DNA of 64,000 nt, from contig JAMKCH010007144.1 of the NCBI GenBank assembly GCA_023653785.1, positions 86,880 to 150,879 on the forward strand. The letters run 5' to 3'. This document shows, piece after piece, positions 1-64,000 of the stretch (its first letter is position 1; the number at the start of each line of letters is the position of its first letter). A model generated the notes under the pieces. The model saw nothing but the letters and a program-made list of their open reading frames with translations, had not been told where the DNA came from and made no database searches. The position numbers and the translations under genes are program-made. Origin of the DNA: Ophioderma brevispina. Taxonomy: Eukaryota > Echinodermata > Ophiuroidea > Amphilepidida > Ophiodermatidae.

Positions 1-1007
1 CGTGCCAACCTCGTTGAAAGCCCAGCTACACGCTCTGAGACCGACGAATGCATGAAGACCGTTATTTGTTGGGGATTTAGCAAGGGTTGACCTATATAAA
101 CCTTTGTGTTGTATTTGGTGCATGATACTAAGAAAATATTCTGCACTCAGACAATATAGCAGAACTGGTGTTGGAGAGTACACAACCGAGTTTGGCACGA
201 AAATTAAAATTTTAATTGGATCATGACAAACCTAATCGGAAATTTCTCTTACTTGCGAAAAAAAGTCACAGCTGAAGATGAGTTTAACGCAAAGTAGGGT
301 TATAGTAATGACCTTCACTAATTCATTAATTTCATCTCCATGGCCAGGTGGATATTTGAATACTGCTTGATTAAAATCACTTTTATCCTCTAGTTCCTGA
401 GCGTGTCTGTTTTATAGCTGGTTTTGTCTATCCTTCTCATATTCTAATATCACACGTCTGCTGTCGCAGTGATTACAGTAAATCCTAAGACGCGAAAAAG
501 ATCAAAGATGATTTAACATCTTGGCACATTCTACAGAATAACTTGCTATCTCATCGTTAAAGATGGCCAATAAAAAGAAAACGGGTCTCCTTCAGGGACT
601 AAATGATAGCCAAAGGATCAAGATTTGACATATCCCGGTCTGAAGAATAAAACAGCTGACTTCCGTCCGAAAAGAAAGGCAAAGAGGCCGGTAATACTTA
701 TGGTAATACGCGGAAGGTTTTTAAATGCTGATAACCGCAACTGACCAAATGATTGGATAGTTAGAAAATGATTGAAAACATAACGCTTTGGGGACGGCGT
801 AATGCCGGTAAATTACATGTTGAATTGGTTAAAGTATAAGGTTTTGTTTATCTTTCTTCAATTATCTTTATCTTCACTTAGAAGGTCCGTAGTGGGGATG
901 ACGAACGTGTGGGTACATACTTTGGTGCGGAATAAGATAACAATGCAAGTGAAGCATGAAGCTGCATGAAAAAAGTCACGGAACTTGTATCATCTACACT
1001 TAGCGCT
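1..1007. other. No recognised feature
   Basis: AT-rich DNA with no long open frame, no RNA-gene boxes and no repeat matching elsewhere in the window that I could see. Confidence 0.5.
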
Positions 1008-1192
1008 CCGGTGTGGCAGGAGATATGGTCCTCCGGGCTCACAGTCCGGGAACAATGGTGAACAACAGGGCAATCGATTCAGTTGACTCTTCACGCAACA
1101 TTAGTTTCACGCTTTATTCCGTTGTCGTCTATGGAGCCCGGACAATGATACCTGCCGGACTATGATTACTTTCACACCGGTGTTGGTACCAT
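1008..1192. mobile_element. Short inverted-repeat element (MITE-like), copy 1
   Basis: The left end (CTCCGGTGTGG, then GATATGGTCC) is mirrored by the right end, whose reverse complement begins CCGGTGTGAAAG and carries ATAGTCCGGC, so the segment can fold back on itself. The middle, about 1069-1135 (with TTCACGCAACATTA and TTCCGTTGTCGTCT), is shared with 62810-62880 near the other end of the window. There is no coding capacity. It is probably a non-autonomous DNA transposon; its superfamily is not determined and the target-site duplication is unclear. Confidence 0.6.
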
Positions 1193-3766
1193 TTCAGCAA
1201 TAAAGACAGTTATAATTGTTTGTTAATACGATATTCCATCTGACGTCACACAAATTGTCCAATCACCAAACTAGAAAAGACACTGCTCAAAACTGCAATA
1301 TAAATTTAAGATGATTGTTGTTTCCATGACCGTAGTTTTACCCTTATTAAAATCCTTCTAATGGAGTAACATTGTGAGTAAATATTAATTTCATGTGATG
1401 AGATTTTCTGGTATAATCACTCTTGATATTTCAAGTATAACCTTGACGTTGTCTATTTCTTTGGTTAAATGATGTTAATAAAAACTAAGGTCGTATGTAA
1501 CAAGCGAATTATAAGATCAGCAACAAGGTGTCGCCATAAGCAGTATTAATTAATTAATCACTTCTTTAATTAGCCAGTCAACAACATAGGACTGAATATA
1601 ATTGATTGATCTACGTGAGTTAGGGTTAGGAATCAAATTTCCGATTTTTAAAGTCACATGTTGACTAGGTGACATGAAGTGATACTATTTTGCTGTTGTA
1701 TTTGTTAAGCACACAATTAACTAGTTATTATCGCTAAGAGAAATATCCCGATGTATTTGTTTTTACCACAAAGCATTACAATTTCCTTCAGATTTAAAAA
1801 TCTATATGTCAATTTGCTTTTTGCACGTTTTCGCCACTTGAGGGGAGAGTCGCGAACTGGCAATAATATGATTGGGGAATCTATACAACAGTTCTGTCAG
1901 GTTCGATTCACTCTACACAAAATAAATCACATTGCAAAAGATTAATGTATTGTTATTACACCATCATTAGGCGACCCATCCAATGGGTAAATTGTTGAAT
2001 TACTTTTATTCAACAACATCAGCAAAAGAGCCATCTTGCAGTTTACTGTCCATTTGACCTATTCACTGGGCACACAGTGGCATTCAATAGGCCAATGACC
2101 TGTCATGCATACTCTGTACTTAACGCATCGAGATAGGACATGAGAAAAACTCACGTCGTTGCGAGAAAAATGTCAAGGCATTTTCGTGTAGAAGCTCTAT
2201 TGTAGAATATATTATCATCAAAACATTATGTGAATGTTATTATGATAGGAGAAACATTCAGAAAATCCGAAAATGGTTAGTTTATAGAGAGTGTATGGTT
2301 TAGGGTATAATGACTAAACCTCTCTGGCAAAATCACCAGTGATTGTGGACGTATTCAAGAGGGTTGCCATGGAAAAACGTTTAGACCTATACACTTCGTA
2401 GAAGTGCACATCCAAGATAATCTATTTTCTATAGGTGGTGGTAATTGGGTGACATATATGGTGCTTTAAAAAGTGCCGAAACGACCATTTCTAACAAGGT
2501 TTCCAACATGTGTAAAAACAGGCCTACTCGCCAATGTTCATGCACACAGTGTGTGGGTAATCGCTCACCCATAGTATGTCATTGATCAGTGATTGGATGG
2601 TGCCCTGTGAATTGGGAATCATTTACAAACTTATGAATGAATTCATGTCACAACGATTTGGTTGGGTGGACAAAAGGTCGAGGCCCGTTTACAGTGGACA
2701 CTAACTGCACTATGCAACAACAGCACAAAATACATCTTTTGGTAAAAACTGTAATTTTCTTTCTTATCAAGTAATGGCGTGTCAAAACATTTGCTTAATA
2801 CCTGTAATTTATAGGATTAAACAGTTAGAAGGCTGGAAACCGAACCGAGCTCAATAATTGAGTGGTTTTCCCCATGGTGTTTCCCGGGATATGTTATGAG
2901 TCATAGCTGTTTACTTGTGCCAAATAATGTTAAGTATTTTGGTTCGGTGAAATGAAGTAAATGTCAATTTCAAAATGGGTTTATAAGCTAGGATTTTTAT
3001 ACGTGACATTGGACCAAATATCGCTAATAAGCATAATCCTATATTCAGTTTACTGATAGTAATTATACATCCTCTATCCAAGGTCTCTTCCCAATAATTC
3101 TAATTCATCTCATAATCTGATGAAGGAAATTATCCTCCTTTCACATATAAAGTTCTATTTTTTTTTAATGTCACTTTCTTTTCTGTCCAAAAAACCTCAC
3201 CTAGCAGAGAATAGAATCATTTATTAAAGGGTAATACAGATATACGAGGCTGTTTAACCGATCGGACGCAGAAACACTTTATTTTATTTACTAAGTTTAG
3301 ATAAATGGTGATATTAATGAGAAAAGTTGCACGAATTTAAATTTTCTGTGATGGTAATGAATGCAAGGATTCCCTTATTAACAATGATATTGCAAATAGC
3401 TTTTTAGCGGATCAAATCATCATACATCTGCTTGAAACCTTCACTGAAGATTGCGAATATCAACTATCAGCCATCTGTATTGGATATTTTGTGGCAAAAC
3501 AATCTCATTGTATCAAAGAAAACACTATGACCTTGAAGCTCAAATTTTGTCTGGAAACATGCCAACATAATTTTTAACTAAAACATTGTTTATATTGACC
3601 ATAGCATATAATAATACACAAATGTCATAAATCTCTGCTATTATTATATGTTGAAACTTGAAAGTCATTTTCTCACATCGCCGTTTTTCCAAGTTATATC
3701 GTTCAACCATCTAACGACTGTTATCAGATTATTATCAGATATATCGAGTGCCATGTTCTGATATGC
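1193..3766. other. No recognised feature
   Basis: About 2.6 kb of AT-rich sequence. The only open frame of note, 1751-1945 (+), is 64 codons with no recognisable motif and is probably chance. Confidence 0.45.
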
Positions 3767-4168
3767 ATGACGGCCTATGAGAGAAGTCACTGGTCGATCA
3801 CCAGCGCTGTCACCTTTAGAGCCTTATTTCACCCATATCAAGATGGGAACTCCATTATAATCACTGTGAAAGTGTCTCGGGAAAAGTTCCTTGAAATCCA
3901 TAATTATGTTTATTGCCTTGATTTCGATATCAAAACTTGTCTACGATGTCTCTGGACTGCGGACCAGACTGTTCTTGGTGTTGGATATAAATTCATCTTT
4001 TGGAATGTTTTGTTGTCGCGGTTAAACATGGCATGCTACCTCTTAATGCAGTCTTTGAGGCTATTGCTCTTTCCACTTGGCAATCCTAGGGCAGCTGCAA
4101 TGGATTTTCAATGTTGTGTTGTAGAAGCACCTGCTTCTATCTGTAGAGATAATATCCTTTCTTCATGA
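3767..4168 (+). other. 133-codon open frame of unknown meaning
   Basis: An uninterrupted ATG-initiated frame of 133 codons, long for this AT-rich window. I recognise no domain, and it has no signal peptide or clear membrane segment. The opposite strand also reads as protein-like stretches broken by stops (for example around residues VWSAVQRHRRQ near 3920-3960), so the open frame may be the antisense shadow of a decayed transposon or gene fragment rather than a gene. No splice sites or poly(A) signal tie it to neighbours. Confidence 0.2.
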
Positions 4169-4440
4169 GATGATCCAGCTGCACCAACAAACAAACTTTG
4201 GTAAAATGTCTTATATTATAGGAGGTACATACAATGTATACACGTTTTTGCCATAATAAAACCGTGTTTAATTGATGCATTGTTTATGAGTCGTGTGGAA
4301 TTCATTGAAAATGTACATCAAATTTCTCAACAAGCAAATAAATAAATTAAGGTAATATGCTGCCTTGGAAAGAAAAATTGCAATTTTACATAACCCAAAA
4401 TTCATATTTTAGTATGTTATTAGATGTGACAAAGTATATA

Positions 4441-4484
4441 ATTTGTGCATGTATGTATGTATGTACATGTATGTGCATGTACTT
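4441..4484. repeat. Short GTAT/ATGT microsatellite
   Basis: Imperfect tandem GTAT units interrupted by ACATGTATGTGC. The sequence around 4413 (ATGTGACAAAGTATA) recurs at about 4600, suggesting a small local duplication. Confidence 0.6.
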
Positions 4485-4781
4485 ATGCATAATTAGCTTG
4501 CTAAATATTTGGCAGCTCACCATTGTCTTAATTTATATCTTCATTTATGTGTAAATGGAAACTAAACTGAAACTGAAACTGAAAATTTTAGCATGTTATA
4601 ACATGTGACAAAGTATAAAAGTTGAATGCAAAAAATAGGGTCAACGAGCATTTTATCTGCGTAATAAATGGCGGCCACGTTGGTTTTTTAAGTACTTTTT
4701 TGCGGTGTTTTATAATACCTAAAATAACTTAATTTTTATTTTTCAAAATATATTTTTAAGTCTACAACACCTGCAAAATTG

Positions 4782-4938
4782 CGTAACAGAGCCGAATGTT
4801 TTAATTTTGGGGTATAAACTGCTGAAATTTCGAATAAAATCCTGAAAAGTGACATTTTTGGTGAACAATGTGAATAAATTACATTCCTTTAAAAATACAT
4901 TTTGGCTCTGTTACGTCATTCTTCTGTGACAGAAGAAT
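4782..4938. repeat. Nested small inverted repeats
   Basis: GTAACAGAGCC at about 4784 is repeated in inverse as GGCTCTGTTAC at about 4903, with roughly 100 bp between. Immediately after the right arm lies a near-perfect hairpin, ATTCTTCTGT-G-ACAGAAGAAT (4918-4938). This is probably the relic of a foldback element. Confidence 0.5.
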
Positions 4939-5167
4939 ATCCAAATTTGGTGGTAATAACTCTCATCGTTTTCAAATGAGACACCGTAAACGACAAATGT
5001 TAAAACCTAGAAACACCATTTTTCAATTATTATGCAAATTAGGTTCAGCATTTAAGTTTTAAATCATATTTCAAATACATATTCCAATTTAAACTTCAGT
5101 TGTAGGTATTTGAATAGTAAAAACTAGTTTTGTTTTCAAGTTAGGATTTTTTACAGGAACGGTGTTA

Positions 5168-5252
5168 AATGTCGCCCATTGAAAAACAATGAAATTCATA
5201 GGAATTCATTTCTTATGTATTTTATTGTTTTTCAAGGGACGATATTTATCTT
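5168..5252. repeat. Hairpin-forming inverted repeat
   Basis: The left arm contains CATTGAAAAACAAT and the right arm ATTGTTTTTCAAG, each flanked by matching TCGCCC/GGGACGA and AAATG/ATATTT sequence. The arms are about 25-30 bp with a short loop. Function unknown. Confidence 0.55.
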
Positions 5253-5522
5253 TTATGAGAAATGTGATCGATTTACGACCTTTAATTTGCTATAACTTTG
5301 GAACCATGACTCCGATGTATGTACCATGTTTATAATTTTCAACAATCCTTGTTCTTGATTGTAGAATTTTTCTTGGAGGTTTATCTCATATGCACATTCT
5401 GAGCAACCACGTTATAGGTACGTAGGCTTACTCATAAAAACAGTCTGGGATCATATTTTATTCTATGTTACCAAGGCAACTTTAATACCGTTACTACAAA
5501 TGCGTAAAGGACATAGGACATA

Positions 5523-6454
5523 GACAGGACTTTGAAAGATAACATATTTCTCCGGGCAATTTTTATGTCTACGTTGTATATATCTTGACACTATATTGAT
5601 GTATATGTAATCAATAGTTCAAAAGTTATTAGCATGCATTACCACGATGTTTTGTTAATCTTCACGTTATCACCACACATGGTCATTAAACTTGGGTTCA
5701 TTGTCAGGGTCGACTTTGATGTTAGCTCTTTATTTTAATGTACATCTGATTTGTTTTCATTTTTTAAATAGAAATCCAAATAATATTTTGTTTTTTAGCA
5801 TATATCTAATTATCATTTTTCGTATTTCTAGGGAGACAATATGAAAAAGTATATAAAAGCTAATGATTATCACAAGTACAAGCCTTTTATTCCTTATCTC
5901 AGTACGTAAAAAGGAATTTATATTGTTCAGGATCTTTTAGATGGTTACACAAGTGAGGGAATTGTTCGATTTGGTGTTAGCTAGAATATGATATTTTTAT
6001 ACTTTGACTGAAACAAATACACATTTCTTCTTATATTCAAGTAGGGATAAGCAGTCGAACATACAATACTTATTTGATATCATTATGACAATATCGTTCA
6101 AATGAAAAAGATCCATAGATTTATTTTACTTACGTAAAACAAGTATTAGGGAAATGTTCAATGCAGTTGGACCTGAATCGGAATGATTTGATCATTGAAA
6201 CCCAGTTTAGATCAATTCTTCAAAATGTTCCATCGGGTCATTGCCACATGTGATTTTCTTTATCACCGTCCGAGTCTCCTCTGCCACCAATGTCCCCCCT
6301 TTACTATTGTTAATTTCCTTTGTGAATGCATAGTTGTCCAGCCTGTGTGGACAGTAGTCTGATTTGTGGATTATGACAGATGGGAACATCCCTAGATATT
6401 TTAGATTTGAACGCATGTTTGGTATGAATCACAATTCTTGCCATGCAAATATAT
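5523..6454. repeat. Recent tandem duplication, copy 1
   Basis: 932 bp that recur almost unchanged at 6596-7571. By eye I find only a handful of substitutions (for example GATGTTAGC versus GATCTTAGC, and ATTATGACA versus ATCATGACA) plus one indel: copy 2 has 44 extra bases at about 6667-6710 that copy 1 lacks. Identity is therefore about 99 percent outside the indel. It may be a very young duplication or two haplotypes joined by the assembler. Confidence 0.9.
6207..6416 (-). CDS. Duplicated 69-codon open frame, unknown (copy 1)
   Basis: The minus-strand frame encodes 69 residues beginning MRSNLKYLGMF and ending HFEELI. It is mixed hydrophilic and looks protein-like, with no transmembrane segment and no family I recognise. 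An in-frame TGA lies a few codons upstream, and no obvious AG acceptor precedes the ATG, so it is either a tiny ORF or the last part of a decayed coding sequence. The second copy at 7324-7533 differs by one residue (I to M), but the duplication is so young that conservation is not evidence of selection. Confidence 0.25.
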   Translation of the reverse strand: MRSNLKYLGMFPSVIIHKSDYCPHRLDNYAFTKEINNSKGGTLVAEETRTVIKKITCGNDPMEHFEELI

Positions 6455-6574
6455 CGTCATGAGTCTTCCAAACAGGCCAATCGACCATTTTGGCGAAATT
6501 GAGTTTTTTGCATATTATGATACTATATCACAAGCTCTTTTCATATACCAAATATTTAGCAAAAATAACATTCC

Positions 6575-6595
6575 AAAAAAAAAAAAAAAAAAAAA
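6575..6595 (+). repeat. Poly(A) run at the duplication junction
   Basis: Twenty-one A residues lie directly before copy 2 of the duplication. They could be the tail of a retroposed segment covering 6455-6574, or a slippage or assembly seam. Confidence 0.7.
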
Positions 6596-7571
6596 GACAG
6601 GACTTTGAAAGATAACATATTTCTCCGGGCAATTTTTATGTCTACGTTGTATATATCTTGACACTATTTGGAGTTCAGCACATATGCGTTTTTATGGTTA
6701 TTTGTTGAAATATTGATGTATATGTAATCAATAGTTCAAAAGTTATTAGCATGCATTACCACGATGTTTTGTTAATCTTCACGTTATCACCACACATGGT
6801 CATTAAACTTGGGTTCATTGTCAGGGTCGACTTTGATCTTAGCTCTTTATTTTAATGTACATCTGCTTTGTTTTCATTTTTTAAATAGAAATCCAAATAA
6901 TATTTTGTTTTTTAGCATATATCTAATTATCATTTTTCGTATTTCTAGGGAGACAATATGAAAAAGTATATAAAAGCTAATGATTATCACAAGTACAAGC
7001 CTTTTATTCCTTATCTCAGTACGTAAAAAGGAATTTATATTGTTCAGGATCTTTTAGATGGTTACACAAGTGAGGGAATTGTTCGATTTGGTGTTAGCTA
7101 GAATATGATATTTTTATACTTTGACTGAAACAAATACACATTTCTTCTTATATTCAAGTAGGGATAAGCAGTCGAACATACAATACTTATTTGATATCAT
7201 TATGACAATATCGTTCAAATGAAAAAGATCCATAGATTTATTTTACTTACGTAAAACAAGTATTAGGGAAATGTTCAATGCAGTTGGACCTGAATCGGAA
7301 TGATTTGATCATTGAAACCCAGTTTAGATCAATTCTTCAAAATGTTCCATCGGGTCATTGCCACATGTGATTTTCTTTATCACCGTCCGAGTCTCCTCTG
7401 CCACCAATGTCCCCCCTTTACTATTGTTAATTTCCTTTGTGAATGCATAGTTGTCCAGCCTGTGTGGACAGTAGTCTGATTTGTGGATCATGACAGATGG
7501 GAACATCCCTAGATATTTTAGATTTGAACGCATGTTTGGTATGAATCACAATTCTTGCCATGCAAATATAT
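6596..7571. repeat. Recent tandem duplication, copy 2
   Basis: The second, 976-bp copy of 5523-6454 in the same orientation. It carries 44 bases around 6667-6710 that are missing in copy 1. The flanking bases TAT at the gap suggest a microhomology deletion in copy 1. Confidence 0.9.
7324..7533 (-). CDS. Duplicated 69-codon open frame, unknown (copy 2)
   Basis: The same frame as at 6207-6416, with one residue changed. No recognised function. Both copies are followed on the minus strand by AT-rich DNA without a clear AATAAA close to the stop. Confidence 0.25.
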   Translation of the reverse strand: MRSNLKYLGMFPSVMIHKSDYCPHRLDNYAFTKEINNSKGGTLVAEETRTVIKKITCGNDPMEHFEELI

Positions 7572-7847
7572 AGTATGCATTTGTATGGTATGGGAAATTT
7601 TAAACCAAATTAAACCTGAACATCTTATTGCTGAGCAAAATAATAATTTTTGCCAGAAACTCATTTTTTTTTTCATTTAATTTCTTCTTATTTAAAGAGA
7701 CATGAGGAGATTTCCAGGAAGAAGCGCCCCCAATTTTTCTCGAACCCCGGTTTTTTACATATTTGGAATGCTTACCAATGTATTAGATCACACCTGAAGT
7801 GAATAGGCCGAATACGCCGTCTTTATGTAATAAGATGATGATTTAGT

Positions 7848-8050
7848 ACTTTCTGTCGTGCACGACAGAAAGTCAAAGCACGGTTTTCTATGGGGAACGA
7901 TTACGATAGCAGGCAAGTTCAAAACAAGGTTTGCGGTTTTCTTTTGCACCTGTTTGTCCAATAAACCTTCGAAACGTTCTCGGTAGGTGGTCTACAACCG
8001 ATCCAGTAAAATTTGAGAGAAATTCGTATCCTAAAAAAATCTCCCCCTGT
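7848..8050. repeat. Palindrome-headed repeat, copy 1
   Basis: Starts with a perfect 26-bp palindrome at 7848-7873 (half-site ACTTTCTGTCGTG), followed by about 180 bp (CAAAGCACGG through CGTATCCT) that recur at 8418-8615. The 66-codon frame at 7931-8131 is a by-product. The palindrome could be a joined pair of transposon ends. Confidence 0.8.
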
Positions 8051-8417
8051 CACTTTAAAGGTGCGTGTTCCGATCGTCTTTGGGTCCCCCCTGATTTATC
8101 CGGAAGTAGTATCGATTTTGATATCAGATGAAAGGCCGTATTTTTCTCATTGTCGTCCTGAAATTTGAGCTCTCAAATCCATTTATTTCCCAAGATACAA
8201 ACAAAAAACCACCGTTTTAGTGGTTAACCATAAATATAAGCACAGCATTGAATAGGGCTTTGCAACATGGATTATTGCGTCTACCGTCAAAACCGCAAGT
8301 TAGTTTCCCACGGTACTTGATGGGGTGTATGTAGAAGTGCCAGGCTATCATATCAAGTAGAGAACACAATACATATAGATCAGAACAAGCACCTTTAATG
8401 TTGGCAGTATTGTTAAT

Positions 8418-8615
8418 ATTTTCTGTCGTGCACGACAGAAAATCAAAGCATGGTTTCCTATAGAGACGATTAGGATAGCAGGCAAGTTCAAAACAAGGTT
8501 TGCGGTTTTCTATTGTACATGTTTGTCCAAAAATCCTTTGAAGCGTTCTTGGTAGGTGGTCTACAATCGATCCAGTTCAATTTGAGAGGAATTCGTATCC
8601 TCAAAAATCTCCTAC
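8418..8615. repeat. Palindrome-headed repeat, copy 2
   Basis: Second copy, again headed by a perfect 26-bp palindrome (8418-8443, half-site ATTTTCTGTCGTG). The base that differs from copy 1 has changed on both arms, so pairing is kept. The rest is perhaps 85 percent identical to copy 1. Confidence 0.8.
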
Positions 8616-8620
8616 TGACA

Positions 8621-8672
8621 CAAGTGGTAATTCGACCACAAGTGGTAATCAACCACAAGTGGTAATTCGAGT
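8621..8672. repeat. Three tandem 17-18-bp units
   Basis: Three units of CACAAGTGGTAAT followed by TCGAC, CAAC or TCGAG. They lie at the left edge of unit A, and GTAATxxGAGTAATACGTAG also opens unit B at 15778. Confidence 0.75.
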
Positions 8673-11600
8673 AATACGTAGGAAATGCTTAAAATATTTG
8701 ATGAGGTAACATTAATTCCCTTAAAGATATCCGAAAAAGGTTATTTGCATTTTATTCATCATATTCAGGCGTTAATTTTGTACATTAATGAAGATCGAGT
8801 GCGGATTAAACTACTGTATAGTAGGGCTATTAAACTTAACAACTACATCAGGACTTACCTATATAGTATATATACAATAATATACAGGGTTCACAACATA
8901 TAAGCCCTCCTCACCCAGCTAAAATTATCAAAAGGAAAAAAATGTATATATTTAATTTATAGCAATCCAAACTTTTCAAAATTTGTTTTATGCTATTCCT
9001 GAAATAAATCACTCGAACTCGTTTCCAAATCCTGCGGATTTGGTAAATGAAAGTGATTTTTGAAAAATGTCACTTTTGGCACCATCGGCAAATTCTTTCA
9101 CCTCCAGCGATCTGCATGATACATTTCATACATTTGTTCAAGCATTGGAATAAAGAAGCAAATTATTGGTTTCATTTAATAGGTTGCTCAGATCTTTTAA
9201 TGAAAATCGGTTGCAACATAACCGAAAACTCACAAATTCTATCAGTACATACTGCAGTAATGGTGTTTTTAAATTAAAAGAAAGTGAGTAAAACAGCATA
9301 ACCAAAGTTCCTCTCAGTCGGGAGGCTTCCGCACCAAATTTTGTGGGGTCATTGCATTTAATAGCTAGTCACACTAAGAAACAAAGTACTGATTTCCAAT
9401 AAGTGGAAAATACCAAGTTTTGTATATTTAAGTGATATTATTGTACACGTAGCATGGAGGAGTTAAGATTAAATAAAAATATTGATCTTTATATCCTGAC
9501 AACCCAATTCATGTTTGAGATCAAATTATTTCAAGAATAAAATAAAAGCAGATGTGTAATATTTTAACAAAATCCAGAGATGAACATATTTGAATGAAGT
9601 ACAAATATCTTTATGATGACACTGCTTATGAAAAAGAATGGTACAAAAATATCTGGATATTTACAATTCCTTCTCATTCTCAAAATAGATTAATTTCAAA
9701 AACGCCTATACTTTAAAAGACAATATTTCTAAATGAATGTTTTCATGAGTGGTCCTGACAAAAAAATCTGATAAAGAACATTGAAGTTCTGCCTCATGTA
9801 GGAAAGTGTTTGATCTTAGTTTTCTTAAAAATAGGCGATCAAAATGCACTCATAATCACCCTAGCGAATCCCTTTAAGCCACTTTAATTACTACAAAATT
9901 AATAATTATTTTCTACGAAAAATTCTCAAGGTTTCTCCTTTGGCTCTCATCGGATTCATAATCAGCATAAAAAATGGTCTAGAAAACGTTGAAAACATAT
10001 ATCTACTAAAACATGATTGTATTAGTTACGGTAAGTTACCGATGAACCTCCAGCTTGGACTAAAATATGGGCTAGCGGTAGTATAGGGTGGGGTAGGAGA
10101 AATAAGGGTGGTTGTTGATGGGTGGGTGCGAGTAGCCTCGAGTTGTTGTAAGTGCCGCTGCGTGGGCGTTATACAAGTGTCTGCGTATATCTGTGAAATC
10201 AGAAATTATTCATTTCTTAAAGGGGGATGGCCCGATTTAAGGATATGAAGTTTTCGTCTTGGTAGATTGGCCTTCACCCAAAAACCCCACCTGTAAGTTT
10301 CGCGCCGATATTTCAATGCGTTTTCATGTGAGAGCAGAAAACGTGATTTCGTAAGCCCCATAGAGTACTGTGTAAAATTAATATTGGTCGACCAAATTGG
10401 GGTACATTTTCGCTCATTACTTCCAAACCAAACATCCTTTGGCCCTAAGATTTCACAGGGTAAATCAGAAAAATAGTAGCTTTCTTCTGATACCAAAATG
10501 TTGACCACTTCCGGTAAAATCTAGGCTTCTGGGGACGAGCTATTAGCGATCGGGCCATGGACCTTTAAAAGTGCATAAATTCTTGCTTAAAACTTCAGAA
10601 AAGTAAAACATAAAATTTGAAATAGGCAACTCACACCATCGGAAACGGCCTACTTATCATATCACAACAATAATTTGGACATTGTTAACGTTGAAAGAAG
10701 CTTACCGAAAACACAAAGCTGTATAAATGATACACACTTTAATAGGGTGTCCATGTCATCACACCTTGGATCTGCGATCTTATCTGTCTGTCAACAATCA
10801 CATCGAAATTAGCTGATTTATATCTGCCAAGCCTTTCCGTTCCCTGTCAACAACTTCAAGAATGATACAAATTACATATATTCCCAATGCATTGGTTATT
10901 TATTTCCCAATGTATTGGCATTTATTAGAGATTTCCAATATTCCCAAAGGGAGTGTTGTAAATATATGATAACGGTCATGTATATTCATTGGCGTAGCTT
11001 GGGGTTTGGCGGCCTGGGCAGGGACACAGGGGTGACTTTCTCCATCCCAATCCCTTAAACAATTTGCGATCGGAGCGCGCAAAAAGTTGCACAAATCTAC
11101 TCATCTGGTTATGATCAAGTATTTCAGTCTCTAAATGGTCATTCATATTACGGATTGTAATTACGAATTTTACCGTTTGGAGGGAGCGCAGCATCGATAT
11201 GGGGGCTGAATTGGTCGAATCGGCACCTCCTATAAGATGGCGCCTGGGCCACTTTTCCCCATTACCTCCAGCTGTGCATTTTTTGGAGTGTTACTAGCTG
11301 TAACTTTACTGCACATATAAGTTTACTAGCTCGTTTCCACAAAGGACTTTCTAAGCTTTTCTACAATATAGTCTAAAAATTACACAATCCGCGATGAAAT
11401 AAATACAAGCGTATTTTGCGTGCAAACCGAACCTGCTATTATGTCTTTTAGTTGACAACCATGACTTTCAAAACAGCCCTCAACCTCGAGAATTGAGATC
11501 TTGCTTTTGAAAGAATCACGCAATGTGAAAAAGACGAGTGACACAGTGCTTTGGAGTGCTTGTTTGATTTTACGAGCATATAATGCAGTTTGTGAAACAA

Positions 11601-13690
11601 TTGTAATCATATCTCACGCAATGTGCCAAGAACATTGCACTATTCAACTGAGTCGTTCAAATACAGACCTTTGCGAATTGCGCCTACCTCTTCTCTATTG
11701 CGAAGAGCAATTGCTATTTAGTAAGGAATTATTGTAGAAAATATCAGATTTCGAGAATGTGATGGTAACCAAAACGATAGACACCAAAAACATTTCTCCC
11801 CGCATTTCTCACACGAGAAATACTATGAAAACAGAATTGACAACCTCCTGGCTCCAAAGATGTTTCCATTGATACAGGTTTTCATAACACGCACACATAC
11901 ACATTGATCATGTTTACGTGACTTACGTCATAACTTTACGGGATTGTGAACATATCAATATCCGTCGGATAAATCTGGATGAAAATTTCATTAGCTATAA
12001 TGTTAAGTGCTTACCTGTAAGTAAAAAACCGGTAATAACTTGAATTTCAACTTTTTATGCACTTGACAACTATACAAAACTCCGAACAGGACTCCGAAGC
12101 AAAAGTTCAAGCGCCAGCTTGTTGTGATGTGCATGCAATAGAGAAATATGTGTACACAAAACTCTCAAGGGAAATTGAATACTAGCAGCTTAATCATTGC
12201 CAGAAATACTAATGAAGGTCACTATAATACCATGCCAAATATCGTCAGAATAGATACAAACCAAATTGAAAGTCATCCTTCAATTGTCTCTTTCTTCGCC
12301 TATGAAAACACTGTGGAACTACAAACAATACAGAGGAGGTTTTAAACCATTTCCACAAAGCTATATGGGGAAATTGTGACCCCGCACAAAGCCTATTCTC
12401 AACACACAAAACCCAGACTCTCGTGCTTTTTTGGCCTAGAAAATGTTAGTATCTAAGGAACGTTTGCCATTTTCTTTAGGGAACTTGTTGTTCTTAGAAA
12501 TCATAAGTACAGTACCCTATAGGTAGATTGTACGTTATTGGTTTAAACCACCTTTTGACTGCAAATACACTTCTGGACACTTATGACCTCGTTAACTTAA
12601 ATTTAAGGTTAATGGGTGAGTGGGAAAAAGCAGATGATTTTGATGGGTTCTTAGGTAACTCTTCAGATTATGTGGGATTTCCTAGGTAAGTAATATGCAG
12701 ATTTTAGTTGGCTTCCTATGTTACTATGCAGATTGTGTGGGTTTTGCTTGTGTGTAACTATGCATAATATTACTGTTGTAGACTTTGTGCAATTAGAGCC
12801 ATATACAAATGTCGGGAGAATTTAATAACTGTATTTAAGTTTTGACATTCTTCTTAATTTTAGAAACTTGCTATTTATAGGTGTGATGCGCATTCATTTC
12901 GGGATTTCGTTTTCCATGTTTTCGTAACCAGCTGTAACTCACATTTTTTTATTTCCATATATAGCTCAATTCCGTTTCTGACGTCCGTTTTGCTATCTTT
13001 TTTTTCGTGATGGACTACATTATTTTGATACGTAATGCTGTCTAATTTACCTTACATTTTACATGTTTTAGGTGCCTGATTTTCTCCGGATTACGATGAG
13101 CCATCGTGACTGTATTATCTTTTCCACTGCACCGTCTGTATTTTATAGACTAAATTCATACCAATGAGACATAATGATGTCAATGTCTACTTAGAAATCA
13201 CTAAAGGTGCTGCTAGGATTCCAATAACCAATTTTTGTTAGTTTTATCCAATGATTTGTAATGATTGTAGTTTGTTAATACATACAAGGCGTCCCAAAAA
13301 CGTTACATGAAAGCTCATGAAGAAAGAAATACACAATACTTAAATACACAGCAATTAGTGACATATCTTTTTTCGACATTTAAAATCATTCTCAGTCCCC
13401 CATCTGTTTATTTTCTCTTTTAGAAGAGTGCAAATGCCAGGAAGTTACTTTCGATGAATGGAGAGAAGTATGCATGAAGTCATTCTAGGTTTTTGTTTCA
13501 TATCATGAATGTTTTATCGTCTTCACAGAGCATGCATATAAAAAGTGGTCTCACATTTCTGCCTTCGGAATATAGGTATTAGACGTTTATAACTCTAACA
13601 TATATTACATTCTCAAGATAATACTGTACTAGTTTATTTTGCTATTCAGTACTAAAAATATCCAGACATCTTTACACATAGTGTAATTAT
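8660..13690. repeat. Tandem segmental repeat, unit A
   Basis: A ~5-kb sequence collinear with unit B/C. Matching blocks are 8660-8890 with 15778-15990; 10010-10220 plus 10565-11240 with 16740-17520; 11596-12870 with 18935-20158; and 12873-13690 with 29389-30121 plus 32781-32835. The ~360 bp at 11240-11595 has no clear partner. No convincing coding sequence was found; the frames at 10900-11194 and 11380-11737 occur on both strands and are probably chance. It contains one 344-bp insertion (10221-10564). Its nature, whether a large transposon or an ordinary segmental duplication, is not settled. Confidence 0.8.
10221..10564. mobile_element. 344-bp TTAA-flanked MITE
   Basis: Both sides carry TTAA (10217-10220 and 10565-10568). 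The ends are inverted repeats, AGGGGGATGGCCCGAT on the left and AGGTCCATGGCCCGAT reading in from the right, 13 of 16 matching. The paralogous sites at about 16918-16940 and 32955-32970 read straight through (CATTCTTAAAGTGCAT), so this is a filled versus empty site. TTAA duplication is typical of piggyBac-type elements. No transposase is present. Confidence 0.88.
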
Positions 13691-13693
13691 GGA

Positions 13694-13957
13694 TATCGAT
13701 GAACACCTTTCCGAACCTAAGACCTATAGATAATATCTATCGCTCCTCTGCAAACCCAGCTTGTTAGCTCAGTCGGGAGGAGCGCCGTGCTAGTAATACG
13801 GAGGGTCGCCTGTTCGAATCCGGCCAAGCGCACATGGGGTTTTTCAACACTAAAGTGCGCTGGCCATCTCCAGGGAAAGATTAATAAATGCTCATCCTTG
13901 TCTACCTGAAGAACTAAGTAGTTAAATTTCCAAAACAAATATAAATTGTATATGAAA
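13694..13957 (+). mobile_element. tRNA-derived SINE, copy 1
   Basis: Has a tRNA-like head at about 13759-13832 with a box-A-like TTAGCTCAGTCGGG (13764-13777) and a box-B GTTCGAATCC (13812-13821), as used for RNA polymerase III internal promoters. A conserved tail follows (GTGCGCTGGCCATCTCCAGG, then AAAGATTAATAAA). A leader, GACCTATAGATAATATC, precedes the head in all three copies. This copy lacks the first ~35 bp seen in copies 2 and 3. The 73-codon minus-strand frame here is the shadow that tRNA-type SINEs often produce. Confidence 0.85.
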
Positions 13958-15077
13958 ATATACCGTTCTGATGCTATCCGCTAGGAAAGCGATGAACACC
14001 TTCCGAACCTAAGACCTACAGAGTGGTCCAAAAAAAAGTTTACACTTTTTCATCTGCAAATTTCTCAAAAGTAGATAGACATATCAAAATAGTTTGAAGG
14101 TACTTATTAACTACAATATCTTGTTGGAACCTGGTGAAAACGGCATTGAAAACAAAGCTGAAATGACAAAATGGCCACCACCAAGAGAAAAAAGGTCAAA
14201 AACCACTTTGCACACACGGCAAGTCTCTGGCACTCTGTTGGCGGTCACGAATTATATCCAAGATTGATACACACATTGAACAATGCACCCCGTCATATTT
14301 AATAATAACCACACAAAGGTAAGAATTAAGACACCTCAAATTATATCAAGTTTCTCTTATAAATTTAAAAATAAAACGGCTACAATATTTCTTCTGTATG
14401 ATCTTGTCCCAAACCATGCAAACTTAGAAAATGTACAAGCAGAGTCTCGATCAGTCATGGCAAGAAAAACATGCATGTATCTTTCAATTTAAAATTCTCC
14501 CCCAATTGAAATCAACTTAATTATTACCGTATGTAAATAGGCATTTAAAGTTCAGTTTCACGGTTGAGATATTCTCTCATTCACTTTCAAACGGTAAACA
14601 CTTCACACAGACTCGAATGATGGTCAGTGAGTAGGCCTCCAGTTCACGCAATGGTATTGATTTCTGTTCAACATAATGGTTTTCCCATATACTTACGTGT
14701 GTGCAAAGTGGGTTTTGACCATTTTGCACTATTTGGCCGACATTTTGTTATTTGAGCTTTGTTTTAGACGCCGTTTTCACCAGGTTATAACAAGATATTG
14801 TAATTAATAAATATCCTCAAAAAACTGTGATATGTCCACCCACTTTTGAGAGATTTGCAGATATAAAAGTGTAAACCTTTTTTTTGGATCACACTGTATA
14901 GATAATATCTATCGCTCCTCTGCCAACCCAGCTTGTTAGCTCAGTCGGGAAGAGCGACGTGCTAGTATTTAGTACTAGTAATACGTAGGGTTCGAATCCG
15001 GCCAGGCGCACATGGGTTTTTTTTTGCAACACTAAAGTGCGCTGGCCATCTCCAGGGAAAGATTAATAAATACTCAG
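13958..15077 (+). mobile_element. tRNA-derived SINE, copy 2, split by a transposon
   Basis: The 5' part is 13958-14018 (from ATACCGTTCTGATGC to AAGACCTA) and the rest is 14897-15077. The 878-bp element at 14019-14896 separates them. The tRNA-like head at 14931-15010 has TTAGCTCAGTCGGGA and GTTCGAATCC, plus a ~12-bp internal duplication (TAGTATTTAGTACTAGTA) not seen in the other copies. The tail motif CTCCAGGGAAAGATTAATAA is intact. Confidence 0.85.
14019..14896. mobile_element. 878-bp Tc1/mariner-like non-autonomous element
   Basis: Flanked by TA on both sides (14017-14018 and 14897-14898) with long inverted repeats of roughly 140 bp: CAGAGTGGTCCAAAAAAAAG on the left and CAGTGTGATCCAAAAAAAAG reading in from the right. 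The uninterrupted site CCTATAGATAAT exists in the SINE copies at 13727 and 17600. There is no transposase; the 69-codon frame at 14283-14492 has no recognisable motif. TA target and CAGTG-type ends fit the Tc1/mariner group. Confidence 0.9.
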
Positions 15078-15300
15078 ATGATGATCATGTTGGTATAGAC
15101 CGGTCCATATTTTGCTCCTGTATAAACCTTATACACCCTTCCCTAAAACTACATTTTCCACTGATTTGATTTTCGTAAACTTTTGATATGGGTTGTTCCT
15201 ATAGTTGTTTTTTTCACGACGACCCTGAAGAAATTTGTTCTGGTACAATAATTAGTTTTTGGTTAAGCCATCATTTGCCGTAATTGGATGGCCTATCAAA
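15078..15300 (+). repeat. Dispersed repeat, ATGATGATCATG family, copy 1
   Basis: Starts ATGATGATCATGTTGGTATA and runs through ACTACATTTTCCACTGATTT. It recurs at 35755-35995, and its start recurs at 55478-55575. No coding. Its 5' edge abuts the tail of SINE copy 2. Confidence 0.7.
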
Positions 15301-15777
15301 AAAAAAAACATTGGCAAGGGAGAAAACAATGACGAGTGCTATACATCTGTTAATACCTGGAATACTAAACATTTCTTTTCTTTTCATTTTTTTTTGTTCC
15401 ACCAAATAGGGTCTTGAAGAAAATAGTCACCGTGACTTAAACTTTCCTTGATCTTATTCCTATACATCAGTTATAATCATGTATTTCTGGGTGTGATTGT
15501 TTCAGGTTGTAGCATATTTAGGCTTACATGTAAATAGCAGATTTTCTGGTAGGTTTTTAATCAATTGAAGCGCAATTGCTTTTTCAGCCTGTTGATATAT
15601 GCATGTGGGTGGAGTGTAGAGGTGTGGGTGTGTGGATGTTTGTGTATTTGTGGCTGGATGTAAATTGATGTGTGTGGGTGACATCTGTACTGTCCTGGAC
15701 GCGTTCGTCTCCTGGACTCTGTGTCGTGTTCTTTTAGTAGTATGGCATTTAACTGAAATGATCAAGCACACGTTGTA
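15301..15777. other. No recognised feature
   Basis: Between SINE copy 2/dispersed repeat and unit B. Contains GT-rich stretches (15600-15680), which explain the 89-codon minus-strand frame rich in H, T and P. No gene seen. Confidence 0.5.
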
Positions 15778-16237
15778 ATTAGAGTAATACGTAGAAAATG
15801 CTTATTTGATGAGGTAACGTTAATTTGTTTAAAGAATAAAAAAAAAGTTTTTTACATCTGCATTGTATTTATAAAAATACAGGCGTTAGTTTTGTACATA
15901 ATTATAAATCGAGTGTGGAGTAATCTACTTTATTAAACTATTAGGGCTATTAAACTTACCTGCATGACTGACCTATACAGTACACAATCATACACCATTA
16001 AGTGCTTGCACCTCCAGCTCCACGCATGATACGTGTAGATATCATATACATGTTCAAGAATTGTTAGTTAGTTGGGTTTGGATTCAGAGTCAAAATATAT
16101 AACTGGTGTAGATACGTTGAAAAAATGACGTATCTAATAAAATAAGATTGATATCAGTTATCAATGAACCTGCAGCTTGGACTAATACATATGGGCTAGC
16201 GGTAGGGGTGGGGTAGGAGAAAGGTGGGTGGCTGTTG

Positions 16238-16503
16238 CAATGGTTGGTTGGTTGGTTGATCGTAGTTCCCTCCTCTCTAGGAGCACCAAACTTCTGTAGT
16301 TTGTTATGTCAAATTATGGCAAAAGTCAAAATGGGCAACATAGGACCAGGTATCAGGTCCATGTAAAGTCATCAAAATTAGCAAACAGTCAAAATAAAAT
16401 GGTATGACAAGTAGACCAATCAGTTCATGCATCACAATAACAGCGCACAGCTCATAATTAACAAAGTAAATAAGATATGGATGAGTTCATAAGCAGTTAA
16501 AAA
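16238..16503 (+). mobile_element. 266-bp insertion with TGTTG target repeats
   Basis: TGTTG lies at 16233-16237 and 16504-16508. The sister sequence at about 16825 reads GGCTGTTGATGGGTGG without it. The insert begins with GGTTGGTTGGTTGATCG and ends AGTTAAAAA, an A-rich end that suggests a retroposed SINE-like sequence in + orientation. No tRNA boxes recognised. Confidence 0.75.
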
Positions 16504-17540
16504 TGTTGATGGGTGGATGCAAATATCTGTGGGTTGTTGTAAGTGCCACTGCGTGGACGTTTCACTATCGCCAAATGCTTGCATCTCCAGCGACACGCAT
16601 GATAGATTTCACATACTTGTTCAAGAATTGTTAGTTAGTTAGTTGGTTAGTTAGTTAGTTAGGTTTGGATTCAGAATCAACATAAATAACTGGTGTAGAT
16701 ACGTTGAGAAAATGACGTATATCTAATAAAACAAGGCTGATATCAGTTATCAATGAACCTGCAGCTTGGACTAATACATATATATGGGCTAGCGGTAGGG
16801 GTGGGGTAGGAGAAAGGTGGGTGGCTGTTGATGGGTGGGTGCAAATATCTGGGGTTGTTGTAAGTGCCGCTGCGTGGGCGTTACACTAGTGTCTGCGTAT
16901 GTCTGTGAAATGAAAATTATTCATTTCTCAAAGTGCATACATTTTTGCTAAAAACTTCAGAAATTTTAAACATCAAATTTGAAATAGGCAACTCGATCTT
17001 ATAGCATACTTCTCATATCACAACAATAATTGTTACGTTGGAAGAAGACCGAAAACGCAAAGCTGTTTAAATAAATCGTGTCCCTGTCATCGCACCTTGG
17101 ATCTTATCTGACTGTACAAAAAACATTGAAATTAGCTGATTTATATCTGTCAATAAGCCTTTCCGTTCCCTGTCAACAACTTCAAGAATGATACAAATTA
17201 CATATATTCCCAATGCCTCGGAATTTATTAGAAACAATACAATATTCCCAAAGGGAGTGTTGTAAATATATAATCCGGTTATGCATATTCAGTGGCGTAG
17301 CTAGGGGTTTGGCGGCCGGGGCCAGGGGCACATAATGTCACCCCACCCTAATCCCGGGAGCGGAGCGCGCAAAGATTTGCACAAATACTACTTATTTGGT
17401 TGTTATCAAGTATTCCAGTCTTTAAACGGTCATTCAAATCACGTATTGCGGATATAAATTTTACCGTTTGGAGGGAGCGTAGGTTTCATCCGGGGGTGCT
17501 GAATTGATCGACTCGGCACCTCCTAAGGTATATAATCGCA

Positions 17541-17763
17541 TATGTGAATATACCGTTCTGATGCTATTCGCCAGGAAAGAGAAGGACACCTTTCGGACCT
17601 ATAGATAATATCTATCGCTCCTCTACCAACACTGGCTTGATAGCTTAGTTGACAAGAGCGTCGTGCTAGTAATACGAAAGTCGCCAGTTCGAATCCGGCC
17701 AAGCGCACATGTTTTTTTAACACTAACGTGGGCTGGTCATCTCCAGGGAAAGATTAATAAATT
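17541..17763 (+). mobile_element. tRNA-derived SINE, copy 3 (5' part)
   Basis: Full leader (ATACCGTTCTGATGCTATTC), tRNA-like head at 17634-17708 with a decayed box A (ATAGCTTAGTTGACAAGAGC) and an intact GTTCGAATCC, then the CTCCAGGGAAAGATTAATAA tail. The remaining tail (CATCCTTGTCTACCT and on) is displaced to 18887-18935. Inserted into unit B just after CGGCACCTCCTA, where unit A has no SINE. Confidence 0.85.
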
Positions 17764-18886
17764 CTGCTATGTCTCGTGGACGTCAAGGTTACAAATACCT
17801 TTCAAACACAAATAAATGAGCATTGTGCACAAAGGATCTAAATTTTATATAATAACACAGATTTAATGATTTTAATCAGATTGGTTCAAGAATTTGATAT
17901 GTCCAAAACAAAATTACATGTACAATTCAATGATACAGTCAACAATTTAAGTCTTACACAAAGTTCTTCCAGAAGTGACGGCTTATGTCCACAATTAAAA
18001 GAAGCGTTGCAGTTCAACGATGATATGTCCTCACAGCGAAGACTCCGAAATGACAGCATGCAAAGTCACACTTAAAAATCCACGGGTAACAAGATCCATG
18101 GGTATCTTCTCTGTCTTGAAGATAATTTTGTCCAGCAGTTCAAGACGACGGGCTTTTCCCTCGACGACACTATTATTCTGCAATACAATCCAGGTATTCT
18201 ACCACCATCAGTCTGTCGCTAACGTCCTCATTTAGGACCACAGACTGGAATCCCTTTTTCATTCCAAAAACTGAAGCTCTTCTGGCTTAAAAGACGACAG
18301 CAGACAGTTCAGCTATCAAGCTCCGGCGGCATCCAAAATATTATAAATCCTGGCACTATGTAAAGCACAAATCTACCATTATTGTAGATTAAAACTAGCT
18401 ATAATTATATTGTATAGCTCCTGGTTACAACTGCTGGTCCCGAGTCCTTCCAGTGACAAGTATATACCTACTCACAGCTAGATTCCCCTATCCTAATAAT
18501 AAGCATTACAGCATCATCATGTATAAACGTAACCTTGCACCGTCATATCAGATTTCACATAAATTACATCATCTGCATTGCATCACCTCACATTTATACA
18601 TTTATAACATCATGGGAAATTACCTAATCTTGCAATCTGTTTTGATCTCAAAGTATAAACAAGTTGACTCAGTTTCTTAATTTACATCTTGGGGAATTCC
18701 CATTTCTCCTCTTGTGCAATCTATCTAGTTGTAAACAACAGGTGTGGTCTCAATATAGCACTAGGGGAAATTACCTATTCTCCTTTCAGCATAAACAAAG
18801 TACTTTTCCCGCGAGATATCTTTTCTCAAAATTTGAGAATCAAAATAATATTTTCAAACTCAAAATGGAGGCTAATATAACAATAT
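17764..18886. mobile_element. ~1.1-kb insertion in the SINE tail
   Basis: SINE copy 1 runs AATAAATGCTCATCCTTGTC without a break. In copy 3 the two halves are 1.1 kb apart. I see no terminal inverted repeats or certain target duplication, so the mechanism is open. It holds a possible decayed death-fold coding fragment on the minus strand (18031-18247). Confidence 0.6.
18031..18247 (-). pseudogene. Possible decayed CARD/death-fold-like fragment
   Basis: On the minus strand, one frame reads about 20 residues (LNEDVSDRLMVVEYLD...) and then, after a one-base frame change near 18170, another reads about 47 residues (EGKARRLELLDKI...) to a TGA at 18031-18033. The spacing of acidic-D-hydrophobic residues, followed by a K/R-R-x-x-L-L-D pattern, recalls CARD domains, a family often expanded in marine invertebrates. 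A splice-acceptor-like TTCCAG precedes the first part. The match is by eye and weak; it may be coincidence. Confidence 0.25.
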
Positions 18887-18935
18887 ACATCCTTGTCTAC
18901 CTAGAGAACAAAGTTGTTAAAATTTCAAACTGTAA
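18887..18935 (+). mobile_element. SINE copy 3, displaced tail
   Basis: CATCCTTGTCTACCT followed by AGAACAAAGTTGTTAAAATT matches the SINE copy 1 tail at 13888-13935. Unit B resumes immediately afterwards (ATATCTCACGCAATG). Confidence 0.75.
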
Positions 18936-20158
18936 ACATATCTCACGCAATGTGCAAAGAGCTTTGCCCTTTTCAACAGAGTCGTTGAATACAAGCCTTT
19001 TGCGCCCACCTTTTCTCTGTTGTTTGCGCAATTGCTATTTAAGGAATTATTGCAGAAAATGTCAGCTTTCGACGATAGACACCGAAAACATTTCTCCCTA
19101 CATTTCTCACACGAGAAAATACTATGAAAACAGAATTGACAACCTCCTGGCTCCAAAGATGTTTCCATTGATACAGGTTTTCATAACACGCACACATACA
19201 CATTGATCATGTTTACGTGACTTACGTCATAACCAAACAGGATTGTGAACATATCAATCTCCGTCGGATAAATCTGTATGAAAATTTCATTAGCCATAAT
19301 GTTAAGTGCTTACCTGTAAGTAATAACACCGGTAATAACTTGAATTCAACTCTTATGCACTCTGACAAACTGCACACTTATGCACTCTGACAAACTGCAC
19401 AAAACTCCTAAGCGCTCGCTTGATGCGATGTGTATGCAATAGAGAGAAATATGTGTACACAAAACTCTCACTGGAAATTGTAGCCTAATCATTGCAAGAA
19501 ATTCTAATGAAGATCGCTACACCATGCTAAATATCGTCAGAAAAAATACAAAAATTTAAAGTCATCTCCTGTCGCTTTATTCGCCGATTCAAAACCACTA
19601 TAGAACTCAAAACAATACAGAGGAGGTTTTAAACCATTTTCACAATGCAATATGGGGAAATTGTGACCCCACACAATGCCTGTTCTCAACACACAAAACC
19701 CAGACTATCATGCTCTTTTTGACTTAGAAAATGTTAGTACTAAGGGACGTTTGACATTTTCTTTAGGGGACTTTAGGTGGTTCTTAGCAATCATAAGTAC
19801 AGTACCCTATAGGTAGATTCTAACGGTATTGGTTTAAACCACCTTTTGACTGCAAATACACTTCTGGACACTTATGACCTCGTTAACTTAAATTTAAGGT
19901 TAATGGGTGAGTGGGAAAAAAGCAGATGATTTTGATGGGTTCTTAGGTAACTCTTCAGATTATGTGGGATTTCCTAGGTAAGTAATATGCAGATTTCAGT
20001 TGGCTTCCTATGTTACTATGCAGATTGTGTGGGCTTTGCTTGTGTTCGTGTTGTAGACTTTGTGCAATTAGAACCATATACAAATGTCGGGAGGTTTTAA
20101 AAACTGTATTTAAGTTTTGACATTCTTCTTTACTTAATTTAAGAACCTTGTTCTTTAA

Positions 20159-20271
20159 TAAAGTGATTTATTGGTATGAATCTATCGGCACATATATAAT
20201 GAAATATCCCTAAATAAAACGTACCAGATGGTTTTCATGGCCATTGGAGTATTCCTTGCGAAAAAATCCAG
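20159..20271 (+). repeat. Left terminal inverted repeat of the 9.23-kb element
   Basis: Pairs with 29280-29388 at roughly 85 percent identity. The outermost bases differ by a small indel (TAAAGTGATTT versus AGGATTT). Read inward it carries ATTTATTGGTATGAA and then CCAGATGGTTTTCATGG. Confidence 0.8.
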
Positions 20272-20457
20272 ATTTATTCCGACAAATGTACACAACTGTA
20301 TAGCGATCATGGAAGCTACCATGTTTATTCCCTGTTGTATATTTACAACGCCGCATGCAATACCGAAACAGAAACCAGCGAAAATATATCCCATACCCGC
20401 ATATATCACGTGCAAGTTTGCCACAAGCCTCATCTTTGTGAACTTCGTTGAGCACAC
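20182..20457 (-). CDS. 91-residue hydrophobic open frame, possible two-pass membrane protein
   Basis: Encodes 91 residues from ATG. Two hydrophobic segments are visible, about residues 11-38 (with GYIFAGFCFGIACGVV) and 44-66 (with MVASMIAIQLCTFVGI), separated by a short NIQQGI loop. A basic/aromatic C-terminus follows (MKTIWYVLFRDIS...). The stop codon and an AATAAA a few bases beyond both lie inside the left inverted repeat, so the frame reads outward to the element's end. The same C-terminal codons survive at the other end (29303-29352, + strand) but are frameshifted. I recognise no family. It may be a real small protein of the element, a captured last exon, or a chance hydrophobic frame. 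Confidence 0.35.
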   Translation of the reverse strand: MCSTKFTKMRLVANLHVIYAGMGYIFAGFCFGIACGVVNIQQGINMVASMIAIQLCTFVGINLDFFARNTPMAMKTIWYVLFRDISLYMCR

Positions 20458-20769
20458 AGAGGATAGGAGCGAAGGTCGTTTAGAATTTTTTTATTGCAAA
20501 AAAACTACACTTTTTAACACCTCAGTGATTTGAGAAAAATGTTAAGAGGGGTGTTTTATATATCATTTTGTGATTAACAACTAACAACTAACAATCCATG
20601 AAAACGTGGACATTTGAAAAGGGGTCGCGTAATATTTATAGTTTTATCGCAGTCGCACTGCAACCACTGATCTCTATACAATGGATTGGCTACACAACAG
20701 TAATTGTATAAAGATGAATGGAGCAAAGGAGGGGCGGAGGCGAGGTAGGAATGGAAGCAAAAACAGTTA

Positions 20770-20960
20770 AAGTCACCACCATTGTTTCCATGGAAAGAAA
20801 TTCCAACATCGCAACGACACCTGGGACTTTAAAAGTTTTTCCATGGAAGAGGATTTAAAAAGTCCATTGGGACTTTAAAAGTGTCCATGGAAACACTTTT
20901 TAAGTGGCCATGGAGACTTTAAAGGTTTCCATGGATAGAATACCAAAATCTCAAGTCACC
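20770..20960. repeat. CCATGG-rich array 1
   Basis: Repeats of TTTCCATGGAAA and GAGACTTTAAA at irregular 25-35-bp spacing, with five CCATGG sites or near-sites. Related arrays occur only at 24862-24990, 27510-27630 and 28325-28545, all within the 9.23-kb element. Confidence 0.75.
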
Positions 20961-23900
20961 ACAAATATAAATCAATTATACACCCGGGAAAAAGTAATTA
21001 GAGATTAAGAGAAATTATCAGGTAGGCTATTGTCTAGTAGAGGAATAATAAGATAAGAACCGGATGTGGCAATCGCTATTGATCAAGCCTTGAAGCATCC
21101 TATTTGTATCTCAAGTACACGCCAATGGTACTGTGTGAATAATTTCAAATTGGTTAGGCGCAACCCATTAAATGCATGGGACAATTGGCCTCTGAATGTG
21201 GAAAAAAAAAAATGAGGATTCTTTAAAATTACAAAACCTTTGAAACTAATAATGTAACGACTTTACACTCAGATACGTAATAAACACGTTAATTTCTATT
21301 TTGAACATACTACAGTCTGAGACCTATTGGGTTCAGCTACTGTTATTAGCAGTATTAATCATGAAGTTATTATATCATGGCAGTAGTATAAAAACTTTGA
21401 TGTTTATATGACTATAATGCTATTGCAATTCACAAAGTATCAGCTCCCTGGAATTGCCCGCGCAACTCGAACATAATGTACGGATTTGACACCCAAAATT
21501 CCGGAAGACGATTATAAATTAATACGGGACATGTATTGACGAAACAGTGTGTCCACGCTACTTAGCCGCGAAAAAGTATAAACACTTAAATGACATAGTA
21601 TGGGTAGTAATTTTATCAAAAATAATTAATCGCTATACTCATTCAATGATTTTTCTTATAGTTCTCAAAATCTGTCACTGATATGTCTTTAAATTGTAAT
21701 TTTAAAAAAAAAAATATCATATTTAAAATTATTTAAAACGCACCCAAATTATCAAGATATTTAATTAACGTAAAGGGTGTGCAAAACTGGTAACCAATAC
21801 TAATTTTTACATGCTGCTGTAATTGAGATTGGTGATGTAATTTTTGATATTTTTAAGTAAATAGACGCAATCGTTAAGTTAATAATTCATCATTCATAAT
21901 TTATAACAACAAAACAATTTGTAAAAACAAAAGAACACAAGCAGTAAGTTTAGATCTTATTTCACTCAAATTTTGATTACTCAAACACCCTCTTATTTGT
22001 TAATTTAATTAGCAATTATTATTTTGAAAGAAAAACGAATTAGTGATTAAATGTTCTGACTAGTGATTGTGGTTTAAGTATTTAGTTTCATAAGTAGGGG
22101 GTCCAGGGTTTTATCGGCCCTTTATGTTTATAATTTACTAGATGAAGTAACGGGCTATGTTTTAAAATGATGATTAATGTTAAACAAGGGCAAATAGTAC
22201 CTCAAACCCCTTTTTTTTGTTTTCCTCTTTCTTTCCCCTATCATTGGCCTAACTTGATAAATTTCTTGGAGTATTTTAGCACAGTAAACATGGTTTAATT
22301 TAAATGTGTTTGACGTTGAGTACAGGTAGAAAAAAAAAAGAGTTGTACTGAATTGACATTTGTGAGGTTAATCAATGTAAATACATGACTGAGTGATAAA
22401 TTTACTAAATTAAATTCAACCGGGTTACACTTAATGTTTTTTGGTTTTTAGTTTTGAGTAGATACAGGGAATTATTATTTAAGTGTAGTTTTGCAGAAAG
22501 TATACGAAATACGTGTTGACGATAATAATAGTTAGAGTAGCATTTATGTACAGATTTTGCTAAGGCGAACATTTTCTTTAACAGGAACTGTATATACGAA
22601 ACCTTAAATATCTTAGTCATTCGAACGTCACTGTTATTATCAAGCGTTTTCGCATTTTATGTTTAAAACCGATTTTTGACACCGTCTCATATACAAAACA
22701 AAAGATCTAAGTCGACGTTTTTTATGCTAAGAATGTTATGGTAAGCACAAGTTAAAGATTTGATCCACTCTTACTTTTATATTCATTCTGTGACTGATAT
22801 GCCTATAGTAAATACAAAATCTCCCTTTTAGCATGTTTATTAAATGATATGTTTAAAGAAATGAAAAAGGAGATGATTTTCCCTTTTCTCGTTCAAACGG
22901 ATATGCTTAGAGGAAAAAAGTTTGTTAGGAAACAATTTGCACTTAATTAGTGTGAAACACCTGTTTTATGAAAATGAAAAGTAGGAAAAAAAAAAGCATG
23001 CATCGCAAGTTTGAACTTGTATGATGTCCTAAATCGGCCAAACGGAAGCATGTATTGACCGTGTCTGACAGACCACTACCCTCTCTCTTTTGCGTTCTCG
23101 GTTTATTCATCTGCTATGGTTTAATACTTGGTACAGCATGATTAAATTCAACAAAAAATCGGTTAAAAAAATGGGGGCCTGTTATTGAAATTCCTTGTGT
23201 TTTCTTTACCGTCAATGGACAAGGTCTTCCTGAAGGACGTTGGTGGACCAGGGCGCCGGTCCGCAGGATTTTTTGCTACAATATTACACAATGCAGGTGA
23301 TTAGACATGACAATTCAAGCAATAAAAATTAGAATTCTACAAGAAACCCCAAACATTAGGAGCAAAAATAATTTTCCAAACTTCTGAAGAAAAAGGGGGG
23401 AACACAATTAACACGGCGTAGTTTCCACAATATATATGTGTGGAATGAAAAGTTGTATGTTTTCTTTTACCATTAATCTAAATAAGATGTATATTTTGGT
23501 CGGGTGGGCCATTGTTGTCTTGTACTTACTATTGGTTTGTACAGGTAAATAAGAAAACACGGATCTTGCTCGAGTACAGATCGACGGATTCGAAATAAAA
23601 TGAAGATATAAAGCATCTAAAAAGGATACGTCGTTTTCCAAATTATTGGAAGGTTTGTTAATGATTAATAGGCCACAGCGCTTTGAATCCATTGGAAAAG
23701 GCCGCTAGCAAATGTCCGGTATTCTTTTAGTAATTTCATGTATATTTATTGTTTATGTACCCATTAATATGCAAACATTTAGACAGAAAAATATTAAAAC
23801 TACGGGTTTGATTTTTTACTGACACCCGATTTTATTTAAGAAGGTTACAGTCTATGCTTTGACTTTCATTTGTTTTCATTTTTTAAAATCTGCGACGACG

Positions 23901-24861
23901 TCTTTCCATAACAAACAAAATACTTTTCAGTCGGGTCATTTTTATTTTTAACTCACTTTTGTAAACACATCCTGCCCATATATAAAATATCCCTTTTCCA
24001 CTTTGATCCAGTTGTAAAAAATCTGAACCGATGGTTCGCATTGTAACCAAACAAAAAGTAAATTAAAGACCTCATATATGCAGAATTTTTTTAATATTGA
24101 TTATATCAATTTATAAAGACATAAGATTCTATTCACCAGGACTCGGCCCCCTAATAAAAAATAATGTTTCGGTATTAAAAGCCGCCCCGCAAATAAGAGA
24201 TTTCACATACCAGGCCCCCCCCCCAACAAAAAAAAAACCCGGAAAGCACTGATTTTCGCACTGATCAATGGCCTCTATCCATGATCACTAATTTCCGTGG
24301 AAAGAAATTAACCTCGGACTTACCTGAGAAATAGAGGCTTTTGGTAAATATTCGCACAACATCTAATTTCGTATTGGAAACCAATACAATGCAGCCTTAT
24401 GTTTTATTATTGAACTTAAATATAAGCAAATAAATCTATTTTGTATTTCATTGTTAAAGGGAATTTCTGTAGCTAAATACATCGGTAAAAATCTATATAA
24501 AATTGGTACAAGTGACATATCATATTATTGGATGCCTTCAAATCTATCGTTGCACTTAATTATGCAAGAGTCCCTTTATAATCAGATTGTAAGTTTAACA
24601 AATATATTAAAGGAGATATTCAATATATGTTCTGTTGTTTGTAATTTTTTTTCATTCAAAGCCCATACACTATGGAACTCTAAAAACTAGTGTATGGGTC
24701 CAACACACAACGATATGAATATGTTCAAGATATAAAATACTACACAACCACATAAAAGTCTGCGACTTGAAGTAATTTCTTATGATATACTGCCCCCCCC
24801 GTTATTGTCATATATAGTAAACCGATTTGACAAAGCAATTTTTTAAAGCGATTGGTATTGA
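20961..24861. other. AT-rich interior of the 9.23-kb element, no gene seen
   Basis: Nearly 4 kb of AT-rich DNA with homopolymer runs (for example C10 near 24217) and only short frames (22405-22620 minus, 23408-23692 minus, 24451-24690 plus) lacking motifs. I saw no repeats shared with the rest of the window. Confidence 0.5.
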
Positions 24862-24990
24862 AGACTACCGTGGAAACTTTTCTAAAAGTCAAAAAGTTCC
24901 TTGGTGAGAATGCAAAAATGGCAAAAGTTCCATGAAGTATTCAGGAAATTTGCAAAGTGACATGACATGTCAATATTGTTCCACGTATCA
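24862..24990. repeat. CCATGG-family array 2
   Basis: Starts AGACTACCGTGGAAACTTTT and continues with TTCCATGAAGTATTCAGGAA. Collinear with 27510-27630 but with most CCATGG sites decayed. The LINE at 24996 has landed at its right edge. Confidence 0.65.
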
Positions 24991-24995
24991 AAGCG

Positions 24996-26330
24996 ATAAT
25001 AATAATAATAAGAATCAAATAGATTTAATATAGCGCCAATTGCAGGTGCGCCACTAGGCGCTTTACAAATTTGCAGACAAAATAAACTCTACAATGGAAT
25101 TTTATATCCTTTTATTAAAAACAGAACCACCTGAATAATATGTGACAACTTATAAATACTTTAAACAACTATACCGGTACTTACTACACTGAAAGCTATT
25201 TAACGACATTACAAGATATCCAAATACACAAAAATGTCAGACAAAAATTGTTGTATTGTAAAACTGCGGAACATGTGACCAGCACATGGCAGAAGTAAAA
25301 AACAATTACAATGCGAGATTCGCTGACAGGAAATGCGTCCCCAGGAGAGGAGAATGGTACTAGCACTAGCATCTCAGCAAGATCTTCAGATCTGATTCCC
25401 ATGATGGCAGATATTTGGTGTTTTGGGTTAATTGCACACAAGTGACGAGATTATGACTCGCACAATAGTTAAAAATCGTGAAAACAAATGAAAAAAAAGT
25501 ATGAAACCAGCGTAGAGTAACTCACAGGTAATTAATGAACATGAAATGCAAGATGAAAAAGATGCGTTTTGAGTTTATATTGGAAAATGTCAACGAAGGG
25601 GATTAGCGAATAGGGATAGGAAGCTGGTTCCATAGTTTGGAAGCGGCAAACCGAAACCGCCCGTTCGCCGTAATATTTCGTCGATGAAACACTGGCACCA
25701 GACGACGCTTAGAGGCCGATCTAAGTGTTCTGCGGGAATGTTACAGGACGAATCAGGTCCGAAATGGAAGGGCGCTTAAACCCATGGAGGGCTTTATACG
25801 TGAGATAGCAGGAATCTTGTAAGCGGTACGCTGTGTGTACTGGTAACCAGTGTAATCTATGGAGTACAGGTGTGATGTGTATGACGGCGTAATCTGGCAA
25901 CAAGACGTGCAGCCGTGTTCTGCACTTTTCTGAACTTCGCTATTTCTTGCTCTGGCAGACCGAAGATCAATGAGTTGGAACAAATCAGCTTTGACGTAAC
26001 AAACGCATGGATTAGTATTCTAACGGTGGAAGCTTCATTGAGATGGTCGAATTTGACCGATCTTTCTATGGGCCCCACAGATTGTTGACTGGTGGCTCAT
26101 ACATAACGATGGATCAAGAATAGCACCCAGATTGCGAGTTTTTCCGATGGCCGAATGATGGAATCGCGACTTTCACAGAAGGTTTCCAGGTAGTTTTGCG
26201 AAATTGGATGAGAAATACAACAGTTCCCGGTCTTGTTATCCATTAACAACCAGCTTGCCTAAAACACCAGGATTTGATATCAGCAATACAAAGCTCCTAT
26301 CCTTCTAATAGACCTTTCCCGATCTTGCGG
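24996..26330 (-). mobile_element. 5'-truncated CR1/L2-type LINE
   Basis: Read on the minus strand from 26330, frameshifted pieces encode the last part of a non-LTR reverse transcriptase: KLVVNG..DRELLYFSS, then KTRNLGAILDPSL (26120-26150), HAFVTSKLICSNSL with VQNTAARLV (25905-26010), HITPVLHRLHWLPV with LTYKALHG (25780-25870), and FRFAASKLWNQLP (25640-25680). These follow the usual order in CR1/L2-group elements. The 3' end has GGCGCTATATTAAATC and a TTATTATTATT tail (24996-25011), also typical. Multiple frameshifts and stops make it dead. The catalytic half of the RT is missing. Confidence 0.88.
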
Positions 26331-26464
26331 CGAGAATGTCACGTATAACTGTGGATCACTGTGTATAATTATAAACGAGTTATAAAAACTCTAGACAACC
26401 AGTGGGCCTTAATTTGTTAAGTTGTTACCGTATAATTTAAACCATGACCTACCCGACAATCATA

Positions 26465-26640
26465 GTGTGTAACAATTCGTATAATCTCTGAAAGGAATGC
26501 GGCACTTACAATATGCGCATTCGTTCCTAATTCTGTAATTAGCTGTAACTAAGACTCTGAACCGTTTTTTAATCGCATTGTAATACTTTTGAATCCTTAA
26601 AATGGAAATTAAACTTGCATGACTTGTTAGAGCCTAATAA
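26465..26640. repeat. Diverged duplicated segment, copy 1
   Basis: Shares blocks such as AACAATTCGTATAA, ACTTACAATA and AAATGGAAATT in the same order with 27700-27890. Both lie inside the 9.23-kb element. Confidence 0.5.
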
Positions 26641-27509
26641 GCGGCGAAAATGAAGACGTGAGTTTGACGTGTTAGCGACTGATGACATCATTAGCGGGCA
26701 TAAATTATTTTTAAATACGTCTCGGTAATCCTTAAACGGAATCCGCACTTACAATCAGTTAACATTCAAATAAATTTGGTTGTTAAGAAAATGTCTCTAT
26801 CATGTGCATGTTAATGCCACGAATACTTTAGGCAAGGTATATAATGCAATAGAATTCATTAAGATGCGTAACCAAAATTCATTTCTTTTATCCGATATTT
26901 TTTACAAATATTTCTTTTATTAATCTGAAAAAGATAAAGTCAATTAGTAAGTCCTAAAAATGATATAGGACGGTGGCACCTTTATATATAATCTTACAGT
27001 AAACAAACCCAAATAAAAAAAAGGACATGAAAAAAAATAGGTTAGTGTCGGTATGTTTCCAAACTGGCCAACAAAATAAATAGCAAACATTAAAAGATAA
27101 TAGAAACAACAACGTGGAATCGTCCGAAGTTACAATTTCTCCATGAACGGACCGGTAATGAGTTTGTACCAGAAGATAATCATCCAGTAATGTTTGCGAA
27201 TGTAACGAAAACTGGACGGCAATGGCATTTTTTATGATTGTAAGCGCGCGTAAGAAGGTTGAAACCGACTGCGTTTAATAATAAAACATTTATCTCAAAA
27301 AGAGAAACCTTCGGTCCATCAGAGTGAAAGTAGCCAAGGCTGCGAAAAGACATTTATGATAAGACACAAATTTACTATTATGAAGGTATTATTTATAAAA
27401 AGAGTTACTCTAAAAAATACATTCATACGATTGTACCATCGTACGTTCTTTATCCAATTACACTTTTTTATCCAATACAATTTTTTCTCTGAAGCATTTT
27501 GTAGCGACT

Positions 27510-27630
27510 ACGTAAAGACTACCGTGGAATCTTTTCTAAAAGTCAAAGTCTCCATGGAGATTGGCAAAGTTTTCATGGAAAGTATTCAGAAAATGCAAAA
27601 TGACCATGATTATGTCAATTTTCCAGCAAG
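27510..27630. repeat. CCATGG-family array 3
   Basis: Starts AGACTACCGTGGAATCTTTT and has TCTCCATGGAGATTGGCAAA and TTTTCATGGAAAGTATTCAG. The 113-codon frame at 27356-27697 runs through the array and is probably chance. Confidence 0.65.
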
Positions 27631-27699
27631 AGTAATAAATGTTATGAACTCAAAGAAAAATTTGTTAAGTTCTCAACAAGCCATACGCCGACCCTGACA

Positions 27700-27890
27700 T
27701 AATTAGCGTGTAGCAATTCGTATAAGGCCTAATCATCTCTGAAGCTCTGACCTACTTACAATAGTTGCATAATTCGTAATTCCGATATTTGAAACTTAAA
27801 AGTTTAAAGCTCCGATCCAGTTCATTTTCTTTGCAATGTATAAGACTTCTGAAATGGAAATTGAAAAATTGACTTTACACTGCTAGGGAT
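27700..27890. repeat. Diverged duplicated segment, copy 2
   Basis: Counterpart of 26465-26640, following CCATGG array 3. Confidence 0.5.
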
Positions 27891-28324
27891 TAAATAAAAA
27901 ACGATGTCCATGCTAGTATCTGATCCGTTTTAGGAAAAAACAAAACCAACTCACAAAATAAATTTGTATTATGATCTGATTTCCATTGTTAAAATTCACT
28001 TATAGGCCAAGGGTCCTATTGGCATTTTGTCTTCACTGATTGAGTGAAATGAACAAAATAAATCATGACATTTGTCTAATAGTATTTTTGCTGTTCTTAC
28101 TGCCATCGCTACTGCAAAAGGTACTGTACCCTTGGCAAGGGCCATATTTTATGCTGAAAATTATTCGGTATAGGCCTAAGTCTTATTTCACGTTGAAAAA
28201 TGTAAAGAAAAGACGGGTGAAATTACGGTGAATTTACGTACAGTCGATGTATAGTTTCGGAAGGTAGGTCTGTGTGCACTTAGTATAGTGTTCCCCGTGT
28301 TCGCTGTCAATTGGTAAGATGTAA

Positions 28325-28545
28325 TTTGTCCATGGAATCTTTTAAGCTCTTTTATTGACACCATGGAGACTTTGGTGCGATTTTGCAAAGTTTCCATGGA
28401 AAGATTCAAAGTTCACCACCGTATCAGCCCAAAGCGGATGTATCCGGTCCATGGAGACTTGGGTGTTTTGACAGTTTCCATGAATCTTTTATTCCACCTG
28501 GAGACTTTGCCATTTTGATTTTTTACCATGGCATCTCACGGAGAC
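28325..28545. repeat. CCATGG-rich array 4
   Basis: Contains GTCCATGGAATCTTTTAAG, ACCATGGAGACTTTGG, GTTTCCATGGAAAGATTC and GGTCCATGGAGACTTGG at 30-60-bp steps, like array 1 and in the same orientation. The small frames at 28383-28634 and 28528-28722 (+) overlap it and show no recognised motif. Confidence 0.7.
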
Positions 28546-29279
28546 TATGCAAGAATTGTACGGATTGCTACCTGCGGACAGGCGAGGAACTTGCAGTTAC
28601 AGAACACAATGGCCTACAGAGACACCTGTTGTAACAGAAGTGTATCCAGGGTGAACGTTTTAGAGGACATGCCATCCATACGCGCAAAGACAATGAGCTC
28701 AATGAATGGCTTGATTCTGTAGTCTGTTATGTCCGCTTATCCACATGTCAATGGAAACAATTTTGTATAAAATGCCGGCTCTTAACCACCTGCTTGGGCT
28801 CTTTTGGATGACCAATAGGCTATCAGTGCTCATTTTACGAAGCCCAGGTTTCCAATCATTGTATAGAGATTAGTGTTCGAAACCCACTAATGGCGGTGGT
28901 TCAGCAAATCTACGTACTTTTCAATGGTATCGAGTATAGCGCTTCTTTTGTATGATTATAGGTTCTCATTTATTTTAAAAACTATCTTTCTCAAGAATCC
29001 CAGGCTCATTGTATAAAAATTAGGCACCAAAGTATGCATTTTTGATTAAATTTATATATTTTAAAGAAAACGTTAAATTAAAGCTGTGTTTGTAATTTCA
29101 ATGTTAATGTAAACGCGATTAGTCTTTCCTATAGGCCAAACTGACTAACCACCGATCATCTTTCAATGGTGTGAAAGACTAAACATGGCTTGTGGCAAAC
29201 CGATAGCGTAAATAATAAACGCGGTGGTTCATTAATCGTCACTTGCGAAAGTGAGGCGTGAAAGGGGGGGGGGGGGTAT

Positions 29280-29388
29280 GTTTTCTTCGCAAGGAAATTA
29301 CTCCAAGGACCATGCAAACCATCTGGTACGTCATATTTAGGGATATTTACCATTATATATAGCCGATAGTTTCATACCAATAAATCCT
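29280..29388 (+). repeat. Right terminal inverted repeat of the 9.23-kb element
   Basis: Inverse of 20159-20271. Carries the decayed counterpart of the ORF C-terminus (MQTIWYVIFRDI) and the AATAAA at about 29379. A run of about 14 G (29263-29276) lies just inside it. Confidence 0.8.
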
Positions 29389-30121
29389 TTAAAGGTGTGA
29401 TTGCATTCATTCGGGATTTGATTTGATGAACAGCTAACTCACAAAATTTTTTTTGATTTCCTGTACAGCTCATTCCGTTTTCTGATGATGTTTTGCTATC
29501 TTTTTTGTAAGGACCACATTATTTTGATTCGCCCATAATGCTTTCTAATTTACCTTATATTTGACATTATTTAGTGGCCTGATTTTCGCCGGATAACGAT
29601 GAGCCATCGTGACTGTATTATCTTTCCTACTGCTCCGTCTGGTTTTAAGAATAAATCATACCAACTGAGACTAATGATGTCAATGTCTACTTATAAATCC
29701 CTAAGGCACTGCTATATGATTCCAATAACCAAGTTTTGTTACTTTATGCCAATTATTTGTCATGACTGTAGTTTATAAAAGGGGGCCTCCAACATGAAAG
29801 CTCATGAAGAAAGAAATACGCAATACAATACACGCATTAGGGACATATCTTTTCTCGACCATTTCAAATGATTCTCAGCCCCCACCCCCCCCCCATCTAT
29901 TATTCTCTTTAGGAGAGTGCAAATGCCAGGAGTACTTCAATGATATGAACAGAAGTTGCATGGAAGTCATTCCTGTTTTTGTTTCATATCACAATGCTTA
30001 TCGTCTTCAAAGAGCACGCATATAAAAAGTGGTCTCACATTTCTGCCTTCTGAATATTAAACATATTAGACATTCCTATAACCTTAACATGTTTTACATT
30101 CTCAAGATAATACTGTACTAG
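29389..30121. repeat. Tandem segmental repeat, unit B/C, middle part
   Basis: Continues unit B after the 9.23-kb element. Matches unit A 12873-13630 (GGTGTGAT, CATTCATTCGGGATT, ACGATGAGCCATCGTGACTG). Interrupted at 30121 by the next insertion. Confidence 0.8.
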
Positions 30122-32780
30122 GTATCAGACGTAGTCTGTATATTGAATTGGTCTCCTTTTGAAAATCCAAAAATGTGCCGACAGAGGACAGTAAGTGTGC
30201 ACGATTGGGGGTAGGTACTGCCGTGTGCATTGCTGAAAAAAATTTGATACTTCTGTTAACGGTTTGGGATAGAGGAAGCGGGGTTTGGAGCATAAATGGA
30301 TATGTTATGTGTTGAAGTCTTCTCCAGGGCCGAAAAGGCTTGTTTTGTTTTTTGTGAGGAAAAAGGTGGAATTTGGACGATTTGTGAGGCAAGAAGTTTC
30401 AAGAAAAGAGGTACATCCAGAGGACTGCAATGTGGAATAATCCATGTTCCTAAATGGGGACTATCATATTGGAGAAAAATATTAATGAGTGGTGCTCGGA
30501 GAGCGAGTGTGAATAAAAATATAAACTATGGGAATCTGAAGGCATTTGGGGAGTGGATGTGGGTATAACAATTCAGAACATTTTGGATGATGCTGAAAAA
30601 GAATATAAGTTGTGTTTATTTTGAAGTGGACCAGAATGTACCTGTGTTGCAAGATGGTTTCAAATTGCATTGTGGACTAAGAATGTGGAAGGAATCAATG
30701 AAACAAATCCAATACCATAATACATTGTGTAAATTATCCAAATATATTTAAAATAGTGAACATCAAATTTGTAAATGCAGTCTGAGGTCTCATCTATTTG
30801 TGTTATGGGATATGGTGAAACTTCTAATCTCATAAATAGTCCCACCTATTTTGTGGTGTCTTAAGCTTTGCAGAACAAGCAAGTCATGAATACAATAATT
30901 CCCCTCATGATACCTTGTGGGAAATTGTGTGAAATTACCCGTATACACAAGGCATATAGAGAATAACATATGTTATCATCAAGGTCCCATATTGTGTTGT
31001 GGGATTTGGTGCACACATGCATTATAATCATGTTTGTCCTTGGGCCACTTAAGTGCTCTGGGCTCCATGGGCGTCCCTGCTTGGGCCTATACTATTCATT
31101 GTCATAATTGACATGTTTTTCTTGCTAACTAATATATCAATTAAAATAATTTTGCTTACTGCTGTGGGATAGAGTTAGTTTGTCCAAAAAAAATTTAATG
31201 AGAAAAATCAGTCCAATTTGATATCTTAACATGACCTGTTGTTTCAATATAGTTTTTTTAGGTATCTGAATACTATGTACTGTAAGATTGGATATGTGGC
31301 TGTAAAGAATCAGAGAAAGTGAGAGTGTGAGCAGTCCGGCACGGGCACTCAACTTTTTTGCGTTCGGATTTGTGTGGCCGACTTCCAACTTAAGGGAGCT
31401 TTGGGAACTGATTTGTCTTTAATAGGGCCCTTAGAATTAGAAAAAAAACAACTGTACAACAGCCCTTGCGGGAAAAATTTTCATAAATTATGCAAAATTA
31501 GATACTTAATTAGCATATTTTACAAACACCCAAAATCTAATTTCAGGTTGAGAACTCATCAACCGCTTTCTTTCCACCAAGTTACAATATCGTAGCCTTA
31601 CGAACTCCAGATAAATTGTACACAATGTTGACATTTTCTGTGCAATATTGACCTTTTTTGTGCAATATTGACCTATTTCCCCTACCCCCTGACAGACCCG
31701 GGAGGACCCTGAGGGGATGAATTACATGGTGAGTAGGGTATTCCCTCCTACAATATACCCAATTTTGGCTACTCTAGCTCATACGAAAAAAAGATAATCC
31801 AAAATGTTTTTCCAGGGTTAACATTTTTATCACGGACATACGGACGGACGGCATACAGACGGAGCCATTTTATAGTCCCCTCCCGAACTTGTTCGGCGGG
31901 ACAAAAAATGAGGAATCTAGGAGGCTTTTGAACTAAAATTTGGCTTCAAAAATTCAGCTAGGAAAAAAGGGAGAGTGAGAGAGTTGATGAGGCGAGAGAC
32001 CGGAGGGGGGGCACTCTGGGTAGGGAAGTGTGTCGCCCGACTTAGACACAATAGTTGAACTTAGTTACTTTGGAACTGATTTTTGGTTTCCCCCTTTTTT
32101 ATTTTTTTTTTTAAATTAGGGTCTTAGAAGTGATTTGGAGGAATATGCAGAGTGCAGACTTTAGAACTCAAATTCGGCCTCAACTTAAGGCTTCTGAGGC
32201 AACGATTTCCAAAAGGGACCTAGAACTAATTCTGCTTCAACGAGCTGGAAGTATTAGTCACAGTCAGTGCTGGAGTGCTGTAGAGGCGTGAAATGGGGTA
32301 GTCGGCAAAGGAGAACCCTGGGGTGGTTTGGAAGGAGAAACATTGGATAGTTGGGGAGTGACCTGGGGTAATTTGGGAAAGAAATCTAGGGTTAATTCAG
32401 AAAAGATCATGATGTCTGTAACGGAGACCCATGAGTATTTTGGAATTGGCCAGATTTTGGGGTAGTTGTGAATGGCACCCTGTGTTATATGAGAATTTGT
32501 TAGTTACTTGAGAAGGATTGCTCGTGGGCAGCTGGGAGGGGCTCATAACAATGAAAAGGGTAATCTTGTGTAGTTTGAGAAGGACATGTGGCATTTAGGA
32601 CCTTAGACTCTGGGAGGTCAATAAAGTGGACTTACGTTCAAAGGGCCCTGGGGTATTTAAACGGGGCCCTAATATGTAGGTTACAAAAGTTTACTAACAT
32701 TACAGGTCCGTCTGATAAGGTTCCGTACGGAACCTAACAACGCTCCCGCCGAAATCCGCGAAAGCCGAGAACCGCGAAAT
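30122..32780. mobile_element. 2.66-kb insertion with CTAG repeats
   Basis: Unit A reads ACTGTACTAGTTTATTTTGC unbroken at about 13626. Here ACTGTACTAG ends at 30121 and CTAGGTTTATTTTTTGC begins at 32781, so CTAG is duplicated on both sides. No clear terminal inverted repeats. Contents are a 90-codon frame (30296-30568, +) without motifs, a repeat of the GTCCCGCCGAA family (31500-31902), a degenerate GGGGTAGTTTGGAA-type minisatellite (32280-32560) and an 18-bp palindrome at 32718-32735 (half AGGTTCCGT). It could be one element or a nest. Confidence 0.65.
31500..31902 (-). repeat. GTCCCGCCGAA-family repeat, copy 1
   Basis: Read on the minus strand it starts GTCCCGCCGAACAAGTTCGG and continues with GGACTATAAAATGG, CCGTCCGTCC and TGATAAAAATGTTAACCC. 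The same string in the + orientation starts at 33457. The body past the ends is diverged. Confidence 0.75.
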
Positions 32781-32835
32781 CTAGGTTTATTTTTTGCTAT
32801 TCAGTACTAAAATCCATACATCTTTACACACATCG
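32781..32835. repeat. Unit B/C, end part
   Basis: TTGCTATTCAGTACTAAAAT and CATCTTTACACA match unit A 13637-13690. Directly followed by unit D. Confidence 0.75.
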
Positions 32836-32839
32836 TGTA

Positions 32840-33155
32840 AAGCATTAGAGAAAGGTGGGTGGCTGTTGCTAGGTGGGTGCAAATATCTGGGGTTGTTGTA
32901 AGTGCCGCTGCGTGCGTGTTACACAAGTGTCTGCGTATGTCTGTGAAATGAAAATATTCATTCTTAAAGTGCATAAATTCTTGCTTAAAACTTCAGAAAT
33001 TTTAACATCAATTGAAATGGCAACTCTTATAGCTTACTTCTCATATCACAACATTAATTGTTACGTTGAAAGAAGGCCGAAAACACAAAGCTTTTAAATA
33101 AATTGTGTCGCGCTGTCATCGACCTTGATCTTATCTGACTATCAACCAGAATAGT
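32840..33155. repeat. Tandem segmental repeat, unit D (fragment)
   Basis: Begins in the AGAAAGGTGGGTGGCTGTTG block and matches unit A 10090-10790 and unit B 16810-17120, ending near ATCTTATCTGACTATCAACC. Has the empty TTAA site (TTCTTAAAGTGCATAAATTC). The 74-codon frame 32873-33097 inside it is chance. Confidence 0.8.
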
Positions 33156-33280
33156 CTTTTAAAAAGACAACCATCGCCCAGCGAGGGGATGTTAGTACTT
33201 ATATGTTCTGTACATACTTGGATCATAGGATTTCGTGATTAGAGAGATTATAATAACCACAGTATATATTTCAGGCATCA

Positions 33281-33437
33281 ACTCGGGGCGGATCCAGGAT
33301 TGGAAAAACTTCAAATTACCAGGGGGCTGAAAGCTGAAACTTGTCTAAAATGGGCTGATTTTGGCAAAATTTTGCATTATGACCGGGGAGCGCGCGCCCC
33401 CCCCACCCCCTCCTAATCCGCGCCTGTCACCATACTC
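33281..33437. mobile_element. Short MITE with GGGCGGATC-type ends
   Basis: Left end CTCGGGGCGGATCCAGGATT and right end CTAATCCGCGCCTG form an imperfect inverted pair around ~130 bp with a C-rich subterminal run. Ends of this kind are common in animal hAT-like MITEs. I could not see a clean 8-bp target duplication. Confidence 0.55.
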
Positions 33438-33454
33438 AGCATTAACAACCGTAA

Positions 33455-34692
33455 TTGTCCCCGCCGAACGAGTTCGGAACGGGACTATAAAATGAGTAAA
33501 AGAAAGCGTGCCGTCCGTCCGTCCGTTCGATCGTTCGTCCGTCTGTGATAAAAATGTTAACCCATGTTGTAAAAAGAAGGACGATTTAATCTGGAGTTTC
33601 GTGGGCTACAATGATGTACTTGGTGGAAAAGCGTGTTGATGAGTTCTCGATCTTATTTTAATTTTGGGCTAAAATCTGTTCTAAGTGAGTATCTTCTATT
33701 TGGGCAATAATTTATGAAAATCTTCCTGCAAGGCCTGTGTACAAGTTTTCTGGAGTCCCGTATGGCATATAATGATATAACTTGGTGGAAGGAAGCGGGC
33801 GGAAGAGTTCTCAACCTGATTTATTTTGGGTGTATTTCGGCAAATTGAGTATGCAAATGAGATAATTAATATGCAAAAATCCAGCGTAATTGCCCATATT
33901 TTGAAACGGTATCACGGATACTAAAAATTCCAGCACTGTATGATAGCCTATCATGGGCACATCTTTTTTTGGCAATTTTGAAAGTAAGTATGTGATATAT
34001 TACGGCTTAGTGTATGCAAATGAGCTAATTACATATGCATATTTGCTGTATCTCTGAATGGTACGTCTGGATGCAAAATTCCTTTGCTACATTGACTACG
34101 ATACATGGGGTGGATGTTGGGGTTGTTTGGGAGTTGTGGAGTTGTTTGGGAGGGGGTGCTGGCAGTTGCGGGGTGTTGGGGAGAGGCATAGGGTGTTGCA
34201 TGTTGTTTGGGAAGGGGTGTTGTAGAGGGGGTGTACGTGGTGTTGGGGAGTAGGGGTGGGAGTGTTACGGGGTGTTGGGAAGGGTTGAGGGTTTAGGGGT
34301 GATGGGGAGGGAGGGGCGTGGCGTGTGTGGGGTGTTTGGGGAGGGGATGCGTGTTACAGGGGTATTGGGGTGGGGTGGGGGTTGCAGGGGTTGGAGTGTT
34401 GAGGGGTGTTAGGAGGGGTGGGGTGTTTGCTAGGTGGGGTGTTGCCATGGTGGGGTGTTGCAGAGTGTTGGGAAGGGTTGGTGTTTGGGGATGGTGTGTT
34501 AGTTGGGGTGTTTGGGGAGTTGTGTGTTGTTGGGGAGGTGGATGGTTTTTGCGGGGTGTTGGGGAGGGGGATGGGTGTTCTTGTTGTTTGTGTCGGGGGG
34601 TGTGTTTTTTAGCATTTTGTTGTGTGAGGTGTGGGGTGTTGTAGTTGCATTTATCGCATATTAGTGGTCGCGACATTCGGCGGGACTATTTT
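33455..34692. mobile_element. Candidate GTCCCGCCGAA-ended element, copy 2
   Basis: The left end reads GTCCCCGCCGAACGAGTTCG (from 33457) and the right end TTCGGCGGGACTATTTTTAC (34676-34695), an inverted pair. The left interior has GGACTATAAAATGAG, a CCGTCCGTCCG tract and TGATAAAAATGTTAACCC, as in copy 1. The right half is filled by the G-rich minisatellite. Whether both ends belong to one element is inference. Confidence 0.45.
34108..34652. repeat. G-rich minisatellite, quadruplex-prone
   Basis: About 545 bp in which the + strand is almost free of C and built from shuffled GGGGTGTTGGGGAGG, GTGTTGCAGGGG and GGGTGTTTGGG units. Dozens of G3-G5 runs lie within a few bases of each other. Long frames on both strands (127 and 108 codons) are low-complexity by-products, not genes. 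Confidence 0.85.
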
Positions 34693-34954
34693 TACGCATC
34701 GCGAAATACGAGTTCACCTTGTTTGAAATAACCAGGTTTGGAAATGCAGCCTTAACCGCCTATCCCTTCTTGGTGAGTGCCCTCACCCCTGTTGGGACGT
34801 TTTTCCAGTATTAAATGTTTGAACAATTGTGGCTAGTTTATCAATCAAAATAGATCCTAAATATTATAACCACAGTCAGTTGCACATGATTACAAAATTC
34901 AAACTACAGGAAACAGGTTTTAAAACAAATGCGTGTCACTATGAGGCAATGGAG

Positions 34955-35120
34955 TTCAACTCCGATGGGCACATTCAATAGCTTTCATTCCATGTAAATT
35001 AGGAAACACACCCCCTGGTTTATGGTATGATATATGATACCTAATCACACAAGATCAGTTCATGGCAATGGCATGTACAAGTACAAACCACTGGAACTGT
35101 GCCCTTGGGCCTGATGAGCA
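34955..35120. repeat. Dispersed repeat, copy 1 (partner at 53065)
   Basis: CAATAGCTTTCATT, ACACCCCCTGGTTTATGGTATG, CACAAGATCAGTTCATG and CACTGGAACTGTG occur in the same order at 53065-53215. Non-coding. Confidence 0.7.
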
Positions 35121-35754
35121 TATATACAAGTGTGTGTTCTCTGGCATTGTATCACATAATGGTACCTCAAAACCATGGGTCAGATCATCCATACATGTCA
35201 ATGAACTGAGAAGTTATCCATCCACTGTGATGGGTGGGCTGTCATCCAATCAAAGTTTTGTTTCAGGCTGCTTAGAAAGTAAATGAATTTCCTAGTAGGC
35301 ATATACCATTCCTAAATTCTAAAAGAATTGGAACCATAGGACTTTGTACTGTACATGAGACAACTACCCAACTCTGCACGACTGTGATTTTTGCCAAGCA
35401 TGTACTTGCTGCACATATGCTGGGATAACTTGCACTGCTTGTGGCTTTTATCCACTCCAACTTTAAACCATCTTCGATGGAAAGCAAACATTGAAATTGA
35501 AATTAACGAGTTTATTGATAAGTAATTCCCCACTAGAACTATGACCCCAGACCCATTTTGCATCCTATATCTAATTATGGCAACACAATATCATAATGGT
35601 GAGTATATTTTCAGCTTCCTTTACCATAAAACGCACAAATGTGATCAATATGATAACAAAGGATACAGGCGAAATTTCAACCCATGTGAACCTTGAACCT
35701 GATTTTCTTCCTAAAATTGAACTACAAACCTGGATATTAGGCAAGCTACACTTT
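35121..35754. other. No recognised feature
   Basis: Short overlapping frames on the minus strand (35272-35563) show no motif. No repeat partner seen in the window. Confidence 0.45.
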
Positions 35755-35995
35755 TTAATCCTTGAAAGATGATGATCATGCTGGTATACTTTGACCCTCC
35801 TATTTTTCCCCCCCTGTGTAAACTTTATTCATCCTCCTAAAACTACATTTTCCACTGATTTGATTTTGCATAAACTTTTGATATGGTTGTTATTATAGAT
35901 TTTTCAAGATAACCTGAATAAATTTATTCTGGGGGCAATTAATTAGTTTGGGTTTATTACCATCTTTGGCCCCTGAATGATGGCCTAGGCCTTTC
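35755..35995 (+). repeat. Dispersed repeat, ATGATGATCATG family, copy 2
   Basis: Matches 15078-15300, and its beginning (AATCCTTGAAAG and ATGCTGGTATACTTT) also matches 55478-55575. Confidence 0.7.
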
Positions 35996-37644
35996 TTTCT
36001 TCTTCGTTTTTTGTTCCCCGTGATCGATAAATCCTACGACGAACCCTCGTTTCCTGCTCGTAAAAGTGATATTGATTGCTGTCGTCCTAGATAATATCGA
36101 AACCTTTTTTCACAGAAGAAAAAAAAACCATCCAGAAACACAAGTCCAGACGAAAAAAAAATCTGTCCCAATAATGATTTCTGAATGTACAGGTTTAGAG
36201 AAAACAAGCAACCTTCAAATGCCCCCTTTCATAAACAACAATAATTACATGATTTTGTATAGGTATTCCGTGTCAACTGTGTCAACTCTACATCTTTGGC
36301 CCGTAAACCTTTGAAAGACATAAGAAACGTGAAAATTAGTCTGGTGTAAAATAATTTTGACCAAACTACAGAACAGGCTTCTCTCTCGAAGTCAATTGGA
36401 AGAAAATCTGATTTATACAGTGACTTTAATTTGTTTCGTCTAATTCCTCTTTACGCACAGCAACAAGAATATCGACACGACATTTGTCTTGTTTGATCAA
36501 GTTAAAGCGCTGGTTAATCACAGGAATAACAAAATACCCTTTGATTTTCTGTGAAAAAACGGGGTGGGTTCAGCAGTATTTTATTAAGATGGAATCGTCA
36601 ATATTGGACAATTTTAACGTTTTGTTTATTTTTCTGTTTTGTCACCTCATTTGACAATGACGCGTGGTTGGTAATTATACGATCGATTACCACTATAAAT
36701 ACTTGGATTCGAAAGTAAATGGAATATAGGGTAGCTAGGGGGAGGCCTTGAAAATTTTTTGATTTGATAGAAAATCGGAAAGGAAAGACGGATATTCCAG
36801 GCTAATCGGCCGTATTACACACAGTTCCATTTAGCCCTCGACTGGATAGGTTTTGCCTGTGATCGGGACTTTTTTGCACATACCGGTAACTTGCCCCTCG
36901 GAACGACCGGGTCTGGTGAATGCAACCCTTTGTGAGTGTTACTCTCTACAAGTGAATCCAGTAAGTTTTAATTGGCTGTGATTAATGAATGTAGTTGTAC
37001 TTGATATTCACAACAAAGGGTTCCAAGGGCATTTGCGATTAGCCCGTCTAATACGATCTTACTGTACACAGTTTCAATAAAGCTCTATCGCAGAGTTTAA
37101 TAGACAACTCATTATAACCGTCTGTTTATTTTTGTCCTATGCGTCATATAAGCACTATTAAATAGAATAAAGATATAATCAAATTTCTCAATTTTTAGGG
37201 AGATTCTTCTCACACTTTTACCAGGTGAAGTTCTTTGTCATGTTCAATGTCATTGCCAAACATGCAAAAACTGGGAAATATGTTAAAGTATAGCCTACAC
37301 ATGTGTCGCGCCTGTTGCTTACATAAACAATCTGGACAAGACACTGGACAATTTTACATATTACATGAACGTCAATACATAATTATTTGTTCGTTGATTC
37401 AAGTGTGGGGCTGAGGTTTATAACCCAATGAGTATTGTAGGGAGAATGAGTGAATTTCACTTAGGTCTATGTAGAACAATACTTGCAACTCATTGAATAC
37501 TCCCACACGGGTTATCAACACAACCATTCACATCTAATATGAACATCACATTTAAGGCAAAGTGATGTGCCTAATACTTGTCTCCTAACGTACCACTACT
37601 TTGCTATTAGTGAAGTAGATAAGTCTTAATTTTCACCAAGATCG
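35996..37644. other. No recognised feature
   Basis: AT-rich. Splice-donor-like GTAAGT occurs near 36960 after a GC-richer stretch (36830-36960), but no open frame or partner exon supports an exon call. Confidence 0.4.
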
Positions 37645-37960
37645 CGCACTTCTGGACCAAAGCATGAAACTTGGCAGAAACCTTCCTTGGAGTATGTAAG
37701 GCATTTCAGAAGGGGGCCCAAAAAATCGACCACAATAATGACGTCATAGCCACGCCCATTTTTTATACATCTTTCGTAGTAATGTTAAAATCATTTAATT
37801 TCAATAAGCCTATCAATGTTGGTATCAAATTAAAGCTATTAAAAAAAAAAAAAAGTGCTAAAATGATCTAAATATTGAATAATTGGTAAGCAGAGGTCAG
37901 TTTGGGGTCATTAAAGGTCATACGAAACATTTGCCAGTATATATAAAAAAAAAAACTGTG
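37645..37960 (+). repeat. Dispersed repeat, inverted partner at 41335
   Basis: Contains AAACTTGGCAGAAACCTTCC, AATGACGTCA, GGTATCAAATTAA and GGGGTCATTAAAGGTCAT, in the same order as the reverse complement of 41335-41640. Confidence 0.75.
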
Positions 37961-40099
37961 GATGATAACCGTAGGTAAGGTTGGTGTCAAGTGTCAAAAT
38001 CAAAATGTGATATCCCATTGGTCACTCCTAATGGCGTGTATGTTGAGAAATGGCATGTGAGAAGCAACGCAACACTACTGTTACTGCAATTAATATGTCC
38101 ATAACCACGCCCTTGTATTATTAAGTATGCACACAAGTAATCGTAACCTTGAGGGTTCATTGTATAACATTGCCTTTGAAATTCTACAATTAATATTCAC
38201 TTGCAATTATTTTCAGGTTATTGATAGGCCAGTCAAATTAGAAAAAATAATGACTAATAACTAATTGCAAACCCCCATAATATATTTCTTCAGAATTGGT
38301 ATTGGGAAAACATGTCAGAACAACGTATCAAAAGTTTACCAAAATCAAGTTTAGTGAGAATATGGATGGGGGGCAAACGTTTATACACAGTCAAATATTG
38401 AAACTGGGAAATGTCGAAATGAGCCGAAAAGTATGTTCATCGCCTTCAAGGATTACGGTCAAGGTCCAATGGTGGTAAAATTTTAGATTTACCCGTTTGT
38501 TATACATATTAGTGGTCTACTGGTATATGAGCCAAAAATATTACTGGTGCACCATATATGATATTTTGTTGCATACTCTAGGAATGAAATGGACGGGCTA
38601 TGTGAGGTCAAATAAACATAACTATAATTATATATTGAACTGTCAAACTAAGAATCTATATAAAATCTAGTTATCTAGTGTGACCAAATGAAAAATTTTA
38701 AAACCAGTTTCGAGCAATGGACAAAAACTTTTCCCAGGATGACCTTGAAAGGTTATGGGCCTATTGTAATAAAAAAATATAGATCACAGATACTGTCGAA
38801 CGATACCTTATTAATTAAGAACAATTACAATTTTTACCCCCTGTACAAACTTTGACCCTTATTCCTAATATTCCACAGAGTCGCTTTTGGTTAATTTAGT
38901 ATTATTATACAATTTTGCAGTATATTAACACTAAAACTATAAATCCCTGAATGTTTATATCATTGCCGTTTGTGCGTACACTCTTGTGAAAGCTGTTGTT
39001 TTAAGTGAAGTTTAATACTACGTATTAATAAGCATGAAGTATGCTTACAGAGAATTTTATAACAATAGGTCAATACATGGGTACTGTTTGTACCAGGTTG
39101 ATGGTTGCCGATTTTCAGAAAGTCGGTCATTGGGGACAAGGGAGCTTGGGAAATAGCTAAAAAATGTCTTTAAAATCATGTGAATGGCGCTGGCATAGCC
39201 ATCTTATATTTGTTTCTTCAAACCACAACGAACAAATAATCGAAATAAAATCAAACAATTAAAAACTGGAATAAATAAATATTACAATACAATACATTTT
39301 TTAAAAAATTAATAACATTTTAAAAAGTTAATGCTTTGAGTTCCACAGACAAAACGTATTGATACAGAGGAGTTTTAGGGTAAAGGTAATCAATCAAAAT
39401 AGAAAATACATATAATTATATCACGTAAAAAATAAATAATAGTAATAATATTAAAAAAAGACGTACACAAATTGATGGTCAACAGGAAGAAAAAGTCAAT
39501 CCACTGGCCGTTCCTGTCCAAAAAGGCTTGTCTTATTGTTCAAATTTATCTAGAAAATTGCATTAATGAACACAATAACGCTGGATAAGAATGGATGTTG
39601 TCAGGAGTTCTACAAGATAACCTAGCTTTTGGGTAGAATTTCTGGAAGGGATCTTGTAAAACAATTGAGCCCAAATACATTTGACCTGACACTTTATCGG
39701 AATTGCTACAGATCCTTCCGGGGCCCTTTTGGGGGTGGTGGGGGCGGTACCCAAACAAATAGTTCACAGAATACCGCCATTAAAAACAGGATAATACTTG
39801 AGTTTTTTTTTTTTTTACCAGGCATTTCTTAATATGTCCAAAACTGTAGAAAATCACGTCCAGGAACTCTGCAAATAATTATAAAATCTCTTAAAAGAAA
39901 AGACAAAACTGAACAAAATAAAAACAATGAAAGAGCAGATTTTGAGAGTTTCCTTGGTGACGGTCAACAGCAGTACAGAACACACTGCTTGGCATCCACA
40001 TCGAAATGGCTCTGTGGGTGGAACATGATTGGAAACATTCTTGGTGGACATATTTTCAATGATGACAAAGAGGCCCAAAAAAAAAAAAAACCCATTCCA
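37961..40099. other. No recognised gene
   Basis: AT-rich with short frames on both strands (for example 39546-39832), none with motifs. A CCCCCTGTACAAACTTTGACC string near 38840 recalls repeats at 46440 and 55550. Confidence 0.4.
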
Positions 40100-40570
40100 A
40101 TACTGTGATTCTCGATTCATATGTTCTTGATGTGATATTGATGTGCAGTCGCTATCACCAAGACTTTCATGCTATACTAGCACCCTGGTTCTTTGCCAGG
40201 AACCATATGGATTTCAATTCCCTGCATAAAATGTTTCCTGAAAATATCCGAGGGCATTTTGAGACATTCGGACTGGGTTATCAAAAAAGGCTATAAGACC
40301 GTTCTCCGCATGCCCATCAAAAACTCCAACTCTTAGAGGCTCTGGTTGGATTGCTAGCTACTACTCAGGACGTTCACAATCGAAAGCTATTGTAGACCTT
40401 GCCACCTTGAATATATCAAAGGTAACGTCGAGAACTGCTGCTGAAGTATGGCGCAGGACCATCTACCTCTATTGACAAGAGTGAACTGCAAGTGGCTCAC
40501 CACTCCGCCCCAGGATTTTTTTGCTCTGGACTTTGGTGCTTGTCATGGAAAAGGATCCAGTGACTTCAGA
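40100..40570 (+). pseudogene. Possible decayed coding fragment
   Basis: A 63-codon frame (40105-40296) contains an LAPWFFARNHMDF motif followed by RGHFETFG. Further protein-like pieces continue in a second frame (KKGYKTVLRMPIKNSNS at 40260-40330, then DFFALDFGACHGKGSSDFRP at 40520-40565) but with stops between. The WFFA..H pattern recalls uncharacterised transposon-linked proteins common in marine invertebrates; this is recollection of a pattern, not a verified match. Confidence 0.25.
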
Positions 40571-41334
40571 CCCAGAACTTTCGAATTATTCAGGTTTTTG
40601 ATTTCTGGGCAATTGTATTTGAAGTAGGACTCTGACAGGAAGATTAGAACATGAAAATTAACTTCCAATAACATTCTTGGTTGCATGACAAGTCATAAAA
40701 CAACCCCCCCCCCCTTGTGGCCGTACACACAAAAGTGGATTTTTGAGTTATCATGTTTTAGTAAAACAGCACCTTTTGCAAACTGTATTTTTTGTTAACA
40801 GATCTGACACATTAGAGCGATAAGCTGAGAAAAAACAAAGATAAAATCAAAGCTGTCATCTTTAGGGTTAAATTTACCAAAAAAATGATAACCGTTGTGG
40901 ACATATGTTGAAGAAATGTTTCAATTTGTCATCCTCAATGACGAAATGTACATCAGTTGAACTTTAATGACCACAGATTCTTAAAAAGACAAAAGTTTTT
41001 AAATTAAAAATTACCAACTTTTCAAATTGCAATCTCGTTTTAAATAACATCAAAAATAGTACAAGGTGCTTGATAATGCCAGTTGATATGCCATTTGGGA
41101 TTCTTTTTTTGGAATGTACGGCAACTAAGGTCACTTTTTGTAATATCCAACAAAATCTAATTTGTTGGAATGGAATATGACTATTGTTTCTGAAACTACA
41201 TAGTATTTACATTTGATATTGAAACAAAAATCAAGTTTTTGGATGATTTTATTTTTACAATGTCAAAATTTGTTGGGACATTAATGTACGGAACTGCCCT
41301 TAATTGTATGCACGCCATGTGTTGGAATTTGATA
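40571..41334. other. No recognised feature
   Basis: AT-rich DNA with a C-run at about 40706. No coding evidence. Confidence 0.45.
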
Positions 41335-41640
41335 CCAAATTTGGTAAAAGTAATATCAAATGACCTCAATGACCTTTAATGACCCCAAATGCTAAGATAA
41401 CCTACTAAAAGTATCTTTAAGACAATCTTAGTTCCAGGCTTAATTTGATACCACACATAATAGGTTTCTGAGGAATTTCCATTTTGACATATTAAAGCAA
41501 TATGCAAAAAAGGGGGCGGGGCATCTGACGTCATTAATGAGGTGCGATTTTTGGGCACCCCTCCTAAGTTTGCTTTGTGCACCCCAAGGAAGTCGGTGCC
41601 AAGTTTCTGCTTTTGTCCCGAAGTGCCCCACGATGCTTAT
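41335..41640 (-). repeat. Dispersed repeat, inverted partner of 37645
   Basis: The reverse complement carries GCACTTCGGGACAAAAGCAG, AAACTTGGCACCGACTTCC, AATGACGTCAGATGCCCCGC and GGGGTCATTAAAGGTCATTG. The short frames 41376-41631 are shadows of it. Confidence 0.75.
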
Positions 41641-41914
41641 GGTTATCTACTACACTATATAGAAAAGGTTAAAATGCAACGTTCACGAAATAACTTTAAA
41701 AAGAAAGATAGATTCAGCTAGTACTTCTTATGTCACCGGGTAGTTCGGGGTTATGTTAGTTTTGGCAATGTGATATATTCCTTGTTTTTGTATCTTTTAA
41801 ATGTTACGACCTTTCTCTAAATCACATTATCTTAACTAATTATCTACCCATCCATACATACACAAAATACAAAATAACAGATTTTTGTTACATACCAATG
41901 TTCACTCCGAATCG

Positions 41915-42045
41915 ACATGCACATACATCATACATACATACATTACTACATACATCCATACATACATACATACATACATACATACATACATCCATACATC
42001 ATACATACATACATACCTACATACATACATACATACATAAATACA
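41915..42045. repeat. CATA microsatellite
   Basis: Long run of CATA/ACAT units with a few interruptions (CCTA, TCAT). The H/T/Y-I-H-T frame over it is an artefact. Confidence 0.9.
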
Positions 42046-42534
42046 TACTACTACAATCCTTGCAAGAGCTACATTGTGGAGTTTTACTGAACAATCTCTA
42101 AAAAGACCACTTTTTTGACATTTTTTTCAGAAAATAAGCTTTTTTCAAAACTGTATTAAGGGAAGAATTTCAACCTATAAGTTTTTGAGACTTTTTCTCT
42201 TAAAAGACACTTTTTTTAGAGACATTTTTAAAGATTTTTTCAGTTTTTTTTTTTTCATTTTTTTTCTAGATTTTTCACCTTTCTCACTTTTTCTTCTTAG
42301 CCAAGAGGATTGCACCGCAGGCCTATATAGTTACGAAACTAGAAAATCCGTCTTTTCTACTCTTTTACGAATAAACCTCAATACTCACATTACAGTTTAT
42401 TCGTATAGGACAATTCGTGACATAGTAACTCTAGTAAAATACTCCCCAATGAAGAAAATACCCCCACAAATGAAAAATACAGTCAGAATGGTCTCTTTAA
42501 ACTTGAAAATAACCTCATAATGTATCTCTTATAA
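42046..42534. other. Pyrimidine-rich spacer between CATA repeats
   Basis: T- and TTC-rich from 42105 to 42300 (TTTTTTCATTTTTTTT). The 111-codon frame 42185-42520 starts as poly-F low complexity and is not a credible gene. Confidence 0.6.
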
Positions 42535-42612
42535 TACATACATACATACTACATACTACATACAATCACAATACCTCCATACATAACATTACAGACATAC
42601 ATACATACCGCC
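42535..42612. repeat. CATA microsatellite, second tract
   Basis: Shorter and more interrupted ACATACATAC tract, probably part of the same decayed array as 41915-42045. Confidence 0.8.
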
Positions 42613-44267
42613 CACCCGCCCAAGCTCTTACATCACATCTCCATAGCGTCCATACTGCAATACATCATTGTTTAATACAAAAAGACATCATGTCAGCTGC
42701 AAATACATATTATTTCAGGCACCTGGAAAAGTTTCCCCTTTGAAAGGTGCAACAATGAGATACTATGACAATCTGAGTAATCTTCTCCTTTCAATATTTA
42801 CTCTGAGTATCTTCTTCTTCTTTCCATATCTGGATATGATAGAATTCATGTTCACTAACAATATATATGATTGGTCTACTTGAACATCCAATCGATCATC
42901 TCCGTGAGCCTGTTGACCACTTTATATTTTCTCTCTAACTCATGAAGTGGTTGTTACAGTCTCAATCTTGTTTTAATAGTATTCGTAGGAAATATAGTGT
43001 GATTTTTCATGCTCTCATACTTAATACATATTGTAGAGGGTTGGTTCATTTGGAGGAGATATTTGATACAACTGTTAAAAATGGTTGTCATCCTTTCTTT
43101 ATCCCCTGTTTTGATCACACAAACCAGGTTGCTGCAGTGTTCAACCTTAGTAAGAGCTTCCCTTATGGTCCCCAGCTACCGGTATTCATTGTGGAGGAGA
43201 TATGTGCATGTTGATAACTTGATACCGAAACCAAAAAGCCGAAGATGTAGTGCAATAGATACATCATCAGTGGTAATTGGTTTCTATATTGAAAGATAAC
43301 GTTTCAAAATGTAGTATAATGTCTAAACTTGCAAACACCCTTGACTTTACATGCAAAATTTAAATCCATGGAACCAATAATCAAAATACATTCTAAGAAA
43401 TGCTTTGCCAGAAATGTTTTTTGAAGCATCCAAAATGGCCATAAATCTACTCGTTTTGAAAAAAGTGGTCATATGCCCACCCCTAGTATAACATTCTTTG
43501 GTGTAGAACTGATTCTTAGTAACCAAGGTGCAAGTCCAAATCTACCCGTTTCATCTATATAAAGGAAGTTTTATAATTGTTTGAAACGTGCATGTGTCCC
43601 TTTACAATACTTGTTACCTCTAGACATTCCCAAAAGCAGTACTAACCCCAATACTAGAGTCATGTTTTACTCTAGGAAAAATACAGCCACCCGGTACCCG
43701 ATTAACATGATTATGATCGTCTATTTTCTGCCGTAAGCAGATGTAGATAATATTTATTGTCTCGTTCTGTTCGTAAAATTAAGTAAACGCAATTGGTCAA
43801 ATAATACCGTACAAGGGCTATTTGTAGCCGTGTAATGAGTAATTTCAATGATCTTTTAAAACATTAGGTCGACCAACGAGAATAGCCTTGACGTAGCGTA
43901 CACGTCAATAGTCATTCTATGGAATAAATGCAAATAAAAGGATGTAATAAATGTAACAGAAATTTATATAATAATTGAATGCAAATAAAATGGTATGGTC
44001 CGACCTTAAAATAAATGTAACACAAACCATTTTGGTGTTGTTATACTTTGAAATGTTGACTGAATGACGTATCAAAAGTCTAGAGGTATAACTAGAGGGG
44101 AACATGCTTTTCCAGGGAACAAGGTTTGTTCGGTGAAAAACATAAAGTAGGTAAATTGTACCAAAATTATATCAACATTTTCGTCACATCCTAAGGATTA
44201 AAAAAGAATAGTTTGAGGGCTATAGGCTAAAAGCTATATGGGCAAGAAATGTTCAAGGTCAAATTCT
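42613..44267. other. No recognised feature
   Basis: Two overlapping plus-strand frames at 42942-43299 (90 and 96 codons) have no recognised motif. No repeat partner found. Confidence 0.4.
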
Positions 44268-44585
44268 TAAAGGTGCAACGAGAGATTTCAGGGCATTCAT
44301 ATATTGCGCCATATGTAGTGATTTCATAGATAAGCTACAGAAATGTCCTGAAATGAAAAACACTGCAAGGTGATTTTGATTTGATTATATTTCAATTATT
44401 ATACATTGGTTGAATTTCGTGTTTGTTCCCATATGAAATAAAAATTTCACAATGTTTGTACCAAAGAAATAATTCTTATAGTAATCTATTCATGTGGATA
44501 TTTTGAATGGAAAACATTACATCAGTGCAAAGATCAAGACTTTCAAATTTTTAGAAGAAACGTGAAATCGCTTGTTGCACCTTTA
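44268..44585 (-). mobile_element. 318-bp MITE, TAAAGGTGCAAC family, copy 1
   Basis: Ends TAAAGGTGCAACGAGAGATT and, reading in from the right, TAAAGGTGCAACAAGCGATT. Its reverse complement aligns along its length with 50383-50733 (shared TAAATCAAAATCACC-like and GACATTTCTGTA blocks). A TTA-like sequence flanks the left end, but the target repeat is not clean. Confidence 0.8.
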
Positions 44586-45667
44586 TTATAGTACCATACA
44601 TAAGACCAGAAAATTCTTTCACTCCCTTTTCCAACTGGTAATACTTATCATCTAATTTATATACTAAAATGACAATTGTAGAGTAAATTATATTTTAGGG
44701 TATGACCACACACACAGTTTCATCAAAATGATTAAATCAAAGCACATTAACTGTTACGAATGTATCATCCTGAAACTAATGACCCGAGATAGGAAATTAT
44801 TCTTTTTAATTCTCATGACTACATAAACAACTTAGATTTGCTTGAAGTTTACCCCTGTACAACCCCCATTTTAACATTTTCGCCATTGTTGATTTTTCTA
44901 GGCTTTTGATACATTATTCCGTAACAATTAAAAGTATGACATTCATTTTTTCATTTTTTTACCTCAAAAAACTATTTTCTTGCACTAAAATATGTTGACC
45001 ATAATCACTCAAATTTTAATTGATTACTTTCTATTGTGATTATATTAAAAGTTTTAATGTATAGGTCCCCTACAATGTTTTTATCAGAAAATTTAATCAG
45101 TACTAAAAAAGAAACAGCAATCAACATGCCAGATTCATCGGTGAGGTCACGTAGATATTTTCAATGCACGTGCAATAGGAACAAATGTCTAGTGTCAGAC
45201 TGGTAATGATGAGTAAAAATAGAGTGCAAACCTATTGTTTCTTCTAAATACCTCACCCCTAAGCTATGTCTGTAGTTGCAGAGTGGCCCAACAATACATT
45301 AACTGACTATGTTACAGACGGTTTTGTTATCTTACGGTCTTGGTGTTGTGTTCAACGAATTACAGCGCGATCACACACGTATGACGGCGGTTTATTCCGT
45401 TGAATATCAAGGCGATCCGAATACCAAAACGGGAAGCAATCAAAACTGTTTGTAACCAGGGAAGAATATAAGGAAAGGGCAAGGATGTATGGGCCCATAG
45501 GTGATGAGTCATGACCAGAGTACCTCTTCTCCCCATTTTTGGATTTGGGTATATTAGTGTAGGGCCCACTCTCCATTACTGTAAGCTTTGCGCAGGGAGG
45601 TGTCCGCCGTTTAGACGATGCTAACAGAAATATGTTTATATACAAAAATATTTTGTAGCCAAAATTG
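44586..45667. other. No recognised gene
   Basis: AT-rich. The minus-strand frame 45352-45645 (97 codons) has no motif, and a second frame overlaps it on the same strand. Confidence 0.4.
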
Positions 45668-45715
45668 ATTTTTCAGGTTGATAAGTATAAGGACATCACA
45701 GAGAATCACTTCCAA

Positions 45716-46511
45716 CTTGTTGTGAAATTGTCAGCATCGTATTTCCACAAAAAGGGCGCCATTGAAGTTTGTACAGAGGTCAAATGTCAAATTGACATTG
45801 ATATTTATGCAAAAAGCCTCACCAATGTGTTCCTCTCATTATAAGGATCATAAGGATTCAGAAAAGGTATATAATAGTCAAAAATCAATATTTTGATCTA
45901 CATGAGTCAAAAATGCAAAAACGAGCGAATTTCAATGAAAATGTTCTCAAATTGATGCTTTTACCAATCCAATTCATATTCAGAATAGATTGTTCTATCC
46001 AGGAATACTTCTTACCATGGCCTGACTCAATAGATTCTAATGGACACGGATTTACATTCGACTGTTACCATGATAACGAGAGATCATAGATAGGGCAAAC
46101 TATTCTTTTTTTGCATTTTTTATGCATTTTGGACCCCTGTAGACCGAAAAGTTCACCTTTGACCTTTTTGCTAATAACTCCTGAATGGGTACCGGCATTA
46201 TTCAATGCTGGGAAGGTAACAGACTCGCTGTAGATGAGGTGTGGCGATCCCACTACAGCAACATTATATGGTGGAGTCTGGCCCAATTGCTTCGAAAGAG
46301 AGATGGGCACTCCATTCCTGTGTACACAGGTCCGTCCCCTTTACCATTTACCTTTACCTTTTTACCTGAAGGATCCGTCTAAGATAGGGCAAACTATACA
46401 TTGATGAGGGTTTTAGCACAATATCCTCAGGTTGACATTTGACCCCGGCCCTGTACAAACTTCAATGGCACCCTCAGGTGGAAATACGACAGCTGACAAT
46501 TTCACAACAGG
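45716..46511. mobile_element. 796-bp inverted-repeat element inside the foldback arm
   Basis: Begins CTTGTTGTGAAATTGTCAG and ends with the inverse of CCTGTTGTGAAATTGTCAG. The arms run ~85 bp and also share TCGTATTTCCAC, CATTGAAGTTTGTACAG and TCAAATGTCAA. The intact right arm of the host element shows the empty sequence TTCCAATCACTGCG. No transposase seen. Confidence 0.8.
46104..46381 (-). mobile_element. 278-bp SINE-like retroposon
   Basis: Flanked by identical 16-bp repeats AGATAGGGCAAACTAT (46088-46103 and 46382-46397), the size expected from LINE-driven retroposition. On the minus strand it ends in an A-rich tail (ATGCAAAAAAAGAA). The body (AGTGCCCATCTCTC, GTGGGATCGCCACACCTC) has no evident tRNA boxes. 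Inserted inside the 796-bp element, so it is the youngest layer. Confidence 0.82.
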
Positions 46512-47752
46512 TTCACTGCGAAAATGTTGTGTAACTATGCAATCCTGCAGTTGTTGAGTAAACTTTTAACCTAATAACAGTTGATTAACTTTTTTTCAAG
46601 TGTTGGTCATTTCCATTTAACAACAGTTTATTAATTCATTTACTGTTAAGAAAAAGAGGAACAAAGCCCTTGTTAAGGTAGAAGAGGAGGGATTGACATT
46701 TTTTTCTTAAGAAACATGATAGAAACTTAAGTCTTTGGGTAAATAATAAGTGTATCACAAAGTACTAAAAAAACCTGCAATTCCTAATTTCTTGCATATT
46801 AATTAGCTAATTTCCATATTTAATTAACGCAAATTACACAGGTTTTGAAAAAATGTAGCTCCGCAATAAAATGTCACAGAAAGTTGATTGAGGTGTCAAA
46901 TTAAAGCTTTTGAAAAGATCTATGCATTGGTCTAACTTGAAGAACATCCCACATATAGAGGGGGTAGGGTATACAAAAATATGATTTGACACACATGAAT
47001 TTTGGAACATCTGACCAAACCTGAAAAATTTCAAACTCTAGTGTATTGAAGTTAGACCAAATCACAGCTCTTGGTCTAAAGATCATTTGTGCAAAGTTTC
47101 AGCTCTATAGGGGGTGTAGTTTTGCCTGCACATATTTTTAAAGATCGCAAACTCATGAAAAAATGTAATACAAGAAAAACGCTTTTTAAATCTAGAAACA
47201 CTTAATTTGCATATTATGCAAATTATTTTATGTTTAAAAGCAATTTTGAAAACAGATTTAGAAAGTACATGAATTTTAGAAAATGTTGATACTACTTGCA
47301 GACTTCCATTTTGAAGTTACGGAATGTTAAAAGTAAAAATGTTAAAAATAGCTGGGTGAAAAACAAGAAATTTGCGACACTACATTACCTTTGTTTTCTA
47401 TTGTTTTGAAGCAAGCAATTACATCAGACGGTGAACTAGAATTGACGATAACTATCGAACCGAATGTCCGATTTGAATGGGATAAAAAGTATTTTAAAGA
47501 GAAAAATGTGCTCTGTTGAATAATGTAAAAAAACAATTTTGCAAAAAATATTAATTTTGGGAGGTCTAATCCCTCCCCTTCTACCTTAAATGTGTTAAAT
47601 GGAAGTGACCAACACTTGAATAAAAAGTTAACCAACTGTTGGTTAAAAGTTTTATTCAACAACTGCAAGATTGCATAGTTACACAACATTTTCGCAGTGA
47701 TTGGAAGTGATTCTCTGTGATGTCCTTAAACCTATAAAACTGAAATATAAAT

Positions 47753-48138
47753 TTATACCCAAAAAGTTGTATACGTGTACAGGGTGACCCTCAAACGCAT
47801 CACTTCCGTTTAAAGAAAAATATTAAACGATATTTAAAATCAATGTCTTAATAACTATGATAGGGGTCTCTTCTTTCAATCCTCCAACTTTGAGTGGAAA
47901 CTACTCGTATGTGTCTGAGATAATCGAAATAAGAACACTGAAGTTTTAACCTTTCCAAATGGCAATCACCACAATAAGCAAATTATAGACTTATAACTAC
48001 TTAAGGCAAATTTTGTTTAATTTTCCCGAAATATGTCAAACTGTGCAGCAGCAATTTAGTTTACACATTAACAATTTTGCTAATTTTATTATCTTCATAA
48101 TTTCATCGGTTGTAAAAAAATGAAGAATGAATGATGAA
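47753..48138. other. No recognised feature
   Basis: AT-rich spacer. Confidence 0.45.
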
Positions 48139-48202
48139 AAAGAAGCCATTTTCAGGTATGATGATGTATGATGCATGATTTATGTATGATGTATGATGCT
48201 TA
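48139..48202. repeat. ATGATGT/ATGATGC short tandem repeat
   Basis: Units of ATGATGTATGATGC with a decayed middle (ATTTATGT). Confidence 0.7.
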
Positions 48203-48650
48203 GTTCATTTCGCGAATTACAAGTACAGCCAGAGATAACGACCTTCTTAAACTATTTTATCTAGAAGTATTTAATTTCCTTGCAATACACTTGCGATGTA
48301 AACATTTCTTGTAAAGAAGATAACATAAATGTTTAACAATTCGGTAAAAGATTATTTGAACTTTGGTATCTGTGTGCAGTGAATAACAAGTGCATTGAAC
48401 ATGGAAAAATGTAGGTGCAATTTGTCAAAATGTAGGTGCAATTTTGCAATTGTTTCAGAAACGCATGAGCAGTTTTCACTAAAAATTGCAGGAATAAAAG
48501 AAGCGACTGCAATGATGATTACCAAAAACGTAAGTACCTTTCACAAACTTAGGTTATGCCTTTTTGATAAAACGTGTTGTCACAACCAGTAATATGTCTA
48601 GGCCTATGTCTCATTAGAGCAACATAGATGTCTCACGACAGAATAATAAT

Positions 48651-48690
48651 TACACAAGTTGTGTAGAAATTACACAAATTGTGTAAGCAT
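48651..48690. repeat. Two tandem TTACACAA-n-TTGTGTA palindromes
   Basis: TTACACAAGTTGTGTAG and TTACACAAATTGTGTAA lie 20 bp apart, followed at 48705-48760 by three AATTAAGTA units. Either decayed satellite or repeated protein-binding half-sites. Confidence 0.6.
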
Positions 48691-49262
48691 AAACTCCATA
48701 ATAATTAAGTAAAAGGCTTAACCCAAATTAAGTAAATTTTTACCTAAATTAAGTACAATTTTAGTTCTTTACCTAATTATATTGTTTTGTATTATTTTAA
48801 TGTGAAGACAATTATACCTGTACATGTGACATTCTTTTGCATTAACAACAAAAATCTACATTCCACGTTCAAGATGTTTATTATATGCCATCCAAATCTA
48901 AAAGTCTCGATCTAAAACACTATATAAAATGACCACTTATTACCTATAATAGATATTATAATTACGAGGTTTTCCCAAGACACTTCTGAACTTCCGTATG
49001 TGTCTTCTTTATAAGGGTCACTATTCTGGGAGAGATTGCATCATATATAAAAATAGAATATAATGACCATAGAATCTTTCATTCCATAACAACTTCCTTT
49101 ATTAGTTTAGTTACCAAAAATAAATGTCCTCCAAAATAGACGTCTCGGCAGTTAAACAAAGCCTGGGCAATTATCGCTGATGATATTGATTGTTGATCGC
49201 TGCTTTTTTCAAGCTTCTTACCAACAGTCAAAAAAGGCTAGTATGGTTTAAAAAATTTAAAG

Positions 49263-49458
49263 GAGCAGTCATTATTTACGGCGGGGATTTGAGGATTCCC
49301 CCTTTCGCTTCCGTTCGGCATTTTTTCCATTTGAAGATTCGTTCATGTTCCCTCTCTATTCTTTCTCTTGATGAAAAGGTTCGTGTTCCCCCCTCAATGA
49401 ACACTTTTCATATCCCCTCAAATCCTCACCCCCCCGACGTAAATAATTAACCATCACT
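49263..49458. mobile_element. Short MITE with ATTATTTACG-CGGGG ends
   Basis: Left CATTATTTACGGCGGGGATT and right, read in reverse, AATTATTTACGTCGGGGGGG, followed by matching GAGGATTTGAGG. About 196 bp. The purine/pyrimidine-biased interior gives overlapping frames that are not genes. C-runs (49536-49546, 49608-49624) just downstream suggest a related piece. Confidence 0.65.
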
Positions 49459-50382
49459 AAGTTACATTCAAAAAAGTCACTATTCAAATTCCCAAAACTC
49501 ACAGGACGTTCAATGGCGGTACAACTTCGAATTTCCCCCCCCCCTGTTGTAAGTTTTTGTGTAGTAAAATCCAACAAATTTTCCCTTGGACAATCGCTTT
49601 GCTGCCACCACCCCCCCCCCCCCCGGAAAAAAGAAAGAAATTCTGGATACATCAGGCACTCTTCAATGGCTTCTAATTACATGCTTTATGTGGATGCTCT
49701 CATGAAAACTAAAAACACTTATTTGGAAAGCTTAAAAATTTGGTATTTGGAGAATGAAAAGGTCCACAAAATGGAAATTTTCAACACAGCAAGGCCATGT
49801 AAGATATATAATGATATTTAATTATCATTGTACAATATAGCAATAATCAATTATTAACATTTTACAAGCACAATTCGGACGCGTTGAACGGTGGTGGGCT
49901 TTTTAATTTAAAAACTTAATTTATCCAATATAACAGAAAGCAATGTACTGACAATTAGTGTGTGTGTGTGTTTAATAAAGACGCAGACATTGGAAGCAAA
50001 AAAATTAAAAATATAAACCACCCTTATTCATCATGACATTTACCTTCTTTTAAATATAATTCATATTCTTTGAGAAGTGTTTTTTTGATCCCATTCTCAT
50101 TTCGACATCCTGCCAGAGATAGAATACATTGAAGAAAGGTTATACATTCCAAGTTGGTCTGATTTATGAAATCACAGATACCTAATGAGAGGTTTAAATT
50201 CAGTACAGGTGAGAGCTTTGAGGATCATAAAGAAGGACAGGCGTGACAGGACTGGGCTTGCAATTGCAATCAGTAATATTTTAAATTATAATGAAAACAA
50301 TTTAAATTGTTTGTAACATACATATATATTTTATCAATATATATAAACTGGAAGAGAACTTTTAAACAATGGACTTTTAACT

Positions 50383-50733
50383 TAAAGGTGCAATGAGAGA
50401 ATTCACATATCAGGTGTCCCTAAAAAAATCGAAAGTACTGATTTTTGCCCTGATGTAAAGCTTTCCGTCCAAAATATCCCCATCTGAACGGATTAAGCTG
50501 AGAAATGTTTCTTTAGTACAAAATTTGTGAAATTCTAATTTCGTATAGGAGCAAATATACGAAATTCGGCCTATGTTTTTATTGAAATATAAGTAAATCA
50601 AAATCACCTGTTTTCTATCTTTTAAGACATTTCTGTAAAATACATGGTAGGAAATCTATTGAGTGTCTAATCTATATGAAATTACTATTATGACACAATA
50701 TTTGAGTGCTTCAAAATATCTCGTTGCAAGTAT
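50383..50733 (+). mobile_element. MITE, TAAAGGTGCAAC family, copy 2
   Basis: Left end TAAAGGTGCAATGAGAGAATT; right end degraded (ATATCTCGTTGCAAG). Aligns with the reverse complement of 44268-44585. Small indels account for the extra length. Confidence 0.75.
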
Positions 50734-51139
50734 CATGTCCAAAACTGGATTTCAATTCCAATACAAGTCATGTTTATTTGATATATAATGTTATATTTAA
50801 AAACGATATCCTCGATGCTTTAAACCAATGATAATCCAGTTATTAAATTTAAGTGACGCTTATCATCAGTTGCTTTAAACAAAGATTTGTTCTGGTTTAA
50901 TTTCTTTAATTCATACCTACACTGCACATAACTAGTCTTCGAAGTCACAAACTTGGTTCAGAAGGGGTTCACAAAACTTGTCATAACTTTTGAACCCAAA
51001 AGTCCAAATTCCACCAAACAAAAATCTTTATTCAAAGATGAGATAATAGACAGTCAAATTCTTACCAAGTTAGATACAATAGTTGCATAATCTTCTTAGA
51101 AAAAAATCGTTTCGAATCCTGCGGTTTAATTGACACACG
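50734..51139. other. No recognised feature
   Basis: AT-rich spacer. Confidence 0.45.
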
Positions 51140-51144
51140 CTGTA

Positions 51145-51600
51145 TGCCTCGGCTTCAATGAACAACACTCGGGCCTGTGTGATTGCACGCGGTAGTTTTT
51201 GACCACTACCCATGCTCCAGGAGCAGGTCTCCCTCACTAACCTCAAAGGGCAGCTATTATTTTTTCTTATCTTTTTTTGGACTTAGAATTTTCCCTCTAA
51301 CCTGAAAAAATAATGAACATTTTATATATTTTAAAAGAGGCAGTAGCGAAATTCGAAACCGAGACCACTGTATCATGAGGTCAGCTACCTAACCACAAGA
51401 CCAGCGAGAATTGGTGTACCAGATTTGATAATCCTTGACGGAATAAATCGCTACTGCTATTACTGCTATTGTGGTCAGCAATCAATATAATGAATATCTC
51501 CGCTCTGGAATGGTTGCCACAACCCATGCTCCAGGAGCATGAGTGGTGGTCAAAATCTCACACTTGCTGTGTGCGATTACCTCCTGGGCGAAAGGATTAC
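51145..51600. mobile_element. Inverted-repeat element around a tRNA-like core
   Basis: The left arm (51145-51235, with GTGATTGCACGC, TTTTTGACCACTACCCATGC and the hairpin TGCTCC-A-GGAGCA) is inverted at 51515-51600 (TGCTCCAGGAGCA, GGTGGTCAAAATC, GTGTGCGATTAC). The loop contains the tRNA-like sequence at 51350-51411 on the minus strand. Confidence 0.6.
51350..51411 (-). mobile_element. tRNA-like SINE head (decayed)
   Basis: The minus strand reads GCTGGTCTTGTGGTTAGGTA, then CTCATGATACAGTGGTCTCG and a box-B-like GGTTTCGAATTTC. It looks like a tRNA-derived SINE head with mutated box B. No CCA end or clean cloverleaf, so a functional tRNA is unlikely. Confidence 0.5.
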
Positions 51601-53064
51601 ATTTTTGGCCTATTCACTCTCAGTATATATCTTTTTTAAATACCTTTTTTTAAAAAAGGACTTTTAAAATTAATGTTTTCAAGAGGGGTCTACAAGCTTC
51701 CACAAATGAAAACATGCAATTAAAAGCAATGAGGTTCTGCCCTATATGGGAATAGTTTTCTAAAAATAGGCAATAAAACATGCACTCAATATTACTAGAT
51801 TGCAACCAATTAAACTGTAACAAAACTTTTATAATTTGTCAAGCTTACAGATGTTATTTTCCAATGCAAAATATAATTGTCTCCATATTTGAATCATTTT
51901 CGACCATAACTCAGGATGTTTAGAAATACTCTTTTTAATTTTCCCGATAAAATAAAATGTATTTGTCAGCTTTTTTCGTTTGGTTTTGTTTTTGTTTTTG
52001 TTTTTGCATGAAGCATTAGCAAAACAAAGAAAGATTCAACTCTCTGTCGTCAATGCAAGTGTTATTGTTAGGAGTAGAAGTAAGAATAGGATAAAAATTC
52101 AAATTGGACCTCATCCAATCCTCTGTAAGATTGAGGACATTAGCTTCATAGTGGGCCATCCCCGCTCATTTTGCATATGTGTTTATTTTTAACATGGCAC
52201 GCATACGATAGCCATAGTTCAATTCCTATAAAAATGAAATGAAGTCATATAACTTTATACTACACACTATAAAGTCAATGTGTATCAAGCAGAAAGATGG
52301 TACCGATTAACCAAATTCTAAAATAACCCCCACATTACCCAAGTTTTTCTACTAAATTCAATCAAACTAATCATTATGATATCCTATTCATTTATTTATC
52401 GATAATTTTCCTCTTTAGGACTTATCTTATCAAGATTATAAGCGATGCATCTTATAGTATGTTTCAGGAAGCTTTCGTCTATCATCCGTGCGTGTATGGA
52501 CGGACGTGACCCGAAACGCTGTAAGCTTTTAAGTTTCCTTCCCTTTAATCTAGTGATATCTCTCCCCTGACAAGGACTGTACATGTATACAGATCCAAGA
52601 CTATTATACAGCCCCTCTAACTGTGTCAAGGTTTTAAGTTAAGAATACAAAAACTGGGTCATTAAAACTACACTAATAGTGCAATAATGCAACAAAATTC
52701 GAGAATAAAGATAAACGTTGTTGTCATTAAATTGTAACTTAGGGGTTTTAATAATCAGTACGTTTTGGTTTATTTTGTTCAATTAATTGAGTCTAGTAAC
52801 CTGAATTAACGATAGCGCAGTGGTGTGTAACATTACACTAAGTGATGTTTTTGAATTGGAACTAATGCTGAATGATTTTTACTCTTTGGGACCTGCAGAG
52901 ATCAAAATTTTGTAATTTTGCTCAAAAATGTTGAAATTAAGCGTGATAAGCGCAATCAAATGTGTGCAAAATAGCCTCAGTGATTTTTGAGATGACTTTC
53001 TTTGAGCATACGTGACCTTGAACCCAGGATGCACTAAGAGCTAGTAAAATCTCATTTCCCTTGG
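51601..53064. other. No recognised gene
   Basis: Frames at 51980-52192 (+) and 52396-52629 (-) have no motif; the latter begins at TTG, not ATG. AT-rich. Confidence 0.4.
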
Positions 53065-53215
53065 CACAGTTCAGTAGCTTTCATTGACCAATGTATTCAG
53101 AAAATACACCCCTGTTTGGGGGGGGGGGTATGCTATATGATACCCAGATCACACAAGGTCAGTTCATGTCAATGTATGTACAACCCACTGAACTGTGTCC
53201 TTTGTAGATGAGTTT
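53065..53215. repeat. Dispersed repeat, copy 2 (partner at 34955)
   Basis: Shares AGTAGCTTTCATT, ACACCCCTGTTTGGG-like, GCTATATGATACC and CACAAGGTCAGTTCATG with 34955-35120. A G9 run lies within. Confidence 0.7.
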
Positions 53216-53262
53216 ATTGTAACTCATAGTGATGCACCTTTCGTTGCAGTGGATGCTCTAAA

Positions 53263-53833
53263 CCTTAAAGAGGGGTTCCGGAGAGATATATTAAGAAGGT
53301 TCGTAGTAGATATGGGTGTGTTGGACCAAACTAGAAAGTCTGAGCATCAGAGGATATCGGGTTATAGGAGTGATGTAATGTTCATCATTTCAAGTTGATT
53401 TGCCTGCCTGGCTTGCCTGTCAGCCCAGGGCTAGTGACATCATTCATTGTGTGTTTGGCATGCTTTTTGAAAAGCATGCAGGTATTAAACAATTTCTATT
53501 GTCGTCTACCTAGCACCTGTCAGATCAATATCTCGAAACAGGTCTATAGAGCATAATGCCTACGTGATTTCCAAAATGCAATAGCAATTGTGTGAAGTAA
53601 TACCTGATTGCATGCTTTTCAAAAAGCATGCCAAACACACAATGAATGATGCCAGTAGCCCTGGGCTGACAGTGACAGGCAAGCCGGGCAGGCAATCAAT
53701 CTAAAATGAACATAACATCAGTTACTCCTACAACTCAATATCCTCTGATGCTCAGACTTTCTGGTTTGGTCTAATACACCCATATCTACTATGAACCTTC
53801 TTAATTTCTCTCTCCCGGAGTCCCTCTTTAAAG
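53263..53833. mobile_element. Foldback element with ~245-bp arms
   Basis: The left arm 53263-53501 and right arm 53579-53833 are inverted copies, by eye about 85 percent identical, sharing GAAAGTCTGAGCATCAGAGG, CAGCCCAGGGCTA, CATTCATTGTGTGTTTGGCA and a GCATGCTTTT-TG-AAAAGCATGC hairpin in each arm. The spacer is about 78 bp. The 67-codon frame 53195-53398 runs into the left arm and is a by-product. Confidence 0.9.
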
Positions 53834-54769
53834 AGACACAGACTCATTTTAAATATAGAATTCCTGCAATTTGCTCTCAAATGATTGACTAAGACCTAGA
53901 AAGAAAAACACGCATTTTTACACACACACAAATCAGAATCTTACAGATTAGTTTATATCATTGGGAAACGGGAAATAGTGGGAAAATTTAGAAAAAAATG
54001 TTTCCAATAAGTGTAAAGACACGTATTATGACACGAAACGTATTTAAAAACAAAACTATAAGGACACATTGTTTGTACAGATAAACGCCTGGACACATTT
54101 CTAGAGTTCGTTATGGATTCTTAAGATGCTAACCACGTTGAGATCACGTAGGAGTGGCGGATAATATAACGAAACATCTTATCAACGTCAAGGATACTGT
54201 GTGAAACTGACGTACGCTTCCCCGAGGTAGCGTCTGCGTGCTTGGGCGTAATCAGAAGTTTCGTAAGAGAAACAACATGACCTTATAATGAAAGCTGTTC
54301 TTTGGATATTGACGAGTATCGGAAACTATGGGCTTGGCATAGTCAAGGTTATTTTTCTTTTTCTATTACTGTCATTTCAAACATTATGTACATGCATTTC
54401 TCCTTTAGTTTGGTCCAGATTTCAATATTTGAGCTTCCGTAAAATCTTGTCGGTATTTCGTTTTAAAAGTTGGCTTCATTTTTTGGGTAATTTACGGGTG
54501 CTAAATTCAAATATCTTCTTTGTCACACTCAATTACGAGGATTAGGGTTTGACAAAATACGAAGGCGTAAGGTTTATATATGTAGAGGGGTATTAATTTT
54601 AAAGTGCCCAGATTGTGCTGGGAAAATAGGCCTATGTCAATAGTTATGTCATGTCCCAAGGACTAACAAAATGTGTGGTTTGTCCCATTTACAAAGTATA
54701 GTTTTGTAGCTAAAATGTGTTTAAGGTCATACTAAGGTCTAAAGGCAAAAGAACAGTGCTATGTCTTTC
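53834..54769. other. No recognised gene
   Basis: AT-rich. The 85-codon frame 54288-54545 is hydrophobic but has no motif or flanking signals. Confidence 0.4.
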
Positions 54770-55830
54770 AAAAATGGTGGCAAATTCTTCGTATTATCAG
54801 AGTAAGAAAAGATGAGCTCGTTGCAATATTACCCATATAGTACATGGGGAAATGTAATGTATGTTTTGGTTTAGTTTTTTTCATATACAATTCTGACACC
54901 AATGTTTTTCCAATACAGAATTTCATGGAGAATCTAAAAATCATGGGTGTCATTTTTTTAAATGTGTTCTTGGGTGTTTTACAAGGGGGTAACATTTGTA
55001 CAGGGGTAAACAATAAAAGTGTTTAAATTGTTTTAAAATTTATACCAGTCTGTTCGGCTGCTCATAAGGTTTCTAAAAAGGTACAGTTTGCCATATTTAC
55101 GACCTATTGTTTTAGTACAATAGGCTCAAGAAAGTTCAAGGTCATTATTTATAGAATGGTCCGATTTTGTTGAAACTGGTTTTAAATCGTTCATTGGGTT
55201 ATACTAAATAAGAAAATGTATATAGATTCTGTGTTTCACCTTTCAAAGTTAGACTTTTAGAGATATGACTTGTGGTCTCCCATAGACCCTGTGGACCAAG
55301 GCCATATTTGCCCTCTTAATTATTATCAAAACGTCATTGACAACGCGACCTTTATATTTTCGGCTTCTGTACAGTAAGACGAACAATTTTACCCCCAGTG
55401 TGACCTTGAACATGTTTTGTCTTGTAACTCTTGTACTATAACACTCAGGTAGGGCAAACTATACCTTTCTGTAATCCTTGAAAGGTACTGAACATGATGG
55501 TATACTTTAAAACACATTTTGCCCCCTTTTATATTTTTCCCCCTGTATAAACCAGTGTAAACTTTGTCCCCCTAGAATTCATCCAAGAACACATTTTAAA
55601 AAATGACACCCATGATTTTTGGAATCCTCATACAATTTTGATTTAGAAAAACCTTGGTTGCAAGATTGTATATGAAATTTTCACAAAAATACAGTTCCAC
55701 ATGTACTAATAGTTTATATTTACAGTACAAAACATAACAGGAGAGTACATGGTCTATGGGAGCTTCATAATCATTACCCCAGGAGCATTCTGAAATATGG
55801 GTAGAGCAAGAGCAACAGAACACTTTGTGC
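54770..55830. mobile_element. Diverged inverted-repeat element, ~1.06 kb
   Basis: The left arm (54770-55035) and right arm (55545-55830) are inverted, sharing AAAATCATGGGTGTCATTTT, AAATGTGTTCTTGG, TTTCATATACAAT and CCCCTGTA. Part of the right arm belongs to the repeat also seen at 35755. Frames on both strands are shadows. Confidence 0.65.
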
Positions 55831-56093
55831 CCTACTAAATGGATTGCAAATCATTAAAAAAAATGCATTCAGCATGAGACTATATAAAATTGTAGGCTTA
55901 ATGTTGATTCTGCCAGTTCTGAGAATTAATAAGCCGCCGGAATTGGTTAATCGCCATCAATATAGCAATGCTCAAATTTAAGGTGTTGCCTCTCTGGTGG
56001 TTATCTCGGGAATAAATGTCATTTCAAGGTAGTACCTTTCAGGAAATTCCGCAAAGTAGTCGTGAAAATGAAGATTTTAAGTTGAAAGCAATA
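55831..56093. other. No recognised feature
   Basis: Short AT-rich spacer. Confidence 0.5.
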
Positions 56094-57150
56094 CAGACTG
56101 TCCCAATAAAAACTATACAATCAAACTAAAAATTATTAAAAATATAAACTGTGCATTTCTGTGCATTTATTTTGACTTTATTGGATAGACAAGTTCCAAA
56201 GCTTAATCCTCGCTTTTATTCCATCCAATTGACCCTGAGCGGAGATATTGTCAATTGAACACAAAGGATAAATACCACTTGGGCCAGTTTCACTTGAAGG
56301 TTGAAGAAACTAAAGGTATAAGATGTTCAGCATCATTGTGGGATTAAACCGTTTTCAAACAAAAGAATATTGTACAGATCAGAATGAATGTATTATCATG
56401 CATTGAACTAATCAAAATATTATTCAAACAGTGAAAGCACCAGAAATTAGGTTGTGTGTGAAATGAGGGACTCACTCTCAGGGCGACAATGAAATTCATG
56501 GAAATTTGGGGAATTTTCAAGTCTGTTGAAGGACAAATGTGTGGACAACGCTCTAATGAGGAGGGACAATTTACCCTTCCCCTATTCCCCACTGCCTCAG
56601 AGATGCCAGGGAGGAACATATTTGAAGAAAGGTAGTGTTCAACAAAAGCAATAAAGGAAAGGATGGTTGGTGTTCAAAGGTCTCAGTTTACTTTCAACAA
56701 GGATGTTTTTTATGGCTCGCATGGCGCTACCTTCTGCTGAATGAAACCTGGAATAAGGTTGGGACAAGACTGTTTAGAATTGAATTTCCCAATGCTACGT
56801 GTATTTATTGGCAATTGCGACATTATAAAGTTATAAATTCTGTTATGTCACAAGAAGCAGCACTTTATACCTATTATTTATTTAAATTTTCAATAAAGAA
56901 TGTCTTGAAGTCGATTTTCAATGGCAGGTTTGTTGATATCAGGATAGCCGAAACTGGCCCAACAGGTTTTTCAACTGTCTCAGATAATTAACCATAACTC
57001 CTGAACCAGACCCCCAAATTATACCAACTAAAAATCTTATGAAAGCTGGAACACTCCTAAAAAAGAATCAGTTAAAATCCAGTTGAGATGAACTTAAGTT
57101 TTGGGCCAAAAAAATAATCTTTTATTGTATATTTTTTTTGGGACAGTCTG
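56094..57150. mobile_element. 1.06-kb Tc1/mariner-like element
   Basis: TA at 56092-56093 and 57151-57152. Ends CAGACTGTCCCAATAAAAAC and, in reverse, CAGACTGTCCCAAAAAAAAT, with further pairing (TATACAAT). The interior has a 118-codon plus frame (56635-56991) and a 91-codon minus frame (56344-56619), neither showing a DDE/D transposase pattern I can recognise. It is therefore a non-autonomous or decayed element. Confidence 0.85.
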
Positions 57151-57769
57151 TACATTAATGGAATGCAGTAAATGCAATGACTCCGAACCATAGTTTTGTT
57201 CTTCTGTCATGTTTGTGATGCATTGTGCTTCTTTACCGTTGTTAAGGGCTGAGATGTTCATTGTGCCAATGAAATAACAATACAATACAGCAACAGCAAC
57301 AACATAACACTAGGACACAAAGTGAACAAATGGTGTATGATAGTGTCTTTCGTCCAAATCAGACACTTTGTTCGCAAGCGATGATACATATAGTTGCAAC
57401 GATTTACTGCGTTGATTTTATCAAATTCAACCAAACACTAGTAATGATTATTGATTTTGTTTCAGGATTACTCAAATTGATTTTTAGATGGGAAACTGTT
57501 TTAAATTCATTTAAACTATATGCATTAGTTTAAAGATTAAAACGCTATAAGAACTAAATGAGCCTCGAAAATACTGGGCAACAGTTACATAAGTTCTCTG
57601 TAGTTTTGCCTAATAAAGGATCATATTGTGCTTCTAAATTTTACCTAATTTTATTATTGCAATAATTTCTTTGTGCACAAGCGCCGTAAAATGTTCTCTG
57701 ATTTGAGATTTGGACATGTTGGGTATTCCTCACGCATGTCACAAGACAGCCTGTAAAGCCTAGCACCTT
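57151..57769. other. No recognised feature
   Basis: AT-rich with short motif-free frames. Confidence 0.45.
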
Positions 57770-57960
57770 TCGTACAGTATCACTTATTGGCTCATACATT
57801 ATATAACATGATACAAGCTCTGAGAAAACCAATCAAAATAGACCTTCCATAAATCGGTATGTATACCGCCATTCTTTTCTTACCATGGCTTTGATTGGCT
57901 AAATACATCATATAACTGTCTGAATAACCAATCACATTCATCGGATGTGCCCAATGGGTT
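57770..57960. repeat. Dispersed repeat with CCAAT/ATTGG motifs, copy 1
   Basis: Shares AACCAATCAAAATAGACCTT and GATTGGCTAAATACATCATA with 61660-61830. ATTGGCT and AACCAATCA alternate in both orientations. Confidence 0.75.
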
Positions 57961-57972
57961 AATAATCTAATA

Positions 57973-58165
57973 GACCGTATTCAATAGCCAGCCATGTTGG
58001 TGGACAAGATAGACGCATTCCAGTACTACAATACATTCACCTGTCAATGATCCCTGTACAATCGCTAAACATGGATCGATTGACAGCTTAATGTATTGTA
58101 GTCCTGGAATGTATACATCTTGTGCACCAACATGTCTGGTGGCTGACGTCATATTGAATACGGTC
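57973..58165. mobile_element. 193-bp foldback MITE
   Basis: Nearly the whole element is one stem: left arm 57973-58053 and right arm 58073-58165, with GACCGTATTCAATA at both ends in inverse, plus CATGTTGGTG, ACAAGAT and CTACAATACATT. TA flanks both ends (57971-57972 and 58166-58167). Confidence 0.88.
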
Positions 58166-58639
58166 TATAGTGATCTAATAAACATGATAGAGTCCTACTC
58201 CTCACTTTTTGCCACTGGAGTGGTATATGGAACAATGCATTAGAAATGTTATTTTTGAATTTGCTTGAAATATCGGGTGTCCAAAAAGGTTACAGTGGAA
58301 AAAATATAATCACTGAAATATGGTGACACTTTCTCGGGAATTAATAACACACATTTCCTCTATCTAGATCTCTGCATAATTTCAGTTCATTATCTAACTT
58401 TTTACGAGGGAGATTCCAGGAAGGGACTTGTGATAAATGAACAAATTTATGCATCAAGTAACACTAGGGTTTGAGGTTTTATTCGCAGACTTGTGTTCTC
58501 CCATATTAGATCATGCATAATGTGTCCTCAAATTTCTGTTTTGTCTGGGAATAAGAATATTGTACGTTTTGCTATCATTTATTCCTTCCCAAGTAATATA
58601 ATACCGCATTTCTTTTTTGTAATTTATTTATGCGTGTAA
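58166..58639. other. No recognised feature
   Basis: AT-rich spacer upstream of the LINE. Confidence 0.5.
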
Positions 58640-59302
58640 GTATAAAACTCTAAATATATGGAATAACGAGATTGATAAAGGAAACTATTTTGATGCAGTT
58701 TTCGTTGATCTTAGGAAGGCATTTGATACGGTTAATCACAACTTACTCCTGAAGAAATTGAATTCCATGGGTATACAGGGCACTGAAAATAAATGGTTCC
58801 TTTCATACATGTCCGAACGTACACAGCATGTTATGATTAATAAAACCCTTTCCAAGTCAAGTATCATTATTATTCTTTTTATTATTTTATGAATAGTTTG
58901 CCAGATATACTGAAATACGCAACTGTTGATATGCACGCAGATGATACCCTAATTTATGCTTGTGACAAAGACGTTCATGTAATTGAAAAATGCCTGAAGG
59001 AAGATCTCAAGACCCTCAGTATTTGGCTCAATGAGAACCACATGAAGCAAATGTAAACAAGACAAAGGTTATGTTAATTGGTACAACTTTCAAAACCAAC
59101 CTCACTAATCATATTAATGTATCAATGGACAATGTCGAGATTGAAAATGTTAATTCATTTTGATACCTGGGAATTAATTGTAACTTAAAATGGCAAGATC
59201 ATTTAAAGAGCGTTTGTAACAAAGTATGTACAAGTATTGCTATCATGAGAAGAGTTAAACCATTCGTTCCAAAAAAAATCTTTGATCACAATTTAAAACA
59301 CA

Positions 59303-59761
59303 ATGGTCCTACCATACTTTGATTATGCCACCACTGTATGGAGCAGCAATGGCGAGACTAATATTAATAAACTTCAAAAATTGCAAAATATGGCAATGAG
59401 AGTTATTTTGGGTGCCCCCTATAGAACACATATCAATGATATGCTCCAGGCATTGGGGTTCATGAGTATTAGAGATCGTATAACCTGCGCAAATGGCTGT
59501 ATGATGTATAAGATTATTAATAATATGGCACCAAGTTACTTCGATAATAACTTCCAACATCTTAGTGACTTCTATAAAGTAAGCACAAGGAACAGTAGGT
59601 CCGGTCAACTGTTTGTTCCAATGTATAAGACTAATTATGGTAAAAATTCATTTCTATGTAAAGGTGCAGTCAATTGGAATGCTATATCACAAGATATTCG
59701 ACAATCTGCAACATTGGTGTCATTCAAAACCAAATTCAAACAATTGTTACCTATCAAGTGA
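59303..59761 (+). pseudogene. LINE reverse transcriptase C-terminal domain fragment
   Basis: The longest intact frame of the LINE, 152 residues, starting at an internal methionine. Motifs are those found after the RT palm/thumb in Jockey/CR1-group elements: FDYATTVWSS, QNMAMRVILGAPYRTH, LQALGFMSIRDRI, and a closing KGAVNWNAISQDIR..SFKTKFKQLL. It lacks the catalytic residues and cannot act alone. Confidence 0.9.
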
Positions 59762-60199
59762 ACATAAGTGGATGTTTTTATAATACTTTGTACACAGAGA
59801 ACTGGTAACAATCATTTTTGTGGGCGTTGACTTGATCTTCATGGCGGTTTAATGTGTGATTTACCAAATTCTTAATAATTTTAGTTTAATTCATGTGGAT
59901 CTTTCTAATTATGGGATTTGCGCTTACATGACATGTGGAGTTTACATGTTTATCTGTGTACAATTCTATACTCAATTCGGTGGTACTCTGTAGTGCTTAA
60001 AATCATGTATTTTTTAACAATGTAAATTTATGTATTTCGTTTCAATTTTGTCATATGTTGTTGATAGCTATATATTATTCAATTTTAATGATGCATATAC
60101 TTTTTTTAAAAATGTCTTATGTATATTGTACTTTAATGCGTTCACATGGCCCTACTGAAAATCAACCCTGCTGAGTAGGTTACCCTGTCAAAATATGGT

Positions 60200-60202
60200 T
60201 AA

Positions 60203-60237
<35 letters not shown>

Positions 60238-60240
60238 ATA
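60200..60240 (+). repeat. AAAT tail of the LINE
   Basis: About ten AAAT units forming the 3' tail of the element above. Confidence 0.9.
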
Positions 60241-61659
60241 GTAGAGTCCCAGCCCACAGAACATGCTTTTCTTTAAAGAAACGTACTTTTTGGAATAATG
60301 ACTACTATTCATAATTATTGACAATTTCAGCAAAATGTTATCTTAACTTGTTACTTGAATTAACTAAACCGGTGAACTTGTTGTACCTCGGAGTAACGGG
60401 AACAAGGGGGTTTCCTCCGTCGACGAAAAAAAAACCACTCAAATGAATGACCAAGAGGCTTCGATTAATTGTAGCCCTTGAGCTCTTTTTAGTAATTGGG
60501 GCCGTCCAAATTTCCATGATTATCATGTTTTAATGAGTCCAAGTGCCGAAAAATATCGGATCCAAAACATGATAATCATAAAATCTGACGATTTACGCCC
60601 AAACTTTATTGGTCTCGCTATGAGTTTTAAAATATTGGGCTCGACTGCGTCTCGCCCCATATATTTTTGCAACTCATAGCTGGACCAATAAATTTGGGCT
60701 CAATCGGTCCAATTTTATATGAATGTTGGTACTAATAAGATATTAATAGAAAAAGAAGACCCGTGGATGTTTTGTTAGCAAAAATTACACAAAAACGTTG
60801 GCAATGCGGAACCAAGAATAACATGAACTTTATTCGTACTTTTTAGTGATTATATAACGCAATCACTGACCGTATGTATAACAGGCCGTATTGTTATTTA
60901 AGAAATGCCCTAGCCTATTATCATGATGGCTGTAACGAAATAATGAATTATCTCCTCACAATTAGGCCTATAATAAACACTTAATTTATATTGAAGTAAT
61001 GTTGTAATAACAAGGCCATCTGGCCATGTAATGTATGTTGGCCAAATAATTTTTCAACAAGACATGTTTTGTTACCGTGTAATTAACGCCAACGATCACC
61101 TAAAGCATTTTAATTACCAATGTCAGTTTTAATGAATTCTGTCGCAGTTACACATTTTTCACCGTCCACAATGAATCACAGCGTATAACGGATGTGCTTA
61201 GCGCGGGCTTTATTAAATAAGTCTTTCAAGTTCACAACCTGCACTTTTGGTTTCGAAAATTTCAACGTCCAAATGTTATACACGCGTCACAGTGCTGGCG
61301 TGGTAATTATTACTGGCTATATAAGTAGAAACAAAAGAAATGTTGCCATACATTCATTAGGCAAGGATGACTAGCTGTGACTGTTCAGTACATGTAAACA
61401 TTCTGTGATCAAATTACTTCTTTTCATAAAAAGTATTGCGTAACTTTTTTTTTCTAACTAATTGTTAGAATGCAAAGGTTACTAAATTGTATTGAATTAT
61501 TACTACAGTAAATCGGTGGGTAAAAAATACAACCTTAACTAACCTATCAACTATCCAATCGCTTGATATAAGTTTATCTAGATTGGGTAATCATTTCCTA
61601 CAAATTGTGTTTTTGCCCAATTTGGATAGAATTTTTACCTTGAGTGGTTAACTAAGTAC
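60241..61659. other. No recognised feature
   Basis: A weak inverted pair, AACATGATAATCATAAAA (60565) and ATGATTATCATGTTTTA (60516), surrounds a short stretch. Otherwise AT-rich without genes. Confidence 0.4.
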
Positions 61660-61830
61660 GACCTACCACAGACAGTATCTCTGATTGGCTCATTACATGA
61701 TATAGCTTGATATAACATCGGAGTAACCAATCAAAATAGACCTTCTTATTTTTTTCTTACCATGTCTCTGATTGGCTAAATACATCATATAACCCTATTT
61801 ATTAACTAATGAAATCGGCCCGTACATCTC
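61660..61830. repeat. Dispersed repeat with CCAAT/ATTGG motifs, copy 2
   Basis: Counterpart of 57770-57960 in the same orientation, without the adjacent foldback element. Confidence 0.75.
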
Positions 61831-61899
61831 AGTAAGTTACATCCCAGGATTGGGTAAACGTTATCAAACATTTTAACAGCGACACTTAATACAACAAGA

Positions 61900-62525
61900 A
61901 ACATGTTGGTGCTGGGCACCAATGTATGCCCCGCGCAATGGCAGAATTATTTAAAACATCCGAAAATAATTGAGAGATAAATAACATTTTCCAAACAAAA
62001 CAATGCTAGTGTATGTGACTTTTATTGAAAACTGATGGTATAAATAGTGGTATCGTAAACTTAACTCAAGTTCCCTATACTCTTGTTCAAGTTTACTGTA
62101 GTACCTAAATAATCAACTCGACCATCGTAACTGATGTCAGCTGTCAAGAAATTGTCAATATTTCTGAATATGCAATGATATAACCAGGCACTGCTGGCAC
62201 TTCGCCCAACTGGCCTGATATTTGACCCCACTTAAACACGTGGAAATAGAACCTTGTACAGATCCAATATAAATTTGTATAAAACACTGAAAATACAATC
62301 TATCTCACACTGTATCAACATTTTACTTACACAAAAACTATTTTGTGTTTGCATAAATATTTATGCCATGTTCATCACAACCATTACGTAATTTAGCACT
62401 ATTCATCATTTTCAATTGTCATGAAAAATTGTTATGACCAAGGCTCTTCATGCTTCAATACAGCAAAAACCCCATGTCTGTCAAGTTATTCCACATCTAT
62501 AGCCCCGCGCTCCCGCGCGGGGCAA
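61900..62525. repeat. Paired GC-rich hairpins in AT-rich DNA
   Basis: TTGGTGC-TG-GGCACCAA (about 61907-61923) is followed by GCCCCGCGC at 61928-61936. A perfect GCCCCGCGC-TCCC-GCGCGGGGC hairpin sits at 62502-62523. Possibly the two ends of a decayed foldback element; the AT-rich interior has no gene. Confidence 0.5.
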
Positions 62526-62749
62526 TAATGTTCTTAATCTGGTGTAAAGAAACTGAGTGTCCCCATGAGAGAGTGTCCTAGCTACCATAGCAACATGTAC
62601 GGAATAAACCGTGACCTTGTAGACGAGGCCATTTGGGTACAGTGCTGAAACAAATGATGCATACAGCACTCAATGGAGACCACAATAGACAGATGGGTGG
62701 TAGGACATTCAGTCACACGGACACTGTATTATATGACACCGCCGACCTG

Positions 62750-62935
62750 TTTAGAAGTTTTCATAGTCCGCCGGACTCATATAATCCACCTACAACGGTA
62801 AAGAATAGGGCACTCGATTCAGTGACTCTTCACGCAACATTATATTGTTTCACGCTGTATTCCGTTGTCGTCTCTGGAGTCTATATCGACTATGAAATGG
62901 CTCCAAGCGGACTATATCTCCTTTTACACCGGCAT
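62750..62935. mobile_element. Short inverted-repeat element (MITE-like), copy 2
   Basis: Shares GATTCAGTGACTCTTCACGC-like, ACGCAACATTA and TTCCGTTGTCGTCT with 1069-1135, and has the same kind of mirrored ends (CATAGTCCGCCGGACTC on the left, CGGACTATATCTCCTTTTAC and CACCGG on the right). The 101-codon frame 62633-62938 crosses it and is chance. Confidence 0.6.
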
Positions 62936-63280
62936 TAATAGCTATTAATTCTGGTCTTGTCTTTTTATGTGTGTGGTTTCGTTCTTATTTCGCTACATGT
63001 ACATGACAAAAAAAGGTTGCGTAACACGTTGTTAAAATGATTTTATTTTATCGTTTGTTGGTTTATTTGTTGATTAAAAGTTATTCAACATGAAGAAAAT
63101 CTGGAATTATGTAAAAATTTAAAAAAATTCCCAACATTGAGCAAGACGTCAAATTGTTGCACGTTGACGTTGAAGGAAAATCAGGTAATAGTCCCCGGTA
63201 ATAGTTGGCATTAAGTTATACACGTGTGAAATTTTATAGGCAGCCGTGGTCCCAAACTACCGATTTCCGCCACAACCGTC
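62936..63280. other. No recognised feature
   Basis: AT-rich spacer. Confidence 0.5.
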
Positions 63281-63388
63281 ATGGCCGAACATCGTGGCGT
63301 TCACCGTGCAAGAGCTGCTCAACTGAGATCTCAACCTAAAAAGATAGATCGTGGTCTCTATTTAAACAGATTGGCGAATGACGAATGA
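63281..63388 (+). CDS. Possible 35-codon small frame or first exon
   Basis: ATG in a good animal context (CCGTCATGG) opens 35 codons, basic and hydrophilic (HRGVHRARAAQLRSQPKK, then LYLNRLANDE), in a locally GC-richer patch (63240-63360). No family recognised. It could be a microprotein, an upstream frame, the start of a spliced gene that leaves the window, or chance. Confidence 0.2.
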   Translation: MAEHRGVHRARAAQLRSQPKKIDRGLYLNRLANDE

Positions 63389-64000
63389 TAGCATGAGATA
63401 TGTAAATACAAAGCAAATGTGTATCTATTAATCTGTTAAAACCTTTAGGGAGCATACCCCGGTGATGTCGTGTCTATAAGATGTGTGAGCGTTCTTGAGA
63501 CTTGAGCTTCTGCTTGCAAGGCGCCTATTACTTTCTTTGTTGAAATGAAACGGAAAAGTAGAAACGCAACACGCCTTAACTTCACATGTTTAAAATCAAG
63601 CCCATTTGTACACATATGACTATTCTGTTTATTATCTAGTGAAACACTTCACTGTAATACACAATTTTAGTAGTAGAATCGGTAGTAATTGATGTTATTG
63701 GTGAGAATTACTCGTTTTGTTATGATTTGAAATCGTAAACAGTCCAGAACTATTTGTATTCAACAGGTCGTCTGACCACAACTACAACGAATCGAATGGA
63801 AACATTGCAATGACGTGGGCACAGCGCGCCACTTTACTTTTCCAAACTGCAACTAACACTAATTTCGCTTATTTATTTAAAAAAAAGGCAAGCAAACAAA
63901 AATTTTTCTTCAAAACTTACCGGCTCTGTAAGTAACAAACAAGTAGAGTATTATTTCACCAAATATATGCTCCTATGGTCTTTCCTTTTGTAGCAGTTGT
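63389..64000. other. No recognised feature
   Basis: AT-rich to the end of the window. No gene or repeat recognised. Confidence 0.45.

What the first reader, a model, noticed from the sequence alone, without database searches (positions are those of the whole stretch)
20159..29388. 9.23-kb TTAA element with ~108-bp inverted ends and no recognisable transposase
TTAA at both joints, mirrored ends and a paralogous uninterrupted site define one insertion. TTAA-type (piggyBac-like) elements are usually a few kb, so 9 kb is unusual even after subtracting the ~1.3-kb LINE inside. It may be an undescribed large family or a composite.
Basis: partly seen in the sequence, partly recalled or inferred. Interest (0 to 1): 0.85.

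Follow-up and report, generated by a model that had tools for sequence, protein, structure and literature searches.

The report
Small TTAA transposon split by nested insertions
What looks like one unusually large jumping gene is a common small one of about 1.4 kb that was interrupted by a second, larger mobile element, itself hit by a retrotransposon fragment, so it is an ordinary nest of old genome parasites rather than a giant new transposon.

Summary
The inverted ends, TTAA joints and uninterrupted paralogue are real, but the 9.23 kb is not one element. In the source genome (2.5 Gb, unnamed) the left end gave 3260 first-look candidates; all 40 scored, the window included, are 95-100% identical. 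I fetched 20 of the other 39. The two ends belong to an element of about 1.37 kb: in 15 of 20 stretches the left part runs straight into the right part, and no stretch carries the window's middle inside the element. TTAA precedes the element in 19 of 20 and it begins AG in 20 of 20, the published Kolobok/T2 signature (passages of PMC6004289, PMC9587614). It is most likely a non-autonomous Kolobok-type transposon, not piggyBac. The middle, about 20742-28574, is a second interspersed family with its own fixed ends, about 6.5 kb without its LINE. The LINE fragment, 25003-26370, is missing from the two relatives that cover the site. No Pfam domain appeared in six frames. Nesting explains the size. 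The superfamily of the middle element is unresolved and is the only part that might be new.

The parts
20155..20158 (.). TTAA, left target copy (followed by an extra TAA before the element)
   Evidence: 19 of 20 other copies have TTAA directly before AG
29389..29392 (.). TTAA, right target copy
   Evidence: 11 of the 14 right ends examined in other copies have TTAA there
20162..20266 (+). left terminal inverted repeat of the Kolobok-type element (AGTGATTTATTGG...)
29281..29388 (-). right terminal inverted repeat (AGGATTTATTGG... read inward)
20162..20741 (+). left part of the ~1.37-kb non-autonomous Kolobok-type element
   Evidence: aligned, in part or whole, in 20 of 20 fetched copies
28575..29388 (+). 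right part of the same element, with a possible duplicated target of the nested insertion at its start
   Evidence: directly joined to the left part in 15 of 20 copies; junction letters
20742..28574 (+). nested element of a second family (7.83 kb with its LINE, about 6.5 kb without); ends uncertain by a few bases
   Evidence: left end: 170 first-look candidates, 40 scored; right end: 123 candidates, 40 scored; relatives L037, L038; not found inside the element in 20 of 20 Kolobok-type stretches
20781..20945 (.). left cluster of CCATGG-centred palindromic repeats near the nested element's left end
28323..28535 (.). right cluster of CCATGG-centred palindromic repeats near the nested element's right end
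25003..26370 (-). 5'-truncated LINE fragment (end of the reverse-transcriptase ORF, with stops) inserted in the nested element
   Evidence: translation; missing from relatives L037 and L038, in which the two sides lie together
12701..13200 (+). paralogous site without the insertion

Best explanation
Three old insertions lie one inside another. First, a ~1.37-kb non-autonomous DNA transposon inserted at a TTAA site by cut and paste, using a transposase supplied in trans. It belongs to a large family in this genome, and its TTAA target and AG termini point to Kolobok (T2-like). Second, a ~6.5-kb element of another family, with its own fixed ends and CCATGG-palindrome clusters near both, inserted into the middle of this copy. 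Third, a ~1.37-kb truncated LINE copy inserted into that element. Shown: the structures, the fixed ends, and relatives without the inner insertion at each level. Inferred: the superfamily (from target and termini only) and mobilisation in trans. The confidence given is for the nesting; for the Kolobok label it is about 0.75.
For: Left end: 3260 first-look candidates, 40 of 40 scored at 95-100%, window included. 20 fetched copies: window-element positions up to ~577 run directly into ~8420-8460 and onward in 15 of 20 (junction letters of 13 loci shown, 12 of them uninterrupted). TTAA directly before AG in 19 of 20 left joints, AG in 20 of 20; TTAA in 11 of 14 right ends examined. Nested family with a fixed left end (36 of 40 scored places have a piece starting at query base 1-11) and a fixed right end (37 of 40 at base 1-9), window included in both. 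In this copy the nested sequence starts where the 1.37-kb family breaks off and stops where it resumes. LINE-free relatives at the LINE site: 2 of 2 that cover it. Paralogous empty site.
Against: No transposase was found, so the Kolobok label rests on target site and termini alone. The immediate left 4 bp in the window are ATAA, not TTAA. 5 of 20 copies do not show the direct junction: L023 and L028 are deleted across it, L012 has another ~1-kb insertion, and L010 and L014 have no right part in the stretch fetched. 3 of 14 right ends lack exact TTAA. The target duplication of the nested element in this copy is imperfect.
Confidence: 0.9

Rival explanations
1. One 9.2-kb TTAA element (large autonomous or decayed Kolobok or piggyBac) whose short copies are internal-deletion derivatives.
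For: Published Kolobok copies reach 6.8-13.9 kb; small copies often derive from large ones (general knowledge).
Against: 0 of 20 fetched stretches hold the middle inside the element (E up to 1e-10, up to 1e-3). The middle's ends recur at other loci with unrelated flanks. Its scored relatives are mostly 75-87% identical to it, while scored copies of the outer family are 95-98% identical over the outer 300 bp; both lists are capped at 40.
Confidence: 0.04
2. Label rival: the TTAA element belongs to piggyBac or Sola3 rather than Kolobok. This leaves the nesting untouched.
For: piggyBac also uses TTAA (passages). That Sola3 uses TTAA is recalled; no call showed it.
Against: Left ends begin AG in 20 of 20. 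PMC9587614 (passage) gives 5'-RR termini as what separates Kolobok from piggyBac. No Pfam transposase domain, though a non-autonomous copy would lack one anyway.
Confidence: 0.2
3. Mutator-like element with a 10-12-bp imperfect target duplication, which scored above TTAA on this joint alone.
For: Score 10.17 against 4.37 or 6.12 for the TTAA readings (the top row, 10.32, was a 2-bp AA repeat). 3 of 500 random joints scored as well. TIR over 100 bp fits (PMC5225508 passages).
Against: Other copies are flanked by TTAA, with no longer shared repeat seen by eye. TTAA on both sides of a random joint is also rare: 70 of 20000.
Confidence: 0.02
4. Assembly join rather than a biological nest.
For: Draft genome of 65,844 contigs; no reads were available.
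Against: No N in the window; the inner joints match ends that recur at other loci; both parts of the outer element continue into flanks that match one paralogous site.
Confidence: 0.03

Closest known systems
T2-MITE / Kolobok superfamily (Xenopus; PMC6004289, passages and section 15 seen)
   Same: TTAA target, AG or AGG termini, inverted ends, non-autonomous relatives; one listed end (subfamily A1, right) shares its first six letters AGTGAT with the left end here
KolobokP (PMC9587614, abstract and passages seen)
   Same: Belongs to the same superfamily, found in several animal phyla
   Different: KolobokP has long terminal direct repeats of about 450 or 660 bp; a self-comparison shows none here
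piggyBac
   Same: TTAA target
   Different: Termini are AG; no transposase domain found
Mutator-like and P elements, as leads for the nested family
   Same: MULE: large size and subterminal repeats (PMC5225508 and PMC13359780 passages). P: 7-8-bp target duplications (PMC5199201 passage), against a 7-bp match at one locus and 6 of 7 at another
   Different: Ends are short and imperfect; no transposase; the other three pairs with both ends recognisable show no clear duplication, so no membership is claimed

Membership tests
Kolobok | TTAA target-site duplication | tested here: met
   Left TTAA 19 of 20; right TTAA 11 of 14 examined, the other 6 right ends not examined (L016 and L019 share flanks and may be one site). 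Window: TTAA on the right, TTAA 3 bp off on the left
Kolobok | 5'-RR...YY-3' (AG) termini | tested here: met
   Left AG in 20 of 20 (letters; the pattern asks for AG); right ends read AGG inward in 14 of 14 examined (by eye). Definition from passages of PMC9587614 and PMC6004289
Kolobok | Kolobok-type DDE transposase in an autonomous partner | not testable with these tools
   No Kolobok transposase sequence was at hand; Pfam found no domain in six frames of the window copy
KolobokP | Long terminal direct repeats | tested here: not met
   Self-comparison of the window copy shows no direct repeat of the two ends
piggyBac | TTAA target | tested here: met
piggyBac | Termini not of the 5'-RR type, as contrasted with Kolobok | tested here: not met
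   AG termini; contrast from a PMC9587614 passage
Sola3 | Sola3 termini and transposase | not tested
   Its TTAA target is recalled; its ends were in none of the passages seen
Mutator-like (outer element) | 8-10-bp target duplication | tested here: not met
   Other copies have TTAA and no longer shared repeat by eye
P or hAT (nested element) | 7-8-bp target duplication with defined ends | tested here: inconclusive
   Of 9 paired loci, both ends are recognisable by eye in 5 (C16765, C25196, C55642, C56267, C61543): 7 of 7 bp at C56267, 6 of 7 at C16765, none clear at the other 3
P, hAT or other (nested element) | Superfamily transposase | tested here: inconclusive

The most novel reading that the evidence does not exclude
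The nested family, with ends GAGCTAGGAATGG / AGGTAGCAATCC, CCATGG palindrome clusters near both ends, and correctly facing ends about 4-19 kb apart on 12 contigs besides the window's (hit tables; that each pair is one copy is not shown), could be a large transposon type whose transposase is not yet described.
Probability: 0.1. Interest if true: 0.5.

Novelty: new member of a known kind. Interest (0 to 1): 0.15.

Why it matters
It removes a false 'giant TTAA transposon' and shows why size and superfamily should not be read from one interrupted copy: the joint alone scored higher for wrong duplications. It also defines two repeat families of this genome and leaves one open question, what moves the larger nested family.

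Tried and rejected
Transposase in the 9.2-kb stretch: six frames, X at each stop, no Pfam family at E up to 1. Elsewhere in the window the same method gave one weak reverse-transcriptase match (E 0.0024, 18.1 bits, below Pfam's cut-off of 29.6), but it missed the decayed LINE inside the element, so its silence is weak evidence. Longest stop-free stretch 144 aa against 92-165 in 60 simulated sequences. Nine ORFs (five in the element outside the LINE, one in the LINE, three outside the element): seven had no Pfam match at E up to 10, two had matches below cut-off, best 0.041. A guess of mine at a captured host gene at 20182-20457: no homologue, dropped. ORF 27263-27694: one candidate, none at E up to 10. 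TIR patterns, exact: two in viral contigs and one in prokaryotic contigs, no match, expected for what looks like an animal repeat. Mutator-like reading of the joint: scored above TTAA, rejected by the other copies. Dating by arm divergence (7.9%): dropped, because left and right arms differ by a similar amount between copies too. Host identity: not found; Pfam on six frames of 44389-59388 gave only the reverse-transcriptase match. Sola3 ends: not in the passages seen of PMC8634313 and PMC5199201; most of the other papers listed were not opened.
Full report
What was claimed.

The observation. The inverted ends are real: 88% over 106 columns, E 3e-31, z 16 against 200 shuffles. The outer 25-mer, with up to 3 mismatches, occurs in the window only at the two ends, chance expectation 0.00. 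The paralogue at 12701-13200 continues on both sides and lacks the insert. Substitutions against the paralogue are 7.4% (left flank) and 9.2% (right flank). The joint taken alone was ambiguous. TTAA, TTTAA, CTTTAA and TAAAG, among others, fit exactly at different cut points. A simple log-odds model ranked a 2-bp AA repeat (10.32) and an imperfect 12/10-bp duplication (10.17) above the TTAA readings (4.37, or 6.12 with shifted ends). As controls, 3 of 500 random joints reached the imperfect duplication's score; 70 of 20000 had TTAA on both sides; 352 of 20000 shared an exact 6-mer.

The left end (window 20159-20459) gave 3260 first-look candidates, of which 40 were scored, all at 95-100% and all covering at least 299 of the 301 query bases (the one at 100% is the window itself). 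I fetched stretches for 20 of the other 39, the best-scoring ones (L025 is cut by the contig end, and L010, L016 and L021 are short because the contig begins there). All 20 match the left part at least to element position 407. In 15 of 20 the positions up to ~577 are followed, within about 45 bp, by positions from ~8420-8460 on; some of these 15 have further insertions elsewhere (for example L009 and L026). Two are deleted across this point (L023, L028), one has a different ~1-kb insertion there (L012), and two have no right part in the stretch (L010, L014). No stretch has the middle inside the element; the only matches to the middle at E up to 1e-3 are to an interspersed repeat (window 24362-24496) in flanking DNA of L017 and L020. 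Six copies without further insertions span 1351-1415 bp: L017 1351, L018 1362, L011 1372, L019 1377, L016 1394, L027 1415.

Target and termini. TTAA stands directly before the element in 19 of 20 left joints (ATAA in L017), and the element begins AG in 20 of 20 (letters, pattern). I examined 14 right ends; the other 6 were not located. Of the 14, 11 are followed by TTAA (10 by the script, L009 by eye); L011 has TTAC, L012 one extra T, L023 TGAG; all 14 read AGG inward. L016 and L019 share flanks and may be one site counted twice. In the window the left joint is TTAA-TAA-AGTG, so three bases lie between target and element, which starts at 20162.

What it is like. PMC9587614 (abstract and passages seen) states that Kolobok makes TTAA duplications and, unlike piggyBac, has 5'-RR and YY-3' termini. 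PMC6004289 (passages and section 15 seen) gives TTAA and AGGRR for the T2 family, AG at all 20 ends of Table 5, and lengths of 6,763-13,907 bp for ten full-length copies. The outer element fits target and termini. It carries no detectable transposase, so I file it as a probable non-autonomous Kolobok-type element, with the transposase test open.

The middle. The sequence starting at 20742 is the left end of a second family: 170 first-look candidates, 40 places scored, mostly 75-87% identical apart from the window itself; 36 of the 40, window included, have a piece that starts at query base 1-11. In 7 of 7 other auto-fetched loci (L030-L036) the similarity starts at GAGCTAGG (GAGCTATG in L032) with different flanks; the window has GAGGTAGG. 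Its right end (28574) gave 123 candidates, 40 scored, and 37 of the 40, window included, have a piece that starts at query base 1-9. From the two hit tables, 12 contigs besides the window's carry both ends facing correctly, roughly 4-19 kb apart for the nearest pairs; that each pair is one copy is not shown. L038 is a shorter relative with both ends; L037 covers most of the length. Of 21 matches in the window to CCATGGARACTTT with up to 2 mismatches, 17 lie in this stretch, 13 of them in the clusters near its two ends. A diverged internal duplication of ~1.24-kb period is visible once the LINE is subtracted. Target duplication: 9 paired loci were looked at; both ends are recognisable by eye in 5, with 7 of 7 bp at C56267, 6 of 7 at C16765 and none clear at the other 3. 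In the window an imperfect GCGGAGGC / GCGGACAGGC pair flanks the insertion (letters, by eye). No Pfam domain was found in this copy or in L037 3700-10000. Superfamily unresolved.

The LINE. 25003-26370, minus strand, is a truncated LINE (reverse-transcriptase C-terminal reading with stops; that reading, and the clade, L2/CR1-like, are recognised from memory). Relatives L037 and L038 hold its two sides next to each other, with 4 bp of overlap and 5 bp of gap.

Conclusion. Three nested insertions explain the 9.23 kb: ~1.37 kb, ~6.5 kb and ~1.37 kb. The size that made the finding striking is the product of nesting.

Noticed in passing
window 10000-13700, 16100-20150 and 29389-30200: Diverged segmental duplication (7.4% and 9.2% substitutions in the two flanks) that supplies the empty site.
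   Followed up: partly
window 58695-59791: LINE-type reverse-transcriptase remnant (RVT_1 match E 0.0024, below Pfam's cut-off); its ORF 59303-59758 has ten homologues among public predicted proteins, 50-74% identical.
   Followed up: partly
window 13757-13833 and 17633-17708: Two tRNA-Thr-like sequences (the second also an Rfam tRNA match) at the head of a repeated block, looking like a tRNA-derived SINE; a third block starts near 14931.
   Followed up: no
window 31543-33819: Inverted pair whose flanks are also mirrored (ACACCCAAAAT... side by side with TCAGGTTGAGAACTC), a possible 2.3-kb DNA transposon.
   Followed up: no
window 53280-53815, 14030-14884, 54879-55677, 45662-47754, 57988-58139: Further inverted-repeat pairs that look like fold-back or MITE-type elements; 46513-47700 lies within 45662-47754.
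   Followed up: no
window 24362-24496 and 50534-50659; L017 2203-2332; L020 2304-2430: An interspersed repeat of about 135 bp, 70-72% identical between places, inside the nested element and elsewhere (locus positions converted from the turned stretches used there).
   Followed up: no
window 20665-20689 and 28852-28875: A second mirrored block 506 and 513 bp from the two ends of the outer element (92% over 25, E 4e-4; z 4.95), suggesting its inverted symmetry once reached further.
   Followed up: partly
L037 1-453 and 3521-3976: Two copies of the nested family's left end together with similar flanks (85%), a local duplication that includes the insertion site.
   Followed up: no
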